From Hydractinia symbiolongicarpus (lineage: Eukaryota > Cnidaria > Hydrozoa > Anthoathecata > Hydractiniidae): a DNA stretch of 64,000 nt. Positions 1-64,000 of this stretch are shown here, piece by piece. The DNA lies in the NCBI RefSeq assembly GCF_029227915.1, contig NC_079878.1, positions 26,997,501-27,061,500 of the forward strand, written 5' to 3'. A model generated the notes under the pieces. The model saw only the letters and a program-made list of their open reading frames with translations. It did no database searches and was not told the origin of the DNA. Each line of letters opens with the position of its first letter. Position 1 is the first letter of the stretch. A program made the translations under genes and the position numbers.

Positions 1-987
1 AAGACACAAATTGATGACGACCTATTAAGTAGGACCTAAATAAAGAGAGAGCATTACCTCGAATTCCATAATGATGAAGCTTTGTAAGCAGAATTTCATG
101 ATCGACAGTATCAAAAGCCTTCTGGAGATCAATAAACACTCCACATGCATAATTTCCTTTATCAAGAGCATCCATAATTTTTTGAGAGATATTCATTAGT
201 GATTGACAGGTTGAGTAATTTTTTCTGAAACCAAATTGTTGCTTATACAGGACATTGTTAGCTTCAAGAAACCGATACACCCGTTTATATTCAAGTTTTT
301 CAAATATCTTATCAATGTTTGAAAGTAAGGATATAGGTCGATAATTTGTAAGTTCCAATTTGGATCCTTTTTATGAATAGGGATAACCCTGGCAGTTTTT
401 AAATTAGAAGGAAAAATGCCTGAAGTAAAAGACAAATTTATAAGTGGAACGGATAATTCAGTTTTAACAGTAGAAAAAATTTGGGCAGGAATGCTAAATG
501 GCCCAGAAGATTTACCAAGGTCCAAGGAAGAAATACAATGGAAAACTTCAATATCATCAGTTGGTGAAAGAAACATTGAATTAGGAACAGAATCTTTTAA
601 GAAGGAAGAGAAATGTTTTGATGTGAATGGGATGCCCATTCTTATATTGTCAGCAATTGATGAAAAATAATTATTAAAAGAGCTAGCAATTGTCACTGGA
701 TCAGTGACAAGTAAGTTATCAATGTTCATACAGGTTGGAGAAGCAGAAGCAGAAGAACGAACAGAAATTATATTTTTAACACCTTTCCAAATGTTGCCAA
801 TATTTTTTTGGTTATCACTAAAATATTTATTGAAAAAAATACTCTTGCTCAATCTACACAGAGTTACAATTTTATTGCGGTACTTTTTGAAACGCTCTAA
901 CAAGAGAGACTTAAAATATGGATCTTTTTCTCTTAAAAAACGTTTATGAAGAAGGTCACTTTTAGTAAATAGAGGTAAGGATACCAT
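1..987 (-). pseudogene. LINE ORF2, reverse transcriptase part (partial)
   Basis: From 987 to 196 there is an open frame of 263 residues covering the region before the RT and the first RT motifs (SSGPFSIPAQIF, ARVIPIHKKD). Near 215-195 the frame shifts, and the same protein continues in another frame to base 1, including FRKNYST and an IDLQKAFDTVDHE segment that matches the first catalytic aspartate motif of LINE RTs. The YADD box and 3' end lie outside the window. Expected role: target-primed reverse transcription. This copy is broken. Confidence 0.85.
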
Positions 988-1025
988 TAGTAATCCAAGG
1001 ATTGGATTTTTTTCTACTTTTTTTA

Positions 1026-2280
1026 TTACAAGTCGTTTTTTAATGGAGCGTATTTATCCAAAAGACTGTTGAAACTGTGGTAAAAATTATCAAACGATAC
1101 ATTGGGATCATCTGTGCTTGGTTGAAGTATAGCATCCCAATCCGTATATTGTAGTTCAGTGCGAAAGGCATCATGACTGAATTTTTTCCAGTTACGAGCA
1201 TAAATATCATTAGATACATGAGCCGGATTGACAGCAGACAAATCTCTTAACACCAAGAACTGGGGGAAATGATCAGATATCGAATTAATAATATTACCAG
1301 ACAAAGTATCCCACTTGGCAGAGTTAAAATATATATTATCTATAATTGTGCTGGTAGATTCAGTGACTCTTGTGGGCAAATGTATGAGGCATTAAATTAA
1401 ACTGGGAGGTAATATTAATATAATCAGAAACTTCTTTAACCGATTCGGACATTAGAAGGTCAATATTAAAATCACCAAGGAGAAAGATTGGCTTATTTTC
1501 AGAAGACGCTTTCTCAAGAAGGGGCATTAAAAATTGGTTGTTGAACTTATCAACAGACATTGAGGGGTGTCTATAAATGCGTCCTACAATCATGTTTTTA
1601 TCTTTAGCCTCTATAATTTCAATGAATTTAGATTCAAGTTCACTGCCTTTGTATGCAAGTGTATCAAGATCAAGACGTTCAATAAATTGCAAGTGATTAG
1701 AAACATACAACAGAGCACCACCTTTTTCACCTTCAGTAGGCGTGTGTGTGAAGGAGTAACCAGGTAGATCACAATTAATAGGAGGGACATTAATCTGGAA
1801 TTTAGTTTTAGTGATACCAATAATACTAAAGTCATGCCCAAGTTGTTGTAATAGAACCTTCAATTCATCAAGATGTTTTGACAGAGATGCAATATTCATA
1901 TGGAAAAGGGAGAATTTATGAGAAGTAACTTGAAGGTCAGTGAATTCATTTGGATCATAATATTTGCAGTTGACACCACCCATGATTTCAGGGATGTCAT
2001 TGATTTTAAGAGTATTAAGCTTTGTAAGAAATGTTTTGATTTCAAGGGAAGAAAGTGACTTGTCGTAGACTAGAGGGGGAGCTTTTATGCCAAAGGGGAG
2101 AATTTCATTATTACATTTACAGCAAAACCATTTCTGGGTAGAATTTTGAAGAGATTCATAATCCTTGACGTTGAGACCATTACATTTAATATGAATCCAA
2201 AAATCACAAATATCACACTGAATTGCCTTTTGATTACAGTTTACAGACTTCCCACATAATCCACACGGATAATTTATCAT
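1026..2280 (-). pseudogene. LINE ORF2, N-terminal part: PHD finger plus AP endonuclease
   Basis: The first open stretch (2280 to 1360, 306 residues) begins with a Cys/His-rich PHD-type finger at about residues 6-57 (CGLCGK, CDICDFWIHIKC, WFCCKC). An endonuclease/exonuclease/phosphatase domain follows: FSLFHMNIASL near residue 125, GITKTK near 158, LLGDFNID near 268. The usual catalytic glutamate of the family's TET motif is a lysine here. The frame is then lost and resumes in another frame at 1379-1026, which holds the family's SISDHF motif. The protein would nick target DNA to prime reverse transcription; with the frameshift and the changed acidic residue this copy should not. Confidence 0.85.
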
Positions 2281-2916
2281 AAATATAGAGAGAAAACAAA
2301 AATGACATAAAACAAAAAACTATAGTATATACAAAAGTTTATTTAACAGACTCTATAGGCTTTCCCCTTCCCTAAACAACAAACGAGAGGAGGAAAGGCA
2401 GAGTCAGTAAAACTCAAAAACACTAAAAGCAGAACTAGCCAGTTGCTAAAATAAATAAATAAAACAACAGTTTAAAAGTTTATAACAGGAAATGATGTTG
2501 GAATGTATAATACCCAACAAAGAGGCGAGAGAACCCGCCCCCTCTTGGGAATTCCGTTCAATCGATACATACACCACATGAGACAGCAACAATGTGCAAT
2601 GAATATCAGAATTATCTACTGGATGAAACAAATGTTAGGCTATAAGAAACAAACCAAATTAACTTGGAAAATATATATGCTGGAACGACCGATAAAAGAC
2701 AGCCATGTTTAGGATTCATAATAACAACTAAATTTACGGTACACCGATCATAAGATAAAGTATGATCTCGGTAGGCACAACATACTATAATACTATAAAT
2801 ATATATGGAAAAGGCGGCGGGAAAAAAAATAAAAATAAAAATACGCCTTTTTATCCAAATAAAGAACAGAGAACAAAAATGGCGCGAAACTCGACAAATA
2901 AAACATGAAAAAAAAA
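2281..2916. other. LINE spacer between ORF1 and ORF2
   Basis: This lies between the ORF1 stop and the ORF2 start of the same element. It is AT-rich, with a polyadenine-rich stretch near 2820-2850. Short open frames on both strands look like chance. Confidence 0.5.
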
Positions 2917-3621
2917 TCAATCAAGAAGTTCACTAATATTGATATTTGGAAACAATTCTTGTAAATCAGTATCGTGTAAGATTGAATTTACGATGCCATC
3001 TTCATTAATTTTAACCTTCACTGTTCCATTTGAAGTCCAAAAGCCAGAGATACCGTTATTGTAAAGTTTTTAACATCTCGACCAGAGACCACGGTACATC
3101 CCACACAAACTTTCATTTATATATAATTTGGTACCGCCATCAAAACCAAACTTTGTTGAATCAATATCTTTAAGTTTTTTTTTATTAGAAAGTATGGATT
3201 GCACATCCTTACGCCTAGACAATTTAACAATCGTACGACCTAGTTTGATGCGGTGACAGGCTTTTACGTTCACACTTTGAATATTTACATTTATTGAACT
3301 GAAAATGTCTAAAACTTTATCTTCAAGTAAATCATGGGAAACAGATTCCGGAATACCCACTAACTCCAAACATTCACGCCTGGAATACTGTTCTGACATA
3401 CCGCATTTTTTTTCAAGTTCTCTTACTCTTTTGCAGAGAAGGGAAGTAACATTCTGCGAAATCGCTATGTCGCTATTAAGTGCTTCAAATTTAGAATTAA
3501 TGGCGTCTAATTTATCATGTATTTCCTTCAATGCATCTCTCTCTGTCTGTATGTCAAGAAACTTTTCAATCAGTTCCTCTTTTTTAGACTTTAAATCAGT
3601 TTTAGTTAAAGCATAAGCCAT
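2917..3621 (-). pseudogene. LINE ORF1 protein (coiled coil plus nucleic-acid binding), one internal stop
   Basis: From the ATG at 3621 the frame begins MAYALTKTDLK and carries a heptad-like coiled coil at about residues 10-85 (EELIEKFLDIQTERDALKEI). An RRM-like part follows (ECLELVGIPES, KACHRIKLG, TKLYINESLC). A TAA at 3072-3070 interrupts it, and the same frame then stays open to a TGA at 2919-2917, giving 234 codons in all. The adenine-rich context suggests a lysine codon became a stop. LINE ORF1 proteins of this kind trimerise and coat the element RNA. An upstream ATG at 3786 is in frame but adds unrelated sequence, so 3621 is preferred. Confidence 0.8.
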
Positions 3622-3772
3622 TTCAATGTAAGTTAAAGAAATAAAAAATGATACTTCCGTTATATTAGCAAAGGCTGTCTTCGAGCTTTCTAGTGCATGA
3701 GTACACTTGGATAAACACGGATGAAAACACGTCCGATCACTTCGGAGGTGAGTAAGTGAATGAACACATCGT

Positions 3773-3865
3773 TGAGAGAAGTACAACCTCTAGTTTATTT
3801 CCAAAGACCTAACAGGTTGAGTTCATCATTGCGGTGCCTAGCAACCTCTCTGTATTTTTTTTTCA
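3773..3865. repeat. Partial copy of the SINE-like family (tail block)
   Basis: The block AACAGGTTGAGTTCATCATT and its neighbours match 10629-10700 closely and 12840-12900 more weakly. It is the tail segment of the composite repeat described at 10081 and 12503. Confidence 0.6.
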
Positions 3866-4137
3866 TAATTACGAATTCATGGGCAGACCGTCGCTTTGAG
3901 AAACAACTATTCTGTCTGTTGAACTTAAAATATGTGCCATGATTCTTGGATACAGCTTACTACACATTGATATTAAATCAAGTGTTTTACTTCGGCTTAT
4001 TACATCTAATAATTACGAATTCCTGGGCAGACAATTGTTTATTTTGTCTATTTTCTAAATCGAAATTTTACTTCACTATGCAGTGTTTTTCAATGTATAA
4101 CATCTGCAAAATAGGTGAATTTAGGTTGTAATTATCA
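3866..4137. other. Non-coding stretch with a short direct repeat
   Basis: Two copies of AATTACGAATTC followed by TGGGCAGAC occur near 3868 and 4010. I saw no gene. Confidence 0.4.
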
Positions 4138-5800
4138 TTATGAATTACATAGGCATATTATACATGTGCAATCTACAGATGGTGAAGAACAAACTGCATC
4201 TTCAATACCATCATCACAATACTCGTCAAGTTCTTTCAACAAGTTAATATATTTTTCTATAGTAATATTGAATTTTTTGACAGTTTCATTAGATAATGCT
4301 TTTAGTCGTTTCTCTTCCTCTTGTCTAGCTTTCATACGGGGATGTGTATTAATATACAACAGTCGTTCTTGTGTAATTGGTTCGACAAGTGCCAATTTCT
4401 TTATTTTTTCGCATCTTGAGAATGCAGTGTAAGCTGCACCAAGGTTTTCTTTTCCATCTGAATGGATTGTTGTAACTTGATACGCATATGGGTGGCAGTT
4501 TTACCATCTCCAATTGACATATCCTGACTTTTGGCAATAGTTATTGCATATCCTGGCATTAACGCAGGCCATTTCTACTGCAACAATCAGACTCACATCG
4601 ACCTTCAACAGCAGTAATTGGTATCCATTTCGGATGTTCTTTAATCCATGACGGACCTTTATAATTAGGAAAATCGACTACAACAGCTATTGGAAATTCA
4701 GGTGGTGACATATTTGGTGAATAAAGGATTACTTTTCTTATGGCACCATTATTTAGGCCAAGGCCTGTAAGACCCTTTTGGTTCTTGGTAAGGATTACAG
4801 TTGCACAAACTGCCATTAGAGATCTTAGTGGTATTTGACCCAGTTGCTTATCAGTGAAAGCGTGATGTTTTACGTCCTCTTGATGGAATAACAGCAACTG
4901 GCACACCAAGGTTAGCTAATTTATTATGGTTTTTTTCATTAACTTCATTCCATGTTTCCATTATTGTAAGGACGCGACCATAATAAAAGTTACATTTTTC
5001 AGTTTGGGGCAAAGCATTTTCATAACGACTATTTATATCTTGCCAGTCTTGTTGAGTAATCGATCCATTGCGTATTCTAAGTAGCCGCTGTAAAGGGCTA
5101 ACTGATCTGAACCTTGGCGCATTGTTTCGGTAAGAACAATAATATCGTGAAATGAGCGATAGATTGCATAATCAGCAAAGTTGAATTTGAAATCCAAATC
5201 CAAAGCACGAATTGGTCCAAGTTGACCAAGGTCCCCAAAGAAATGACAGTTGGTACACCTCTATAATAATTATCAAAGTCTCCTGTTGCCTTACATAATC
5301 TTTGGCTGCATCAAGCCACTTGGGTAGAATGTTTTTATTGTGTATTAGATAAGAAATGTACAACAGACCAGGAAGATTTTAACAGGGTTGTGATTTTAAA
5401 GAACACTTTGTGGACAGCGTTAGTCGCTCTTCACGATCGGGAAAGCCGTGGACTTAAAAAAAGGATGAAGTTTCTAACAAGTAAGTCGCTAGCACTCTTG
5501 AAATTTCTGTTGCCATAGTATATATTTCCAATCTTATTTGAGGATGATATTTTTAGATCTTATCGATATGCGGCATACCGCCAATTCTGTTGGTTTGTTC
5601 ATAACCACTTGGGAAAAGGCTTTTGTCGGGTGATACCGTCTTGTGTCGTGTCTAGGATGCGTAGAGAATATCCAAGTCCGAATAGGGTGTATGCTGGCTT
5701 CAAAGAAGGTGAAGAAATACCTGAAATTGATTTTTCTTGGACAAATGAAGTTGACGACCAGATAACTTGATTGTAAATTAAAAACAACCTCTCACTCAGT
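4138..5800 (-). pseudogene. PIF1-like (Helitron-type) helicase remnant
   Basis: On the minus strand several frames read as successive parts of one PIF1-family helicase C-terminal half. Fragments at 5360-5170 resemble the region around motif III (a GDLGQL-like stretch in a neighbouring frame), followed by RVLTIMETWNEV at 4980-4920. Next come GLNNGAIRKVILY, PIAVVVDFPNYKGPSW and PKWIPI at 4780-4610, an AKSQDMSIGDG-like motif near 4540-4500, and a basic tail LVEPITQERLLYINTHPRMK at 4395-4330. At least four frame changes and several stops separate them. Helitrons and Helentrons carry this helicase downstream of Rep, but no Rep is adjacent, so this may be an independent fragment. It is non-functional. 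Confidence 0.7.
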
Positions 5801-7590
5801 ACTTTTTTAAATTAGAAAATAAACAGAAAGCTGTACTTAAAACGATGTTGCACAATTTTTGCACAAGTATTTACAGTTGGTTAAAATATATACATATAAA
5901 AAGTGTGATTATGAATAACCTGGAACTAATTTCTTTTTGTTTGCTAATTGAGAGGGATAGAATTGGGGTACTGGGAACGAGTTTTATAATCTAGGAGATA
6001 TAAAAGTACATAAACCACAATTTATTTAATGCGTTTGTATTTCAATGCATTTTCTATAATTTGTTCTTTCGCTGGTCGGTTTCTGGAGTAATCTTTAATG
6101 AATATTTTCGTTTCAAACGACTTTTTATGGTAGCTTTCCGCATGCATGAAGACCGTTTTAAGACTCTGATGTAAGTTAAGTAGTCATAACTTTTATCTTA
6201 TTTTATAATTTTTGCTCCGTATCTTCGATTTGTTTTAGAGTACGCGATTTTGAATATGGTTATCTTTGCACCTTCCTCGTCAATACTGTATTTCTAAATA
6301 AATAATACATTTATTGATGATTTGGTCGACAGTGTGTAAACACGTACTTTAGGTCGACACCATTAATTTGGCTCAGAGAAAAGCTGATGTGTAGAACTGA
6401 CTCTGCAATAATTTTTGACACGGTCTATTTTCTCATAGAACGTTTGAATTCGATTTAAATAAATTTTTAGCATTATTTGTCGACATAAGGTTTTTTCTAC
6501 AACTTCGCGTCATTAGGTGCACAGATAAATGTCTAACGGTCTCGTGAAAAGTTTTAAAACTTTCCCAAGTTGCTCAATATTTCGCGAATATACTCTCAGC
6601 CTCATGTTTCTTATATGTTTTTTATAAAAAAACGAGTAATTTTAAATTGCTGAGTTCCTTTTTGTTATGAGCACAACATGTGTTTATGTGCACGTTTATT
6701 TTTTGTCAGCCTCATTATTCTTATGAAAACTTCTTATTTCAGCCTCAAAATATGTTAACACAGTAATTGATGTTTTTTATTTTCTCATTCCTCTCTTTAT
6801 TTCAAGAGGTCTTCTTTGCACAGCATGCCCAACTTATTGAAGCTCCTAATATTTAGTTCGAGCAGTTTTCTGCAAAGAGGACTGGAGGAGAAATCATTGG
6901 GAAATAAGACAGACAGATTTAAGAGAAATGATATATTTAAAACAGAAGTGATATATTAAAAACAGAAATGACATATTAAAAAAAAACGTGTAAAATATAC
7001 GCCTTCTAAATGTTCATATTGATTTCGCGTCTCAATTTCAATTTGTCACACCGTGTTCTTTCATTGACAATCTTCACCCTTACACTGTCGTACGTCAGTG
7101 GCAGAATGTGTTTTATAATGAAATCTTCCATCACCTTTCGAGCTAGAAATAAATGAAATAAACTTGATTACTTTTTTTCTGCATCAGAGATCTCATTTTT
7201 CTACGATGACATGAAACCTCCCTCTCTTTGAACAAAATGGATCCCAGCACAAAAAATGATACTAATATCCACGTTAGCACAAAAGAAAAGCGTTTTCAAC
7301 GAAATCGTAGTGTCCCATTTAAGAATTGTTTTTTCCCCAAATTTAACAGAATATTCCCTAATGAAGAAATTTATGCAGCACTTCTCCATCACCATCGTAA
7401 AAATATCTCTTTAATCACAAAAGTTGCATCCACAACTTATTTCACCATATAACACATCTGACCAAACGAAATTAAAACAACCTAACAAGACAAACAGTTA
7501 GATTTTACAGTCAGTTGAAATTAACCCGGCTGTTTCTGTCACAAGCAGTCTACCGTGAACTTTGCTCCCTCTTCACTCTCTTATACAGTA
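5801..7590. other. AT-rich intergenic DNA, no gene seen
   Basis: Only short open frames without recognisable motifs. A few near-repeated phrases (AGAAGTGATATATT, AGAAATGACATATT at 6940-6985) are simple local duplications. Confidence 0.5.
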
Positions 7591-7599
7591 ATCATAAGA

Positions 7600-8110
7600 A
7601 GCATAGCAAGGGGGTTCGACTATGTCTTGTCTTTGGGTGCGACGACCCCACTTTTAACCCAGTCCAGTAGGGGAGGCCAAGTTTGCTCACTTGGTGTACA
7701 GGGTTAACGATCCTCCTGTACCCATAATTATTCTTGTAAGAAGCTCTGCAAGGGGTGTGAAATTTCTCTTTCATGTCTTCGTGGTTTAACGCCCACGCAT
7801 ATCACCCCAGTAACCTCATGCTGGTCCTGACCAAGGCTGGTCCTAAGCATCAATCACCTGTGTAAGGCTGAGTGTTGGGATCCCGTGATACGTGTAAAGC
7901 TACAGCCAGGTTCACAAGTCCTGGCGCATAGGTAGTTGTTTGCCCCCTTTTATAATTTTTATATATTTGTGTATATATACGTTTTATGTCGATATATGTT
8001 GTTGTTGTTTTTTTGATTTGTTGTTGCAATATTTGTATTGTCCAGAGGGTTGCTTTTCCAATTAACTTGGTTGTACAGACCATCCTTGTTAAAGGAAGAT
8101 CTTGCTTTGC
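7600..8110. repeat. SINE-like repeat, divergent member
   Basis: It opens with the head block of the family also found at 10085, 10184, 10276 and 12505: AGCAAGGGGGTT, then TCTTGTCTTTGG, GACGAC and ACCCAGT. A second, weaker head block (TGCAAGGGGTGTG to ACCCCAGTAAC) follows at 7747-7810, then a different tail ending in GTT/TTG-rich sequence near 7980-8040. The inner stem keeps pairing with changed bases compared with the other copies. No B-box that I would trust as tRNA-derived. Confidence 0.55.
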
Positions 8111-10080
8111 ATAGACATCTTTAAGGGTTTAAAATAAGAGTTATTAGACTAGTCGAATCACTATAGCTTGCTGTTCTGTTATCTCATAATCTTATCGTAA
8201 GATCGTAAGATAAAAATGTATTTACCAGAAACGCTTGCTGCCTTTCTCTGATTCAATTTTATGGAATAATAAAATTCGTGTGATACTTTCGATATATTGA
8301 ACACAAAAGCAGTTCACATAGGTTAGTCTATATTAAAGACACAGTATAAATAAGGCTTCTCTAGTTGCTTTACGGGGTCTCCCTCTACGACGTTGACCTT
8401 GGGCGATTTTTAGTCTGTAAGGAAATGTCATTAAATCAACCAACATTATTTTTTTATACTTTTATATTCAAGCAACCACAACTCATTCCTGCTCAAGTAT
8501 GCTAGGATTCCTAATTATTCAATTTTAGCGTAAACGTTTATTCAGACAGGGTAATTATTTGAGACCTCAGTTGTTCGTGTTTTTTCTTCTGTAGGTAATT
8601 TATTTTTACCTTTCTTTCATTGACGGATTTTGAAAATTGAAATCTTGTGGATAACAAATTGGCACCCAAATTAATTTCTTCGACGCTCACCAAATCAATT
8701 TTCCGCCATTTTTTTTTTTTTGCCGGACGCTAAATAAAATTCTTGCCAATTTCTTATTGCTATCCGCCAATGTTTTTGGATTTTAATGGACATGATTTCG
8801 ATATTGAAGAGTGGCTTACTTTTTATCTAACTTTGTATTAAAAGATATTGCCTGATTTACAAAGAAAAAAACACCTTTTCTAAAAAAATATTTTTCAATT
8901 TTTTATGGACTAAGTTCCGCACATTCCATTGAATTCCCTTACTAACCAAATTTCTTCCCGCCAATTTTATTTCCTAAGGTAGACTAAATTAAAGGTTGAA
9001 AGAAGTTCTGATCAACATATCGGATCGAGTGCTTCTGAAAAACCACCTCTTTCGTCCCAATCTTAGTCGTTTATTTGGGTACAACATATAACTTTTTAAC
9101 ATATTACTTTTCGGTTTGTTTTGGAAAATCTCATAACCATCAGAACTACTCTCTTCTTCCTCAGACGGATTCAATATTTCAAAATTTTCATCAGATGAAT
9201 CATTCAAATCTACGAGATAAATATGCGAAATTATTGTTTGTTTGTTTGTTTGTTTGTCTGTACCATTAAATTGATTGTCATTAATATTTACCTTCTTCGC
9301 ATTTCATATCAAATTTCCTCTTTCTGGGTTCCTTTTTGTACTCTAAAAAAGTATATTTCTCCCTTGATATATATTTGACAAAACATAATTTTTATCAAAG
9401 AAATTCATAGAAATGTACCTCCTTGGAGTTGTTAGGGTTTACTTTTGTTGACCGTTCTCATTCTGAAACAGTAATCTAAATAAAGAATACTTTTTATTAT
9501 CGAAGATAATATATAAAACCCTGAAGTTTCTTAACTATTTGCCTGACTTTGCGACTTAACCCAACAGCAAAACTATTGCGCAGTGCAACATTAAAATATT
9601 CAAAAGTTATTTACAATGCTTTGCGACACAGTGGCAAAACTATCGCGCAACGTTGTGCTAAAGACTAAATTGTTTGTTAACTATTGATCGAGGGTTTTAA
9701 AATATGTTTCACCTATATGGACTAAATAAGAAAGCTGTACTTGTGAAAATCCTCAAATGCATTTTTCGCTTCTTTTTCGCAAGGTTATGACAGGGTAATA
9801 ATTGAAGATATAGAACGTACTCAATTATTCAATAAACATAAAAAACAGTTTTAATCTCAATGTTATTGTATAATATATTGTTTATTTCAAGAATGCACAA
9901 CTACTACTACTAATCTTTTATCACTATTTTTCTGCTCGATAAAACGGCAACTTAAATAATGGTCACTACACAACCATAGCCTTCGACCAAATGGTACACA
10001 GGTGGATACATTGCAACGATAGAGCAGTAATTTTCTGTGATGACCGCCTTGTTAACAGTCACGAGTCATATGTTTTCTTT
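8111..10080. other. AT-rich intergenic DNA with a TTTG microsatellite
   Basis: There is a TTTG run at about 9235-9258. Two similar phrases around GCAAAACTAT (9565-9590 and 9630-9645) look like a small local duplication. The minus-strand 72-codon frame at 9207-8989 starts with an acidic stretch (EILNPSEEEESSSDGYEIF) that resembles the N-terminus of PiggyBac-type or similar transposase remnants, but nothing after it supports a gene. Confidence 0.4.
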
Positions 10081-10710
10081 CAGCAAGGGGGCTTGACTAC
10101 ACCAGTCTTGTCTTTGGAGAGTGACGACTCCACTTATTACCCCAGTCAAAAATAAAACAAAATCAAATAAAAATTAAGTTAGCAAGGGGGTTTGATGATA
10201 CTAGGTCTTGTCTTTGGAGAGTGACGACTCCACTTATTACCCAATTAAAAATAAAGAAAATAAAAAAAAAATATTAGCAGGGGGGTTTGATCACACATGA
10301 TCTTGTCTTTGGAGAATAACGACTCCATTTATTACCTGAGTTAAAACAAAGAATAGCACAGTTGAACAGAAAGTGGTCAAAGTTAATTTTAGGAAGATAG
10401 GGATGTCTAGTTTCTGCTGATGACCGTCCGCGGACCTCTTCGAGGTGACCCAGCTAGACATCCAGTGTACTTAGGTTCAGAAATATGGGTCGAAACCTAC
10501 CTGCCCTTGGTTAAAGTTCTGTTCATCTTTTCAAATGTGTTGTATCCTTTTATTATTTTTTTTATATTTTTTTTTTAAATCCTTGTAAAAAGGGAGAATT
10601 GTGCTTTTAGAGGCATATTCTCTAGAGGAGTACAACTTCTAGCTTGTTTCCAAAGACCTAACAGGTTGAGTTCATCATTGCGGTGGCTTGCCACCTCTTT
10701 GTAAATTATT
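10081..10710. repeat. SINE-like composite repeat with three head blocks in tandem
   Basis: Three head blocks of about 65 bases lie at roughly 10085, 10184 and 10276, each reading AGCA/GGGGGGTTTGA ... TCTTGTCTTTGGAGA ... GACTCCA ... TTACC. They are followed by a folded block (10401-10463), a block with GGTTCAGAAATATG and GTCGAAACC (10470-10505), and the tail block ending AACAGGTTGAGTTCATC (10612-10700). The same order, with one head block, recurs at 12503-12905. The unit has no ORF and looks like a SINE or other short retroposed RNA. Confidence 0.6.
10401..10463. other. Folded block: 10-bp outer stem with two inner hairpins
   Basis: GGATGTCTAG at 10401-10410 is exactly complementary to CTAGACATCC at 10454-10463. 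Inside are CCG-TCCG-CGG and CCTC-TTC-GAGG hairpins, giving a three-way junction. The related copy at 12621-12680 has CTG-TTCG-CAG for the first hairpin, so both arms changed together, which supports a selected RNA fold. Confidence 0.55.
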
Positions 10711-10736
10711 TTCTTTCTTTTAAAAAATTTAATCAC

Positions 10737-10789
10737 CTTAACATCTTTATAATTTTGCTTATTTACATCATGTTTTTTCCTATCAGTAA
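10737..10789 (-). CDS. Possible degenerate fourth repeat exon
   Basis: A GGTGCAG acceptor is followed by VTDRKKHDVNKQNYKDVK-like codons and an AAG/GTGATT donor. The ending (KDVK) resembles the end of units 2 and 3, but its phase at the acceptor differs and it abuts the SINE-like tail block. Confidence 0.3.
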
Positions 10790-10943
10790 CTGCACCAAGG
10801 TATGGCACTGCTTCAAGCATTAAAAATAGCAATGATATTTAGAGCAATTGATTTTAAAAATGACACTATTTTTAGTTTCTTTACTTGAGAAAAGTTCACG
10901 AGTGTAATGTTTGATAAGTAGCTATTATACAGAATTTGTTTAC

Positions 10944-11093
10944 CTTAACAGCTTTCAAATGTTTCTGAACTGTTGTAACATCAGGCTTCTTCTCCTCATG
11001 ACTAATTACAGGCATTTGATCAAATTCTTTTGTCAGGGTCTTCTTTTCAGTAATAGCTTCGGAATTTTCTTTTGTCTGCGAAAATTTCCAATC
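10944..11093 (-). CDS. Host gene exon, tandem repeat unit 3 (150 nt)
   Basis: On the minus strand a CCTATAG acceptor precedes 50 in-phase codons beginning DWKFSQTKENSEAI and ending HLKAVK, followed by a GTAAAC donor. Length and phase equal those of the unit at 11228-11377, to which it is clearly homologous at protein level. Charged, lysine- and glutamate-rich, with no domain I recognise. Possibly a structural or scaffold protein built from repeated exons. Confidence 0.6.
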
Positions 11094-11227
11094 CTATAGG
11101 CACAAGGAATATGTAACTATTTAAATAGGTAACTCGAAGTGCCTTTTGTTATTAGCTTTTTGCTTTTTCTCTCCATATTAGAGCAGGGTAATGATTTCTA
11201 AGCAGCTATTTTTAAAAATTTAGGTAC

Positions 11228-11377
11228 TTCAACATCTTCACAATGTCTCTGAACTCTGGCAACATCAGGTTTCTTCTCCTCAAGAGTGATTGCAGGCTTT
11301 TGATCATGTTCTTTTGCCGAGGTCTTTCTTTCAGAAATAGCTCCGGGATTTTCTTCTGTCTGCGAAACTTGCCAATC
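11228..11377 (-). CDS. Host gene exon, tandem repeat unit 2 (150 nt)
   Basis: The minus strand has a CCTATAG-type acceptor, then 50 codons from DWQVSQTEENPGAI to RHCEDVE, then GTACCT at the donor position matching unit 3. The frame is open throughout. The donor is weaker than in the other units; without splicing the frame also stays open for several codons. Confidence 0.55.
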
Positions 11378-11504
11378 CTATAGACACAAGGAATATGTAA
11401 ATATTTAAAGAGGTAACTTGAAGTGTCTTTTGTTATCACCTATTTGCTTTCTCTCTCTGTGTTAGAGCACAGAAATAAGCAGTTATTTACGAAAATCTAT
11501 TTAC

Positions 11505-11645
11505 CTCTTTACAATGTTTCTGAGCTCTTGCAGCATCAGATTTTATCTCTACAGTATTTGCAAGCATAGGGCTATCAGCCTTTGCCCACGTTTCCTCCAT
11601 AATAACAGAGAAAGGCTTTTCTTCTCTCGGTGAAGTGAGCCAATG
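11505..11645 (-). CDS. Host gene exon, tandem repeat unit 1 (141 nt)
   Basis: The minus strand has an acceptor GCTTATAG, then 47 codons from HWLTSPREEKPFSV to AQKHCKE, and a good donor GTAAAT. It is more diverged than units 2 and 3 but has the same phase and the same conserved start (HW/DW) and end (QKHCK/RHCED). Confidence 0.55.
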
Positions 11646-11767
11646 CTATAAGCAAATAGATTATTTAAAGTGACTGTAAACTTTTTTTTTGAGAAAACTC
11701 TGTGTTGTAAGTGCATCACAATATTGACTAAACTACTTAAAAAATTTAGGTGTTCTTTCTTTGGTAC

Positions 11768-11800
11768 CTGAAGTTTTTTTACAAACTTTGCAATTGGAAG
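11768..11800 (-). CDS. Small host exon upstream of the repeat exons (33 nt)
   Basis: ATTACAG acceptor, 11 codons (LPIAKFVKKLQ) and a CAG/GTACCA donor on the minus strand, in the same phase as the repeat exons. It would be the next exon 5' of unit 1. Support is only splice sites plus phase. Confidence 0.4.
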
Positions 11801-11855
11801 CTGTAATGAAAGAAATGCGGATCAATTCAAATCAATGCAATCTACTTTTAAATTA

Positions 11856-12349
11856 AGAAAGTGTTTGCGGAAGAAAGTTTTGCATTTTGCGGGAATTAAC
11901 TTTTGCGGTTCGTGAAAATTAATCCTTTTTGCTGGAAAACACTTTTGAGCTTGCCAAATGTGAGTGATATTTTTCGCAGTAGCTTAACAGACCAGATTAT
12001 GATTGAAACAAATGCTGTATCAAAAAGACCGAAATAAAGAATGAATCGTTAAAGCTGTTAACCTAGATTTTCTTTCAAGAGACATTACTATGATGTAGAA
12101 TCCCGTATGAAAATAATAATTCACATGTGAACAAAAAATAATAAGAAAATAATACATCTAAAATACTAATCAATGACGACAGTTGTTTCCCTCTTCTGCC
12201 GATTCTGCTGATCATCACTCGCAAAATGAAAATCTTGCGGGAAAAACTTTTGCAGTTCACTAATATCACAACATTTCGCGGGAATAAACTTTTGCGATTC
12301 GAGCCAAAACATCAAAAAACTGCAAAACGTTCTGCTGCAAACACTTTCT
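11856..12349. mobile_element. MITE with AGAAAGTGTTTGC inverted ends
   Basis: AGAAAGTGTTTGC at 11856 pairs with GCAAACACTTTCT ending at 12349, and similarity of the arms extends inward (GAAAGTTTTGCA, GCGGGAATTAACTTTTGCG). About 494 bases without coding potential. No clear target duplication. Confidence 0.7.
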
Positions 12350-12502
12350 TCCTTTAATTGAATTCCACACTCATTTGAAAAATAATATTAATGTTGAATT
12401 TCACCAATGATATTAAACCTGTAGATATGGGCGATGCTTTTATTATAATTGACACTGACAAAATACAAAAAACAAAAAAACAAAAAAACAAATAAAAATT
12501 AT

Positions 12503-12905
12503 GTTAGCAAGGGGGTTTGACTGCACTGGACTTATCTTTGGAGAGTGACGACTCCACTTCTTACCCCAGTCACACAAGATTGTACCGAGTAGGAAAGATG
12601 AAAAGTTATGGATGAAAGAAATATCTAGTTCCTGCTGAAGACTGTTCGCAGAGCTCTTATGAGGTGACTCAGCTAGACATTTTGAGTACCTTGGTTCAAG
12701 AATATGAGTCGAAACCCATGTACCCTTTACAGAAGTCCTGTCCTACTCTCTCTGTCTGTTTGTTTGTTTAATTTGTTGTGCCAATTACCACCTTGGAAAA
12801 AGGAAGAATTGTGTTCCTTTATATGAGCATATTCTTTAGAGGAGCAAAACCTCTAGAATTTAAATTTTAAGACTTAACTGGTCGAGTTTATCATTGTCAT
12901 GCACT
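12503..12905. repeat. SINE-like composite repeat, single-head copy
   Basis: Same block order as 10081-10710: head at 12505-12570, folded block at 12621-12680 (with compensatory changes in the first hairpin), GTCGAAACC block near 12710, TTTG-rich stretch, and tail block at 12828-12900. Confidence 0.6.
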
Positions 12906-15057
12906 TTGTAATTTTCATTCTTATGGATGATTTATGTATTGAGAATGTGAAAAATATGTATTCAATTGAAAAGAGAAACGAAAGAATACCAAAGTTTATT
13001 GAACACATTCCCCAAATAGACATGGTCTCTAAAAAATATAATGCACACCTGGGTGTTTATTCAAAGCAATACAGTATTTATTAAATGTAAGGAAAATGAT
13101 GACAAGAAAGTTTTTTTGGCTCAAAATTTAAGAAACTAGCCAGCCTGAAAATTTGGAAAGTTAATCAACCAAGTCTTAAAACTTGATAATCTAGCAGGCA
13201 GTCTGCGAAACAATTTTTTAAATGAATGAAGTCTTTTTTTCTACTAAATCATAACATTTGCAGAGATAGCAAGTGTAAAGCTGAAATCTTGTAAAATTTG
13301 AATATCACGCTTAGCAACTTCATAGCAAGTTTGAGGTGGAAATCAATATTTTACCATTAGCAATGAGACTGAAATGAAAAATGGACTTGCTTAAAAAAAA
13401 GTGTTTTTCAACAACATACCAATATCAAATAAAATGCATACACTTTTTTTAAATAAGAACAATTTTATAAGAACAATAAGGCTTAAAATTGTTGAAATAA
13501 GTAAGAACAAGGCTATAAATTCTGAGAAACACAGCAAACATGGAGAAATATCTTTCAGTTTATAAATTTTCACAGAATCAATCGTTGCACTTTTATGAAA
13601 CTTAGATTTTAGGTTGCAAAAATTTCTAAAGAATGAAAATATTGAAAATTTAAGAACAGAATAAGAACAATTTCAGGCTGAACGAGTAAAAAAAATAAGA
13701 ACACTTCAGGATGAAACCCAATTTCCTGGTTCTTATAAAAAAAAAGTGTACATGTTTTAAACATTATCACTTTACTCATCCTTTTTAAAGATATCAAATA
13801 ATTTTGCAACTTAGGTGGTAGTAACCTCTTTTTAGCAGTCCAAACAGCTGCATTATTTACTCAACGTTTTATGTATACAAATATTTATACTATGAAAATA
13901 TGGTCTTTAAGCGTATGAAAATGATTTTGACTTATTATCTAAAGTTGGCAGAAATTTCCAGTTAAAAATGTATAATAAACAAGAAAAAATCCAGCTTTTT
14001 ACAACTTCATGATTTTTTATTAGCTTCTGCTTTTAACTGATCTTTGGGTTAACCATGTGGAAAAGATGTGCAGAATTTTTTCTTCATTCATATTTTTCTA
14101 ACAATAGGCTTTTTTTATTAAAGGTTATTGGATAGCATCCTATGCTGCATCAAAGGCTGTTGAAAGAAAAAATATCCAGATTAATTATATTTCTGCACAC
14201 CATACCATACCAAACATGTCTGAAAGTTTTAAAGAAAAACGAAAAGCTATGAATATTGTTGTAAATTTCTACGTTACACGCTATCTTTGTTGATATTAAG
14301 GATTCTTTTAATAATTCTGCCGTTCATTCTGTATAATTTTACAAACACATAGCACTGGAACCGTAATTGGCAGACTTTATTAATTATTCACGACGTTTTG
14401 AGTTTAAAGAGGAGTTGTTGTAGCTGAATATTTTTGGTGAAAGATAAGAGTATTTTAGCAATGAAATCTTGAAAAGAGTGTTATAATAGTAATCATATGG
14501 AAATTTAGTGTAGAAATAACTTTTAGTAACTGCATATGTAAAAAAAGAAATTTCAGATTTTAAAAGGGTTTACTGTCTCCTTAATGGTTTTCAAAAGTGC
14601 AATTTTGAGCAGGTAAATTTTGCAAACAGGGCCGAGTTTTTTAAAGTTAGTTCTGCAAAAATAAGTTCCGCAAAAGTTATATTATTCAATCTGAGGAAAA
14701 TTGAGTCGATTCTAACCTCATTAGCTATTGATTGTTGCTTAGATTCTTCATTTTGCTAAATATAAAATTTATTTATAGTGCTAATAATGTTAAACATGCT
14801 TTAGAGAGCCATACACACTAACAAGCATTCCATAGTATCAACTTGTAAGTGCTGAGCACAAGAAAATCTTCTTTAAAAGTACATTTAAAAACGAAAGACT
14901 TCCACTAACACAATTTTAAGAATAAAAAATTAATAAAATAAAAATACACACAATTGTGAAAATCCTAAACTATTCTACCATAAGGAAATTCATTTTCACG
15001 AGAATTAATTTTAGCAAATTTTGTGAGTTTTAGTCAATTTCGCTAAAAATTAGATCC
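12906..15057. other. AT-rich non-coding DNA
   Basis: No gene recognised. Repeated AATAAGAAC phrases at 13450-13700 and TTCGCGAAAATTAATT-type phrases at 14640-15050 are of the kind found in cnidarian interspersed repeats. Confidence 0.4.
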
Positions 15058-15220
15058 ACAATCTTGGACAAAATATGTATGGACTTTTTAATTTCCCCCT
15101 TCCCCCCAACTTCAAGGTTGAATTTTGAAGGTCAATCACTGTTTTGGCTCCATCACTGAGCTTGGGGGGGAGGGGGTGTTCAAATTTAATACTTGTCCAC
15201 TAATTTATGTCCAAGATTGT
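15058..15220. repeat. End unit R1 (163 bp, internal dyad symmetry)
   Basis: Begins ACAATCTTGGAC and ends GTCCAAGATTGT. Inside, CCCCCTTCCCCCCAA (about 15096-15110) is complementary, with small differences, to the TTGGGGGGGAGGGGG stretch (about 15162-15176). The unit can fold on itself and reads nearly the same as a direct or inverted repeat. It could be the transposase target, a hairpin telomere, or a MITE in its own right. Confidence 0.75.
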
Positions 15221-15798
15221 GTAAAATCCATAAAAATTTTTTGAAAAGGTAGGTAGGACAAAATATCCATCAAAATCCAAAAAATACCTTTAAAAACTGC
15301 CTGCACAGATGCCTTCCACATTGTCACATGGCCGGCTGCCATTTTTGAATATTCGTGAGCTCAAAAATCATTTCGTGCATGTTTTACATGACACCAAAAC
15401 AAACATTCAAATTTCGGCGGCAAATTCAGTATTGAAAGCGAAAGTGATTGGTGGCAACTGTACAGGCAAGGTCTTTAGCGTGAAATAAACAGTTCCATAG
15501 GTAAAAGAACATAGCCGTTTTATATATTCATGTTTGTTTACATTAGAGCAGAGAAATACTAGCTACTGCTATACGAACCAAAGAAACTGTAAAATATAAA
15601 ATATATAGCTAAATAAAAGGTCTCATAGCTTCTACTTGTAACATAGCTCATTTAATATATTACATATTTTCCCAAGTTTGATAAAACAACCTAAGATTGT
15701 AGTCTTACACTGTGTAGTGGCTTCGCCTGTGACTGCTCCTTTTGGTAATTTTAGATTGTCTTGTATAGACACACACACGTCAACACTAAGAGCGCGAA

Positions 15799-17148
15799 AT
15801 GGCCGAAAACAACCAGGTTGATTTCACACAAAGTTCTGTAGGTGACCGAGCCGCACGAAGGACCTATTTAATAACATGCAGTCAGGTGAACAAAACAAAA
15901 TTTTCAACACGAGAAAGCTTTGGACGATGCGTTGCAAACTATTTTAATTCGGGCTCTGGACAAGCGAAGGTTGACTACTGGGCCTGTTGTCTAGAGCAGC
16001 ACCAGGACAGCGGGGAACACTACCACATGAGTGTTAAATTAACAGGACCTAAGCGATGGAAGAGCGTGAAAAACCAAGTGTCGCAGTCACACGGCCAAGT
16101 CCTACACTTTTCAGATTCACACGACAGTTACTATAGTGCGTACAAGTATGTATGTAAAACTGATCGTGAGGTTTATAAGAGCAAAGGACATCCCAACCTA
16201 GAGAATATCGGCTCTCCCAGAACAAAACTATGTATAAAGTCGTATCGTCAAAAACATAAACTATCTAAACAAAATGGTGCAAACAACACCGATAAACATA
16301 ACAATAATGAACACAACATGAGCAAAAAAGCTAAGGTTGCACGGTTGACACATTTAGAAGTAGGCGAGTTTATCATTGCACATAATATAAAAACAGTGAA
16401 GTCTTTGTTTAGCGTTGCCAATGAGAGACTAAACGCAGGCAATAAGGACTTAGCAAACTTTGTTATGCCGCGTTCAAAGAAAAGTTTGTCCGAATTGGTA
16501 GATGATGCGTGGACCATGAACAGTGCGAAAGTTAATTTGCAGAGGGATTCGTTGACCCGAATGGGATTGTTGACGCAGGCGAGAGAGAGTCCATGTGTGA
16601 GCGGCTGCAATTCGCAGTGGTTACAATGTGCGATGGAGGTGTTGTTTAACAACAGCATCAACCCCCTAGTTTTTGCTGCCAGTGTTTGAAATCTTTTAAC
16701 GAAGGGCAGAGGAAAATTTCGAAATATCTTTATCACGGGCCCGGCAAATTGTGGAAAAACGTTTTTACTGTCTCCCTTGCAAAAAATCTACAAAACGTTT
16801 TGCAGTCCGGCTAATGACAAGTACGCATGGCTCGGAGTTGAAAACGGCGAGGTTATCTTCCTGAACGACTTTTGTTACAACACCGAAGTGATAGCATGGA
16901 AGGATATGCTGTTGCTGCTTGAAGGCCAGACGGTGCACCTTCCAACCCCCAAAAATATTTACTCTGCTGACATTACCATTTCAAACGACATACCTGTTTT
17001 CGCAACAGGAATAAGACCTATCACGTTTCCCGGCAAAGCCCGATGGAAAGTGTTCGAGTTCCACCATCAAATAGCCGAGCGAGAGCAAAAGGAGATGCAA
17101 GCTTGGCCGCGGTGTTTTGCTGAGTTTGTTTTTTCAGAGGATTTGTAG
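15799..17148 (+). pseudogene. Rep protein, HUH nickase plus SF3 helicase, copy 1 (one internal stop)
   Basis: From the ATG at 15799 the frame reads through an N-terminal HUH domain: motif 1 TYLITCSQVN at residues 22-31, HUH motif EHYH at 73-76, catalytic motif 3 YVCK at 117-120 within YYSAYKYVCK. Then comes an SF3 helicase: Walker A GPANCGKT near 314, Walker B VIFLNDF near 352, motif C IPVFATGIRPI. This architecture is that of CRESS-DNA and parvovirus-like replication proteins: nick the origin, attach by tyrosine, unwind. A TGA at 16687-16689, where copy 2 has CGA, cuts the protein between nickase and helicase, and 13 codons present in copy 2 are missing at about 17035. The nickase half (296 residues) is intact. 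Confidence 0.85.
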
Positions 17149-17172
17149 CCTGAACACTTTGCTGTGTTTTAC

Positions 17173-17397
17173 CAACACGTTACCATACTACTACACGTTA
17201 CCGTACACGTTACAGTTATTATAAGTGATAAACCTTAGTAAAAGGAACACGTTACCACACGTTACCATCACATTTTATAAGCTTTATATAACATTATTTA
17301 TCACAAAGTTGACGGTAACGTGTTGGATATAGGCACTCCACAGTCTAAAAAGCACGGTAACGTGTACGGTAACGTGTAGCATGATGGTAACGTGTGC
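17173..17397. promoter_or_regulatory. Iteron palindrome, candidate replication origin, copy 1
   Basis: Nine copies of ACACGTTACC or close variants. Five are forward, starting at 17175, 17193, 17205, 17247 and 17257. Four are reverse (GGTAACGTGT), starting at 17314, 17356, 17368 and 17386. Spacings of 18, 12 and 42 on the left are mirrored as 42, 12 and 18 on the right, all about one centre near 17285. It lies between the converging Rep and transposase 3' ends. Iterons near the nick site are how HUH Reps recognise origins, so Rep binding is the simplest reading. Transposase binding is possible. Confidence 0.7.
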
Positions 17398-17674
17398 AAA
17401 AAAACTTCTGTTTCCCCTATGTGCAATATCTTGAGAGTTTTGTTGTTTTTATAAGATTTTGAAAAGACAAATGCAACCTTCAGCAACACAACATAGATCT
17501 AAACATAAATTAGATGCCGTAAATATATATAAACGCAAGAATCTCGTGCACCTTACTATGAAAATGTTTTTACACAGAAGTTTTCAGTGGTGGGTTATAC
17601 CGTGCCAGACACCAACCTGGTATTTTGAGAACCCCACGTTAAATAGCTGTGCACGGATTCTTGCGCATATCAAG

Positions 17675-18777
17675 TTAATATTTTATTCTCTGGCCCTTGG
17701 CCTTCACCACCATGTCTATTCGCTTTGACATACTTTCTATTAAATTATTGATTATCTCGATAGGAAAATTTAATATGCAATTCTTTACACGTAAGGAAAA
17801 TTCTTCAAAAGACTCTCTGCTTATTTGCTTTGACACAGCCTCAAGTTGCAATTTTTTTGAACAAGATGAAAAAAATTCTCTATTGGGTTTAAATCTAGAC
17901 TTCGCGCTGGTATCGAAAATATTTTAGCACCAACCTTCTCAATTTGAATTCGTGCGGCCTTGCTATTTTGCCTGGGACAGCCATCCATCAGAAACGTTTT
18001 GGACTCACACTTGTCTTGACACTTTTCAAATGCTTGGGGGAACGTCGCTTTCACTATGTTGCCAAACTTTTCTCCTGTGATCGGTCCAAAGTACTGCTCG
18101 CAAATAACTGCTCCGTGGTTATGCGATATCGCAACCATAAAGTTTGCGTTCCTCGATCCCTCTTTTTTCCCTTTTGCAACGCAACCAAGCAGTAGTCCCT
18201 CGCCAATTCTACGCCATTCTCGAGCTTTTGGTGCACGCGCTTGGTCCATTGGGTTGACCTTGTGCTCAAACCCTTTTCCATCGAGATAAAAAGAAATGGT
18301 GCGGTTCCAAAATTCCTGCCCACGGTTTACTGCCTTAATTTTCCGAGCAAACTTCATACGCAACTGTGTGTCCTTTAATGACATTAGTCCCTTTTTCCTT
18401 GACATCAGGTACTTAAAGCCACTTCTTGCCAATGTACGTCTTATCGTTCTGTTTGATACCTTGTTTACGCCTGATTCCACTTGCACGCGTGCAGATGTGA
18501 AGGAACCTTCTCCTCGTAGCTTGTAGACAGAGCGGATCACGCTGCGGTTGTCTTGTACAGTCAGTTTCCGTGGTCGGCCTTTGTTGCACTTGCGTTTGTC
18601 GGCAACGGGCTCGCCATTAATTGATTTCTTTGTATGGATATAAATAGCACCTTTGCAGTATTGCGGGAACATTTGTAGCAGGGCTTTTCCTCTCACACCA
18701 CCCAACTGATATGCCGTTCTGATTTGACACGAGTGCTCCAAAGGGATCTTACAGCGGCGTTCTTGTTTATTTTGCAT
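17675..18777 (-). pseudogene. Tc1-type DD34E transposase, copy 1 (C-terminal frameshift)
   Basis: The open frame 18777-17821 gives 318 residues: N-terminal helix-turn-helix region (about 10-75), a GRPRK motif at 67-71, second DNA-binding part to about 125, then the catalytic core with D166 (FYLDGKG), D265 (FLMDGCP) and E300 (LDLNPIENFF). The spacing of 34 residues between the last two is diagnostic of Tc1. After LRLCQSK a TAA ends the frame, but the typical Tc1 tail (NFPIEIINNLIESMSKR, ending VKAKGQRIKY) continues at once in another frame to 17675. The lesion is the same in copy 2. It should cut and join element ends. Without the tail it may still be active, since the catalytic triad is complete. 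Confidence 0.8.
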
Positions 18778-18785
18778 TTTTGTTT

Positions 18786-19195
18786 TGACCTGTTATGAGA
18801 AACTTGTCTTATTTATATTTTGTTGCAGGATATTATGTGTTATTGATAAAGCACTGAAAGTTTATAGATGTAAACGACTTAATACAAATAAATTGAGAGA
18901 AGATATCTTAGTGAACTTCAAAAAACTTTATGTCATTACTCGAACCCACATCAACACGAAGAACTTGTATAAGAACACTAAACGCATTATTCAGTTTGCT
19001 TGTCAGTTTTATAGGAGGAAAAATACGAGAAAATTTAAGAAACACAAGAAAATTATTGAAACTTTTTGGCAGTTATGGAATATTAAAACCAAGGCATGAA
19101 GCCGAAGTGGCCTAGCTAGCAACTTATCTCATGGACAATCAAAAGCTTGCACGTAAACAAACCAACCAAAATTGACTAAGTCTTCAAAATTAGAG
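18786..19195. other. Element DNA between transposase start and R2
   Basis: About 400 bases conserved in both copies, upstream of the transposase ATG and likely holding its promoter. A plus-strand frame of 104 codons (18785-19099) is conserved only because the DNA is, and copy 2 ends it differently. Confidence 0.4.
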
Positions 19196-19358
19196 ACAAT
19201 CTTGGACAAAATATGTATGGACTTTTTAATTTCCCCCTTCCCCCCAACTTCAAGGTTGAATTTTGAAGGTCAATCACTGTTTTGGCTCCAACACTGAGCT
19301 TGGGGGGAAGGGGGTGTTCAAATTTAATACTTGTCCACTAATTCATGTCCAAGATTGT
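19196..19358. repeat. End unit R2, shared by the two copies
   Basis: Nearly identical to R1 and R3. It is the only copy at the junction of the two tandem elements. Flanking bases are GAG before and CT after, unlike the outer flanks. Confidence 0.8.
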
Positions 19359-19868
19359 CTAAAATCCATAAAAAATTTTTGAAAAGGTAGGTAGGACAAA
19401 ATATCCATCAAAATCCAAAAAATACCTTTAAAAACTGCCTGCACAGATGCCTTCCACATTGTCACATGGCCGGCTGCCATTTTTGAATATTCGTGAGCTC
19501 AAAAATCATTTCGTGCATGTTTTACATGACACCAAAACAAACATTCAAATTTCGGCGGCAAATTCAGTATTGAAAGCGAAAGTGATTGGTGGCAACTGTA
19601 CAGGCAAGGTCTTTAGCGTGAAATAAACAGTTCCATAGGTAAAAGAACATAGCCGTTTTATATATTCATGTTTGTTTACATTAGAGAAGGTCTCTTAGCT
19701 TCTACTTGTAACATAGTTCATTTAATATATTACATATTTTCCCTAGTTTGATAAAACAACCTAAGATTGTAGTATTACACTGTGTAGTGGCTTCGCCTAT
19801 GACTGCTCCTTTTGGTAATTTTAGATTGTCTTGTATAGACACACACACGTCAACACTAAGAGCGCGAA

Positions 19869-21128
19869 ATGGCCGAAAACAACCAGGTTGATTTCACACA
19901 AAGTTCTGTAGGTGACCGAGCCGCACGAAGGACATATTTAATAACATGCAGTCAGGTGAACAAAACAAAATTTCCAACACGAGAAAGCTTCGGACGATGC
20001 GTTGCAAACTATTTTAATTCGGGCTCTGGACAAGCGAAGGTTGACTACTGGGCCTGTTGTCTAGAGCAGCACCAGGACAGCGGGGAGCACTACCACATGA
20101 GTGTTAAATTAACAGGACCTAAGCGATGGAAGAGCGTGAAAAACCAAGTGTCGCAGTCACACGGCCAAGTCCTACACTTTTCAGATTCACACGACAGTTA
20201 CTATAGTGCGTAAAATGGTGCAAACAACACCGATAAACATAACAATAATGAACACAACATGAGCAAAAAAGCTAAGGTTGCACGGTTGACACATTTAGAA
20301 GTAGGGGAGTTTATCATTGCACATAATATAAAAACAGTGAAGTCTTTGTTTAGCGTTGCCAATGAGAGACTGAACGCAGGCAATAAGGACTTAGCAAACT
20401 TTGTTATGCCGCGTTCAAAGAAAAGTTTGTCCGAATTGGTAGATGATGCGTGGATCATGAACAGTGCGAAAGTTGATTTGCAGAGGGATTCGTTGACCCG
20501 AATGGGGTTGTTGACGCAGGCGAGAGAGAGTCCATGTGTGAGCGGCTGCAATTCGCAGTGGTTACAATGTGCGATGGAGGTGTTGTTTAACAACAGCATC
20601 AACACCCTAGTTTTTGCTGCCAGTGTTCGAAATCTTTTAACGAAGGGCAGAGGAAAATTTCGAAATATCTTTATCACGGGCCCGGCAAATTGTGGAAAAA
20701 CGTTTTTACTGTCTCCCTTGCAAAAAATCTACAAAACGTTTTGCAGTCCGGCTAATGACAAGTACGCATGGCTCGGAGTTGAAAACAGCGAGGTTATCTT
20801 CCTGAACGACTTTCGTTACAACACCGAAGTGATAGCATGGAAGGAGATGCTGTTGCTGCTTGAAGGCCAGACGGTGCACCTTCCAACCCCCAAAAATATT
20901 TACTCTGCTGACATTACCATTTCAAACGACATACCTGTTTTCGCAACAGGAATAAGACCTATCACGTTTCCCGGCAAATACAACACAACAGACGATCGGG
21001 AAAACGAGATGATGGCTGCCCGATGGAAAGTGTTCGAGTTCCACCATCAAATAGCCGAGCGAGAGCAAAAGTAGATGCAAGCTTGTCCGCGGTGTTTTGC
21101 TGAGTTTGTTTTTTCAGAGGATTTGTAG
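19869..21128 (+). pseudogene. Rep protein, copy 2 (43-codon deletion removes the catalytic tyrosine)
   Basis: Same start and HUH motif as copy 1, but 129 bases matching 16142-16270 of copy 1 are absent. The deletion is in phase, removes YKYVCK and the following residues, and creates a TAA at the junction (20211-20213). The same frame then stays open from 20214, with an internal ATG at 20259, through an uninterrupted SF3 helicase (GPANCGKT, VIFLND, FATGIRPI) to a TAG at 21072-21074, where copy 1 has GAG. Copy 2 thus keeps an open helicase and lacks a nickase, the reverse of copy 1. Confidence 0.85.
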
Positions 21129-21152
21129 CCTGAACACTTTGCTGTGTTTTAC

Positions 21153-21377
21153 CAACACGTTACCATACTACTACACGTTACCGTACACGTTACAGTTATT
21201 ATAAGTGATAAACCTTAGTGAAAGGAACACGTTACCACACGTTAACATCACATTTTATAAGCTTTATATAACATTATTTATCACAAAGTTGACGGTAACG
21301 TGTTGGAAATAGGCACTCCACAGTCTAAAAAGCACGGTAACGTGTACGGTAACGTGTAGCATGATGGTAATGTGTGC
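21153..21377. promoter_or_regulatory. Iteron palindrome, copy 2
   Basis: Same nine sites and mirrored spacings as copy 1, shifted by 3980 bases (centre near 21265). Two sites carry single changes (ACACGTTAAC near 21237, GGTAATGTGT near 21366). The other sites are intact. Confidence 0.7.
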
Positions 21378-21654
21378 AAAAAAACTTCTGTTTCCCTTAT
21401 GTGCAATATCTTGAGAGTTTTGTTGTTTTTATAAGATTTTGAAAAGACAAATGCAACCTTCAGCAACACAACATAGATCTAAACATAAATTAGATGCCGT
21501 AAATATATATAAACGCAAGAATCTCGTGCACCTTACTATGAAAATTTTTTTACACAGAAGTTTTCAGTGGTGGGTTATACCGTGCCAGACACCAACCTGG
21601 TATTTTGAGAACCCCACGTTAAATAGCTGTGCACGGATTCTTGCGCATATCAAG

Positions 21655-22757
21655 TTAATATTTTATTCTCTGGCCCTTGGCCTTCACCACCATGTCTATT
21701 CGCTTTGACATACTTTCTATTAAATTATTGATTATCTCGATAGGAAAATTTAATATGCAATTCTTTACACGTAAGGAAAATTCTTCAAAAGACTCTCTGC
21801 TTATTTGCTTTGACACAGCCTCAAGTTGCAATTTTTTTGAACAAGATGAAAAAAATTCTCTATTGGGTTTAAATCTGGACTTCGCGCTGGTATCGAAAAT
21901 ATTTTAGCACCAACCTTCTCAATTTGAATTCGTGCGGCCTTGCTATTTTGCCTGGGACAGCCATCCATCAGAAACGTTTTGGACTCACACTTGTCTTGAC
22001 ACTTTTCAAATGCTTGGGGGAATGTCGCTTTCACTATGTTGCCAAACTTTTCTCCTGTGATCGGTCCAAAGTACTGCTCGCAAATAACTGCTCCGTGGTT
22101 ATGCGATATCGCAACCATAAAGTTTGCGTTCCTCGATCCCTCTTTTTTCCCTTTTGCAACGCAACCAAGCCGTAGTCCCTCGCCAATTCTACGCCATTCT
22201 CGACCTTTTGGTGCACGCGCTTGGTCCATTGGGTTGACCTTGTGCTCAAACCCTTTTCCATCGAGATAAAAAGAAATGGTGCGGTTCCAAAATTCTTGCC
22301 CACGCTTTACTGCCTTAATTTTCCGAGCAAACTTCATACGCAACTGTGTGTCCTTTAATGACATTAGTTCCTTTTTCCTTGACTGCAGGTACTTAAAGCC
22401 ACTTCTTGCCAATGTACGTCTTATCGTTCTGTTTGATACCTTGTTTACGCCTGATTCCACTTGCACGCGTGCAGATGTGAAGGAACCTTCTCCTCGTAGC
22501 TTGTAGACAGAGCGGATCACGCTGCGGTTGTCTTGTATAGTCAGTTTCCGTGGTCGGCCTTTGTTGCACTTGCGTTTGTCGGCAACGGGCTCGCCATTAA
22601 TTGATTTCTTTGCATGGATATAAATAGCACCTTTGCAGTATTGCGGGAACATTTGTAGCAGGGCTTTTCCTCTCACACCACCCAACTGATATGCCGTTCT
22701 GATTTGACACGAGTGCTCCAAAGGGATCTTACAGCGGCGTTCTTGTTTATTTTGCAT
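21655..22757 (-). pseudogene. Tc1-type DD34E transposase, copy 2 (same C-terminal frameshift)
   Basis: 318-residue frame at 22757-21801 with the same catalytic D166, D265, E300. A few substitutions relative to copy 1 (for example SPDLNPIENFF instead of SLDLNPIENFF, the former being the family consensus). The TAA after LRLCQSK and the continuation of the tail in another frame to 21655 are identical to copy 1. Confidence 0.8.
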
Positions 22758-23015
22758 TTTTGTTTTGACCTGTTATGAGAAACTTGTCTTATTTAAATTT
22801 TGTTGCAGGATATTATGTGTTATTGATAAAGCACTGATAGCTTATAGATGTAAACGACTTAATACATATAAATTGAGAGAAGATATCTTAGTGAACTTCA
22901 AAAAACTTTATGTCATTACTCGAACCCACATCAACACGAAGAACTTGTATAAGAACACTAAACGCATTATTCAGTTTGCTTGTCAGTTTTATAGGAGAAA
23001 AAATACGAGAAAATT

Positions 23016-23140
23016 ATCAAAACTTTCAAAACTTGATGTAGCGACTCTGCCCCCCTCTAAGAAAGCATTTATATAAGAAAATGTTTTGTTTGTTTGTTTG
23101 TTTGTTTGTTTGTTTGTTTGTTTGTTTGTTTGTTTACATA
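23016..23140. repeat. Insertion specific to copy 2 with a TTTG microsatellite
   Basis: About 123 bases absent from copy 1. It begins CAAAACTTTCAAAACTTG and ends in roughly a dozen TTTG units (23087-23137). The microsatellite is consistent with the 3' end of a small retroposed insertion. Confidence 0.6.
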
Positions 23141-23298
23141 AGAAACACAAGAAAATTATTGAAACTTTTTGGCAGTTATGGAATATTAAAACCAAGGCAT
23201 GAAGCCGAAGTGGCCTAGCTAGCAACTTATCTCATGGACAATCAAAAGCTTGCACGTAAACAAACCAACCAAAATTGACTAAGTCTTCAAAATTAAAG

Positions 23299-23460
23299 AC
23301 AATCTTGGACAAAATATGTATGGACTTTTTAATTTCCCCCTTCCCCCCAACTTCAAGGTTGAATTTTGAAGGTCAATCACTGTTTTGGCTCCAACACTGA
23401 GCTTGGGGGGGAGGGGGTGTTCAAATTTAATACTTGTCCACTAATTTAAGTCCAAGATTG
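23299..23460. repeat. End unit R3
   Basis: Right outer end of the array. It has the same G-rich and C-rich arms as R1 and R2 and ends GTCCAAGATTG, after which unrelated sequence starts. Confidence 0.8.
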
Positions 23461-23461
23461 C

Positions 23462-24080
23462 ATCAAAAATTATTGTGAAACTCCATATTCGCAAAATCAC
23501 GAAAATTATTCCCGCGAAATTTGGATTTTTCTTTCTTTTTTTGAAAAACGATTTACGCAAACTTTTTCTCCTGATTTTCCTAGCATCTATATTATAGATA
23601 TTTAAATGTTAACTTCTTCAGTAGTTTTAATTTATTTCTCCTACAGAAAAAGCCCCTAAAAATGGTATAATATGAGAAGAGGAAATGCTGTTAAGTTCTT
23701 CTTTCGCGAAATTTAATTGTTGTGAAATATTATGACCTGCATACTTAGCAAAAAGTAGTTCTGATGAAAATTAATTTCCTTGAAGTATTAAAAAAAGCAT
23801 AGCTGTTTTTTTAGATGGTAAAGATCATAGACTTTTTCAGATGATGGAGTCTAAACAAAAGTCACATAAATTTGACTGTGGCTAAGGAAATCTACTTTTC
23901 TGGGTGTAAATTGAAGAGAAGAAACAAAGTGTTTTTTTTACTGTTTCCCTTAAAAATTGATTTAGCTATTCTGTTGTGTTAACAGTATAATATACATCAT
24001 ACAAAAGAAAGAAATATTTCAACTGCCAATGAATTTTCCTGAATTGCAAATGATTGATGTTTTTGACTGAAAGAGCTAAC
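23462..24080. other. Non-coding DNA between the array and the SET exons
   Basis: AT-rich. It has the TTCGCGAAATT-type phrases seen elsewhere. No ORF of note. Confidence 0.4.
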
Positions 24081-24264
24081 CTTACGCCACAACAGCATTG
24101 GTGCATTATAGTTATATCGAATTTCTTCTCCAATCTCGATATCTCTCAAGGCGAAAAGCCATAGGTGAGTTTGACCATTTATTTTAATCCCTTTCATTGC
24201 ACAATTTGCTTTGATGCTGTCATTACCAAGTTTACCAAGCCTGTTGCAAAATGTGGCATCAATG
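24081..24264 (-). CDS. SET-domain methyltransferase, exon with the catalytic C-terminal half
   Basis: Minus-strand exon between a TTTTCAG acceptor and an AAG/GTTAGC donor, 184 nt. In the frame set by the upstream exon it reads CIDATFCNRLGKLGNDS, then HLWLFALRDIEIGEEIRYNY and LLWRK. LFALRDI..GEEI.YNY is the SET pseudoknot/cofactor-binding signature, and the WRK ending fits the KMT5A-like class. The phase joins exactly to the exon at 24520. Confidence 0.7.
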
Positions 24265-24519
24265 CTGAAAACACATCAATATATATAGTTTCATTAACAG
24301 AGATGAAGAAAGCTGTCCAAATGTTTTCACAGAGATTATATAATGTTTCTTATTTTTGGCTTCCATTTGTCCAATCTGTCTGATGACCAACTGTTATTTT
24401 AATTGCTGAAGTTATGTTGGAGGTTATGGTCATTATGGCATAAACAATAGAATTTTTATCTCTCTGGAAGTTTAAAAATACAGTAATGAGTATATTCTGT
24501 AGCTGAATTTTAGACTCAC

Positions 24520-24668
24520 CATATTTTGTTGTAGAAAAATAAATAAGACCCTAATGTAGCATCATAGGTATCACATCGTCTTCTTGCTTCCTGTGAAGAT
24601 ATCACTTCCCTTGGATACTCCAACAATAACATTTTCTTTTTAAAACGCTTTACAGCAAAGATACCAAA
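24520..24668 (-). CDS. SET-domain methyltransferase, exon with the SET N-terminus
   Basis: Minus strand, ending at an ATATG/GTGAGT donor. It reads GIFAVKRFKKKMLLLEYPREVIS, then EEARRR-like QEARRRCDTYDATLGSYLFFYN. The start of a SET domain normally reads G-R-G-V-F-A and Y-x-G-E; here it is CFGIFA and YPRE, so two conserved glycine/arginine positions are altered. The 5' splice acceptor is not obvious. It may be a host gene exon or a decaying copy. Lysine methylation of histone H4 or other proteins would be the family role. Confidence 0.6.
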
Positions 24669-24719
24669 GCATGAAAAAAAAACCAGAAATGTGGCACATA
24701 TTCCAAGTCCCAAATCAGT

Positions 24720-25915
24720 TTTAAGTATATATATTACAAAATTTACTTATTACTTAAAGGAGAATTAAGGTAAAAAAACAACCTTAGCTTAAAATGAGCG
24801 TTTTACCGTCCTAAAAACTCCTAATTATTTATATATAGCTGTAAATTAGCAGTGTTTAGAAAAAAGTGTGACGTCACTAGTGCGAAACAGTTTCGATCCA
24901 CATGTGTAAACATTTATTTCTTCGCTATTATCAGCGATCAGTTAAATTTCACTTGATTGCTTTTAATGTGCCTATTTAATTATACCAAAAAATCAAAAAG
25001 ATTAAATTTTAACCTCAATTCTCCATTAACAAAAATTATGTTTAACAAGCATTTATTTTTGTTCTTTTTGTAAATTTTTTGTTTCTCTTCAGAGTTAAGT
25101 TGTTTGCTTTTTTTCTGTTTCTTAATAAACTAGAAAAGCTGCACAGCGTGATACGGGAGAGCAGACCTCGAGAAAATAAAAATGTGAACAATTCAAGCTT
25201 AAATAATACTAAAAAGACCAAGAGGCCTTAACGGTAATAGCGAGGTCAAGTTATAAAAGTTAGAGGCATTTACTTTCTTAACTATGAAACTAATATAGAC
25301 TACATAAATGTTGGTTATAAAAAACACATCAGAAAATAACAAATGAAACGATGTACATGTTACCTAAAATAAGTTAACTAAATACAAATGAAAGTGTTTT
25401 TATGATAAAACTGGTTTTCTTATGACGTTTTGCTACTCAGAAGATTGAAACAAATGAAACATAATTACCTAAAGTAAATACACAGTAACTTAATAAAAAA
25501 GTGTGTTTTAACAACGAAAAGAGGAAAGTTTAGAAATTTATATTAGGCAATCCGATTTGTTTTTCTTAATTAAATATAATATAAAGCATATATAAATATG
25601 TATTAAAAAATAAGTTCCCTGTGTGAAAATAAACAAAAGACTACTACAGAAAAAAAAGAATTTTCCAGGCTTCTCAGTTCAACAGAATCCGACTGAAAAT
25701 GCAAACATACTTGGTTAACCAAAAAGCTTTCAAAAATTTATTTGTCAAAAGCTTCACAACAAGATCAGGTCAATCTGGATTAGGAAAAGTATAAGGTCAG
25801 CTCTAATCAATCTACTTTAAAAAACAAAAGAAAATGGATGATAAAAATCAATATAACAATGTCTATGCTAACTAATATGAAAAATTATTGCTCTTCTTTA
25901 GAACATTTTTTAAAG
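24720..25915. other. AT-rich non-coding DNA
   Basis: No gene or repeat recognised. Confidence 0.4.
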
Positions 25916-26620
25916 TCAATGATTTTCCATTTTAGTTATTATATTTCTATGATTATAGGAATAGTCAATCGAATCCAGATACAACAATTTTTTTATTAAT
26001 TCATCACCATTTTTAAGAGATTGGATTGTTTCCTCCCCAAAGAATTTGGTTAAGACGTCAATTGGTAAGTTAACCTTCAATTCGTCGAATTCTACGACAC
26101 ATTCCAACTTCAAAATGCAGCTTGTTGGCTTCATCTTGCGCGAACAGTGATCACATTGGACAATACCTGGCACAATTGATACTTTACGTCCACAAGTTTT
26201 ACTGGAACATGGTGGAAACAAGGTTGTATCTGCGCATAAAATTTCAGGACAGCACAGAATGGTTTCTTTTTGACTTGATTCTTCCTCATTATATTGATTT
26301 AAATCAATAATGCTCCAATCAAGAGCTTCAGTTTTGTCGGACGGCAGCAATCTTGTAAAGGTTGAAGTTCATAGTTTTAATCCGAAATAATCTTTCAAGG
26401 TTACTTCAGTGAAAGTATACCAGGTTGTAAACTCGGTAAATTCTTGGTCTAATAAGTCTTCCCACATTGTTAACCGTATATGATCACTGCACTGCGTATT
26501 CTCTTTTCCACATTACGGTTTACGATAACTTTTTCAGAATCGTCAGGCCACTTTAAACAACCGGATACTGTACACAATGAAAGTGGAGCTCTCTAGCGCA
26601 CTTTTGACTTGTTGCCGTTT
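25916..26620 (-). pseudogene. RPA1-like single-strand DNA-binding protein remnant
   Basis: The minus-strand open part (26350-25916, 144 residues) has a zinc-ribbon-like CSSKTCGRK ... CDHCSRK pair followed by an OB-fold-like tail. Upstream in neighbouring frames are LTMWEDLLDQEF and WYTFTEVTLKDYFG, which fit the preceding OB fold, interrupted by a TGA near 26380 and a frame change near 26480. Helitrons of invertebrates often carry such RPA-like genes, and many cnidarian genomes have free copies. No start codon is preserved. Confidence 0.55.
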
Positions 26621-26710
26621 TTCACTCAAAACCCCAATTTCAAGAGTCTAGCGCAGCACTGTTTCCTCGCTATATTGATCCTCTGTGCAAAGGGTCTCTT
26701 TCCTATTTTC

Positions 26711-26820
26711 AAACATGTGACATCATACCTCAAATGAGTAAAACACGTGACACCATACCTCAAATGAGTAAAACATGTGACATCATGCCTCAAATGAGTA
26801 AAACATGTGACATCATGCCT
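26711..26820. repeat. 30-bp tandem repeat at the left Polinton end
   Basis: About 3.7 units of CAAATGAGTAAAACATGTGA plus CATCATGCCT with a few changes. Only about one unit is present at the right end, inside the inverted repeat. Confidence 0.85.
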
Positions 26821-27084
26821 TAAATGTTGTCACCCTGGTTGGGGTCACAACATAAAATAAAATGTCAAGTGCGTTAGAAAATTTTCCAACATATAATAAA
26901 GCAATGAGTTTCTTTAGAAATGCAATTAGTAAATTATATAGCGCTGTATCTGCACCAGTGGCAGCAACACGTGATGCACTCGCAGAGAGACTGCAGAGTG
27001 TACGAGACACTGTTTCTTTATTATACCACAATGCTAAGGAGAGGCTTGGTTACGGTCAAGCCTTGAAAGCCACCGTTGAAGACG
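26786..27084 (+). repeat. Left terminal inverted repeat of the Polinton
   Basis: Matches the reverse complement of 42047-42345 with few differences. It contains one 30-bp repeat unit, the motif TTGGGGTCACAACATAAAAT just before the start codon at 26862, and the first 74 codons of the polymerase gene. Similarity stops at the codons for VED. Confidence 0.9.
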
Positions 27085-30000
27085 CTGCTGTGGAAGAAGA
27101 ACAAGTGGAAGAAGTGGATCACAGTGCTGTTGAAACGGAAGGTGGATTTGATGGTAATTATCGACATTTCCGAAGTGAAGAAACACCAGAAGGTCAACTG
27201 GTGAGTATTGAACAGTACCTGGATCAACAGAAACAACATGTGGAGAAAGTCATCACAGACTTGCAAAACACTAGACAGAATTGGAAGATTCAACTGAATC
27301 TCGTGGTGGAGTTTGTGCACAAGGAAAATCCTTCCGACAAGTTCACAAAACCAATATGGAGTGAAGCTGTCACAATTATGGAAGAAAGTGACATCGAAGA
27401 ATTGATCGAAGAGATGTATAAAAGCCTGCTAAAACGCTTTGAAATGACATCGGAGAAACTCAAAAAAAGCGACTACATCTTCAAGCGAATCACTGAAATG
27501 ACGTATCACTGCCACATGATTGACCTTATGAGAGGTAGATCATGGTTCAAGACACCCGAATGGCTGCAAAAAAAGCACTGCATCATCAATCCCAAAAATG
27601 AAGACGAGCAGTGCTTCAAATGGGCCGTCATTGCAGCACTGCACCACAACGAAATCAAAAACGATCCCCAACGCATCTCGAAGCTCGGACCGTTTGTTGA
27701 ACATTACAATTGGAGTGGCATCGAGTACCCAACTCCCAACACACACTGGAAAAAGTTTGAAAGGCAAAACCCCAACGTGGCGTTGAATGTCTACTTTTCT
27801 GAAGAAGATTTTCAGGTCAGGCAGGCATATGTTTCAAAACACAACACGACACGTGAAAAGGTGGCAGATGTTCTAATCATTCAAGAAGGCAATAAAAAGC
27901 ACTACGTTGCCATTAAAAGATACCCTGCGCTCATGCGCGGTTTATCATCTAGACATCGAGGTGATCACTACTGTCGAAACTGCATGCACGGATTCCGCAG
28001 TCAAGAGACACGAGACAATCACATGAAAGTGTGCATGGACCATGATTTTTGCGAGATTGTCATGCCTAAAGAAGGAACAGTCCTCAAACACGAAGATGGG
28101 CAAAAGTCGCTCAGAATGCCATTTGTCATCTATGCAGACAGAGTGTATCTTGGAACCTGTTCAAGGTTGTGATGGAGACCCTGCAAAATCACACACCAGA
28201 GACGTCAGCAAGCATGTGGCTTCAGGATATGCCTTCATAACTAAATTTGCACATGGAGAAGTTGAAGAATCATCCGACTGCTATCGTGGAAAAGACTGCA
28301 TGGAAAGGTTTTGTAAGGGACTGAGAGATCAAGTCAATAGAGCTATCAGACATCCACAGAAGAAGATGATCCCGTTGACACACGAAGAGAAAGAAGCCCA
28401 CAAGTCTGCAAAAAGATGCTTCATTTGCAATGGGCTTTTCAAGAAGAACAACAAAGACATCACAATGCGCAAAGTTCGAGATCACTGTCACTACACTGGT
28501 CAGTATTGAGGAGCTGCACACAGTTCGTGCAACCTAAAATATCGCATCCCCAACGAGATTCCGGTGGTCATGCACAATCGCTCACGGTATGACGATCACA
28601 TCATCATCAAGCAACTGGCCAGGGAATTCAAAAGCCACGAGTTTGAATGTCTGGGTGAAAACAGCGAAAAATACATCAGCTTCTCCATCAAGCAATCCGT
28701 CACATTTCAAGGAAAAGACGGCGAACCGCTGAAGCAGATGAGGAAGAACAAGAAAACCAACCAAATGAAAGAAGTGGAAATCAGCACGACCTGCAAAATC
28801 AAGTTTATCGACAGCTGCAGGTTCATGCAAAGCTCATTGTCAAGCCTTGTAGATAATTTAGCTGGAACCAACAGTGTCAGCTGCAACGACTGCAAATCAA
28901 ACATGGAACTCATCGAGATTGACTCAGAGTACAAGGCGCAATTCAAGTGCCAAACCCGTTACTGCTCTTACAAGACGGTGGAACTAAATGAGCATTCCAT
29001 GAAAAAGAAATTTTCCAGCACATTCAAGCATGCAAAGGGCAATGACGAGCACTTAAGACTTTTCCTGCGTAAGGGTGTTTACCCCTACGAATACATGGAT
29101 GCGTGGGAGCGTTTTAAAGAGACAGCACTTCCTCCAAAAGCACAATTTTACAGCAGCTTGAACCTTGAAAACATCACCGAAAACGACTACAAGCATGCTC
29201 AAAAGGTGTGGAAGGCTTTCAACATCAAAAACCTTGGAGAGTACCACGATCTCTACGTGATGAGCGACACGCTTCTTTTAGCAGAAGTTTTTGAAAATTT
29301 TCGAGACACTTGTCAAAACATCTACGAGCTTGATCCAGCGTATTTTTACACTGCTCCAGGCCTCGCATGGCAAGCAGCTCTAAAAGTGACGGGTCAGGTG
29401 CTCGAGCTTCTCTCAGACATCGAGGGGCTCAGGGGTGGTATTTGCCAAGCAATCAAGCCCCATGCTAAGGCGAACAATCCGTACATGGGGGAATTGTTTG
29501 ATGTCAACCTGTTGATCTCGTATCTGCTGTACATCGATGCCAACAATCTGTACGGAGGTGCCATGTCACAAAAGCTGCCAACACACGGCTTTAAGTGGCG
29601 TGAAGACCTCGAAAATTTTACTCAAGCTTTTATAGAAAATTATAAAAATGGAGATGATGGCTATTTTCTTGAGGTGGATGTCCACTACCCGAAAAAGCTG
29701 CACAAACTCCACAACGACCTTCCATTCTTGCCTGAAAAGATGCGTCTGAACAACGACTGTGAAAAGTTGACGTGCAATGTGTTTGACAAGGAAAAATACG
29801 TGCTGCACATTCGCAAATTGCAGCAGGCACTGCAGCATGGATTGGTTCTCACCAAGGTGCACCGAGTCATTGAGTTCAAGCAAAGTGCTTGGCTGAAACC
29901 CTACATTGACATGAACACAAAGCTGCGAAAGGATGCAAAAAATGACTTTGAGAAAGACTTTTTTAAGCTAATGAATAATAGCGTCTTTGGCAAGACCATG

Positions 30001-30777
30001 GAGAACGTTCGCAAGCACCGTGATATCAAACTGGTGACAACGGAATGGAGGCGCAAGAAGCTCGCATCAGCTCCAAACTATCACAGCACATCAAGATTTG
30101 ACAAGAAATTTGTGGCAATGGAAATGAACAAAGTGAAGGTCGTCATGAACAAACCTGTCTACCTCGGCCTCTCCATCTTGGACTTGAGCAAACTCACGAT
30201 GTATGAGTTTCACTATGACTATATCAAGCCGAAGTTTGGTGCAAGCGCAGAGCTTTGCTACATGGACACAGATAGTTTCGTCTACCACATCAAAACAGAC
30301 GATGTCTATAAAGATATCGCAGGTGACGTTGAATCAAGGTTTGACAAACGTCCCTTGCCTATTGGCAAAAGCAAGAAAAAATTGTGCTTAATAAAGGATG
30401 AACTTGGTGGCAAAATCATGATCGAATTTGTTGCATTGAGGTCAAAAATGTATGCGTACAAGACACTCGAAGGATACGTGCAAAAGAAGGCAAAAGGTAC
30501 AAAAAAGTGTGTCGTCAAGAAACAGATCACGTTCGCAGACTATTTGAGCAGCCTGCAGACCTGTCAAAATTTGTATCGCACGCAACTGAGATTTACCAGT
30601 CGAAAACACGAGATTTTCACCGAAAAGCTGAACAAAATTGCGCTGAGTGTTGATGATGACAAGCGACTTCAAGCTCAAGGTGGGTTCACCTTTGCACATG
30701 GAAGCAGTCCTGGATTGGTTTGCAAGCAAGAATTGCTCACCAGAGTGTGGCATCCCGACCATGTTAAACTGTTTTGA
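26862..30777 (+). pseudogene. polB: Polinton protein-primed DNA polymerase B (frameshift and stop)
   Basis: Residues 1-74 come from the terminal repeat and are followed by an acidic linker. A Cys/His segment (HYCRNCMHGF ... HMKVCMDH) precedes the exonuclease domain. Near 28137-28142 two bases appear lost inside the Exo I motif, destroying it and shifting the frame. A TGA at 28507-28509 then interrupts a CxxC...HDHC-type segment (RCFICNGLF, DHCHYTG). From 28564 the frame is open to the end with palm motif A (DANNLYGG, about 29536), motif B (NNSVFGKT, about 29971) and motif C (YMDTDS, about 30259), complete and of Polinton type. It would replicate the element from a terminal protein. This copy cannot be full-length. 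Confidence 0.95.
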
Positions 30778-30832
30778 GTCTCGCGGGATGCTTCAAAAAT
30801 TTATTTGCATCTCACACGTCTGTGTTTTCAAA

Positions 30833-31264
30833 ATGTCAAAATTTTCTGTTACAAACGTTTGCATTCAGCATGGTCTTGATCACGGAAATGCATTAAAAAA
30901 AATGATACTTGAACTCTTGTTGGTAATGTTGTACGTAAGTTTTTTGTACGTCTACTGCAAGTTTTCCTCTCTAATAAAAGTTATGTCAGAACTGAATGAA
31001 ATTTTAGACGTCTTAGACACACCGTCACCAGCAATGAGAAAGCGGGAAAAAGTCAAGCAAAACTTGAGTGTCGTCAACTCTCTGGGAAAAAAGCAGTGGA
31101 CGCCTGAGTTGCTGGATAAAGCGACAGAGAAACAACTTGACAACCTCTTGAAGAAGCTCAAGGCACAAGCGCAAAAATCAGCAGCAAAAGACTTGCTGTC
31201 AAAAATGTCAGGTGTTGACAATTTTCAGACCATGATGAGCGACAAGACTCGACTTCAGAGTTGA
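30833..31264 (+). CDS. Small Polinton protein, membrane segment plus coiled coil
   Basis: 143 residues from the ATG at 30833, or 93 from an in-frame ATG at 30983. The longer form has a hydrophobic segment at about 26-46 (LELLLVMLYVSFLYVYC). The rest is lysine- and leucine-rich (KQLDNLLKKLKAQAQKSAAK) and probably helical. No family recognised. It follows the polymerase closely. Confidence 0.5.
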   Translation: MSKFSVTNVCIQHGLDHGNALKKMILELLLVMLYVSFLYVYCKFSSLIKVMSELNEILDVLDTPSPAMRKREKVKQNLSVVNSLGKKQWTPELLDKATEKQLDNLLKKLKAQAQKSAAKDLLSKMSGVDNFQTMMSDKTRLQS

Positions 31265-31332
31265 TTGGTAATGTAACGGAGAAATTGCCATCGTTCACAG
31301 GGAACTCTCCGATGGACGTTGCAGGGTGATAC

Positions 31333-31509
31333 ATGTATGAAAAGTGCGGGCTGTGGCTCGCTCCCGTCTCCCTGTTTTGCAGAGTTTTCAACCATCTGAA
31401 CTGGAAAAAATTCAGCGAAATTGCCGAGGAGCGTCAAGCGCAAATCAAACTGCGAAAAGATTTTCCGGATGAAATAGAACCAAGTTTCGCAGAGCAGAAG
31501 CCGTCTTGA
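31333..31509 (+). CDS. Small Polinton ORF, 58 residues
   Basis: Begins MYEKCGLWLAPVSLF and ends FAEQKPS. A short hydrophobic N-terminus is followed by a charged helix (KKFSEIAEERQAQIKLRK). It sits between two supported small genes, with close spacing. It could be a small membrane-associated virion protein. Function unknown. Confidence 0.4.
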   Translation: MYEKCGLWLAPVSLFCRVFNHLNWKKFSEIAEERQAQIKLRKDFPDEIEPSFAEQKPS

Positions 31510-31550
31510 TGTAAAAAAAGATTTTTGTACGTCTCACGACTTACAAATAA

Positions 31551-31913
31551 ATGAGTGAATCTAACCAAGTCATAACCAATAAGAATGAGGGTCGTGTTGC
31601 TGCTAGCAAGAGACTTGCTGAATGGAACCGCAAGAACAAGGCCAAGTTGAAGCAAGTACCTGCTCAGGTCGAGACAAGTGAGAATTCAAGTACCTCAGCA
31701 AGTACTTCGCAAGAGGGTCAGGAACCTGTCGCAGGTCCACACAAGTTCAGTGCATATCTCTATGGCGCTGGAGGTATTGCCGTTCTTGCCGTTTGCGTGG
31801 CAGTTTATTATATACGTAAGAAGCCTAGCGTCGCCGCAGGAGTAAGCGTGTCAGCGGAAGGGCCGTCTCAGCAGCAAAAGCCTTCGAAAATTGACATTTT
31901 TCACATGCGATAA
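31551..31913 (+). CDS. Small single-pass membrane protein of the Polinton
   Basis: 120 residues: basic N-terminus (KRLAEWNRKNKAKLK), a Ser/Thr/Gln-rich linker, one transmembrane helix at about 66-87 (LYGAGGIAVLAVCVAVYYI), then a short tail ending KIDIFHMR. No family name. Layout suggests a virion membrane or capsid-associated protein. Confidence 0.6.
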   Translation: MSESNQVITNKNEGRVAASKRLAEWNRKNKAKLKQVPAQVETSENSSTSASTSQEGQEPVAGPHKFSAYLYGAGGIAVLAVCVAVYYIRKKPSVAAGVSVSAEGPSQQQKPSKIDIFHMR

Positions 31914-31923
31914 ACCTTAATAA

Positions 31924-32169
31924 ATGAGCACCAAAGAGTATGAGAAAGAAATAGTTGATTCCTTGTGGGAAGCTGGTAGACTAGTATCCTATACTATTCT
32001 CTTGGCGCTAGGCGGGAAACAAGTTCTGGGAGTTTCTAGACCGGGGGCTAAGATGGACATGTCGGACGGCTTGAAGCTCGCTGGCTATATGACAGGAGCG
32101 ATAATATTCGACGATTACGCGATAAAACATCAGTGGTATAAACGTTCCCTAATGCCTCCGAAAGTCTAG
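31924..32169 (+). CDS. Small hydrophobic Polinton protein, 81 residues
   Basis: Two weakly hydrophobic segments (LVSYTILLALGGKQVLGV and LKLAGYMTGAIIFDDYAI). It lies ten bases after the previous gene and twelve before the ATPase, so the three are packed together. Similar small proteins precede the ATPase in other Polintons as far as I recall. Function unknown. Confidence 0.55.
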   Translation: MSTKEYEKEIVDSLWEAGRLVSYTILLALGGKQVLGVSRPGAKMDMSDGLKLAGYMTGAIIFDDYAIKHQWYKRSLMPPKV

Positions 32170-32181
32170 CCTTGAATAAAT

Positions 32182-32772
32182 ATGACTCTTATTAAAGATC
32201 CGCATACGACAATCTTCACCGGGCCTACAAGTTGCGGCAAGACGCAGCTTGTCCTGGATTTACTTAAGAACGAGTACAGACATCATCTCGACAACATTGT
32301 AATTCTCTGCCCTACAATTCGCTGGAACAAGACCTATCTCGAGAGGTCCTCGAAGTGGAAAGATGACTATGTGTCCTTGGTGGAGCCCAAGGAGCAGCTG
32401 TTCGAGTGGATCCAAAAACTGTCGTCGTTGCTGGCGGGCGAAGAGACGCTTTTCATCATTGACGATATGATAGCTGACGAGAGTCTCGACAAAAAACGTC
32501 AATCCCTGCTTGAGCTTGCCATCAGCGGTAGACATCGCAAACACAGTCTCTTGTTACTCACTCAAAGCTACACGGCCATTCCGAAGAACCTTCGAAGGCA
32601 AAAAAAGCAGCTATTCATGTTGTACCCCTCGGAAAGGAGCGACATGAAAATGGTAGACGAAGAGACAAATATAATCAACGACTGGGAGACCATTAAGACT
32701 GAATTGAAAAAGTCCAAGCATGCAAGCCTGTACGTAAGACTGGAGCATCCTAGAAGTTACAAGATCGCCTAG
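32182..32772 (+). CDS. Genome-packaging ATPase (FtsK/HerA type)
   Basis: 196 residues, intact. Walker A GPTSCGKT at 14-21, Walker B LFIIDDM at 90-96, and a downstream LLLLTQSY that fits the sensor region of the A32-like ATPases of Polintons, virophages and large DNA viruses. Family role: pump DNA into the capsid. Length is near the family norm. It is one of the few core genes of this element without a lesion. Confidence 0.9.
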   Translation: MTLIKDPHTTIFTGPTSCGKTQLVLDLLKNEYRHHLDNIVILCPTIRWNKTYLERSSKWKDDYVSLVEPKEQLFEWIQKLSSLLAGEETLFIIDDMIADESLDKKRQSLLELAISGRHRKHSLLLLTQSYTAIPKNLRRQKKQLFMLYPSERSDMKMVDEETNIINDWETIKTELKKSKHASLYVRLEHPRSYKIA

Positions 32773-32882
32773 ACGGGCTTCGCAGGAGCAGGTACAAAAT
32801 ACGGCTTGGCGACGCTATTACTAACCTCTCTAGGACAGATCTGTCCACCCTCAGCCAGATACAGTTTTACATATAATAAAAG

Positions 32883-33062
32883 ATGGATAATGAGAGCGTA
32901 ATTAAAGCTGTGTATCAAGCTCTTTTGAGAGCCCATGACAGACTGATAGATGCAGTGAATGACGATGACACCAAACTGGTAAACACGACTCGGGATATTG
33001 AAGAGTTATGCAAAAAATATCCATGGCTTCCTCAGCTTGGTGTTGGTTATTGGACCTCGTAA
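32883..33062 (+). CDS. Small Polinton ORF, 59 residues
   Basis: ATG at 32883, sequence starting MDNESVIKAVYQALLRAHDR and ending WLPQLGVGYWTS. Acidic and helical in appearance. It is preceded by TAATAAAAG and followed after about 35 bases by the repeat that flanks the Fic gene. Unrecognised. Confidence 0.4.
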   Translation: MDNESVIKAVYQALLRAHDRLIDAVNDDDTKLVNTTRDIEELCKKYPWLPQLGVGYWTS

Positions 33063-33095
33063 TTCTGTGATATTTTGCGAATCACAAAATCCCTA

Positions 33096-33118
33096 GTTGG
33101 GCCTTGGCGTGTATAAGA
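33096..33118 (+). repeat. 23-bp direct repeat, left copy (flanks Fic)
   Basis: GTTGGGCCTTGGCGTGTATA plus AGA. The right copy at 33985-34007 differs at one base. The two lie on either side of most of the Fic gene. Confidence 0.8.
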
Positions 33119-33181
33119 TTTGCTTGTCTTCCATTTTAAGATCACTAACCATTTCCTACTTGGAGCCAGATATTTAACAAA

Positions 33182-34027
33182 ATGGAAAAATTGAAAATGC
33201 AGTATTGGATGGTAGACGAAGATGAGTACCGAAATGTTTGGAGAAAGACTGCGACGCTAGCCAAACTCTCGCGAAAGCGAAAAAACCACGCATACGTAGA
33301 GGAATTTCTAAAAGGGTGGGAAGTCCTGTTCGCGTACGGAACCTACGCATCCGAAGGAGAGGTAGACCCCAACTTTTCAGCATCTGAGGCCTGGAACCTG
33401 ATGCAAGATCCTGAGAACGCACACGGCAAGACGAAAAGTTTCAAAAGGCAGATGATAAACTTTATGCGCGCTCTGAAATGGATGAAGTGCTGCGGGCGCC
33501 TCACGCCTGACAAAATCCAGACTGTCCATGAGATCATGATGCGCGGAGAAAAACACAAGAGCGGCAAACCCGTGCTGACGGGGAAATACAGGACGACTAA
33601 GGTATTCGCTGTTTTTCACGAATTTGCCCCTGTTTCTGCAATTCCAAGGTTAGTGACAGACGCCCTGGATCGATACTACTCTACAGAGACTGACGATCCG
33701 ATATGGAACGCGGCGAGGTTGTTTATAGACTTGATTAATATCCATCCATTCGAAGATGGGAACGGGAGGTTATGTAGGCTAGTTATTTCTCACGTACTTG
33801 TGGAGAGTGGGTTGAGCCTCTTTCCAGTTTTGCTTAGTTCGTTCCACAAACGCTACAGGCGCCATTACATTCAGGCTGTTAAAAGGTTTGAAGAGAGACC
33901 GTCGCTACTTTACACGATGGTCTGCAAGTCTTTGGTGAAGGTATGGAATAATTTCGAGCAAAGCTTGGCTCTACTAGATTCCTCGTTGAGCCTTGGCGTG
34001 TATAAGAAAGATGTCCTAGGTCAGTAA
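33182..34027 (+). CDS. Fic-domain protein (probable AMPylase), class II type
   Basis: 281 residues, intact. The Fic core motif HPFEDGNGRLCR (consensus HxFxxGNGRxxR) lies at about residues 188-199, with a helical bundle around it. An N-terminal TYASEG at about 53-58 fits the (S/T)xxxE(G/N) inhibitory helix, whose glutamate blocks ATP until displaced, so this would be a self-inhibited class II enzyme. Fic proteins transfer AMP or other nucleotide parts to target hydroxyls and regulate host factors or partner proteins. In a virus-like element it may act on the host or as an antitoxin-controlled effector; that is inference. Its last dozen residues lie in the right copy of the 23-bp repeat and beyond, and overlap the open frame of the BRO gene. 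Confidence 0.85.
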   Translation: MEKLKMQYWMVDEDEYRNVWRKTATLAKLSRKRKNHAYVEEFLKGWEVLFAYGTYASEGEVDPNFSASEAWNLMQDPENAHGKTKSFKRQMINFMRALKWMKCCGRLTPDKIQTVHEIMMRGEKHKSGKPVLTGKYRTTKVFAVFHEFAPVSAIPRLVTDALDRYYSTETDDPIWNAARLFIDLINIHPFEDGNGRLCRLVISHVLVESGLSLFPVLLSSFHKRYRRHYIQAVKRFEERPSLLYTMVCKSLVKVWNNFEQSLALLDSSLSLGVYKKDVLGQ

Positions 34028-34629
34028 TTTTTTCGAAGGCACATGTACCGGAGAAGCATGTAAAGCGGGCCTGGGAGGTTAAAAGTACCGCAGAAGACAA
34101 GTGGGTCGATATCGACCCTCTTCATTCAGACACGATGCTACTGACAGAGCCAGGCCTTTATTGCTTTCTCTTGAGGTGTGGTAGACCTGAAGCAGAACCA
34201 TTTTTGAATTGGATTGTTAAAGAAAAGGAAGCGGCGCTGGTTCTGCGCAACAACGACTTGGAGTACAAGGATCGAACGATAGCCGCACAAGAGCAAGAAA
34301 TCATAGAGCTACGACAGCGACATGTTCCATGTGCGCAAGATCCTCGAAAGGATAATGGGATGGTTATAATCCAAAAGAATAACAACGATGAATATCCGTA
34401 TGTCGCTATATGTGGGCAGCAGGGCTATGTAGCGCAAAAGATTCGCAACAAGTTAACAGATCATCCCAACGGTCAACTCGTCGTTCTTGCAGAAACTCCA
34501 AATGCCATTGTACATTACAACTGGCTCCGAGAGCGTGGATGCATTGAAATAAATCCCGAACGTCTAAAACACTTTCGATTAGGTCGTAATTATACACATC
34601 AGAGATTGATGGGGCTTGCCGAGATCTAG
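34006..34629 (+). CDS. BRO-like protein (BRO-N remainder plus C-terminal domain)
   Basis: From an ATG at 34135 there are 164 residues. LTEPGLYCFLL and EAEPFLNWI are the second half of a BRO-N domain. A coiled segment (LEYKDRTIAAQEQEIIELRQ) follows, then a compact C-terminal domain with YVAICGQQGYV, PNAIVHYNWL and LGRNYTHQRL. The frame is open back to 34006 and that part also looks like BRO-N, but has no ATG and overlaps the Fic end in another frame. So the start was probably lost, by frameshift or by arrival of Fic. BRO proteins of large DNA viruses bind DNA and are often multicopy. Confidence 0.65.
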   Translation, partial: ERCPRSVIFSKAHVPEKHVKRAWEVKSTAEDKWVDIDPLHSDTMLLTEPGLYCFLLRCGRPEAEPFLNWIVKEKEAALVLRNNDLEYKDRTIAAQEQEIIELRQRHVPCAQDPRKDNGMVIIQKNNNDEYPYVAICGQQGYVAQKIRNKLTDHPNGQLVVLAETPNAIVHYNWLRERGCIEINPERLKHFRLGRNYTHQRLMGLAEI

Positions 34630-34644
34630 GATTTTTTTTTGTAA

Positions 34645-34666
34645 CCCGTGCTCCTGCGGAGACGGG
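34645..34666 (+). terminator. 3' hairpin after the BRO gene
   Basis: CCCGT-g-CTCC / TGC / GGAG-ACGGG, a nine-base-pair stem with one bulge, sixteen bases after the stop and just after a T run. Hairpins at mRNA ends act as processing signals in mimiviruses and virophages; a similar role here is inference. Confidence 0.5.
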
Positions 34667-34757
34667 CGAGGCCCTGATAACTACTCACCAAGGCTATGGA
34701 CGAAGCTTGCGTGACCACTTCAAGTGTTAAAAGATAGTTAACACTTTAAGAAAAAAA

Positions 34758-35291
34758 ATGGAGGCCTATGTAGAGAGCTTGCAACTTAGAAACTTTTACG
34801 ATATTCAGGTACCTGTGCTGAGATGCTGCATCAAGGCAGGATCTACTACCGGTTTTTGTTCACAGTGTTTGGAAAATTTTAGATTAAGAAATGGACCATA
34901 CTACGAGGGGTTTGTACATCCGAACGATGATGAGCTTTTGAATGGAGTGCAATCAGGAGAGAAGCCCTGGGCGACAATAGTATGTGAGGAGGAGGATGAA
35001 GTGCTCGAATACGATATCGCGGATCGCAGGGGTCTGCATATTGTTTCCGATCAGGTGAACAAGTTGGGCATGCTCTGCTACGAGATTATCAAGGATAAGG
35101 ACTTAAGGCTCTCAGATCTGGCGGACTTGGAGAAAATTAGTGACATACTCAACATTCAAATCGATGACAGAGCATTGGTTGACATCATCGACCTTGATAG
35201 CGAGCCAAATGTTATCAAGAGAATCGTCTATGGCTATCCATTCTACACTCTAGCTCCTTATGATTATACCCGCCTTCATCCGATTGACTGA
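34758..35291 (+). CDS. Unrecognised Polinton protein, 177 residues
   Basis: Starts MEAYVESLQLRNFYDIQVP. It has cysteines in CCIKAG and FCSQCLENF that could bind zinc, an acidic middle (VCEEEDEVLEYDIADR), and ends YDYTRLHPID. No catalytic motif seen, and it is not an adenain-like protease by the residues I can find. Last plus-strand gene before the converging integrase. Intact. Confidence 0.6.
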   Translation: MEAYVESLQLRNFYDIQVPVLRCCIKAGSTTGFCSQCLENFRLRNGPYYEGFVHPNDDELLNGVQSGEKPWATIVCEEEDEVLEYDIADRRGLHIVSDQVNKLGMLCYEIIKDKDLRLSDLADLEKISDILNIQIDDRALVDIIDLDSEPNVIKRIVYGYPFYTLAPYDYTRLHPID

Positions 35292-35303
35292 CTCTGAGGA
35301 AGT

Positions 35304-35331
35304 ATTAATGTGAGCCACGGGTTCACATTAA
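35304..35331. terminator. Hairpin between converging genes
   Basis: TTAATGTGA and TCACATTAA arms around a ten-base loop, just after the stop at 35291 and before the integrase stop at 35403. Confidence 0.5.
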
Positions 35332-35352
35332 CCACGCTTATGGGTATCAACT

Positions 35353-35373
35353 GTTCCCCCGTACCGGGGGAAC
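35353..35373. terminator. Second hairpin between converging genes
   Basis: GTTCCCCC and GGGGGAAC, eight base pairs and a five-base loop. With the previous hairpin it gives one per transcript end. Confidence 0.5.
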
Positions 35374-35402
35374 CGGTGAAATGGCCCTCGGGCTCGTGAA
35401 AT

Positions 35403-36402
35403 TTACCATTTTTTAACCGAGTCAGGAGGCAGCTTCGTGTCTTCAGGAACCCGCAAAAGCTCTTCTTTCACAAACACACGCTCTGGACCATATGCAAGGT
35501 AGTACATCGTTCGGTTGTTTGGTTCGTTGACGATGCGGTCCAAGCGGAACGTTTTTTTCGACCAAATCATGTCAGTTGCACGTCTTCTCTGATCTCCATG
35601 CTCTACACCAGGCTGCATCAAATATTGGTAGAGACCATCTTCTGCCAGAGGCTTCTTGTCAGGCTTGTAGCTTGCTTTTTGTGGAACCTCGTCGAGTTTG
35701 ACTGCATCGATAGGTTTCATCTTGATTCCAGCGGTTTTTGTTTTGTTCATCTGATCGACAATTTTGTAGAGTTGCTTGACCCATATCGTCGAGACCTTAC
35801 CCTCTTCGTTGAGCTCTTGAGCATCTTGAGCCTTGAAGAGACGTCTCGCGAACTGCTTGTTGAAGTTTTCTACAAAGGCAGTGTGGCGATGATGGTACTT
35901 TGTCACCGTCCTGTCGATCTTGACGTCATGTTTTTGAAAGGTCTTTGTAACGTCTGCAAGGAACTCGGTTCCTGCATCTATCATGACAGCCTGGGGCCAC
36001 GTCAAGGGTCTGGCCTTGTAAATGTCCTCGATCATTTTGGCCACTTCTGCAGCCTTTTTCGTTCGCAGGGGTCTCGCCACTGTGAACCTGCTGGCAATGT
36101 CAATTCCAGTAAGAATGTATTTGTATTTCGAGCCATACAGGCGATCATGAGGCATGCTAAGCAAATCAAATTGATGTACTGCATTTGGAACGGTAACGGT
36201 GTAATGAGGATGTTTTACCACCTTTGGCCCTGGAATGTGAACCTGCTAGAAGGCCTGGTGGGCAAGGTAGATTTTGACCTTTTTCATAGACAAACCACTT
36301 AGTTCAACAAGTTTTTCAATGGCTTCGTTTCCGATCCAGAGATGTGTTGGGCTCATAGAAAATACTGCTCAATTTTTCCTTCTCTGTGGGAATATTCGAC
36401 AT
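35403..36402 (-). pseudogene. int: Polinton integrase (rve/DD35E), N-terminal lesions
   Basis: The frame 36221-35403 (272 residues) has the rve core with D19 (HQFDLLSMP), D82 (MIDAGTEF) and E118 (FVENFN); 35 residues between the last two make it DD35E as in retroviral integrases. A C-terminal chromo/SH3-like part follows (RATDMIWSKKTFRLDRIV). The gene appears to start at an ATG at 36402. A one-base shift near 36350 and a TAG at 36248-36246 separate the start from the core. It would join element ends to host DNA. Broken here unless translated from 36221. Confidence 0.9.
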
Positions 36403-36419
36403 GTTTATTACATGTCGAA
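36395..36419. promoter_or_regulatory. Perfect 10-bp hairpin at the integrase start
   Basis: TTCGACATGT, five-base loop, ACATGTCGAA. The left arm contains the presumed integrase start codon (minus strand). The hairpin also lies 25 bases downstream of the gene at 36444-36842, so it may mark that gene's 3' end instead. Confidence 0.45.
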
Positions 36420-36443
36420 AACATTTTAACTCCTGTGGAGACG

Positions 36444-36842
36444 CTAGGCGAACTTGTACGCTGCAAAACCAAGGGGGGCTAAGGATCCAACGATAAACGT
36501 CAGCTCACCGTCTTGTTGCTGTTTGCTGGGCGTGTAGAAGTCGGCTAACTTAGGAGCCTTCTCGATCGTTTCGATGTAATAGTCTCCCATACCTTCATCG
36601 AGCTCCTTCAAGCTCTCTCCAGCTTGCCTTTTCAGCTCTCGTTGATGGTTATACCAATCGATCTTTGCCTGCCTGTCACGTACCCACTGTGTTTGAGCTG
36701 CTTGAAGTTGTTCAATTGCTTTATCATGTCGTTTCCGTTCCTCTTCGCCATGGCCTGACAGCTTACTGAACAGGAAATTTGATCCATTAAAGGCTAATGC
36801 ATTAATCGCAGCACCAGCCACAAGAACACCGATAGTTGCCAT
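36444..36842 (-). CDS. Polinton membrane-anchored virion-type protein, 132 residues
   Basis: An N-terminal hydrophobic segment (ATIGVLVAGAAINALAF) is followed by a long charged helix (ERKRHDKAIEQLQAAQTQW, RELKRQAGESLKELDEG) and a second weak hydrophobic end (IVGSLAPLGFAAYKFA). It lies six bases after the capsid gene stop, so the two are likely co-transcribed. Proteins of this layout neighbour the capsid gene in cnidarian Polintons as far as I recall. Exact role unknown. Intact. Confidence 0.6.
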   Translation of the reverse strand: MATIGVLVAGAAINALAFNGSNFLFSKLSGHGEEERKRHDKAIEQLQAAQTQWVRDRQAKIDWYNHQRELKRQAGESLKELDEGMGDYYIETIEKAPKLADFYTPSKQQQDGELTFIVGSLAPLGFAAYKFA

Positions 36843-36848
36843 TTATTT

Positions 36849-38067
36849 TCAGTATTCCACAGAGTGATAATGGCCGTCTAAGATGTTCAGCTGAGCATCC
36901 TGAAGTAGGAAAACGTAGCATTTAATATCACCGGTCCCGTCAGCTTTTTTCGTCATATGCAGGGTTACACCGTCGCTTAATCTTTGCAAAGGTCTGCCAG
37001 AACCGTGTAGGGTATGGTCCGGACTACTGCGGAAGTCAATGAACAGCGCATAACGCTCAGTCATGAACTGCCCAATCGTTACCCCAGAATCGTGGCTACC
37101 GAATAAGTTTACGATCTGCTCGAGGTTATCCTTCGGGAGCATCGCGTGCGTGTAGAGCTTATTAGGCTCACCCTGTAAGCCTTCACTTTTCCAGGGTCTA
37201 CAAAGAGCAGTAAAACGCCTTTCAAACTTTTTGCAGGTGTATCAATTTGCAAATTGTAACTTGTGTCAGTCTTTTTCATCGTGACAACCTTACTACGGAG
37301 AACCCTTTCATAGGGTAGCGCAAAACGATTATACTGTGACATCATAGCGCTCGCGAGACCCTCGTTATTAATCTTGTCAAACTCTAGTGCGATATTATTG
37401 ATCTTATACGCGGCATCCGGTGGTTTAGCTGCGGTATTTCCAACAGCTGCCGTACCTCCATCTTTGATAACGTTACGGTACGATGCAAAATGTATAACGA
37501 ATTGCAGCCTATCGTGTAAGCCTGCCTGGTAGAAGGGCAAGTCTCGTGTTAATTCAAACATTGTCCCCAAGGGCACGCAAAAGGTGCTACCGTAGGCTGC
37601 GACGATCGCTTTTTCCTCATCCTTGCCTACATGATCAGTCGCTTTTACCTGTAGGGAGCGTATTGTACCGTCGTTGGGATTGATCCCCTTTAGGATCAAG
37701 TTGTTTTCCCGATGAAACTTGGGCAACCATAGGTCCTTGTAGGTAGCGAGCACCCTGTAGTCGCTAATATTTCGCACCTCGTTACCTTCAAAGTGATACG
37801 AAGATTTTGCACCAAGGATTTACCTATATTGCTGACGATAGTGCGCTTCGTGTTTGTTCCCGTTAATTCAAGATCAAAGAGGAGTTTGATACTAGATGGA
37901 AAAATTACATCGTTCAGCCCCATGTTGGGGATGTCCATATATAAGTCCTCGTTCTAATTAATCGTACTAGGGACATGACTTACTTTTACACGCTGCTTCT
38001 TGCCTTTCATAGCCATCATTGTTTTAATCTCCGCGCAGGGATCGAGCTTAGTTTCGAATATACTCAT
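36849..38067 (-). pseudogene. Major capsid protein, double jelly roll (one stop, two frameshifts)
   Basis: The gene starts at an ATG at 38067 (MSIFETKLDP). It meets a TAG at 37956-37954, resumes in frame at MDIPNMGLNDVIFP, shifts near 37800-37820 into the frame of YRVLATYKDLW and LGTMFELTRDLPFYQ, and shifts again near 37186 into the frame ending LLQDAQLNILDGHY at 36849. Total length of about 400 codons and the motifs fit the Polinton capsid protein. It would form the hexon-like shell. Three lesions make this copy dead. Confidence 0.85.
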
Positions 38068-38100
38068 GCTTTATTATTAGCTGATTTTCGTTTCAAATAA

Positions 38101-38829
38101 ATGCCGATTAATCCAATATACGAAGGAGACGACTTTACGTCAGAGGAAAAAATTCCAGACGAGGATTTCAGTAGGCCTGATGCCAGCTCCACGATAACGC
38201 CAGATCAGCAGCAAGATCAGGAACAATCCGGCTCAGCACGAGACACCACGACAAGACAGAGGGAAGAGCTACTAAAATCAAGGGTCGACGATCTTTACGA
38301 ACACCTTGGCGAGGAGCTGTGGCAGCCAATCGTGAGATTTTATAACGAGTTTGAGGCACAAGGAAACCAGCTTCTTTCCGATGGCATAGAGATCACTAAA
38401 AGGAATGGTGAACTGAGGAGCGTTGCCGAGTTAAAGAGGAGGTTAGGTACAAATCGCTTGCGAGAATTGGGGTTTATTGACTATACTACACCAAACAAAG
38501 GCAGTAAAGCAATGGCTCAGAAACTCCTTAACGAGATTGTTCATGTTGAACAGAAGGCCGATGATATTGAAATGATGCCGCTGCTCGAGAACGTCCTTGA
38601 TGAAACGGAGAGCCTGATAGAAGAGACTCCTTTTGGCGCCAGCTTCACAGAGCGTGAAAGAAGAGGGCTCAACCTCGAGCTTCAAACGCTAAAGAGTAAC
38701 CTGAAGCACTTGAAAAGCAAGATGGTCTTCTATGACAGCGAGATCGCCAAAAGGATTATTGGCACGGTTGTCTCGTTCTTTTTTAGAGTGGCTGCAAAAG
38801 TTGTTGAATACGCAGCCAAACACCTCTAA
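38101..38829 (+). CDS. Unrecognised Polinton protein, 242 residues
   Basis: Divergent from the capsid gene, with 33 bases between starts. An acidic, Gln/Ser-rich disordered N-terminus (to about 50) is followed by mostly helical sequence with charged coiled-coil-like stretches (RERRGLNLELQTLKSNLKHL) and a hydrophobic C-terminal helix (IIGTVVSFFFRVAAKVVEYA). Perhaps a minor virion protein. Intact. Confidence 0.6.
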   Translation: MPINPIYEGDDFTSEEKIPDEDFSRPDASSTITPDQQQDQEQSGSARDTTTRQREELLKSRVDDLYEHLGEELWQPIVRFYNEFEAQGNQLLSDGIEITKRNGELRSVAELKRRLGTNRLRELGFIDYTTPNKGSKAMAQKLLNEIVHVEQKADDIEMMPLLENVLDETESLIEETPFGASFTERERRGLNLELQTLKSNLKHLKSKMVFYDSEIAKRIIGTVVSFFFRVAAKVVEYAAKHL

Positions 38830-38895
38830 TGGCAATCGCTGCTGCCGTCGCTTTTGTTGTGGTCTACGTTGGTGGCAAACTATCGTAAATATTGG

Positions 38896-38910
38896 TGCTC
38901 CTGCGGAGCA
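38896..38910. terminator. Hairpin between converging genes
   Basis: TGCTCC/TGC/GGAGCA, extended by AATATT/AATATT outside two mismatches. It lies between the stop of the plus gene (38829) and the stop of the minus gene (38911). Confidence 0.5.
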
Positions 38911-39171
38911 TTAATATTTCTTCAACCAAATGTACATTAGGATCGATAATACTCCCGCAGTAACCAAGGTGGCCTTGGTGTCCTCGTGAGGGTTTCCATC
39001 TCCTAACTGAGGCATCTTTTCAGATTTTAGGGCATCCCTCGATATTTCTTGCCCAGGTCTGACTCGTTTTAAAAACTGTGTGGGTTTGTTGTTTAGGTCT
39101 AGCATCGCACTCGCCGGCGCAATCAAGAGGTTGTTGTTATACCCAACAATTTTACCAATACGCAGGTTCAT
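38911..39171 (-). CDS. Small Polinton protein with C-terminal membrane anchor, 86 residues
   Basis: Starts MNLRIGKIVGYNNNLLIAP. Its C-terminal hydrophobic helix TLVTAGVLSILMYIWL is followed by KKY. No family recognised. Intact. Confidence 0.5.
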   Translation of the reverse strand: MNLRIGKIVGYNNNLLIAPASAMLDLNNKPTQFLKRVRPGQEISRDALKSEKMPQLGDGNPHEDTKATLVTAGVLSILMYIWLKKY

Positions 39172-39260
39172 ATCGGAGGGTATCGGTGGGACCCTAGTAG
39201 TAAAATCACGTAAACACGAATACTCTCGCTAAGCTTCGTCAGACCTTTCGATGTCAGGCC

Positions 39261-39725
39261 TTGGCCCGTAGGCATGATAAACTTGGCCCAATCACCATCT
39301 ACTTGCGGCCACCATCTACCATTTGTGAGCGAGGACATGAGAGCCTTAAACTTGTATTGGGCATTGGGGTCGGCACCATATTCACGACAAATCTGGGCAT
39401 ATCCAGATGTAGAGAAATTGAGAAAATTTTATATGACTATGACAGCTTCTACAAAACTGACGTGTACCAAAGATTGAGACTCGTTTGCCCTCAGTTAGAT
39501 GAAGACGATTGCCTACTGGATGGGAAGAAATCAAAAATTCTTGCTTTGCTTAACACTAAAGAGTTAAACGCATAGGGAGACATGCTTACATGGAGTTTTG
39601 ACACTCCAATCTACCTTCCTTTGAAAGGCTCAACAGACAGACTGGAGTTCATGCTGACTGATGAGTATCATCATGAAAAAAATGTTTCGTTCGTCGGAAT
39701 TACGATGCATTTACTCATAGAATAA
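39261..39725 (+). pseudogene. Fragmented Polinton gene, possibly the minor capsid (penton) protein
   Basis: Three pieces: an open frame from 39274 (MINLAQSPSTCGHHLPFV), an overlapping frame that carries on to 39575 (LYDYDSFYKTDVYQRL), and a 47-residue end at 39582-39725 (MLTWSFDTPIYLPLKG ... FVGITMHLLIE). The last piece alternates hydrophobic and polar residues like the final strands of a jelly roll. Its stop abuts the next ATG. Assignment to the minor capsid is only by size, place and this strand pattern. Confidence 0.35.
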
Positions 39726-40376
39726 ATGATGGCTGATACAATGAAGCTTTACCCAACTTTGCCGCCAAGTGCGCCTGAGCAGGAGCAGCCTGAAGAAAGT
39801 CAGGTCTACAGACTAAAAAGGATCGAAGAAATCGAGCAGTACCTGCGGTCTGAGATCAAAGAGAGAGAAAAACTCTACAAAAAGTTCAAGCTGTGGGGGA
39901 TGGGGCTTCGCTATGCTGATCATGGCATAATTGCTGTTACTGTCATCACCTCCGCAGCAGGTATTGCCACGCTTGCAACCGGATTCGGAGCCCCCATAGC
40001 AATTGGTCTTGAAGCCGCGGCTCTTGCAGTGGGCATAGGCCAAGTAGGTTTGAAGAATGCTTCCAAAAGGATACGGTATAAGGTGCACAAACATGAGTGC
40101 ATCAAACTCCTAGCTGAATCAAAACTAGACACTGTATACGATAAGATTTCCAGAGCGATCCAAGATGGTATAATTTGAGACTACGAGTTTACATGGATAA
40201 TGCAGGAAAAACAGCGCTACATGGTGCTCAAGGAGCAGATCCAACAACGAACGAAAAAAGCTGTGAAATCCATCAACGATAATGAACGCGCAGAGTTGCT
40301 AGCACAAGGCAGGCAAGAAGCTGAAGATGAAATTTTTAAAAAACTGCAATCTGCGCAGTATGCCAGCGCTACTTAG
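39726..40376 (+). pseudogene. Polinton membrane protein with one in-frame stop
   Basis: 150 residues to a TGA at 40176-40178: acidic N-terminus, charged helix (RIEEIEQYLRSEIKEREKLY), two hydrophobic segments (about 70-85 and 86-108; IIAVTVITSAAGIATLATGF, GAPIAIGLEAAALAVGIG). The same frame stays open for 65 more codons to a TAG at 40374-40376, and that part (KQRYMVLKEQIQQRTKKA) continues the helical style of the family. So a nonsense mutation is likely. I recall similar two-helix proteins in many cnidarian Polintons. No function known. Confidence 0.6.
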
Positions 40377-40576
40377 AGTCTCCACCTGCTTACAAAGTCT
40401 ATGAGCAAGTCGCCATCATGTACGACACGTCGCTGAGCGAGATTCCTCAAATATTGTTCAAGATTTTTCTGCCATGCAATTTTAACACAAGGCTCGCAGT
40501 ACAGTCCGCGCGTTTGTGTTGAAACATCCTTGTACTTGACCTTGCGTATGGCTTCGACAAGGTCTATTCGCTTCAA
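40373..40576 (-). CDS. Small Polinton ORF, 67 residues
   Basis: Minus strand, starts MKRIDLVEAIRKVKYKDV and contains YCEPCVKIAW, a possible half zinc site. Converges with the previous gene and overlaps its last four bases. Unrecognised. Confidence 0.35.
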   Translation of the reverse strand: MKRIDLVEAIRKVKYKDVSTQTRGLYCEPCVKIAWQKNLEQYLRNLAQRRVVHDGDLLIDFVSRWRL

Positions 40577-40604
40577 CGTAGAGTACCCTTTGAGACCTAA
40601 GGTT

Positions 40605-40805
40605 TTAGCTTCTTGTCGCAGTTTGTCTATTTGTTTCTTCTAGTTCTTCAATTGCTCTCTCTAATAAAGCGCTGATAGCCCTCTCGCACTCTTCTTCTTC
40701 TTTCTCACTTTTCTTTGCGAATAATTCTCTCAAAAAAGTTAACATTATAAAATGTGTGTACCAATCTAGCGCTGTAATTTTAGGCCTTCGGTCGTTGCTT
40801 GACAT
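40605..40805 (-). CDS. Small Polinton ORF, 66 residues
   Basis: Starts MSSNDRRPKITALDWYTHF and has an acidic coiled stretch (KKSEKEEEECERAISALLER). Unrecognised. Placed between two other minus-strand small genes. Confidence 0.4.
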   Translation of the reverse strand: MSSNDRRPKITALDWYTHFIMLTFLRELFAKKSEKEEEECERAISALLERAIEELEETNRQTATRS

Positions 40806-40867
40806 TTATTATAATACTTTTTTTTTATTTTTTTGTCGCTATCCGCAACAATTTTCAGTGGTTTATT

Positions 40868-40893
40868 TTTTGTGACTGTCTCCAGTCACAAAA
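40868..40893. terminator. Perfect 11-bp hairpin downstream of the 41203-40949 gene
   Basis: TTTTGTGACTG, loop TCTC, CAGTCACAAAA. It sits 56 bases after the stop of the minus-strand gene. Confidence 0.55.
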
Positions 40894-40948
40894 GATCCTC
40901 ATTACTTTTTGTCTTGGTTGGTATACCAAAGTCATTTTGGATGCTCGT

Positions 40949-41203
40949 CTAGTCCATCATAGGCTTCCACAAGGTCGTAATCATAGTAAAATTGATCAGG
41001 ATTCTTCGTAGATTTTTCTTTCCCAGTGATTTGATGAACATCTGACCTGTTCGACCTATCAACATGACAGTTGCATCACCTTTTTTGGTCTTGATCTCTT
41101 CAACATATTCAATTTTGAATATGATTCCAGTGGGAACATCACGCCACTTCATAATGCTCTCTGCTTTCAAGGCATCAAATTGTTCTGCAGATAGGAAAGG
41201 CAT
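40949..41203 (-). CDS. Small Polinton protein, possible OB-fold, 84 residues
   Basis: Starts MPFLSAEQFDALKAES. The middle (GIIFKIEYVEEIKTKKGDA, TVMLIGRTGQMFI) alternates as beta strands and resembles small OB-fold DNA-binding proteins I associate with Polintons. The C-terminus (FTMITTLWKPMMD) looks out of character and may follow a frameshift. Confidence 0.45.
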   Translation of the reverse strand: MPFLSAEQFDALKAESIMKWRDVPTGIIFKIEYVEEIKTKKGDATVMLIGRTGQMFIKSLGKKNLRRILINFTMITTLWKPMMD

Positions 41204-41252
41204 CTCTTTATTATAGATTTTTAAACCTCAACCAGGATCAAAATACTGGACA

Positions 41253-42269
41253 TTACTTCCATAATTTAGATATCTCGCGCTTTTTTTCCTCATCTAAACA
41301 CCAATTCCAATATCGATCCGGATGCCACGCCACTGGCATTACCTCATTCCATATTTTTACATAAAAATTACGCTTGTGATGATGTCGCAGCAATTCATCA
41401 TGAATTACATCAAAACCACGCAGCAATACAACAATCTCGATGTGACCATTTCCAGCTGCAAGTTTCATGGCCCAATCAAAGTCCGTCGCACCCCACTCTT
41501 TGCACAGCTTAACAATCTGGATGTGACCATTGAGAGCTGCAATTTCTAGAGCCGAATTAAAGTCTGTCGCACCCCACTCTTTACACAGCTTAACAATCTC
41601 GATGTGACCATATTTAGCTGCAAGTTTCATGGCCCAATTAAAATCTGTCGCACCCCACTCTTTACACAGCTTAACAATCTCGATGTGACCATTTTCAGCT
41701 GCACTAATAATAGCCCAATTAAAATCTGTCGCACCCCACTCTTTACACAGCTTAACAATCTCGATGTGACCATTTTCAGCTGCATTTTCTAGAGCCCTAT
41801 TAATGGTCGTCGCACCCCCCTCTTTGCACAGCTTAACAATCTCAATGTGACCATTTGCAGCTGCAATTTTCATTGCCCAATTAATGTTCGTCGCACCCCA
41901 CTCTTTGCACAGCTTAACAATCTCGATGTGACCATTGAGAGCTGCAAGTTTCATGGCCCCATTAAAATTCGTCGCACCCCACTCTTTACACAGCTTAACA
42001 ATCTCGATGTGACCATTGAGAGCTGCATTATCTAGAGCCAAATCTACATCTTCAACTGTGGCTTTCAAGGCTTGACCGTAACCAGGCCTCTCCTTAGCAT
42101 TGTGGTATAATAAAGAAACAGTGTCTCGTACACTCTGCAGTCTCTCTGCGAGTGCATCACGTGTTGCTGCCACTGGTGCAGATACAGCGCTATATAATTT
42201 ACTAATTGCATTTCTAAAGAAACTCATTGCTTTATTATATGTTGGAAAATTTTCTAACGCACTTGACAT
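41253..42269 (-). CDS. Ankyrin-repeat protein with terminal-repeat-encoded N-terminus
   Basis: 338 residues, intact. Residues 1-74 are nearly identical to the polymerase N-terminus because both lie in the inverted repeats. Eight GHIEIVKLCKEWGAT-type ankyrin units of 27 residues (81 bp) follow. The tail has VAWHPDRYWNWCLDEE, a WHP-type ending seen in ankyrin proteins of large DNA viruses. The 27-residue unit is shorter than the canonical 33. Function likely protein binding, perhaps host-directed; this is inference from the family. Confidence 0.85.
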   Translation of the reverse strand: MSSALENFPTYNKAMSFFRNAISKLYSAVSAPVAATRDALAERLQSVRDTVSLLYHNAKERPGYGQALKATVEDVDLALDNAALNGHIEIVKLCKEWGATNFNGAMKLAALNGHIEIVKLCKEWGATNINWAMKIAAANGHIEIVKLCKEGGATTINRALENAAENGHIEIVKLCKEWGATDFNWAIISAAENGHIEIVKLCKEWGATDFNWAMKLAAKYGHIEIVKLCKEWGATDFNSALEIAALNGHIQIVKLCKEWGATDFDWAMKLAAGNGHIEIVVLLRGFDVIHDELLRHHHKRNFYVKIWNEVMPVAWHPDRYWNWCLDEEKKREISKLWK

Positions 42270-42345
42270 TTCATTTTATGTTGTGACCCCAACCAGGGCG
42301 ACAACATTTGAGGCATGATGTCACATGTTTTACTCATTTGAGGCA
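42047..42345 (-). repeat. Right terminal inverted repeat of the Polinton
   Basis: Inverted copy of 26786-27084. It holds the upstream region and first 74 codons of the ankyrin gene. The outermost bases AGGCA at 42341-42345 border Helitron sequence. Confidence 0.9.
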
Positions 42346-42605
42346 ATCGTTTACTACATTTTCTTGTAAGTCGTCATTTTCTTGTTCAGCAAAACTATCA
42401 ATTGATCTTGAGTGTGAAGTAAAGTGCATCAATGACTCTTCAACAAGGTTACCAAATGGTTCAAACTTCTCCCTGTTTTCATTAACTATTGTCAAAACAT
42501 TTTGTTGGTTGAATTTCATTAAAAAGCTGTTTTCTTCACAAAGCTCCTGTTCATTTCTAAATGGGTAAAATAGCATCAATAAATGATGAGCATGTTTTTC
42601 AGGAT

Positions 42606-43832
42606 TCAAATTAGCATTTGGAGTATGATAACGTAATATTTTTTAACTGAACGACACCTCATTTTATCTTTGGATCTCATCAATGGAATTAATCTAGGAT
42701 AAGAAAGAGGAGATTCTATATCATCATCAACAAGCACCTCAGGTTGGCTATTGTTAAAATCCTTAGGTTTAGTTTCAAGAACATAAAATGCTAGAAATTC
42801 AGCATAACACATTTTGTCTAAGACAGAAAATTTTCCCCCTTTAAAATGTTTATCCGGACGTTCCATATATCTGTCTAAGTTGTTTCTTTTGAAAACATCA
42901 GTACTATCTTCTGGAAGTTGAGACAATTCATCTCTTGATTTACAAATTTTGTATCTCTTTTCTGGTAGGTTTGAGTTAGCAAATGTTACAACAGGAAATG
43001 TTTTTCTAAGCCAAAGCTCAGGCATTAATTGATAGACTGCTTCTTGCAAAGAACACTGTCGATTTGTCAAAAAAGCTATTGCCAATTTTTTCATCCGATC
43101 CTGATAAGAAAGATTTTCAGATTCTTTAGAAGCATTTTTCATTGCCACAGAAGATTCAGTCTCACATTTAGAAAAATAAGAACACATATAGGTAACTGCC
43201 TTATAATAGTTAAATACTGGTTGTATATCAATATTTGCCTCCCAAGCTTGTAAACCAATTGTAAAATAGTTATTTACAAAACAAGAATTTGGAGGTCTAA
43301 AAATATGCATTTCAAAATCAGAATCTTGAGAAATAGAAAGAGCCCAATAATAATCATCTTCTGCTATTCCTAATACATCTAAAATAGCAGCTATGAAAGT
43401 TTCTCTATAAGATGATTTGTGGGGATCAAGATATTCATCAATATAATGCTTGACCTCTTTCAAAATAGCTTGACGTTTAGAAAGCATTGCAATTTTTTCA
43501 TTTTCTGGAATTTTATCATCGAGAGGCTCAGCACAAATTGTTCTATCAGTAAAAAATCTGCCATAACGAAACCGACATGGAATATTTTTGTATTTTCGGC
43601 AAGATTGTGAATGACAATGTGTTTGATATTTGCTTACTAAATAATGAAGTTCAGGCTCAATATCTTTATTGGGTAAATCTACTCGTACAATAGAATCAAT
43701 GAATTTTACATACTCTTCTTTGGTTTCTTTTGTTAGCAGAGGAGCATTTTTTACCCAAATAAAACAATGAACATGTGGTGATCCTCTGAACTGAAATTCT
43801 ACTTTAATAGCATAATTTTCAACACTGCCCAA
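42606..43832 (-). pseudogene. Helitron Rep (HUH, two-tyrosine) domain
   Basis: The 408-residue open frame has FRGSPHVHCFIW (HUH motif) near residue 17 and NYYKAVTYMCSYFSK near 230 with the paired catalytic tyrosines. A Cys/His segment (CHSQSCRKY) lies between. Rep nicks and rejoins the strand during rolling-circle transposition. The frame shifts in an adenine run near 42640 and continues as NPEKHAHHLLMLFYPFRNE to the Polinton end. Helicase absent. Confidence 0.85.
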
Positions 43833-43860
43833 AGGACTTTTCTTGTGAATAATAATTTCC

Positions 43861-44890
43861 TTAAAAAAATGTCCTCACTCTATATTGAAAGTGTCTAGCA
43901 ACTAACACAGGATTGCTATTTAATATTTCACATTTTTGAAAGTAATCAATTTCACTATTTTCATCTAAGTTTACTCCGTTCAATCTAGATATAATCAAAA
44001 TAAATTCTTTCCATCGCAAATCAGCAGAAGACAATGTTAGAAAAAATGTTGGTAGTCCTAGTTGTTTTACCATCGCAAGAACATCATGTAAAAAAAATTT
44101 CCAGTATGCAGGAGTACCTTTCACGGCTTTCATAAAAGAGTAACCTTTATCTTCACATACAATTGATCTAACAGTTTCCTTTAAATTGTTATTTAGCTGA
44201 CCAGCATTCAAACTACCCTTTACTTTAGTTGTAGCTATATTAATCTAATTAAATAAATTAAGTTGTTGCAAAATATAATGAGCGAAAATGACATAATCAC
44301 CTTTTGAGGAAAACCTCTGAGTATAATTAAGCAGTCGTTGATTGAAATATTTGACAGGGGACAGTGAAACTTCTCTTGTTACTTGATAACCAAATCTACC
44401 TTTTGGTAAAAGAAAAGGGAAAGCTTGTTCTTCACAAAATTGGTCATTGAAAAAAGATCGAGGGGCTTTATTTTGACCTGGAGCGATATCCAGCACATTT
44501 TGTGAATCATTATAAATATTTGGAATAACACACATTTCATCACTATTCGTTCGTTCCAAATCTAAGGGATTGCTACCTTCTAAATATTCATCGTTTTCAT
44601 ACTTGACAGCTATTTCAAATTCATCTTTTTCTACGATACTTTCAATATCAGATAAACAAAGAAGATCACGATTAATATTGTCTAGATCAATAAGAATATT
44701 AGAGTAAAATGGATTATGTTCCTTTAGATAGTTTAATGCAATTTCAACGAAACTTGGGCGAACACTTTTTTAATCTTCAGTAGGTCTAGGTAAAACATTA
44801 GAAAAAGCATCTGCTTGAACTGGAATATTGCACACAGCACCTCTTATTTTTGGTTGTTGACATTTAGGCATAACTGTTATCTTTAAACAA
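43861..44890 (-). pseudogene. Helitron N-terminal (Helitron_like_N) domain
   Basis: Starts near 44870 (MPKCQQPKIRGAV). It reads through a stop near 44770, an acidic part, then IAPGQNKAPRSFFND, FPFLLPKGRFGYQVTREV and YFNQRLLNYTQRF. A stop at 44247-44245 and then GTPAYWKFFLHDVLAMVKQLGLP and TFFLTLSSADLRWKEF follow. The latter are hallmark Helitron phrases. A one-base shift in an adenine run at 43861-43867 leads into the Rep frame. Confidence 0.8.
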
Positions 44891-45035
44891 AATTCTTTTA
44901 GAGATCAAGGTTTTTTCTAAACGATTCAATGTTTCTAATTGGATTGGATCTAATATTAATTTGTTGGTTACAACTTACAAATATAGTACAGTCCCTTAGT
45001 GATAGCTTTTTTAAACACAGATACTCTTGGAGAAT

Positions 45036-45400
45036 TCAAATTTTCGGATACCTTGCGTTCTCGAGATTTTTTATTTTCAATTTCAGTACGTTTACGTTTT
45101 CTACTTTTTCAGTTTCAGTCTGTTTACGTTTTCTACTTTTTTCTTTTTCAGTTTCAGTCTGTTTACGTTTTCTACTTTTTTCTTTTTCAGTTTCAGTCTG
45201 TTTACGTTTTCTACTTTTTTCTTTTTGAGTTTCTGTCTGTTGACGTTTTCGACACTTTTCTTTTTGAGTTTCTGTCTTTTGACGTTTTCGACATTTTTTT
45301 TTTGAGTTTCTGTCTGTTGACGTTTTCGACATTTTTCTTTTTCAGTTTCTGTCTGTTGACGTTTTCGACATTTTTCTTTTTCAATTTCAGAATTTTTCCT
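45036..45400 (-). repeat. 39-bp coding tandem repeats, Lys/Arg/Glu/Thr-rich
   Basis: Units of 13 residues such as KRKQTETEKEKSR repeated about eight times with drift and frame slips near 45240-45290. They follow the protease domain in the same Helitron protein. A highly charged linker, possibly DNA- or RNA-binding. Confidence 0.75.
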
Positions 45401-46069
45401 TAGATTTTCAGCTTCAAGCATGTAAGTAGATTTAGCATCAAAATTAGGAGCATTTTGCATTTCAATTTTCACATATTGAACTGCTAAACATACATATTCC
45501 CCAATTGTGTCCTTAAAATAAGTTTCCAAAATATGTCTTTCTAAAGATTTCCGAGAAGAAAATTTAAGTAAAACTGAAAATCCATCAGGACAAATTTTCC
45601 CATTAACGTCACGACTGTGAGAATCAAACAAAAAGTAATGTCTACTTGTCCAAGTAACTGACATTGTCAAACCTCTTAATGTAAATAGAAAACCTGAAGT
45701 ATCTATAGGAGTATCGTCAAACAAAAAATATAAATGCAGATTATTCAAATAAACAGGATAAACACTATAATTTTGAAAAATGGCTTTAAATTGCGAGTAG
45801 TTTTTATATGAAAATTGTTGTGGCAATTGATCCATTGCTACATATCCATCAATTTCAATTCAATTCAAACTTTTATAAATGGCGTCACCATTTTCAAGAA
45901 TAAAATCCATATCTCTATAATTCCACGTACCTTGACTTTTTATCAATGTAAATGCAACTGAAGATAACGCATTACATGTACATTGTCTACCAGCTGTTAA
46001 TCCAAATCTCTCATTACCTTGATTAAAGGAGCCTTGCACAGACTTCAAAATATTTGTTTCTGTTGACAC
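45400..46069 (-). pseudogene. Helitron-encoded cysteine-protease-like domain
   Basis: 46069-45860 contains GSFNQGNERFG, then AGRQCTCNALSSVAF (candidate nucleophile cysteine) and DMDFILENGDAIYKSL. After an in-frame TGA at 45862-45860 the same frame continues with YLNNLHLYFLFDDTP, SRHYFLFDSHSRDVNG (candidate His/Asp) and GFSVLLKF. This pattern is like the C76/OTU-type peptidases carried at the start of Helentron proteins. It could process the polyprotein or remove ubiquitin. Confidence 0.65.
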
Positions 46070-48525
46070 GATTTTACTTGTTTGAACTTGTTTTTACTTG
46101 TTTTATTTTGTAAAGTACTTAACCGTCCTGAGAAAAAGTACTGTCCCCAGATAGTCCTTTCTGAGCTTTAAAGCACTCGTCTAAGACAAATACTGTTCCC
46201 AGATATGTCAATATCCGAGCAAAATATAAACAGAATAAGATTCTCACAATCTTTAAATGGATTGAGAGAAAATACGTTGCATAGAATAATTAAAAAATCA
46301 GCAAGGATTTCCAAGATTTCGTGACATTTCAAGACCACACAAACTTCAGCTACTAATGGTTTCAAAGGGACCTTCAGAAGCGTTCAATTTTCGGATTCCG
46401 GCAACTTAGCCAAAAAACGCCTTACGCCCACATAAGTGCGCCCGACCGCCTGTCGAAATCCGCGGAGTAGTAGTAGTAGGAGGAGGGGTCGCGGCTGTAA
46501 TTAAAACGGGATACGCTACGCTCTCCCGTAACAAAAAAAATACTGAAAAACTATATACTATAATTTTAGCACCCACAGCAACTTTTTTCACATACAATTG
46601 TCGCAAGAACTGAATCTGAGAGCGGGTCATTGAAAAAGTATGTTTGCCTACAGAGGAGGAAGGGTGTCATGTAGTATAACAAACAAAAACGAAGAAGGAT
46701 ATATTTGTTTTGTGTACATTCGCTTTTTAAAAAATAAATGTTCCTTTTATTTTCCTTGACATGATATGAGATTCATTGTTTATGGTTGTGCGGGTGCAAT
46801 GCCAAAAGTGAACTTGAGCAAACAAGGGGGGAGAGGTGGTCAGATATGGTGAATATTTGAGCTGACATACTTTTTAAATGCCCCTATTTACATAAAACCA
46901 ACTTACAAATGAACTCATTAATACGAAATTTTTCAAATCCATCGTGGTCAACTCCTTCAAGACAATACTTTTCATATTGTTTTGATTAGAGAAGCTATTT
47001 TTACGTGTCTAAACAAATAATAAAAATTTTCAAGATATCGAAATGACTACTAGAAAGCAAAAAATAAAAATCTGATATTATATACCTGTCTCAGTGCCAT
47101 TAATTTTTTACTTTTTCAAATTGGTACCTAAAACCGAAATATTTAGATTTACTTAAATTTATTTGTCGCAAAAAGCAGAACAAGAATTTCAAATCTGGTT
47201 GAAAAATCATTGAGTGCAAGAAGTTAAATAAGGTACTTACTTAAAATAATTGTTTATGACTGATTTATCTATTTTTAGGCTTTTATTTCATTATATAGCT
47301 ACGCGATATTTCCTCACTTTCTGCATTAAAAAAAGAAAGTTTTGTAGCCCTTTGTTCGACAAAAAAATATAATAATATATAAAATATATATACTATATTT
47401 AAAGTAAGCTGGTGTCGATATAGACGAAATTCATGTGATTAAATTGAGAAAATCCATACACTGAACAAAAAATCTCACACCAAAGTTCTTTCACAACATT
47501 TTTTGTAGAATGTTTTGATCTGTTCATGAATTTTTTAATTATGCACTTAATGATCTTTAAAAATCTATGCGAGCAGGAATAATTAACTGGGTTTTTTACT
47601 TGTCATTATATTATTTTTATAATGGCTGCTGGCAGCGGGTTTGTGCATTATTGTGATAAGGATAGCAAAGATGAGAGGTGCAACACACATGCATTAACAT
47701 GAAGCAACAACCAGAGCGTATAAGGTAAGCTGTCTCGGCTGTCGTTATTCAAGTGCAACATAACTGACGAAACTTTAATAGTTAATTGCAAATCTAGAAC
47801 TTTGGCAGCCTGTTTCAAACAAATTCTTTAAGGTGGATTTCTTTAAAATTGTATTATCTGTAAAGTTTCACAACTTCCTGTTACAGAAGTTTTGTGCCCG
47901 ATTTTCTCATGATTTCATGTCATTATACAAGCTAAGCCATCTTTGGAGGCAATTGTTAACTAAATTTTCGGAACAGATCACCTTAATAACATTTTTTCAG
48001 TTTTGAAACAATATTGTCGCACAAATAGTACTGAAGCTACAATGCTGCTTATAAAGTTCCAGTACTTGGCCAAAAACGTGTATTGAACTTCTATATTCTG
48101 CTTTTTAAAAAGTTTCTAAAACTTCATCTATTCCGGACGTCGTAAATGCTCAATGTAGAACACAACAGAAAATAGGTACTTGCAAGATAAATATCATAAA
48201 CTTTTCATATGATGTCAAAATCTCTGTTGGCGTATAAGTTCTGGTTCAAGTAGTATTTTCACATAGAGAAATTGTTATATATCTAGTTTCTCATGCATTT
48301 TTTTTGGGGGGGATACTCCAACTGCATCAGCATTATTCACTTCTTTATTCCATGATATACATAAAGAAGCTACTAGGTGTCATAAGGCAAAGACAGCAAA
48401 AACAGGACAAAGCATTTGCAAGTATGAAAGTAAATTCACTCAAAAGCATGTTTCATAAATATAACTTTTCTTATCTTTTATGTATTTTCCCTGTCCTGCA
48501 GTTTACTAAACAAAATAATCTCTTA
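46070..48525. other. Non-coding DNA upstream of the Helitron
   Basis: No gene seen. AGT/AGG trinucleotide-rich stretch near 46465-46490. CTGTCCCCAGATA and CTGTTCCCAGATA form a short duplication at 46140-46205. Confidence 0.4.
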
Positions 48526-50760
48526 TAATAATACGCTAAGTGTGTCTGTGTGTCTGTAACAGGCAAAGTGGATGTGTTTATTTTCCTTTGATGTTGCCGA
48601 AAATATCTTTGGCGTTACCGAAAAAAATATGTCTATTTTGTTAGCGGGTTTACTTTGTATACGTCACGTGATGAAAACGACTCAGTTTGATTTGCTGAAA
48701 TAAATTTAACAGCTAACTTTCCAAAAATGGTGTCCCTCGACACCGAAAAAAACACAAAAGAATGGTCCCTTCGTCTTGAAAAAAGTGCAAAAAGTGATTC
48801 AGAGAAAGAAAACTCAAAGAAGTAGAAGTAGAAAAATAAAGCCACAAGAAGTTACTTCGGAAGTGAAGAGAGGAGCTAGGAAGTAGTAACGTAAAGTTAG
48901 ACGTAGAAAATGCATGCTACAGTTTCAAGTGGATTGGAATTCAGAAAAAGTAAGAACTTTGATATATTTGTCGCTGAAGCTACGTGTTACTTTTTTTATG
49001 TAGTACACTTAAAATTGCCAAGCAGAATCGCATTCTTAAAAAAAAGCCATTAAAGCTCCAAATTCTTAAAGTTTTTAACACGTTTTGTTAAAAGTAAAAA
49101 AGCTAGCCATATTCGTTTATAATTTTTTTGCATAATTAATGTTTCCCCTGGTGCGTAACTAATGTATTTGTCCTAAAATTCGAAATGCTACATAAAGCTG
49201 TTAGAACAAACTAATTTGCTGGAAAAACGGAAAACGTTGGTTTGTTGAACTCACTGTTATCATTTTAACATTACTATTGTTTCTCTTTTTAATGTCTTTT
49301 ACTAAGCATAAAGAGCTAGCTATAGACTCAGTTCAGTCTCTCCACTTAAGAATATAAGTGTGTCTTAGCTACTGTTAGCTGATAGCTAATGAGCTTTAAG
49401 GCTCCATCCCAAGCTGAGCTTGCTCTAACCTATCTTTTTTTTTATGAACACGAATTATGATGTAACAAGCTAACTACAAAATCTTTCTTGAACTTTTAGG
49501 ATGGTGTGACTCATTGTTATGGCCATAGAGTATATTTTTTTCACATTACCTGTGAATCTACAAGGCGACCACAATATGACAAGTGGAACAAATTTTATAG
49601 AATTTAAAGTGTGTGTGTTAAGTTATTTTTATTGTTTTGTTTCTGAAATCCCGTTAAACTTTTGTCAGCCTACAGGTAAAATGCAAGTTTTTTTACAGGG
49701 ATTTTTTACATTCGGTTGGAAATTTACATGGGTTTATGATTTGGGCGGGTTAAAAAGGTTATAAGAGGATGGTATGGTTGTCAGTTCATATTCTTCGTGT
49801 TGCAAAATGCTGTTTTTTAAAATTTTGTGTAAACTTTTGTGGAAATAGACCAGATGCAATGCATATACTGAAAGAACAAATCTTTGTAAATCAGACTTCA
49901 CTGTAAGCTATTGTAAAGCTGATGTCTTTATCGGTAAAAATAACAGCCATATTTTACTAAGTAAGAAAAAATAAAACGAGTTTGAAAGTTAAAAAGTATT
50001 TATTTGTTAAGCTTTTCGTACACTAAGTACATCTTCAGACTATATAAACAACTTTGGCTTTATATTTTGTATTGTAAACTATTGTTTGGGAGAACTAACT
50101 GTATGTGATTGTGACTGTATTTGCGGGAAGAAAATTCCATGGTTTCGCGTTTTTGTTTTTCTTGAGAATTTTACAAAATTTTGTAGGGATAAATGTTTGC
50201 TGATGATAAAAAAATTATATATTTAATGTTCTGATGGAAACTGTTTTTGTTTTTTATATTTTGTAATCTAAATGTGGGGACTGTATGCACTGAAATCACT
50301 GATTTTTTAAAATTTTGATGTGTTTCATAACCTTTTTGTGGAAGATTAATGAGTAATGGCAATATACGACATGCTGAATGAACTTATTTTTGTTGATTAA
50401 GATGTGTTTCTTAAAAACCGATCTGTTTTACATTTTGTGTAAACTTTTGTTTACGAACCGTATACAATGTTTCCAAAACAATGATCTTTTTTAATTCAAG
50501 TTTATTCTTTGCTCATTGATTTTTTGACATTTAGGTTCAAAATTGTTGCTAAAGGGCAGTACGGAACTAAAAAGGAAAATTTTTGTGTTCTTAACTGGTT
50601 GATTTTTACATTTTGTGTAAGTTTTTGTGGGAGAGGATGGTTTCCAAGCGAAATGACTGATTTTTCTAGATTTAAATTTGATGTTTTCGAAACTATGGCT
50701 TTTTCATATTTTGGTATAGGCTTTTAGGGAAAGACAATATTTAAAATGTGTAAAATAACT
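48526..50760. repeat. Segmental duplication, copy A
   Basis: Starts AATAATACGCT...AAGTGTGTCTGTG and proceeds through a purine-rich AAGTAGAA stretch, a TTACCTGTG...CAAATTTTATAGAATTTAAAG block (49545-49620) and several ACATTTTGTGTAA phrases. Blocks occur in the same order in 51043-53040 with many indels. Non-coding. Confidence 0.6.
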
Positions 50761-51042
50761 TATATTTGTTGATTTTTGCTAACACTTGCAGGCCTCCTTT
50801 TTGACATTTCAGAATAAAATACTGAGGGTTTTCAACATAATCACTTACTTTTTACACCTTGCAAGCTGTTCTTTCTTATTTTGTGTAAGATTTGTGTGGA
50901 GGAGTTAATGCGATTTGACATTTAGTGTAAGATTTTAAGGCCTTTTTTTGTATATGCAGCAAAACATCTAAAAAAACCTATTTTTCCTTGGCCTTTTTCC
51001 TAAGTGGATTTTTCCACGGGCCTTATCGACTATCTATATAAT

Positions 51043-53040
51043 AATACGCCAGTTAAGTGTGTCTGTGACAGGCAAAGTTGGTATCGTCATTTTCCTTTGA
51101 TGATGCCGAAATTCTCTTTGAAGTCTCAGAAAAAATTATGTCCATTTTAATCTTGAAAAAGTGGTTCAAAAAAGCATATTTAAAAAGGCAAAAGTCCAAG
51201 TGAAGAAGTAGTAAAGTGAAGTTGGAAGTGAAAGTGGAGCTACGTCGAGCTAGAAGTAAAGTAAATTAGAAGTAGAAAATAAAGGCCACCAAAAAAAGCA
51301 CAGAAGAACGATCCCTTTACCTTGAAAGAAAGGAAAAAAGTGGTTTAAAAAAGCATAGTTACATATTTAAAAAGAAAAGAAACCAAGCGAAGAAGTAGAA
51401 AAGTGAAGTGAGAAGTGGAGCTAGATGTAAAGTAAAGTTAGAAGTAGGAAACAAAGGCTTGAGTTTAAAGTGGATTTGAAATCACAAATAGTAAGAGCTT
51501 TGATATTTTTAGACGTTTGGTTTTTTATGTCGGTGGAGAAAGCAGACTCGCATTTCCAAGGAAAAGCCACAGTTTTTTATCATACCGCGTATGTAGCCAT
51601 ATTTGTTTACGTTTTGTTGCATAATTCATGTGCCCTGGCGCGTAACAAATGTATTGTCCTAAATTTCCAAATGCTACATAAAGCTTTTGGCTGACTAAAA
51701 AACGGAAAACGTTGGTTTGTTGGACTGTAGTGTTATTAATTTTACATTACTCTTGCTTCTCTTTATATGTGTTTTACTAAGCATAAATAGCTAGCTTTAG
51801 TTTTAGGTAAGTGCTCCTAGGTTAGGTATATTTAACTGGGTGTCTTAGCTACTGTTCGTTAGCTAATGTAAGCCTCTAAGTCCAGCTTCCCATCCCATAT
51901 GGCTAGCTCTAACCTATGACTTCTGTTGATATTCCTCTTTTTAATTATTTATAGCTAAGTACTATAGTTTCCAAATTTCTCTTCTTTTATGAGCACAAAT
52001 TATGATGTAACAAGCTAGCTAGCTACCTACAAAATCTTTCAAAGACTTGAACTTTTGCAGGATAGTAGGATGTATTTTTATGCCCATATAGTATAGATGA
52101 CTTTCGTCGTTTACATTTTCAGTAGTAAGCTCTTTCGGCTTTGGCATTTGCGTGGCAGGGAAAAGGATTGGGGTGCTAGGTGAAGCAAAGTAATTATCAG
52201 TTCATTTCTTCAAACAAAGGCATTCTTATAACTTTTAATGAATTCAAATAAATCAGAAGCTATCAATCTACACTCGATAATAGTTATAACCCCAACGATG
52301 TCTCCATTAGAAGAAATAGACCTTTCTTCACCAAGTCCTAGCAGCTTTTTTCCTGCCACGCAAAAGCCAGAGCCAAGGAGCTTACCGCTAAAAAGGAAAC
52401 AAATGAAGTCACGCTGGAATTTATCTATAATTTCTTTCACATTACCTGTGCACTTTACAAGGGGGACCACATGCAATATGATAAGTGGAACAAATTTTAT
52501 AGAATTTAAAGTGTGTGTGTTAAGTTATTTATTATTGTTTTGTTTATGATTTTGTAATCTAATGGGTGATGACTGTATGGACTGAAACGACTGATTTTTT
52601 GTAAATTTTGATGTGTTTCATAACCTCTTTGTGGAAGATTGATGGGTAATGGCAATATACGACATGCTTAATGCAATTATTTTTGTTGATTTAGATGTGT
52701 TTCTCAAAAACCATTCTGTTTTACATTTTGTGCAAACTTTTGTTTATGAACCATACGCAATGTTTCCAAAATAGTTGATTCAAGTGTATTCTTTGCTCAT
52801 TGATTTTTTGACATTTAGGTTCAGAATCATCACGGATCATCATACTTAAAAAGAAAAATTTTTGTGTTCTTAACTGGTTGATTTTTACATTTTGTGTAAA
52901 TTTTTGTGGCAGAGAATGGTATGCAACTGAAATGAGTAATTTTTATAGATTTACATTTAATGTTAAACTATGGCTTTGGCATATTCTTGTATAAGCTTTT
53001 AAGGGAAAGACAATATTTAAAGTGTATGAAGAACAGAATT
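51043..53040. repeat. Segmental duplication, copy B
   Basis: Diverged match of 48526-50760. One of its blocks (52417-52713) is also present at 55477-55770 and, in part, at 54316-54498, so this family is dispersed. Confidence 0.6.
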
Positions 53041-53500
53041 ACTACTACAGAATTAGCATATGACGCTAAAGTTGTCTTAAACTTTGCAAATCTTACACGC
53101 TATCAAAGGCCGACGCTTGTCCGAGGTTACGACACGTGCATTTATACTTTTCTGATGCGCATGCGATTGATTTTTTCTTGATTTTTTCTTATCTGCTGCA
53201 CATTGATCATACACCAAGGAAAGTCCATCTTTTAGAACAAGAACAGTCTCCAAAAGTATTGTTCTTGTTTTCCTTGTTGTTGCTTATAAGAAAGCGTGTA
53301 TGTTATATTATTCTTACAAAATCGTTTATTTATGTAATTGATGGAAATATAAATTTTCCGATAAATATTTCATCATCATTTTTTTAACCCTTCTATTGTT
53401 TTGGTTTGTCACACCTTCATCAGAATTAAAATAACTAAAACCTTAATAAGCTAAAATTTTCTAAAACAGGCCTGCCTTACCACTATAACGTTTGAAAGAG
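53041..53500. other. Non-coding DNA
   Basis: No gene or repeat recognised. Confidence 0.35.
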
Positions 53501-53504
53501 ACTA

Positions 53505-53715
53505 AGTAAAGACGTCTTTTAGACGTTTTGGTACCTACTGAAACGTCTCTAAAGCGTTTTTCATACGTCACAAAAAAGACGACATTTTTCTGTCAGCCAA
53601 AGCCGTCTTTAGGCGTTACGCCTTTAAATGGGTTGGACACGTCTCAGAGACGTCTCATCTTGTCTTTAAAAGACGTTTTAAAGACGTTTTTTAAGACGTC
53701 TCGTGTTCACTGACG
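53505..53715. repeat. Cluster of GACGT motifs with local palindromes
   Basis: About fifteen GACGT or ACGTC words in 210 bases, including AAAAGACGTTTTAAAGACGT and AGACGTCTC. The style resembles the AACGTT-rich arms of the element at 58251, so it may be a MITE subterminal region. Confidence 0.5.
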
Positions 53716-54315
53716 TGGTACTGGTTACGTAATCTAAAATAATAATTAATTCTTCACTTTTTCCCTCTCTAAATCACAGACTGTTTTTCTCTAAACATAA
53801 TTCAAAAGCCATCATAAATCATTCAAAAAACATAACTAAAACGACAACACTTTAGGTATAACTTTCATTTGCAGTTTTTTTGTTTGTGTTTTTTTCTTTT
53901 TTGAGACAACAAATTTACAACGTCGTGTTTAACTTCTATTTTGATTTACACATTTCGCGTAAAAAAGGCACTTTAGTACGCAAAATTAAAAACAGACACA
54001 TCTTTTTCAAAAAATATCTTTTTGAATTGAGAAAAAATACTTTTAATCTGGAGGTCGTCATAACCGGAACTTAACTAAACGTCATAAGTTAAAAACTGAC
54101 TGCCTTTTTGAAAATGTTCCCTGGGAAGAAATATCACCACTTGCTTAATTGGAAAATGGACTTAGCTCCACAATAATTAACCCAATGTTATTTTAACTAT
54201 CAATGTTGTTTTAATAAATTTTGTTGACAAATTAAAAAATAGGTCGAACTATTTTTTTCTACTGATTCTGTATCCTACATCTTTGCAGCACTTGATAAGC
54301 TAATCTGCATTGCAT
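53716..54315. other. Non-coding DNA
   Basis: AT-rich, no recognisable feature. Confidence 0.35.
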
Positions 54316-55476
54316 ATTGTTTTGTTTATGATTTTGTAATCTAATGGGTGATGACTGTATGGACTGAAACGACTGATTTTTTGTAAATTTTGATGTGTTT
54401 CATAACCTCTTTGTGGAAGATTGATGGGTAATGGCAATATACGACATGCTTAATGCAATTATTTTTGTTGATTTAGATGTGTTTCTCAAAAACCATTAGC
54501 GTAGCTCTTTATCAAAACTGATTTACGTTTAGTTGATTATATAGTTAGCTAGCACTGTTTTTGATAACATAGTTTTGACAACGGTAATTCCGCTTTTACA
54601 GTGGTCGGACAAAAGTACTAATTTTAAGACCCAAAGAGATGTAGCGTATGTTCTATTAGTTTCAAATCTATGACAGAGCAAAGTTGAACTAAGTTGGTGA
54701 TATCGTGACAATAGCGCTGTCAGCTCAAAAACGAAACATTCAGAGTGAAATTTTCGTTGCATGGGCATTCATGCAGTGTTTCTAAGTTATGCAGCTGCAC
54801 AACATCCAAAAAAAATTAATTTATCTGTCTGGAAAGGTCATTTACAAATAAATAGTTGATAAGTTGGTATTACAGGGCCTTTTTTTAAGATTTTAGCTGA
54901 ATTAATGGCAAGTTCACCAGTGAATTTTATCTAAGCACCCTTTTGTTTAAAACTCGCGTTACAGAAGAAAAAAATACTTTCTGCTCTTAAGCAGTTGTTT
55001 CTTGTGAATTTGAGTGACATCACAGCAGATTTGACGCCGAATTGGCCACTGTTAAAACGCCGCTCCATTCGTTTTGGCTTACTTATATATTCAACAGGTA
55101 CATTAATTACTGCTAAAAAGCAGTACGTGTGCTACCGTGCGGTCAAAAAGAAGTTTTAAAGAGATTGATAAGCCTCTAACCAAAATGCACTCTTTAAAAG
55201 GATCTAACCCCAACTACGTGTTTTTGTTACGATACATTTTTTTCTCTAACATGCGCAATAATAATTTTTGAGCGTTTTAATTTGGAATTACTTTTACAAC
55301 GTTAATGCGATTTTTATTGCGTATTCTAGTTCTATCTTCTGCAACATAATAGATACATTACATGGTATTTATTAAGAGCTACTTTTATGGTAAAAAAAAG
55401 CTTGTTAATAAATCTTCTGCTTGTAAGAACCAGCTCCATCAGTACTCGGTCAGTGGCGCAATTTCCTTGGCGCGAA
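54316..55476. repeat. Tandem duplication, unit 1
   Basis: Matches 55591-56750 at an offset of 1275 bases with no difference that I noticed; an incidental 79-codon frame is identical in both. It starts 114 bases later within the unit than copy 2 does. Confidence 0.85.
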
Positions 55477-56750
55477 TTTATCTATAATTTCTTTCACATT
55501 ACCTGTGCACTTTACAAGGGGGACCACATGCAATATGATAAGTGGAACAAATTTTATAGAATTTAAAGTGTGTGTGTTAAGTTATTTATTATTGTTTTGT
55601 TTATGATTTTGTAATCTAATGGGTGATGACTGTATGGACTGAAACGACTGATTTTTTGTAAATTTTGATGTGTTTCATAACCTCTTTGTGGAAGATTGAT
55701 GGGTAATGGCAATATACGACATGCTTAATGCAATTATTTTTGTTGATTTAGATGTGTTTCTCAAAAACCATTAGCGTAGCTCTTTATCAAAACTGATTTA
55801 CGTTTAGTTGATTATATAGTTAGCTAGCACTGTTTTTGATAACATAGTTTTGACAACGGTAATTCCGCTTTTACAGTGGTCGGACAAAAGTACTAATTTT
55901 AAGACCCAAAGAGATGTAGCGTATGTTCTATTAGTTTCAAATCTATGACAGAGCAAAGTTGAACTAAGTTGGTGATATCGTGACAATAGCGCTGTCAGCT
56001 CAAAAACGAAACATTCAGAGTGAAATTTTCGTTGCATGGGCATTCATGCAGTGTTTCTAAGTTATGCAGCTGCACAACATCCAAAAAAAATTAATTTATC
56101 TGTCTGGAAAGGTCATTTACAAATAAATAGTTGATAAGTTGGTATTACAGGGCCTTTTTTTAAGATTTTAGCTGAATTAATGGCAAGTTCACCAGTGAAT
56201 TTTATCTAAGCACCCTTTTGTTTAAAACTCGCGTTACAGAAGAAAAAAATACTTTCTGCTCTTAAGCAGTTGTTTCTTGTGAATTTGAGTGACATCACAG
56301 CAGATTTGACGCCGAATTGGCCACTGTTAAAACGCCGCTCCATTCGTTTTGGCTTACTTATATATTCAACAGGTACATTAATTACTGCTAAAAAGCAGTA
56401 CGTGTGCTACCGTGCGGTCAAAAAGAAGTTTTAAAGAGATTGATAAGCCTCTAACCAAAATGCACTCTTTAAAAGGATCTAACCCCAACTACGTGTTTTT
56501 GTTACGATACATTTTTTTCTCTAACATGCGCAATAATAATTTTTGAGCGTTTTAATTTGGAATTACTTTTACAACGTTAATGCGATTTTTATTGCGTATT
56601 CTAGTTCTATCTTCTGCAACATAATAGATACATTACATGGTATTTATTAAGAGCTACTTTTATGGTAAAAAAAAGCTTGTTAATAAATCTTCTGCTTGTA
56701 AGAACCAGCTCCATCAGTACTCGGTCAGTGGCGCAATTTCCTTGGCGCGG
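55477..56750. repeat. Tandem duplication, unit 2 (complete)
   Basis: Begins GAATTTATCTATAATTTC, the block shared with 52417, and ends CTTGGCGCG. No coding potential. Contains the dispersed block at 55477-55770. Confidence 0.85.
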
Positions 56751-56899
56751 AATCATGCTATATAAACAACAGACTGCAAAGAAATTGGTTTCTCAGTCTT
56801 ATCTTGTCCTTATCGCCATTATTATCGCCGGGCAGAAACTTATTCTCCAATATTATTCTATTACGTGATCTCGTTCAATATTATAAAGAAAAAGGGGGC

Positions 56900-58160
56900 A
56901 CTGTATTCGTCATACAATTGGACCAACAAAAAGATTGAGATTTGAAAATCCTTTCATAAGCTACATAGAAACTCTATACAAAGATGTCAAAGCCACTCTA
57001 GTTAACAACGGTCATCTGTCAGGAACTTTCGAAATAAATAGGGGAATAAGCAGGGATGTCCCCTATCCCAACCACTATACGTACTCCTAGCAGAGGTAAT
57101 GGTTGTATGCATTAGGACAGAACCAAAGGTAAGAGGTATATATATTCCCGGAAAACAGGAAGAACATAAATTGTCTTAATATGCGGACGACACGACACTG
57201 TTTCTCCAAAATTTAGCATCTTACAACGAAGCGTTAAAAATATACGACAAATACGAAAAAGCCTCTGGTGCAAAACTGAATCACGAAAAACAATTGGACT
57301 GGTGATAGGAGAAAAGAAAACGAATTACGAAATAGAAAAATCCAAAATAAACTGGCAAGAACATATAGAATACCTAGGTGTTACGATTAGTAACGACATA
57401 TTACATGATATAAATGAACATTGGACAAAACAGATAAATAAAATTAAAACCAAATTAAATATAATTAAATACAGACATTTATCATATAAAGGGAAAATCC
57501 TGCTAATACATACTATTCTTCTTAGTAAGATTTGGCACCTTGCAAACATACTTTTCATACCCAAATGGGCGGCATAAGAAATAGAAGAAAATATTTTTAG
57601 TTTTTTGTGGAATATGGAGACAGTATATAGATCAATAAAAGAAGGCGGATTGGGTTTGATAAATGTCAAAGAACAAGGTAATGCTCTCATACTAAAACAT
57701 TATATGGAATCACAACAAGAAAAAAATAATTCCACCTCAAGATTTCTACCGAGATACTGGACGGCTATAACAATTAGCAAATACAAAAAGTCATGGAACT
57801 ACTTAAGACAAAACACATGCATAATAACTATAGATTGCAATGTTTCAAAGCATTATAAGAGCATTTTAAATTTATTTAAACAAAATAAAGAAACCCTAAA
57901 ACTGTCAAAAATATATTAAGTACTGCATAGGAAATACCATCTCCAGTCAAAGCACAAAAAAATGGGAGGCAAAAACAGAAAAAAAAATTAAATGGGAAAG
58001 TATTTGGCCAAACGTTTTCAACTCCTACAACATACCATCATGTAAAAACATAACTTTTACAATCCTACACCAAATTCTGCCGACAAATGACTTTTTAAAT
58101 AAATGGAAAAGATATAGGTATAAATTCGGTATAAACTGCAAGTACTGTAAAGTGTAAATC
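56900..58160 (+). pseudogene. L1/Tx1-like LINE reverse transcriptase remnant
   Basis: Plus-strand pieces in changing frames: FENPFISYIETLYKDVKA near 56945, an ADDTTLFLQNLASYNEAL segment near 57184 whose leading tyrosine is an asparagine, then open frames 57302-57577 (HIEYLGVTISNDI, LSYKGKILLIHTILLSKIWHL) and 57605-57919 (GGLGLINVKEQGNAL). A cysteine-containing end (FGINCKYCK) lies near 58140. The order is that of an L1-clade RT C-terminal half. Truncated 5' and inactive. Confidence 0.75.
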
Positions 58161-58250
58161 GAACATTTATTATTTTTTTCGAGGACAATTAATTTAGAAC
58201 ATTTTCTTACTCCTTGAGAGTCTTAAAATTGTTTCACAGTTGCAACATAC

Positions 58251-59909
58251 CCAGTGGGCACAAGAACGTTTTTTTAACGTTCAAAAGACGCCATTTTTAT
58301 CGTTCAATTAACGGTCAAATAACGTACCGTTTGCACATTCAATAACCACTTCCTTCAGGGTGTTCAAATAATGTTCCATTTGTAACATTTAAGTTACCTT
58401 ATATGGTGATTTAAGAAACGTTTAAAAACGTCATTAAGTGAATTTCGCAGGAAAGAAAGTTAAAAAAAAAACAGAATAGAAATATAAATTTATTAAAATT
58501 AAAATCGGTGAAATACAAACGGCGTTAATTATTATGGAACACATAAAAAATTTCAGTATTAATAAAATATTAATAAATTATAATAAATAAATTTTTTTTC
58601 TCCTTTGAGGTTTCTATCACGTGTTGCTTTTTCATTTGTACGGTCATTACAACACTGACATGAAAGCCAAGCTAAACATGCAGGTCATTACAACACTGAC
58701 ATGAAAGCCAAGGCATAAAGATTTCAAGAAAAAAGTCATTTTGTGCGACAGGCTAAACATGCAGGTCATTACAACACGACAAGAAAGCCAAGTCACCTAA
58801 AATTCAAGAAAAGAATCGCTGTGTATGACAGGCTAAACATGCAGGTCATTACAACACGACAAGAAAGCCAAGTCACCTAAAATTCAAGAAAAGAATCGCT
58901 GTGTATGACAGGCTAAACATGCAGGTCATTACAACACGACAAGAAAGCCAAGTCACCTAAAATTCAAGAAAAGAATCGCTGTGTATGACAGGCTAAACAT
59001 GCAGGTCATTACAACGCTGACAGGAAAGTCAATTCATCAAGAATTCAAGAAAGAAACTCTTTCACGACAGGCTAAACGTGCAGGTCATTACAACACTGAC
59101 ATGAAAGTCAATTCATCAAGAATTCAAGAAAGAAACTCTTTCACGACAGGCTAAACATGCAGGTCATTACAACACTGACATGAAAGCCAAGTCATAAAAA
59201 TTTCAAGAAAAAAGTCATTTCGTGCGACAGGCTAAACATGCAGGTCATTACAACACGACAAGAAAGCCAAGTCACCTAAAATTCAAGAAAAGAATCGCTG
59301 TGTATGACAGGCTAAACATGCAGGTCATTACAACGCTGACAGGAAAGTCAATTCATCAAGAATTCAAAAAGAAACTCTTTCACGACAGGCTAAACGTGCA
59401 GGTCATTACAACACTGACATGAAAGCCAAGTCATCAAGAATTCAAGAAAGAAACTCTTTTTATGGTCATTACAAAACTGACAAGCCCCAAACCATTTTCA
59501 AAAAATAAAGAAACAGTTTTATTTATATTTAAACCTTGGCTACATGGCTAGCTACACTTTTTATATATAATAAGAATTACCATATAGTGGCGTGCACAAA
59601 ACGTTTTCCTCACAACGTTCATTAAACGTTAAATTTATGTTTGTTTTAATAACGTTAGAAAAGAAACGTTACAAAAACGTATAATCGTATACCGTTTTAA
59701 TAACGTCACACTAACAACGTTAAAAATACGTCATTCAAGGGGTATTTAAAGAACGTTATTTTCATACCGTTTTAAACACGTTTAATTTAGGTATGTGTGG
59801 AAAACGTTGCAAATTAGCGTTTAAATAACGTTATTTTTTGGTTCCAAACGTTGCAACCAAAGAAACACTTAAAAATAACGTTATAATAACTTTATGTACC
59901 CACTGGGTA
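58251..59909. mobile_element. MITE-like element with CCCAGTGGG ends and AACGTT-rich arms
   Basis: CCCAGTGGGCACA at 58251 is matched inverted by GTACCCACTGGG ending near 59908. Both arms are packed with AACGTT and ACCGTTT words. Flanks may share TA as target duplication. The middle is the 80-bp satellite. Non-autonomous, possibly of a Kolobok-like or similar DNA transposon, but the family is not certain. Confidence 0.65.
58640..59480. repeat. 80-bp tandem satellite, about ten units
   Basis: GGCTAAACATGCAGGTCATT recurs at 58671, 58751, 58831, 58911, 58991, 59070, 59149, 59230, 59310 and 59388. Three middle units are essentially identical and others differ by a few bases. Two subtypes alternate, one with AATCGCTGTGTATGA and one with CTCTTTCACGA before the shared core. 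Confidence 0.9.
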
Positions 59910-60650
59910 AACGCATACGTAAAAAAGGAAAGAATAAACAAATATCTGTGATTAGCATGTAAACTTAACAAAGTCGAATTCTAATAAAATTATAATACGA
60001 ACTTGTTACTTTATCCTAAAGAAGCACTAAACTTTTCATATCCCTTTGCAATCTGGCCTCTTTAAATTGCAGAACAACTAAAACATTTTGCTACTTCCTT
60101 GGTGACTTTTAATAAAGAGAAAAGAGGCAATGAAAAAAGTAGTTTTGGGAGTTTTAATGACGTCAGCAGTGCAGAAATGTGTATAGCTTAAACGCTTGAT
60201 CATGTGTTTTTAACGAACAGTTAAGAAGATACAAGGGTTAAATTTTGTTGACGTCAGCGTCAAAGTGCTATTAAAAAACAGTTGTATCCGCATTGTCTAT
60301 AGTGTGTAGAGCTTAAAACTGCTACAGAGTTTAAAGTTTTTTTCACAACGTCATCAATGTGTCTTTTCTTTAAATGGTTTGGTTGACCCAGACTTAGGAA
60401 ATCAGTCTTTTCTTAGGTTCTGGTAGCCCTTAGTTAACCACTAAAAAACATCTCACTTGCAAACCAGAAATTTTGGTCTTCTTTGTAATTTTCAGTAAAA
60501 GACAAATTTTTCGTGTTATTAAAGCAGATCTTAAATCAGACAAGTCTGCCAAGTTTTAATTCATAGAAAATTTTCTAGCGTGTATCTATTTAAATTTAAT
60601 AACCTCCTTTTGGCTTTAAAAGAGAAATTCTAAATCAAAAACACAAGATT
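59910..60650. other. Non-coding DNA
   Basis: Short repeated phrases TTGACGTCAGCGTCAAAG and AATGACGTCAGCAG near 60160 and 60250. No gene. Confidence 0.35.
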
Positions 60651-60899
60651 GCAACTAAGATACATTGCAGGGAAACACATACATAATGCACAAACCAAAC
60701 GATTCTTTGTTTTTTTGTTTTATCGCCTTTTTTAGAACAAAACACAGGAACCCTAACACAAGAACAAAGGACACAACATTAGCCACAACAACAACATCAG
60801 CCACAATAGCAACAACAAGTTCAGCAACAACAACAAGCCCCCGTAGGTGTGGAGGAATGGAGAAAAATTTATTCTACATATAATTGTCCAATGGGTAAC

Positions 60900-63010
60900 C
60901 TGATATAAACCTTTTTTCGCTCTAATGACCAATTAATACTAATTGTTTACTTATGTTTTAATTATTTTAGAATCCGAGGAGAGCAGTGAAGAGAGTGGCG
61001 TAAGTTTTTGCTAGTTACTCATGTTAATATGTTAGCACACTGTTTACTTATTAGAGATATGCGTTGTCTTTTGCAGGGAAAATGATGGTGCACCAGTTTT
61101 GGTTAGAGCTAGGCGGAGGAGATTAAACCGAGAGGAAAATTGCGAAATAGGAGAAAATAAAGATGTCCATAATGATTAGGTTTAGCGTTCTACAATGAAA
61201 TGATATTCTCGTTTTAGTAGTTATTTTGTACCTCACAATGTAAGAGTGTTTGCAAAATCTTCGCATTTTATTGTGCATTTTGAATGTTTCTAATAAAACG
61301 AAAATCATGCGTAAAAAGAAATTTCTATATTGAGTTCCTTATAACGGAAAATGTATTCGTTCATTCGCTCTAATGACCACTTAATACTAATGGTTTACTT
61401 TTTTTAATTAATTTAGAATCCGAGGAGAGCAGTGAAGAGAGTGGCGTAAGTTTTTGCTAGTTATTATGTTAATATGTTATCACACTGTGTTACTTAATAG
61501 AGATATGCGTTGTCTGTTGCAGGGAAAATGATGGTGCACCTGTTTTGGTGAGAGCAAGGCGGAGGAGGAGGTTAAACCCAGAGGATATTCGCGGAATAGA
61601 AGACGAGGATGTTCATAATAGGTATGTTTAACGTTGTACAATAATATGGTTTTCTCGTTTTCTCGTGTTTTTTTTACCTCACTATGTAAGAGTAAGTCCC
61701 GTAAGTAAATTATAATTTAGTTAACAGAATCCTGGAGCATGGCATAAAAACTAAATTAGTTAAAGAAGGCACACTACTACCTCAGCCATAATTCCTATGA
61801 AAGAACTTACAAACCAAAAAATATAAAAAATGATTTACACAAATTCACTTTGCATTAGGATTTCCACATGCCATGGATAGATGCTCACGTGTTTTGGGCA
61901 TCTTGTTCATTATTAATTGTCAGTTTGGTAATTCATTGCGTAAATAATATATTTATGAAATCGTCGCTTTCGTGTAATTCTAAAAATCAATTTTTGCGCG
62001 TTTCTAACAATTTTATTTTGTCCTTAAAATGTTCCTGTAACAATGATTTATCTGAATCGAACTTATTGCACAAGTGTATAGAAAAAGAAACGTTTTTTTT
62101 AATTGAGCACACGCGACTTTAATTATTTTGATGTAACGCAGAAGTTCTATTTTGAACGTTCAAAGCCAATCAAAAACTGAGAGTGTTCTGTAAGGGTGTT
62201 CAGGGTGTTCTGTTTTCTCAGCCGGATCAAAACGCTACACCGGAGAATGTCTTGAGGTATTTCTACGCAAAACAGGTAAATCAATGGATGGTAGCTACTG
62301 TCGTGTTAGTATTACAACTTCTATATTATAATCATTATTATATAATCACATCTCCCTAACTTGCTTTTGCATGTCGCCGGTGATTCATAATGACTCCGTA
62401 TATTTTTAATTTAGAATTGATCCTCCTGTGAACCTCCATAACTGGCTTGAAGAAAGAAACTTACTTTTACCTTTAGTCGGAATTACATAAATACCTTTGC
62501 ACTGTCATAAGACGCAATATAATAAAAATATACACTTGTTCCAAATAAAGGCGTAATTGGAATCCTTGAGAGCTGAGTTTACGAATTACAAAATTTACGA
62601 AACTTTACATCAGCAAATCTGAAAAAAGTTTTTAATTGTTTGTATTGCTTTATTTATTTTGTAATCAAACGAATCCAATCAAACCATGAATGCAAGCGGC
62701 TTTTAGATTGTCTGCTTAGGGCTTTGGTAATTTCGCATCATTCTTTTCTATAATGTGCCCTTAATGGTGATTATTTAACTTAAGCCTGTTCTCCACTTTA
62801 AACTTCCAAACAGAGCCGAGAAGAACACTACTGCTTGAAAATTTCATATACTGTTGCACTTTTTCCATACAGAGAATTAAACAATTCTCACTAAATGTGA
62901 TTGGTTTACTAATGTTATACTGGTCGTTTTTGCACAGAGGAAGTTGATGTCGGTTCTACTTTCCCCGGATCAGAACAGGAAGGAAAACTTTTAACTCACG
63001 TGGTGTGAAC
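60900..63010 (+). CDS. Unidentified gene: duplicated small exons with GT-AG introns
   Basis: Exon 60971-60999 (GTAAGT donor) joins 61077 onward across a 77-base intron. The pair is repeated at 61417-61445 and 61523-61621, about 446 bases later. In the spliced frame copy 2 reads NPRRAVKRVA, ENDGAPVLVRARRRR and GIEDEDVHN and ends at an AG/GTATGT donor. Copy 1 ends in a TAG after KDVHND. Further possible exons are 62222-62275 (good acceptor and donor) and from 62938 to a stop, but their phases do not join cleanly. Basic, nucleolar-like composition. Family unknown. The Thr/Ser-rich frame at 60665-60883 may be an upstream exon. Confidence 0.4.
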
Positions 63011-64000
63011 ATTTTATGCATGCTTAGAAGCTTTTCTGTTCCTGTCTAGAAGTGGAAAATAGCTTTTACTGACTGAGGCCATATTTACGTCAAACATTGA
63101 CACAATAAATTTGAAAGATATTCTGAAAATGATTGTTTTTTACAAGATTTGTCATTCTGATCAAAAAAGCATAATGGACATGAATTTTAGTTTTTTTAAA
63201 CCCTACTGGTACGCAAATTAGAAAACAGGATTAACTTTTAAAACCTACGCACAGCAAATCACAAAATATTGATATTTGTCCTCTTTTCTAAACATTTTCA
63301 GATAAATCTTGTCCTGAAATTCAAATCAAAAATTGGGTAGAAATGTATACAATTGATGTAATGCAATAAACATTTTTTTATCTTTCGTTGAGACTCGTGA
63401 ATCTTGCAAAACCAACATTCCATTCCTTATTTTTATGCAAATCTCATATTATTTAAAAAAATTATCAAAACAAAGAAAGAACCAATAATTTTTCCAAATT
63501 CGGAATTTGATTTTTAAGGTGTTATTTTGATCAAGTATTAACACTGCTCTTTAAATTATTCCTAATTTTATAGATATTAAGACTGATGATTCTTAAAAAA
63601 AGCAAGTCTACCTATGTATTTTTTTCTCTTAAAATCAGCTATCGTGCATTATTCTATAACTTTATAATTGGATGTGTTCTGATGGTGTGGTAAATGCACC
63701 AGTAATACAAATACACAATAAATGAATTAAGAAGCTTGTTCTTATGTTTCCTCCATTGTGTAGAGCTTACACTTTTGATCAAGAAAATGTATATATTCGT
63801 GTGGTTTTGATGACATATACTTCGTATTATTATATTAGACTAAATAAATTTATCGCATAAATATTGCAAAAATGCTATTATAACTTTCTTTCTGCCTTTT
63901 TAACCATATATTTATATAGCACGAAAAATCCTACAATGCACTTTTCTTAAAAATCTAGATTTGAGAAAAGTATCGGTAAATAGATGCTGGAAAACTTTTT
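63011..64000. other. AT-rich non-coding DNA to the window end
   Basis: No gene, repeat or RNA recognised. Confidence 0.35.

Follow-up and report, generated by a model that had tools for sequence, protein, structure and literature searches.

Within the 64,000-nucleotide stretch of Hydractinia symbiolongicarpus DNA analysed here (the window), positions 15059-23460 form an array R-U-R-U-R, in which three 161-bp repeats (R) enclose two 4.1-kb units (U), each carrying a gene for a virus-type HUH-SF3 replication protein (Rep) together with a gene for a Tc1-type transposase. The reading that we favour, with a probability of about 0.6, is that these units belong to a composite family of eukaryotic DNA transposons of about 4 kb per unit, in which a Tc1/mariner DD34E transposase serves for exit and entry and the Rep amplifies the excised form. 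The transposase would act at R to leave and enter chromosomes. The Rep would bind the central iterons, melt the palindrome and nick it, and would then drive rolling-circle or hairpin-primed replication of the excised circle; the head-to-tail array would be a trace of such replication or of recombination between R copies. The element may be a jumping gene that is also able to copy itself.

The array is bounded on the left by R1 (15059..15219), a hairpin-forming terminal repeat (CAATCTTGGACA ... TGTCCAAGATTG), and on the right by R3 (23300..23460), whose right arm motif has one mismatch, while R2 (19197..19357) is common to units 1 and 2. Any two of these copies differ at 2-3 of their 161 positions (98-99% alike). 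R1 folds to a hairpin better than 200 of 200 shuffles (z -6.6), and because the R sequence is an imperfect palindrome, R copies on the same strand can serve as inverted ends. The case for R stands on the arm motif, present five times exactly and once with a single mismatch, and on the 161-bp alignment, not on the count of CAATCTTGGACA, which occurs 14 times in the window at up to two mismatches against 7.7 by chance, a number reached by 2 of 100 shuffles. A single R, and not two, lies between the units, which fits a circular or recombined intermediate and not two separate cut-and-paste insertions. When the outer flanks of R1 and R3 were compared by eye, only a 2-bp CA/CA match and no TA pair was seen, and the exact boundary of the element is unsure; the left flank resembles the right end of a unit for about 13 bp past R1. 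The GC content of unit 1 is 40%, against 31-32% in the flanks.

An earlier note on this DNA had proposed that each unit carries both genes, and both are indeed found inside one R-bounded unit. Apart from R, the two units align over 3780 bases at 98.78% identity, with four indels. The transposase belongs to the Tc1/mariner DD34E enzymes, with a Tc1-type HTH and an RNase H-like DDE fold. Its gene lies on the minus strand at 17824..18777 in unit 1, where the residues D166, D265 and E300 are numbered exactly as the note had given them, and at 21804..22757 in unit 2. Just past the catalytic E, near the 3′ end, both copies carry the identical frameshift, which shifts the conserved C-terminal tail to a different frame (17678..17887 and 21658..21867, both minus strand). 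Two protein searches found 559 and 756 relatives (the best 120 listed from each); the DDE triad is intact in 146 of 149 aligned transposases and the D-E spacing is 34 in 146 of 147.

The Rep is a HUH-SF3 protein encoded on the plus strand and interrupted by in-frame stops in both units. The first piece in unit 1 (15799..16689) contains the HUH motif, as HYH, at 16018-16026 and YVCK at 16147-16158, and ends at an in-frame stop; the second (16690..17148), which lacks 39 nt present in unit 2, encodes the SF3 helicase, with Walker A at 16738-16761 and, among the motifs found in the two pieces, Walker B. Unit 2 lacks the catalytic tyrosine: its first piece (19869..20213) retains the HUH motif and runs into an in-frame stop, with 129 nt missing relative to unit 1, including the catalytic-tyrosine region, and its second piece (20214..21074) encodes the SF3 helicase and has a premature stop near its end. 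Motif C in unit 1 reads FATGI, whose last place is K in 111 of 120 aligned relatives. A protein search found 597 Rep relatives (the best 120 listed), and among the 100 of these 120 that could be scored at all five columns, 94 keep HxH, YxxK and the Walker A Lys. In a structure ranking, the helicase half of the Rep model, built for relative P0001, came nearest to parvovirus and papillomavirus helicases, the model's matches being AAV Rep68/Rep40, B19 NS1 and papillomavirus E1. Neither the Rep pieces nor a Rep profile found a convincing match among PDB sequences, and PHROGs and NCBIfam assigned no Rep family to the two or three relatives that were scanned. The copies in the window are dead relics, and substitutions between the units are spread evenly, at 1.0-1.4% in all five regions, a pattern as for dead copies.

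In each unit the Rep (+) and transposase (-) genes converge, as the note had described, on an iteron palindrome: nine CACGTTACC-like repeats, of which eight are exact in unit 1 (17176..17394), where five direct copies precede four inverted ones, and six in unit 2 (21156..21374). The unit 1 region folds more strongly than 200 of 200 shuffles (z -7.9), and no iteron occurs inside R at the exact or one-mismatch level. As a candidate CRESS origin we considered TAGTATTAC, the CRESS-type nonanucleotide motif; it has two exact occurrences in the window, where 0.67 would be expected by chance, one of these copies lying in the array, in unit 2. Neither this copy (z -0.47) nor a one-base variant in unit 1 (z -0.88) outfolds its shuffles, so that no origin is demonstrated; with exact and one-base forms of the motif considered, the array yielded neither a nick site nor a nonanucleotide hairpin. 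Of the idea of an element that replicates like a CRESS virus and inserts like Tc1, the Tc1/mariner DD34E identity of the transposase is supported; the CRESS half is conjecture, with a helicase that models nearest to those of parvoviruses and papillomaviruses, and with no capsid gene or nonanucleotide hairpin found.

Does the pairing of the two genes extend beyond the window? The argument that two copies with the same arrangement exclude a chance neighbour is weak, since tandem units with one common frameshift are duplicates and alone give no proof that the pairing is non-random. Independent evidence came from the relatives, in which the active sites of both proteins are kept. When the 76 contigs with a Rep and the 68 with a transposase that reach 3.5 kb were compared, seven matches in exact contig size and source label were found, against a mean of 0.27 and a maximum of 3 in 600 fixed shifts; without the source label, the chance level for contigs of at least 3.5 kb is a mean of 0.93 and a maximum of 3 in 120 fixed shifts. 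Above 10 kb, two size and label matches stand against a mean of 0.003 and a maximum of 1. The 3.5-kb floor leaves room for both genes; it and the label rule were both adopted after a first, looser control, with all lengths jittered by 5% and short contigs included, which gave a mean of 2.0 and a maximum of 8 against six matches and hence no separation from chance. The seventh match came from a third protein search and preceded the restriction to this floor. Among the listed transposases, 69 of the 76 Rep contigs have no size partner. The two genes thus probably co-reside in relatives too, an indirect conclusion from matching contig sizes, and the claim of a non-random pairing finds its support in these relatives and not in the two units of the window.

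The best Rep match and the second-best transposase match of the window lie on contigs of equal size, 15,303 bp, and this pair places near the window proteins in both trees. The trees were built by a quick method without bootstrap from the seven paired proteins, filled up in order of rank with others of a set range of lengths, so that each tree held one window piece and 60 of 120 Reps or 60 of 149 transposases. The comparison of the two trees that the note had called for gave a mixed answer: a Mantel test on eight pairs was not significant (r 0.30, p 0.10), and while the 15,303-bp pair agrees, the pair P0004/P0232 falls in conflicting clades. Leaving out each of the seven database pairs in turn gave r from 0.06 to 0.56 and p from 0.41 to 0.009; p fell below 0.05 only on post hoc removal of either of two pairs, to which we give no weight.

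Three other explanations have to be weighed against an element that both transposes and replicates. That a single Rep-type insertion landed beside a Tc1 element, with tandem duplication mimicking a family, is disfavoured and in our judgement very improbable: the frameshift common to the units does make both count as one event, but the contig-size matches in relatives, including the two above 10 kb, and the close relatives of both window genes on contigs of equal 15,303-bp size argue against it. Less improbable, but still unlikely, is that the Rep is an accessory gene for regulation or repair in a Tc1-type transposon that moves by ordinary cut-and-paste, with no extrachromosomal replication, the array being a product of unequal crossing-over at R. 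The transposase could be enough by itself, as in other Tc1 elements, R copies so alike could recombine, and neither an origin nick site nor a nonanucleotide hairpin was found; however, the retention of Rep catalytic residues in 94 of the 100 scorable relatives and the strong iteron palindrome within the unit argue for replication activity.

An integrating virus or virus segment, parvovirus-like or CRESS-like, could instead have recruited the Tc1 transposase as its integrase, with capsid genes lost or on another segment. The structural matches of the Rep model and the R1 hairpin, as at parvovirus ends, speak for this origin, and virus-transposon fusions such as Teratorn are described (PMC10175614). 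Yet Pfam profiles gave no capsid family for the 11 ORFs of at least 80 aa in unit 1, and no confirmed Rep relative was found in IMG/VR and none in phage records with one Rep, a weak argument given the uncertain coverage of host viruses. We rate this origin as rather improbable.

Standard Tc1/mariner elements such as Sleeping Beauty and Mos1 carry a transposase only; the element here differs by its added Rep, and no TA duplication was visible at the array ends. That no family with this combination had been described was too strong a claim, for the idea of joining a Rep to a transposase has a precedent in the truffle Tuber melanosporum, whose geminivirus-like transposon is outlined as a Rep-like ORF and two transposase ORFs between 37-bp TIRs (Liu et al. 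2011, PMC3198968). By description, the units here share its outline, with ORFs for both a Rep and a transposase, flanked by terminal inverted repeats, in one repeated, multicopy element of a eukaryote genome; they differ in that the truffle element is fungal, with 37-bp TIRs, a geminivirus-like Rep and two transposase ORFs whose family is left unnamed, and the passages on it mention neither an iteron array nor a hairpin repeat (PMC3198968). It was the one precedent in a search of published papers, which gave no single element with a Rep and a Tc1 transposase. The same source describes DENSOV_HM of Hydra and an acorn worm parvovirus-like element, repeats of animals whose NS1/E1 sequences resemble those of parvoviruses or papillomaviruses, mentioning a transposase in its account of neither; the acorn worm element resembles ours, by description, in its hairpin end and differs by its capsid ORF (PMC3198968). 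Teratorn, a piggyBac-herpesvirus fusion, likewise combines a transposase with a viral replication module and integrates by transposition, but is outlined as 180 kb long and built from a herpesvirus and piggyBac (PMC10175614).

With CRESS-DNA viruses the element shares a Rep with HUH, YxxK and SF3 helicase, the motifs by which that Rep is defined (PMC6668415), but neither a capsid gene (by Pfam profiles) nor a nonanucleotide in an origin stem-loop was found here. With parvoviruses it shares an NS1-type SF3 helicase, present in the Rep, but not a capsid gene (again by Pfam profiles); parvovirus ends are hairpins and R1 also folds to one, though R1 may not be a genome end. A Helitron was considered and set aside, as the helicase here is predicted to be SF3 whereas that of Helitron RepHel is given as SF1 (PMC6213432).

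Why would a cut-and-paste transposon carry a replicase? The copy number of such transposons rises only indirectly, and an own viral-type replicase beside a Tc1 transposase would directly solve this problem. If our reading is true, the element would be a bridge between small DNA viruses and cut-and-paste transposons and would reveal a route for their interconversion. More tentatively, at slightly less than even odds, we anticipate a widespread, undescribed eukaryotic family, with named relatives in cnidarians: a capsid-less replicon that is excised by its Tc1 transposase, multiplied outside the chromosome from an iteron origin by a parvovirus/papillomavirus-type HUH-SF3 Rep, and then reinserted. 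Many relatives have intact active sites, which makes the idea testable in living animals.

An exogenous virus was also considered and rejected, the element not having been found in IMG/VR, in GTDB or, with one Rep, in phage records, viral and prokaryotic collections whose negatives say little about animals. The Rep alignment gave 81 pattern matches in IMG/VR and 40 in GTDB contigs, none confirmed, and the window transposase gave nothing in IMG/VR. The transposase alignment gave two distant matches in IMG/VR (27-29%) and 111 confirmed matches in GTDB contigs, of which 79 distinct loci were kept, all in prokaryote-titled records and with low identity over short stretches. In the NCBIfam scan of relatives, the transposase matched IS630 at 1.4e-15, under the NCBIfam cut-off.

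The array R1-unit 1-R2-unit 2-R3 lies head-to-tail at 15059-23460, with 161-bp R repeats at 15059-15219, 19197-19357 and 23300-23460 that start with CAATCTTGGACA, end with TGTCCAAGATTG (one mismatch at the end of R3) and differ pairwise at 2-3 positions. R1 folds into a hairpin of -34.9 kcal/mol; its shuffles average -16.7 (z -6.6), and 0/200 fold as well. Its left flank (15046-15058) resembles the right end of the unit for about 13 bp past R1, which may place the actual boundary of the element beyond R. Unit 1 has a GC content of 40%, compared with 31-32% in the flanks. The two 4.1-kb units share 98.78% identity across 3780 aligned positions, apart from four indels of 39-129 nt, and their differences are evenly distributed (upstream 1.21%, Rep 1.19%, iteron 1.13%, transposase 1.0%, right 1.43%); the transposase piece holds 11 of them, 3 at third codon positions. 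Units 1 and 2 have drifted as dead DNA.

Each unit encodes the HUH-SF3 replication protein Rep on the plus strand and a Tc1/mariner transposase on the minus strand, and the two genes are therefore convergent. An in-frame stop splits the Rep gene of unit 1; that of unit 2 contains stops and lacks a 129-nt stretch including the catalytic tyrosine. When Rep and transposase pieces were queried separately against Pfam, no Rep match reached its cut-off. The first pieces hit REP_ORF2-G2P (E 0.011 and 0.069) and the second pieces of both units RNA_helicase; the second piece of unit 2, the longer of the two, also hit papillomavirus E1 and Parvo_NS1. The transposase pieces matched DDE_3 above the cut-off, and HTH_Tnp_Tc3_2 slightly below it in unit 1 and slightly above it in unit 2. 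Rep and transposase aside, no unit 1 ORF of at least 80 aa had a Pfam match above cut-off, the best being DUF1420 (0.0011, slightly below cut-off) in an ORF that overlaps the transposase tail on the opposite strand.

Between the 3′ ends of the two genes, unit 1 carries nine CACGTTACC-like iterons (17176-17394), five direct and then four inverted; the same nine recur in unit 2, and 8/9 are exact in unit 1 versus 6/9 in unit 2. The unit 1 iteron region folds at -53.3 kcal/mol versus -27.1 for shuffled sequence (z -7.9; 0/200), and matches with at most one mismatch number 29 in the entire window versus 7.0 expected, a count that 0/100 shuffles reach. The convergence on an iteron palindrome described in the earlier note is thus borne out, as is its numbering of the transposase residues D166, D265 and E300. 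It had also argued that two copies make a chance pairing untenable. The arrangement is indeed the same in both units, but their independence does not hold: after E300 both transposase genes have a frameshift in common that puts the conserved tail out of frame, and the units therefore represent one event.

Evidence for pairing outside this locus was sought in the relatives, using as a proxy for linkage the exact size of the longest contig and the source label given for each. Among rows with a longest contig of at least 3.5 kb (76 of the 120 Rep and 68 of the 149 transposase relatives listed), seven Rep and transposase contigs agreed in both (15303, 17319, 4324, 3939, 4542, 3914 and 3868 bp). 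Over 600 shifts of the Rep sizes, by 1-300 bases in either direction, agreements averaged 0.27 and never exceeded 3, versus the 7 observed; above 10 kb there were 2, versus a mean of 0.003. In a looser earlier control that included short contigs, agreements were not separable from chance, and one of the seven may be coincidental. The 15303-bp pair comprises the window's best Rep match (65%) and second-best transposase match (68%) among the matches listed, and lies close to the window in both trees. For 69 of the 76 Rep contigs the transposase list held no partner; this may reflect a list limited to 149 of many transposases, clusters whose shared contig is not their longest, or a partner that is absent or broken. 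Elements joining Rep and a Tc1 transposase appear to form a broad family that includes intact members. Among the best 120 of 597 Rep relatives, two come with an organism name, one from the octocoral Paramuricea clavata and one from the jellyfish Rhopilema esculentum.

The comparison of Rep and transposase trees proposed in the earlier note did not show co-evolution: across eight pairs the distances were weakly correlated (r 0.30, p 0.10), with r depending on single pairs, and the trees conflict over P0004/P0232, the pair matched at 4,324 bp. The Rep tree groups this pair's Rep with the window (support 94; larger clade 99), while the transposase tree places its transposase far away (clade support 99), which means either that the size agreement arose by chance or that modules were exchanged. 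None of the starred sets in the trees includes the window transposase.

The earlier note knew of no described family with both genes. Liu et al. 2011 (PMC3198968) describe a precedent, a geminivirus-like transposon of the black truffle in which 37-bp inverted ends accompany a Rep-like ORF and two transposase ORFs; by that description it resembles the window units in joining Rep-like and transposase ORFs in one element, and the idea is therefore not new. The same paper reports a hairpin-ended parvovirus-like repeat in the acorn worm and DENSOV_HM in Hydra. What appears new, as far as the literature searched shows, is an element that combines a Tc1 DD34E transposase with a parvovirus/papillomavirus-type HUH-SF3 Rep and also has hairpin repeats and an iteron palindrome.

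In the most likely mechanism, which beyond gene content and conservation we infer, the transposase would act as its counterparts in other Tc1 elements do, binding the R ends and moving the unit; because R is palindromic, direct copies can act as inverted ends. The iteron array would be the binding site of Rep, which would melt the palindrome, introduce a nick in one strand and drive replication of an excised molecule with host polymerase. A single R between the units, not two, fits a circular or concatemeric intermediate, or R-R recombination.

The window holds other features as well. A Polinton/Maverick-like element (26786-42345; 297-bp inverted ends, 98.3% alike) carries an A32-like packaging ATPase, an rve integrase (slightly below cut-off) and a Fic-domain gene. 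From its right inverted end, a minus-strand ORF (41253-42275) runs into ankyrin repeats (81-bp period, 7.4 copies), and its left-end twin (26856-28172) runs into a different protein. Helitron-like remnants follow on the minus strand (42606-45859; Helitron_like_N and DUF6570, each slightly below cut-off). Further along lie a near-identical 1.17-kb tandem duplication (54315-55486 and 55590-56762; 99.66% identity) and a tandem array of 80-bp period and 9.8 copies (58671-59459).
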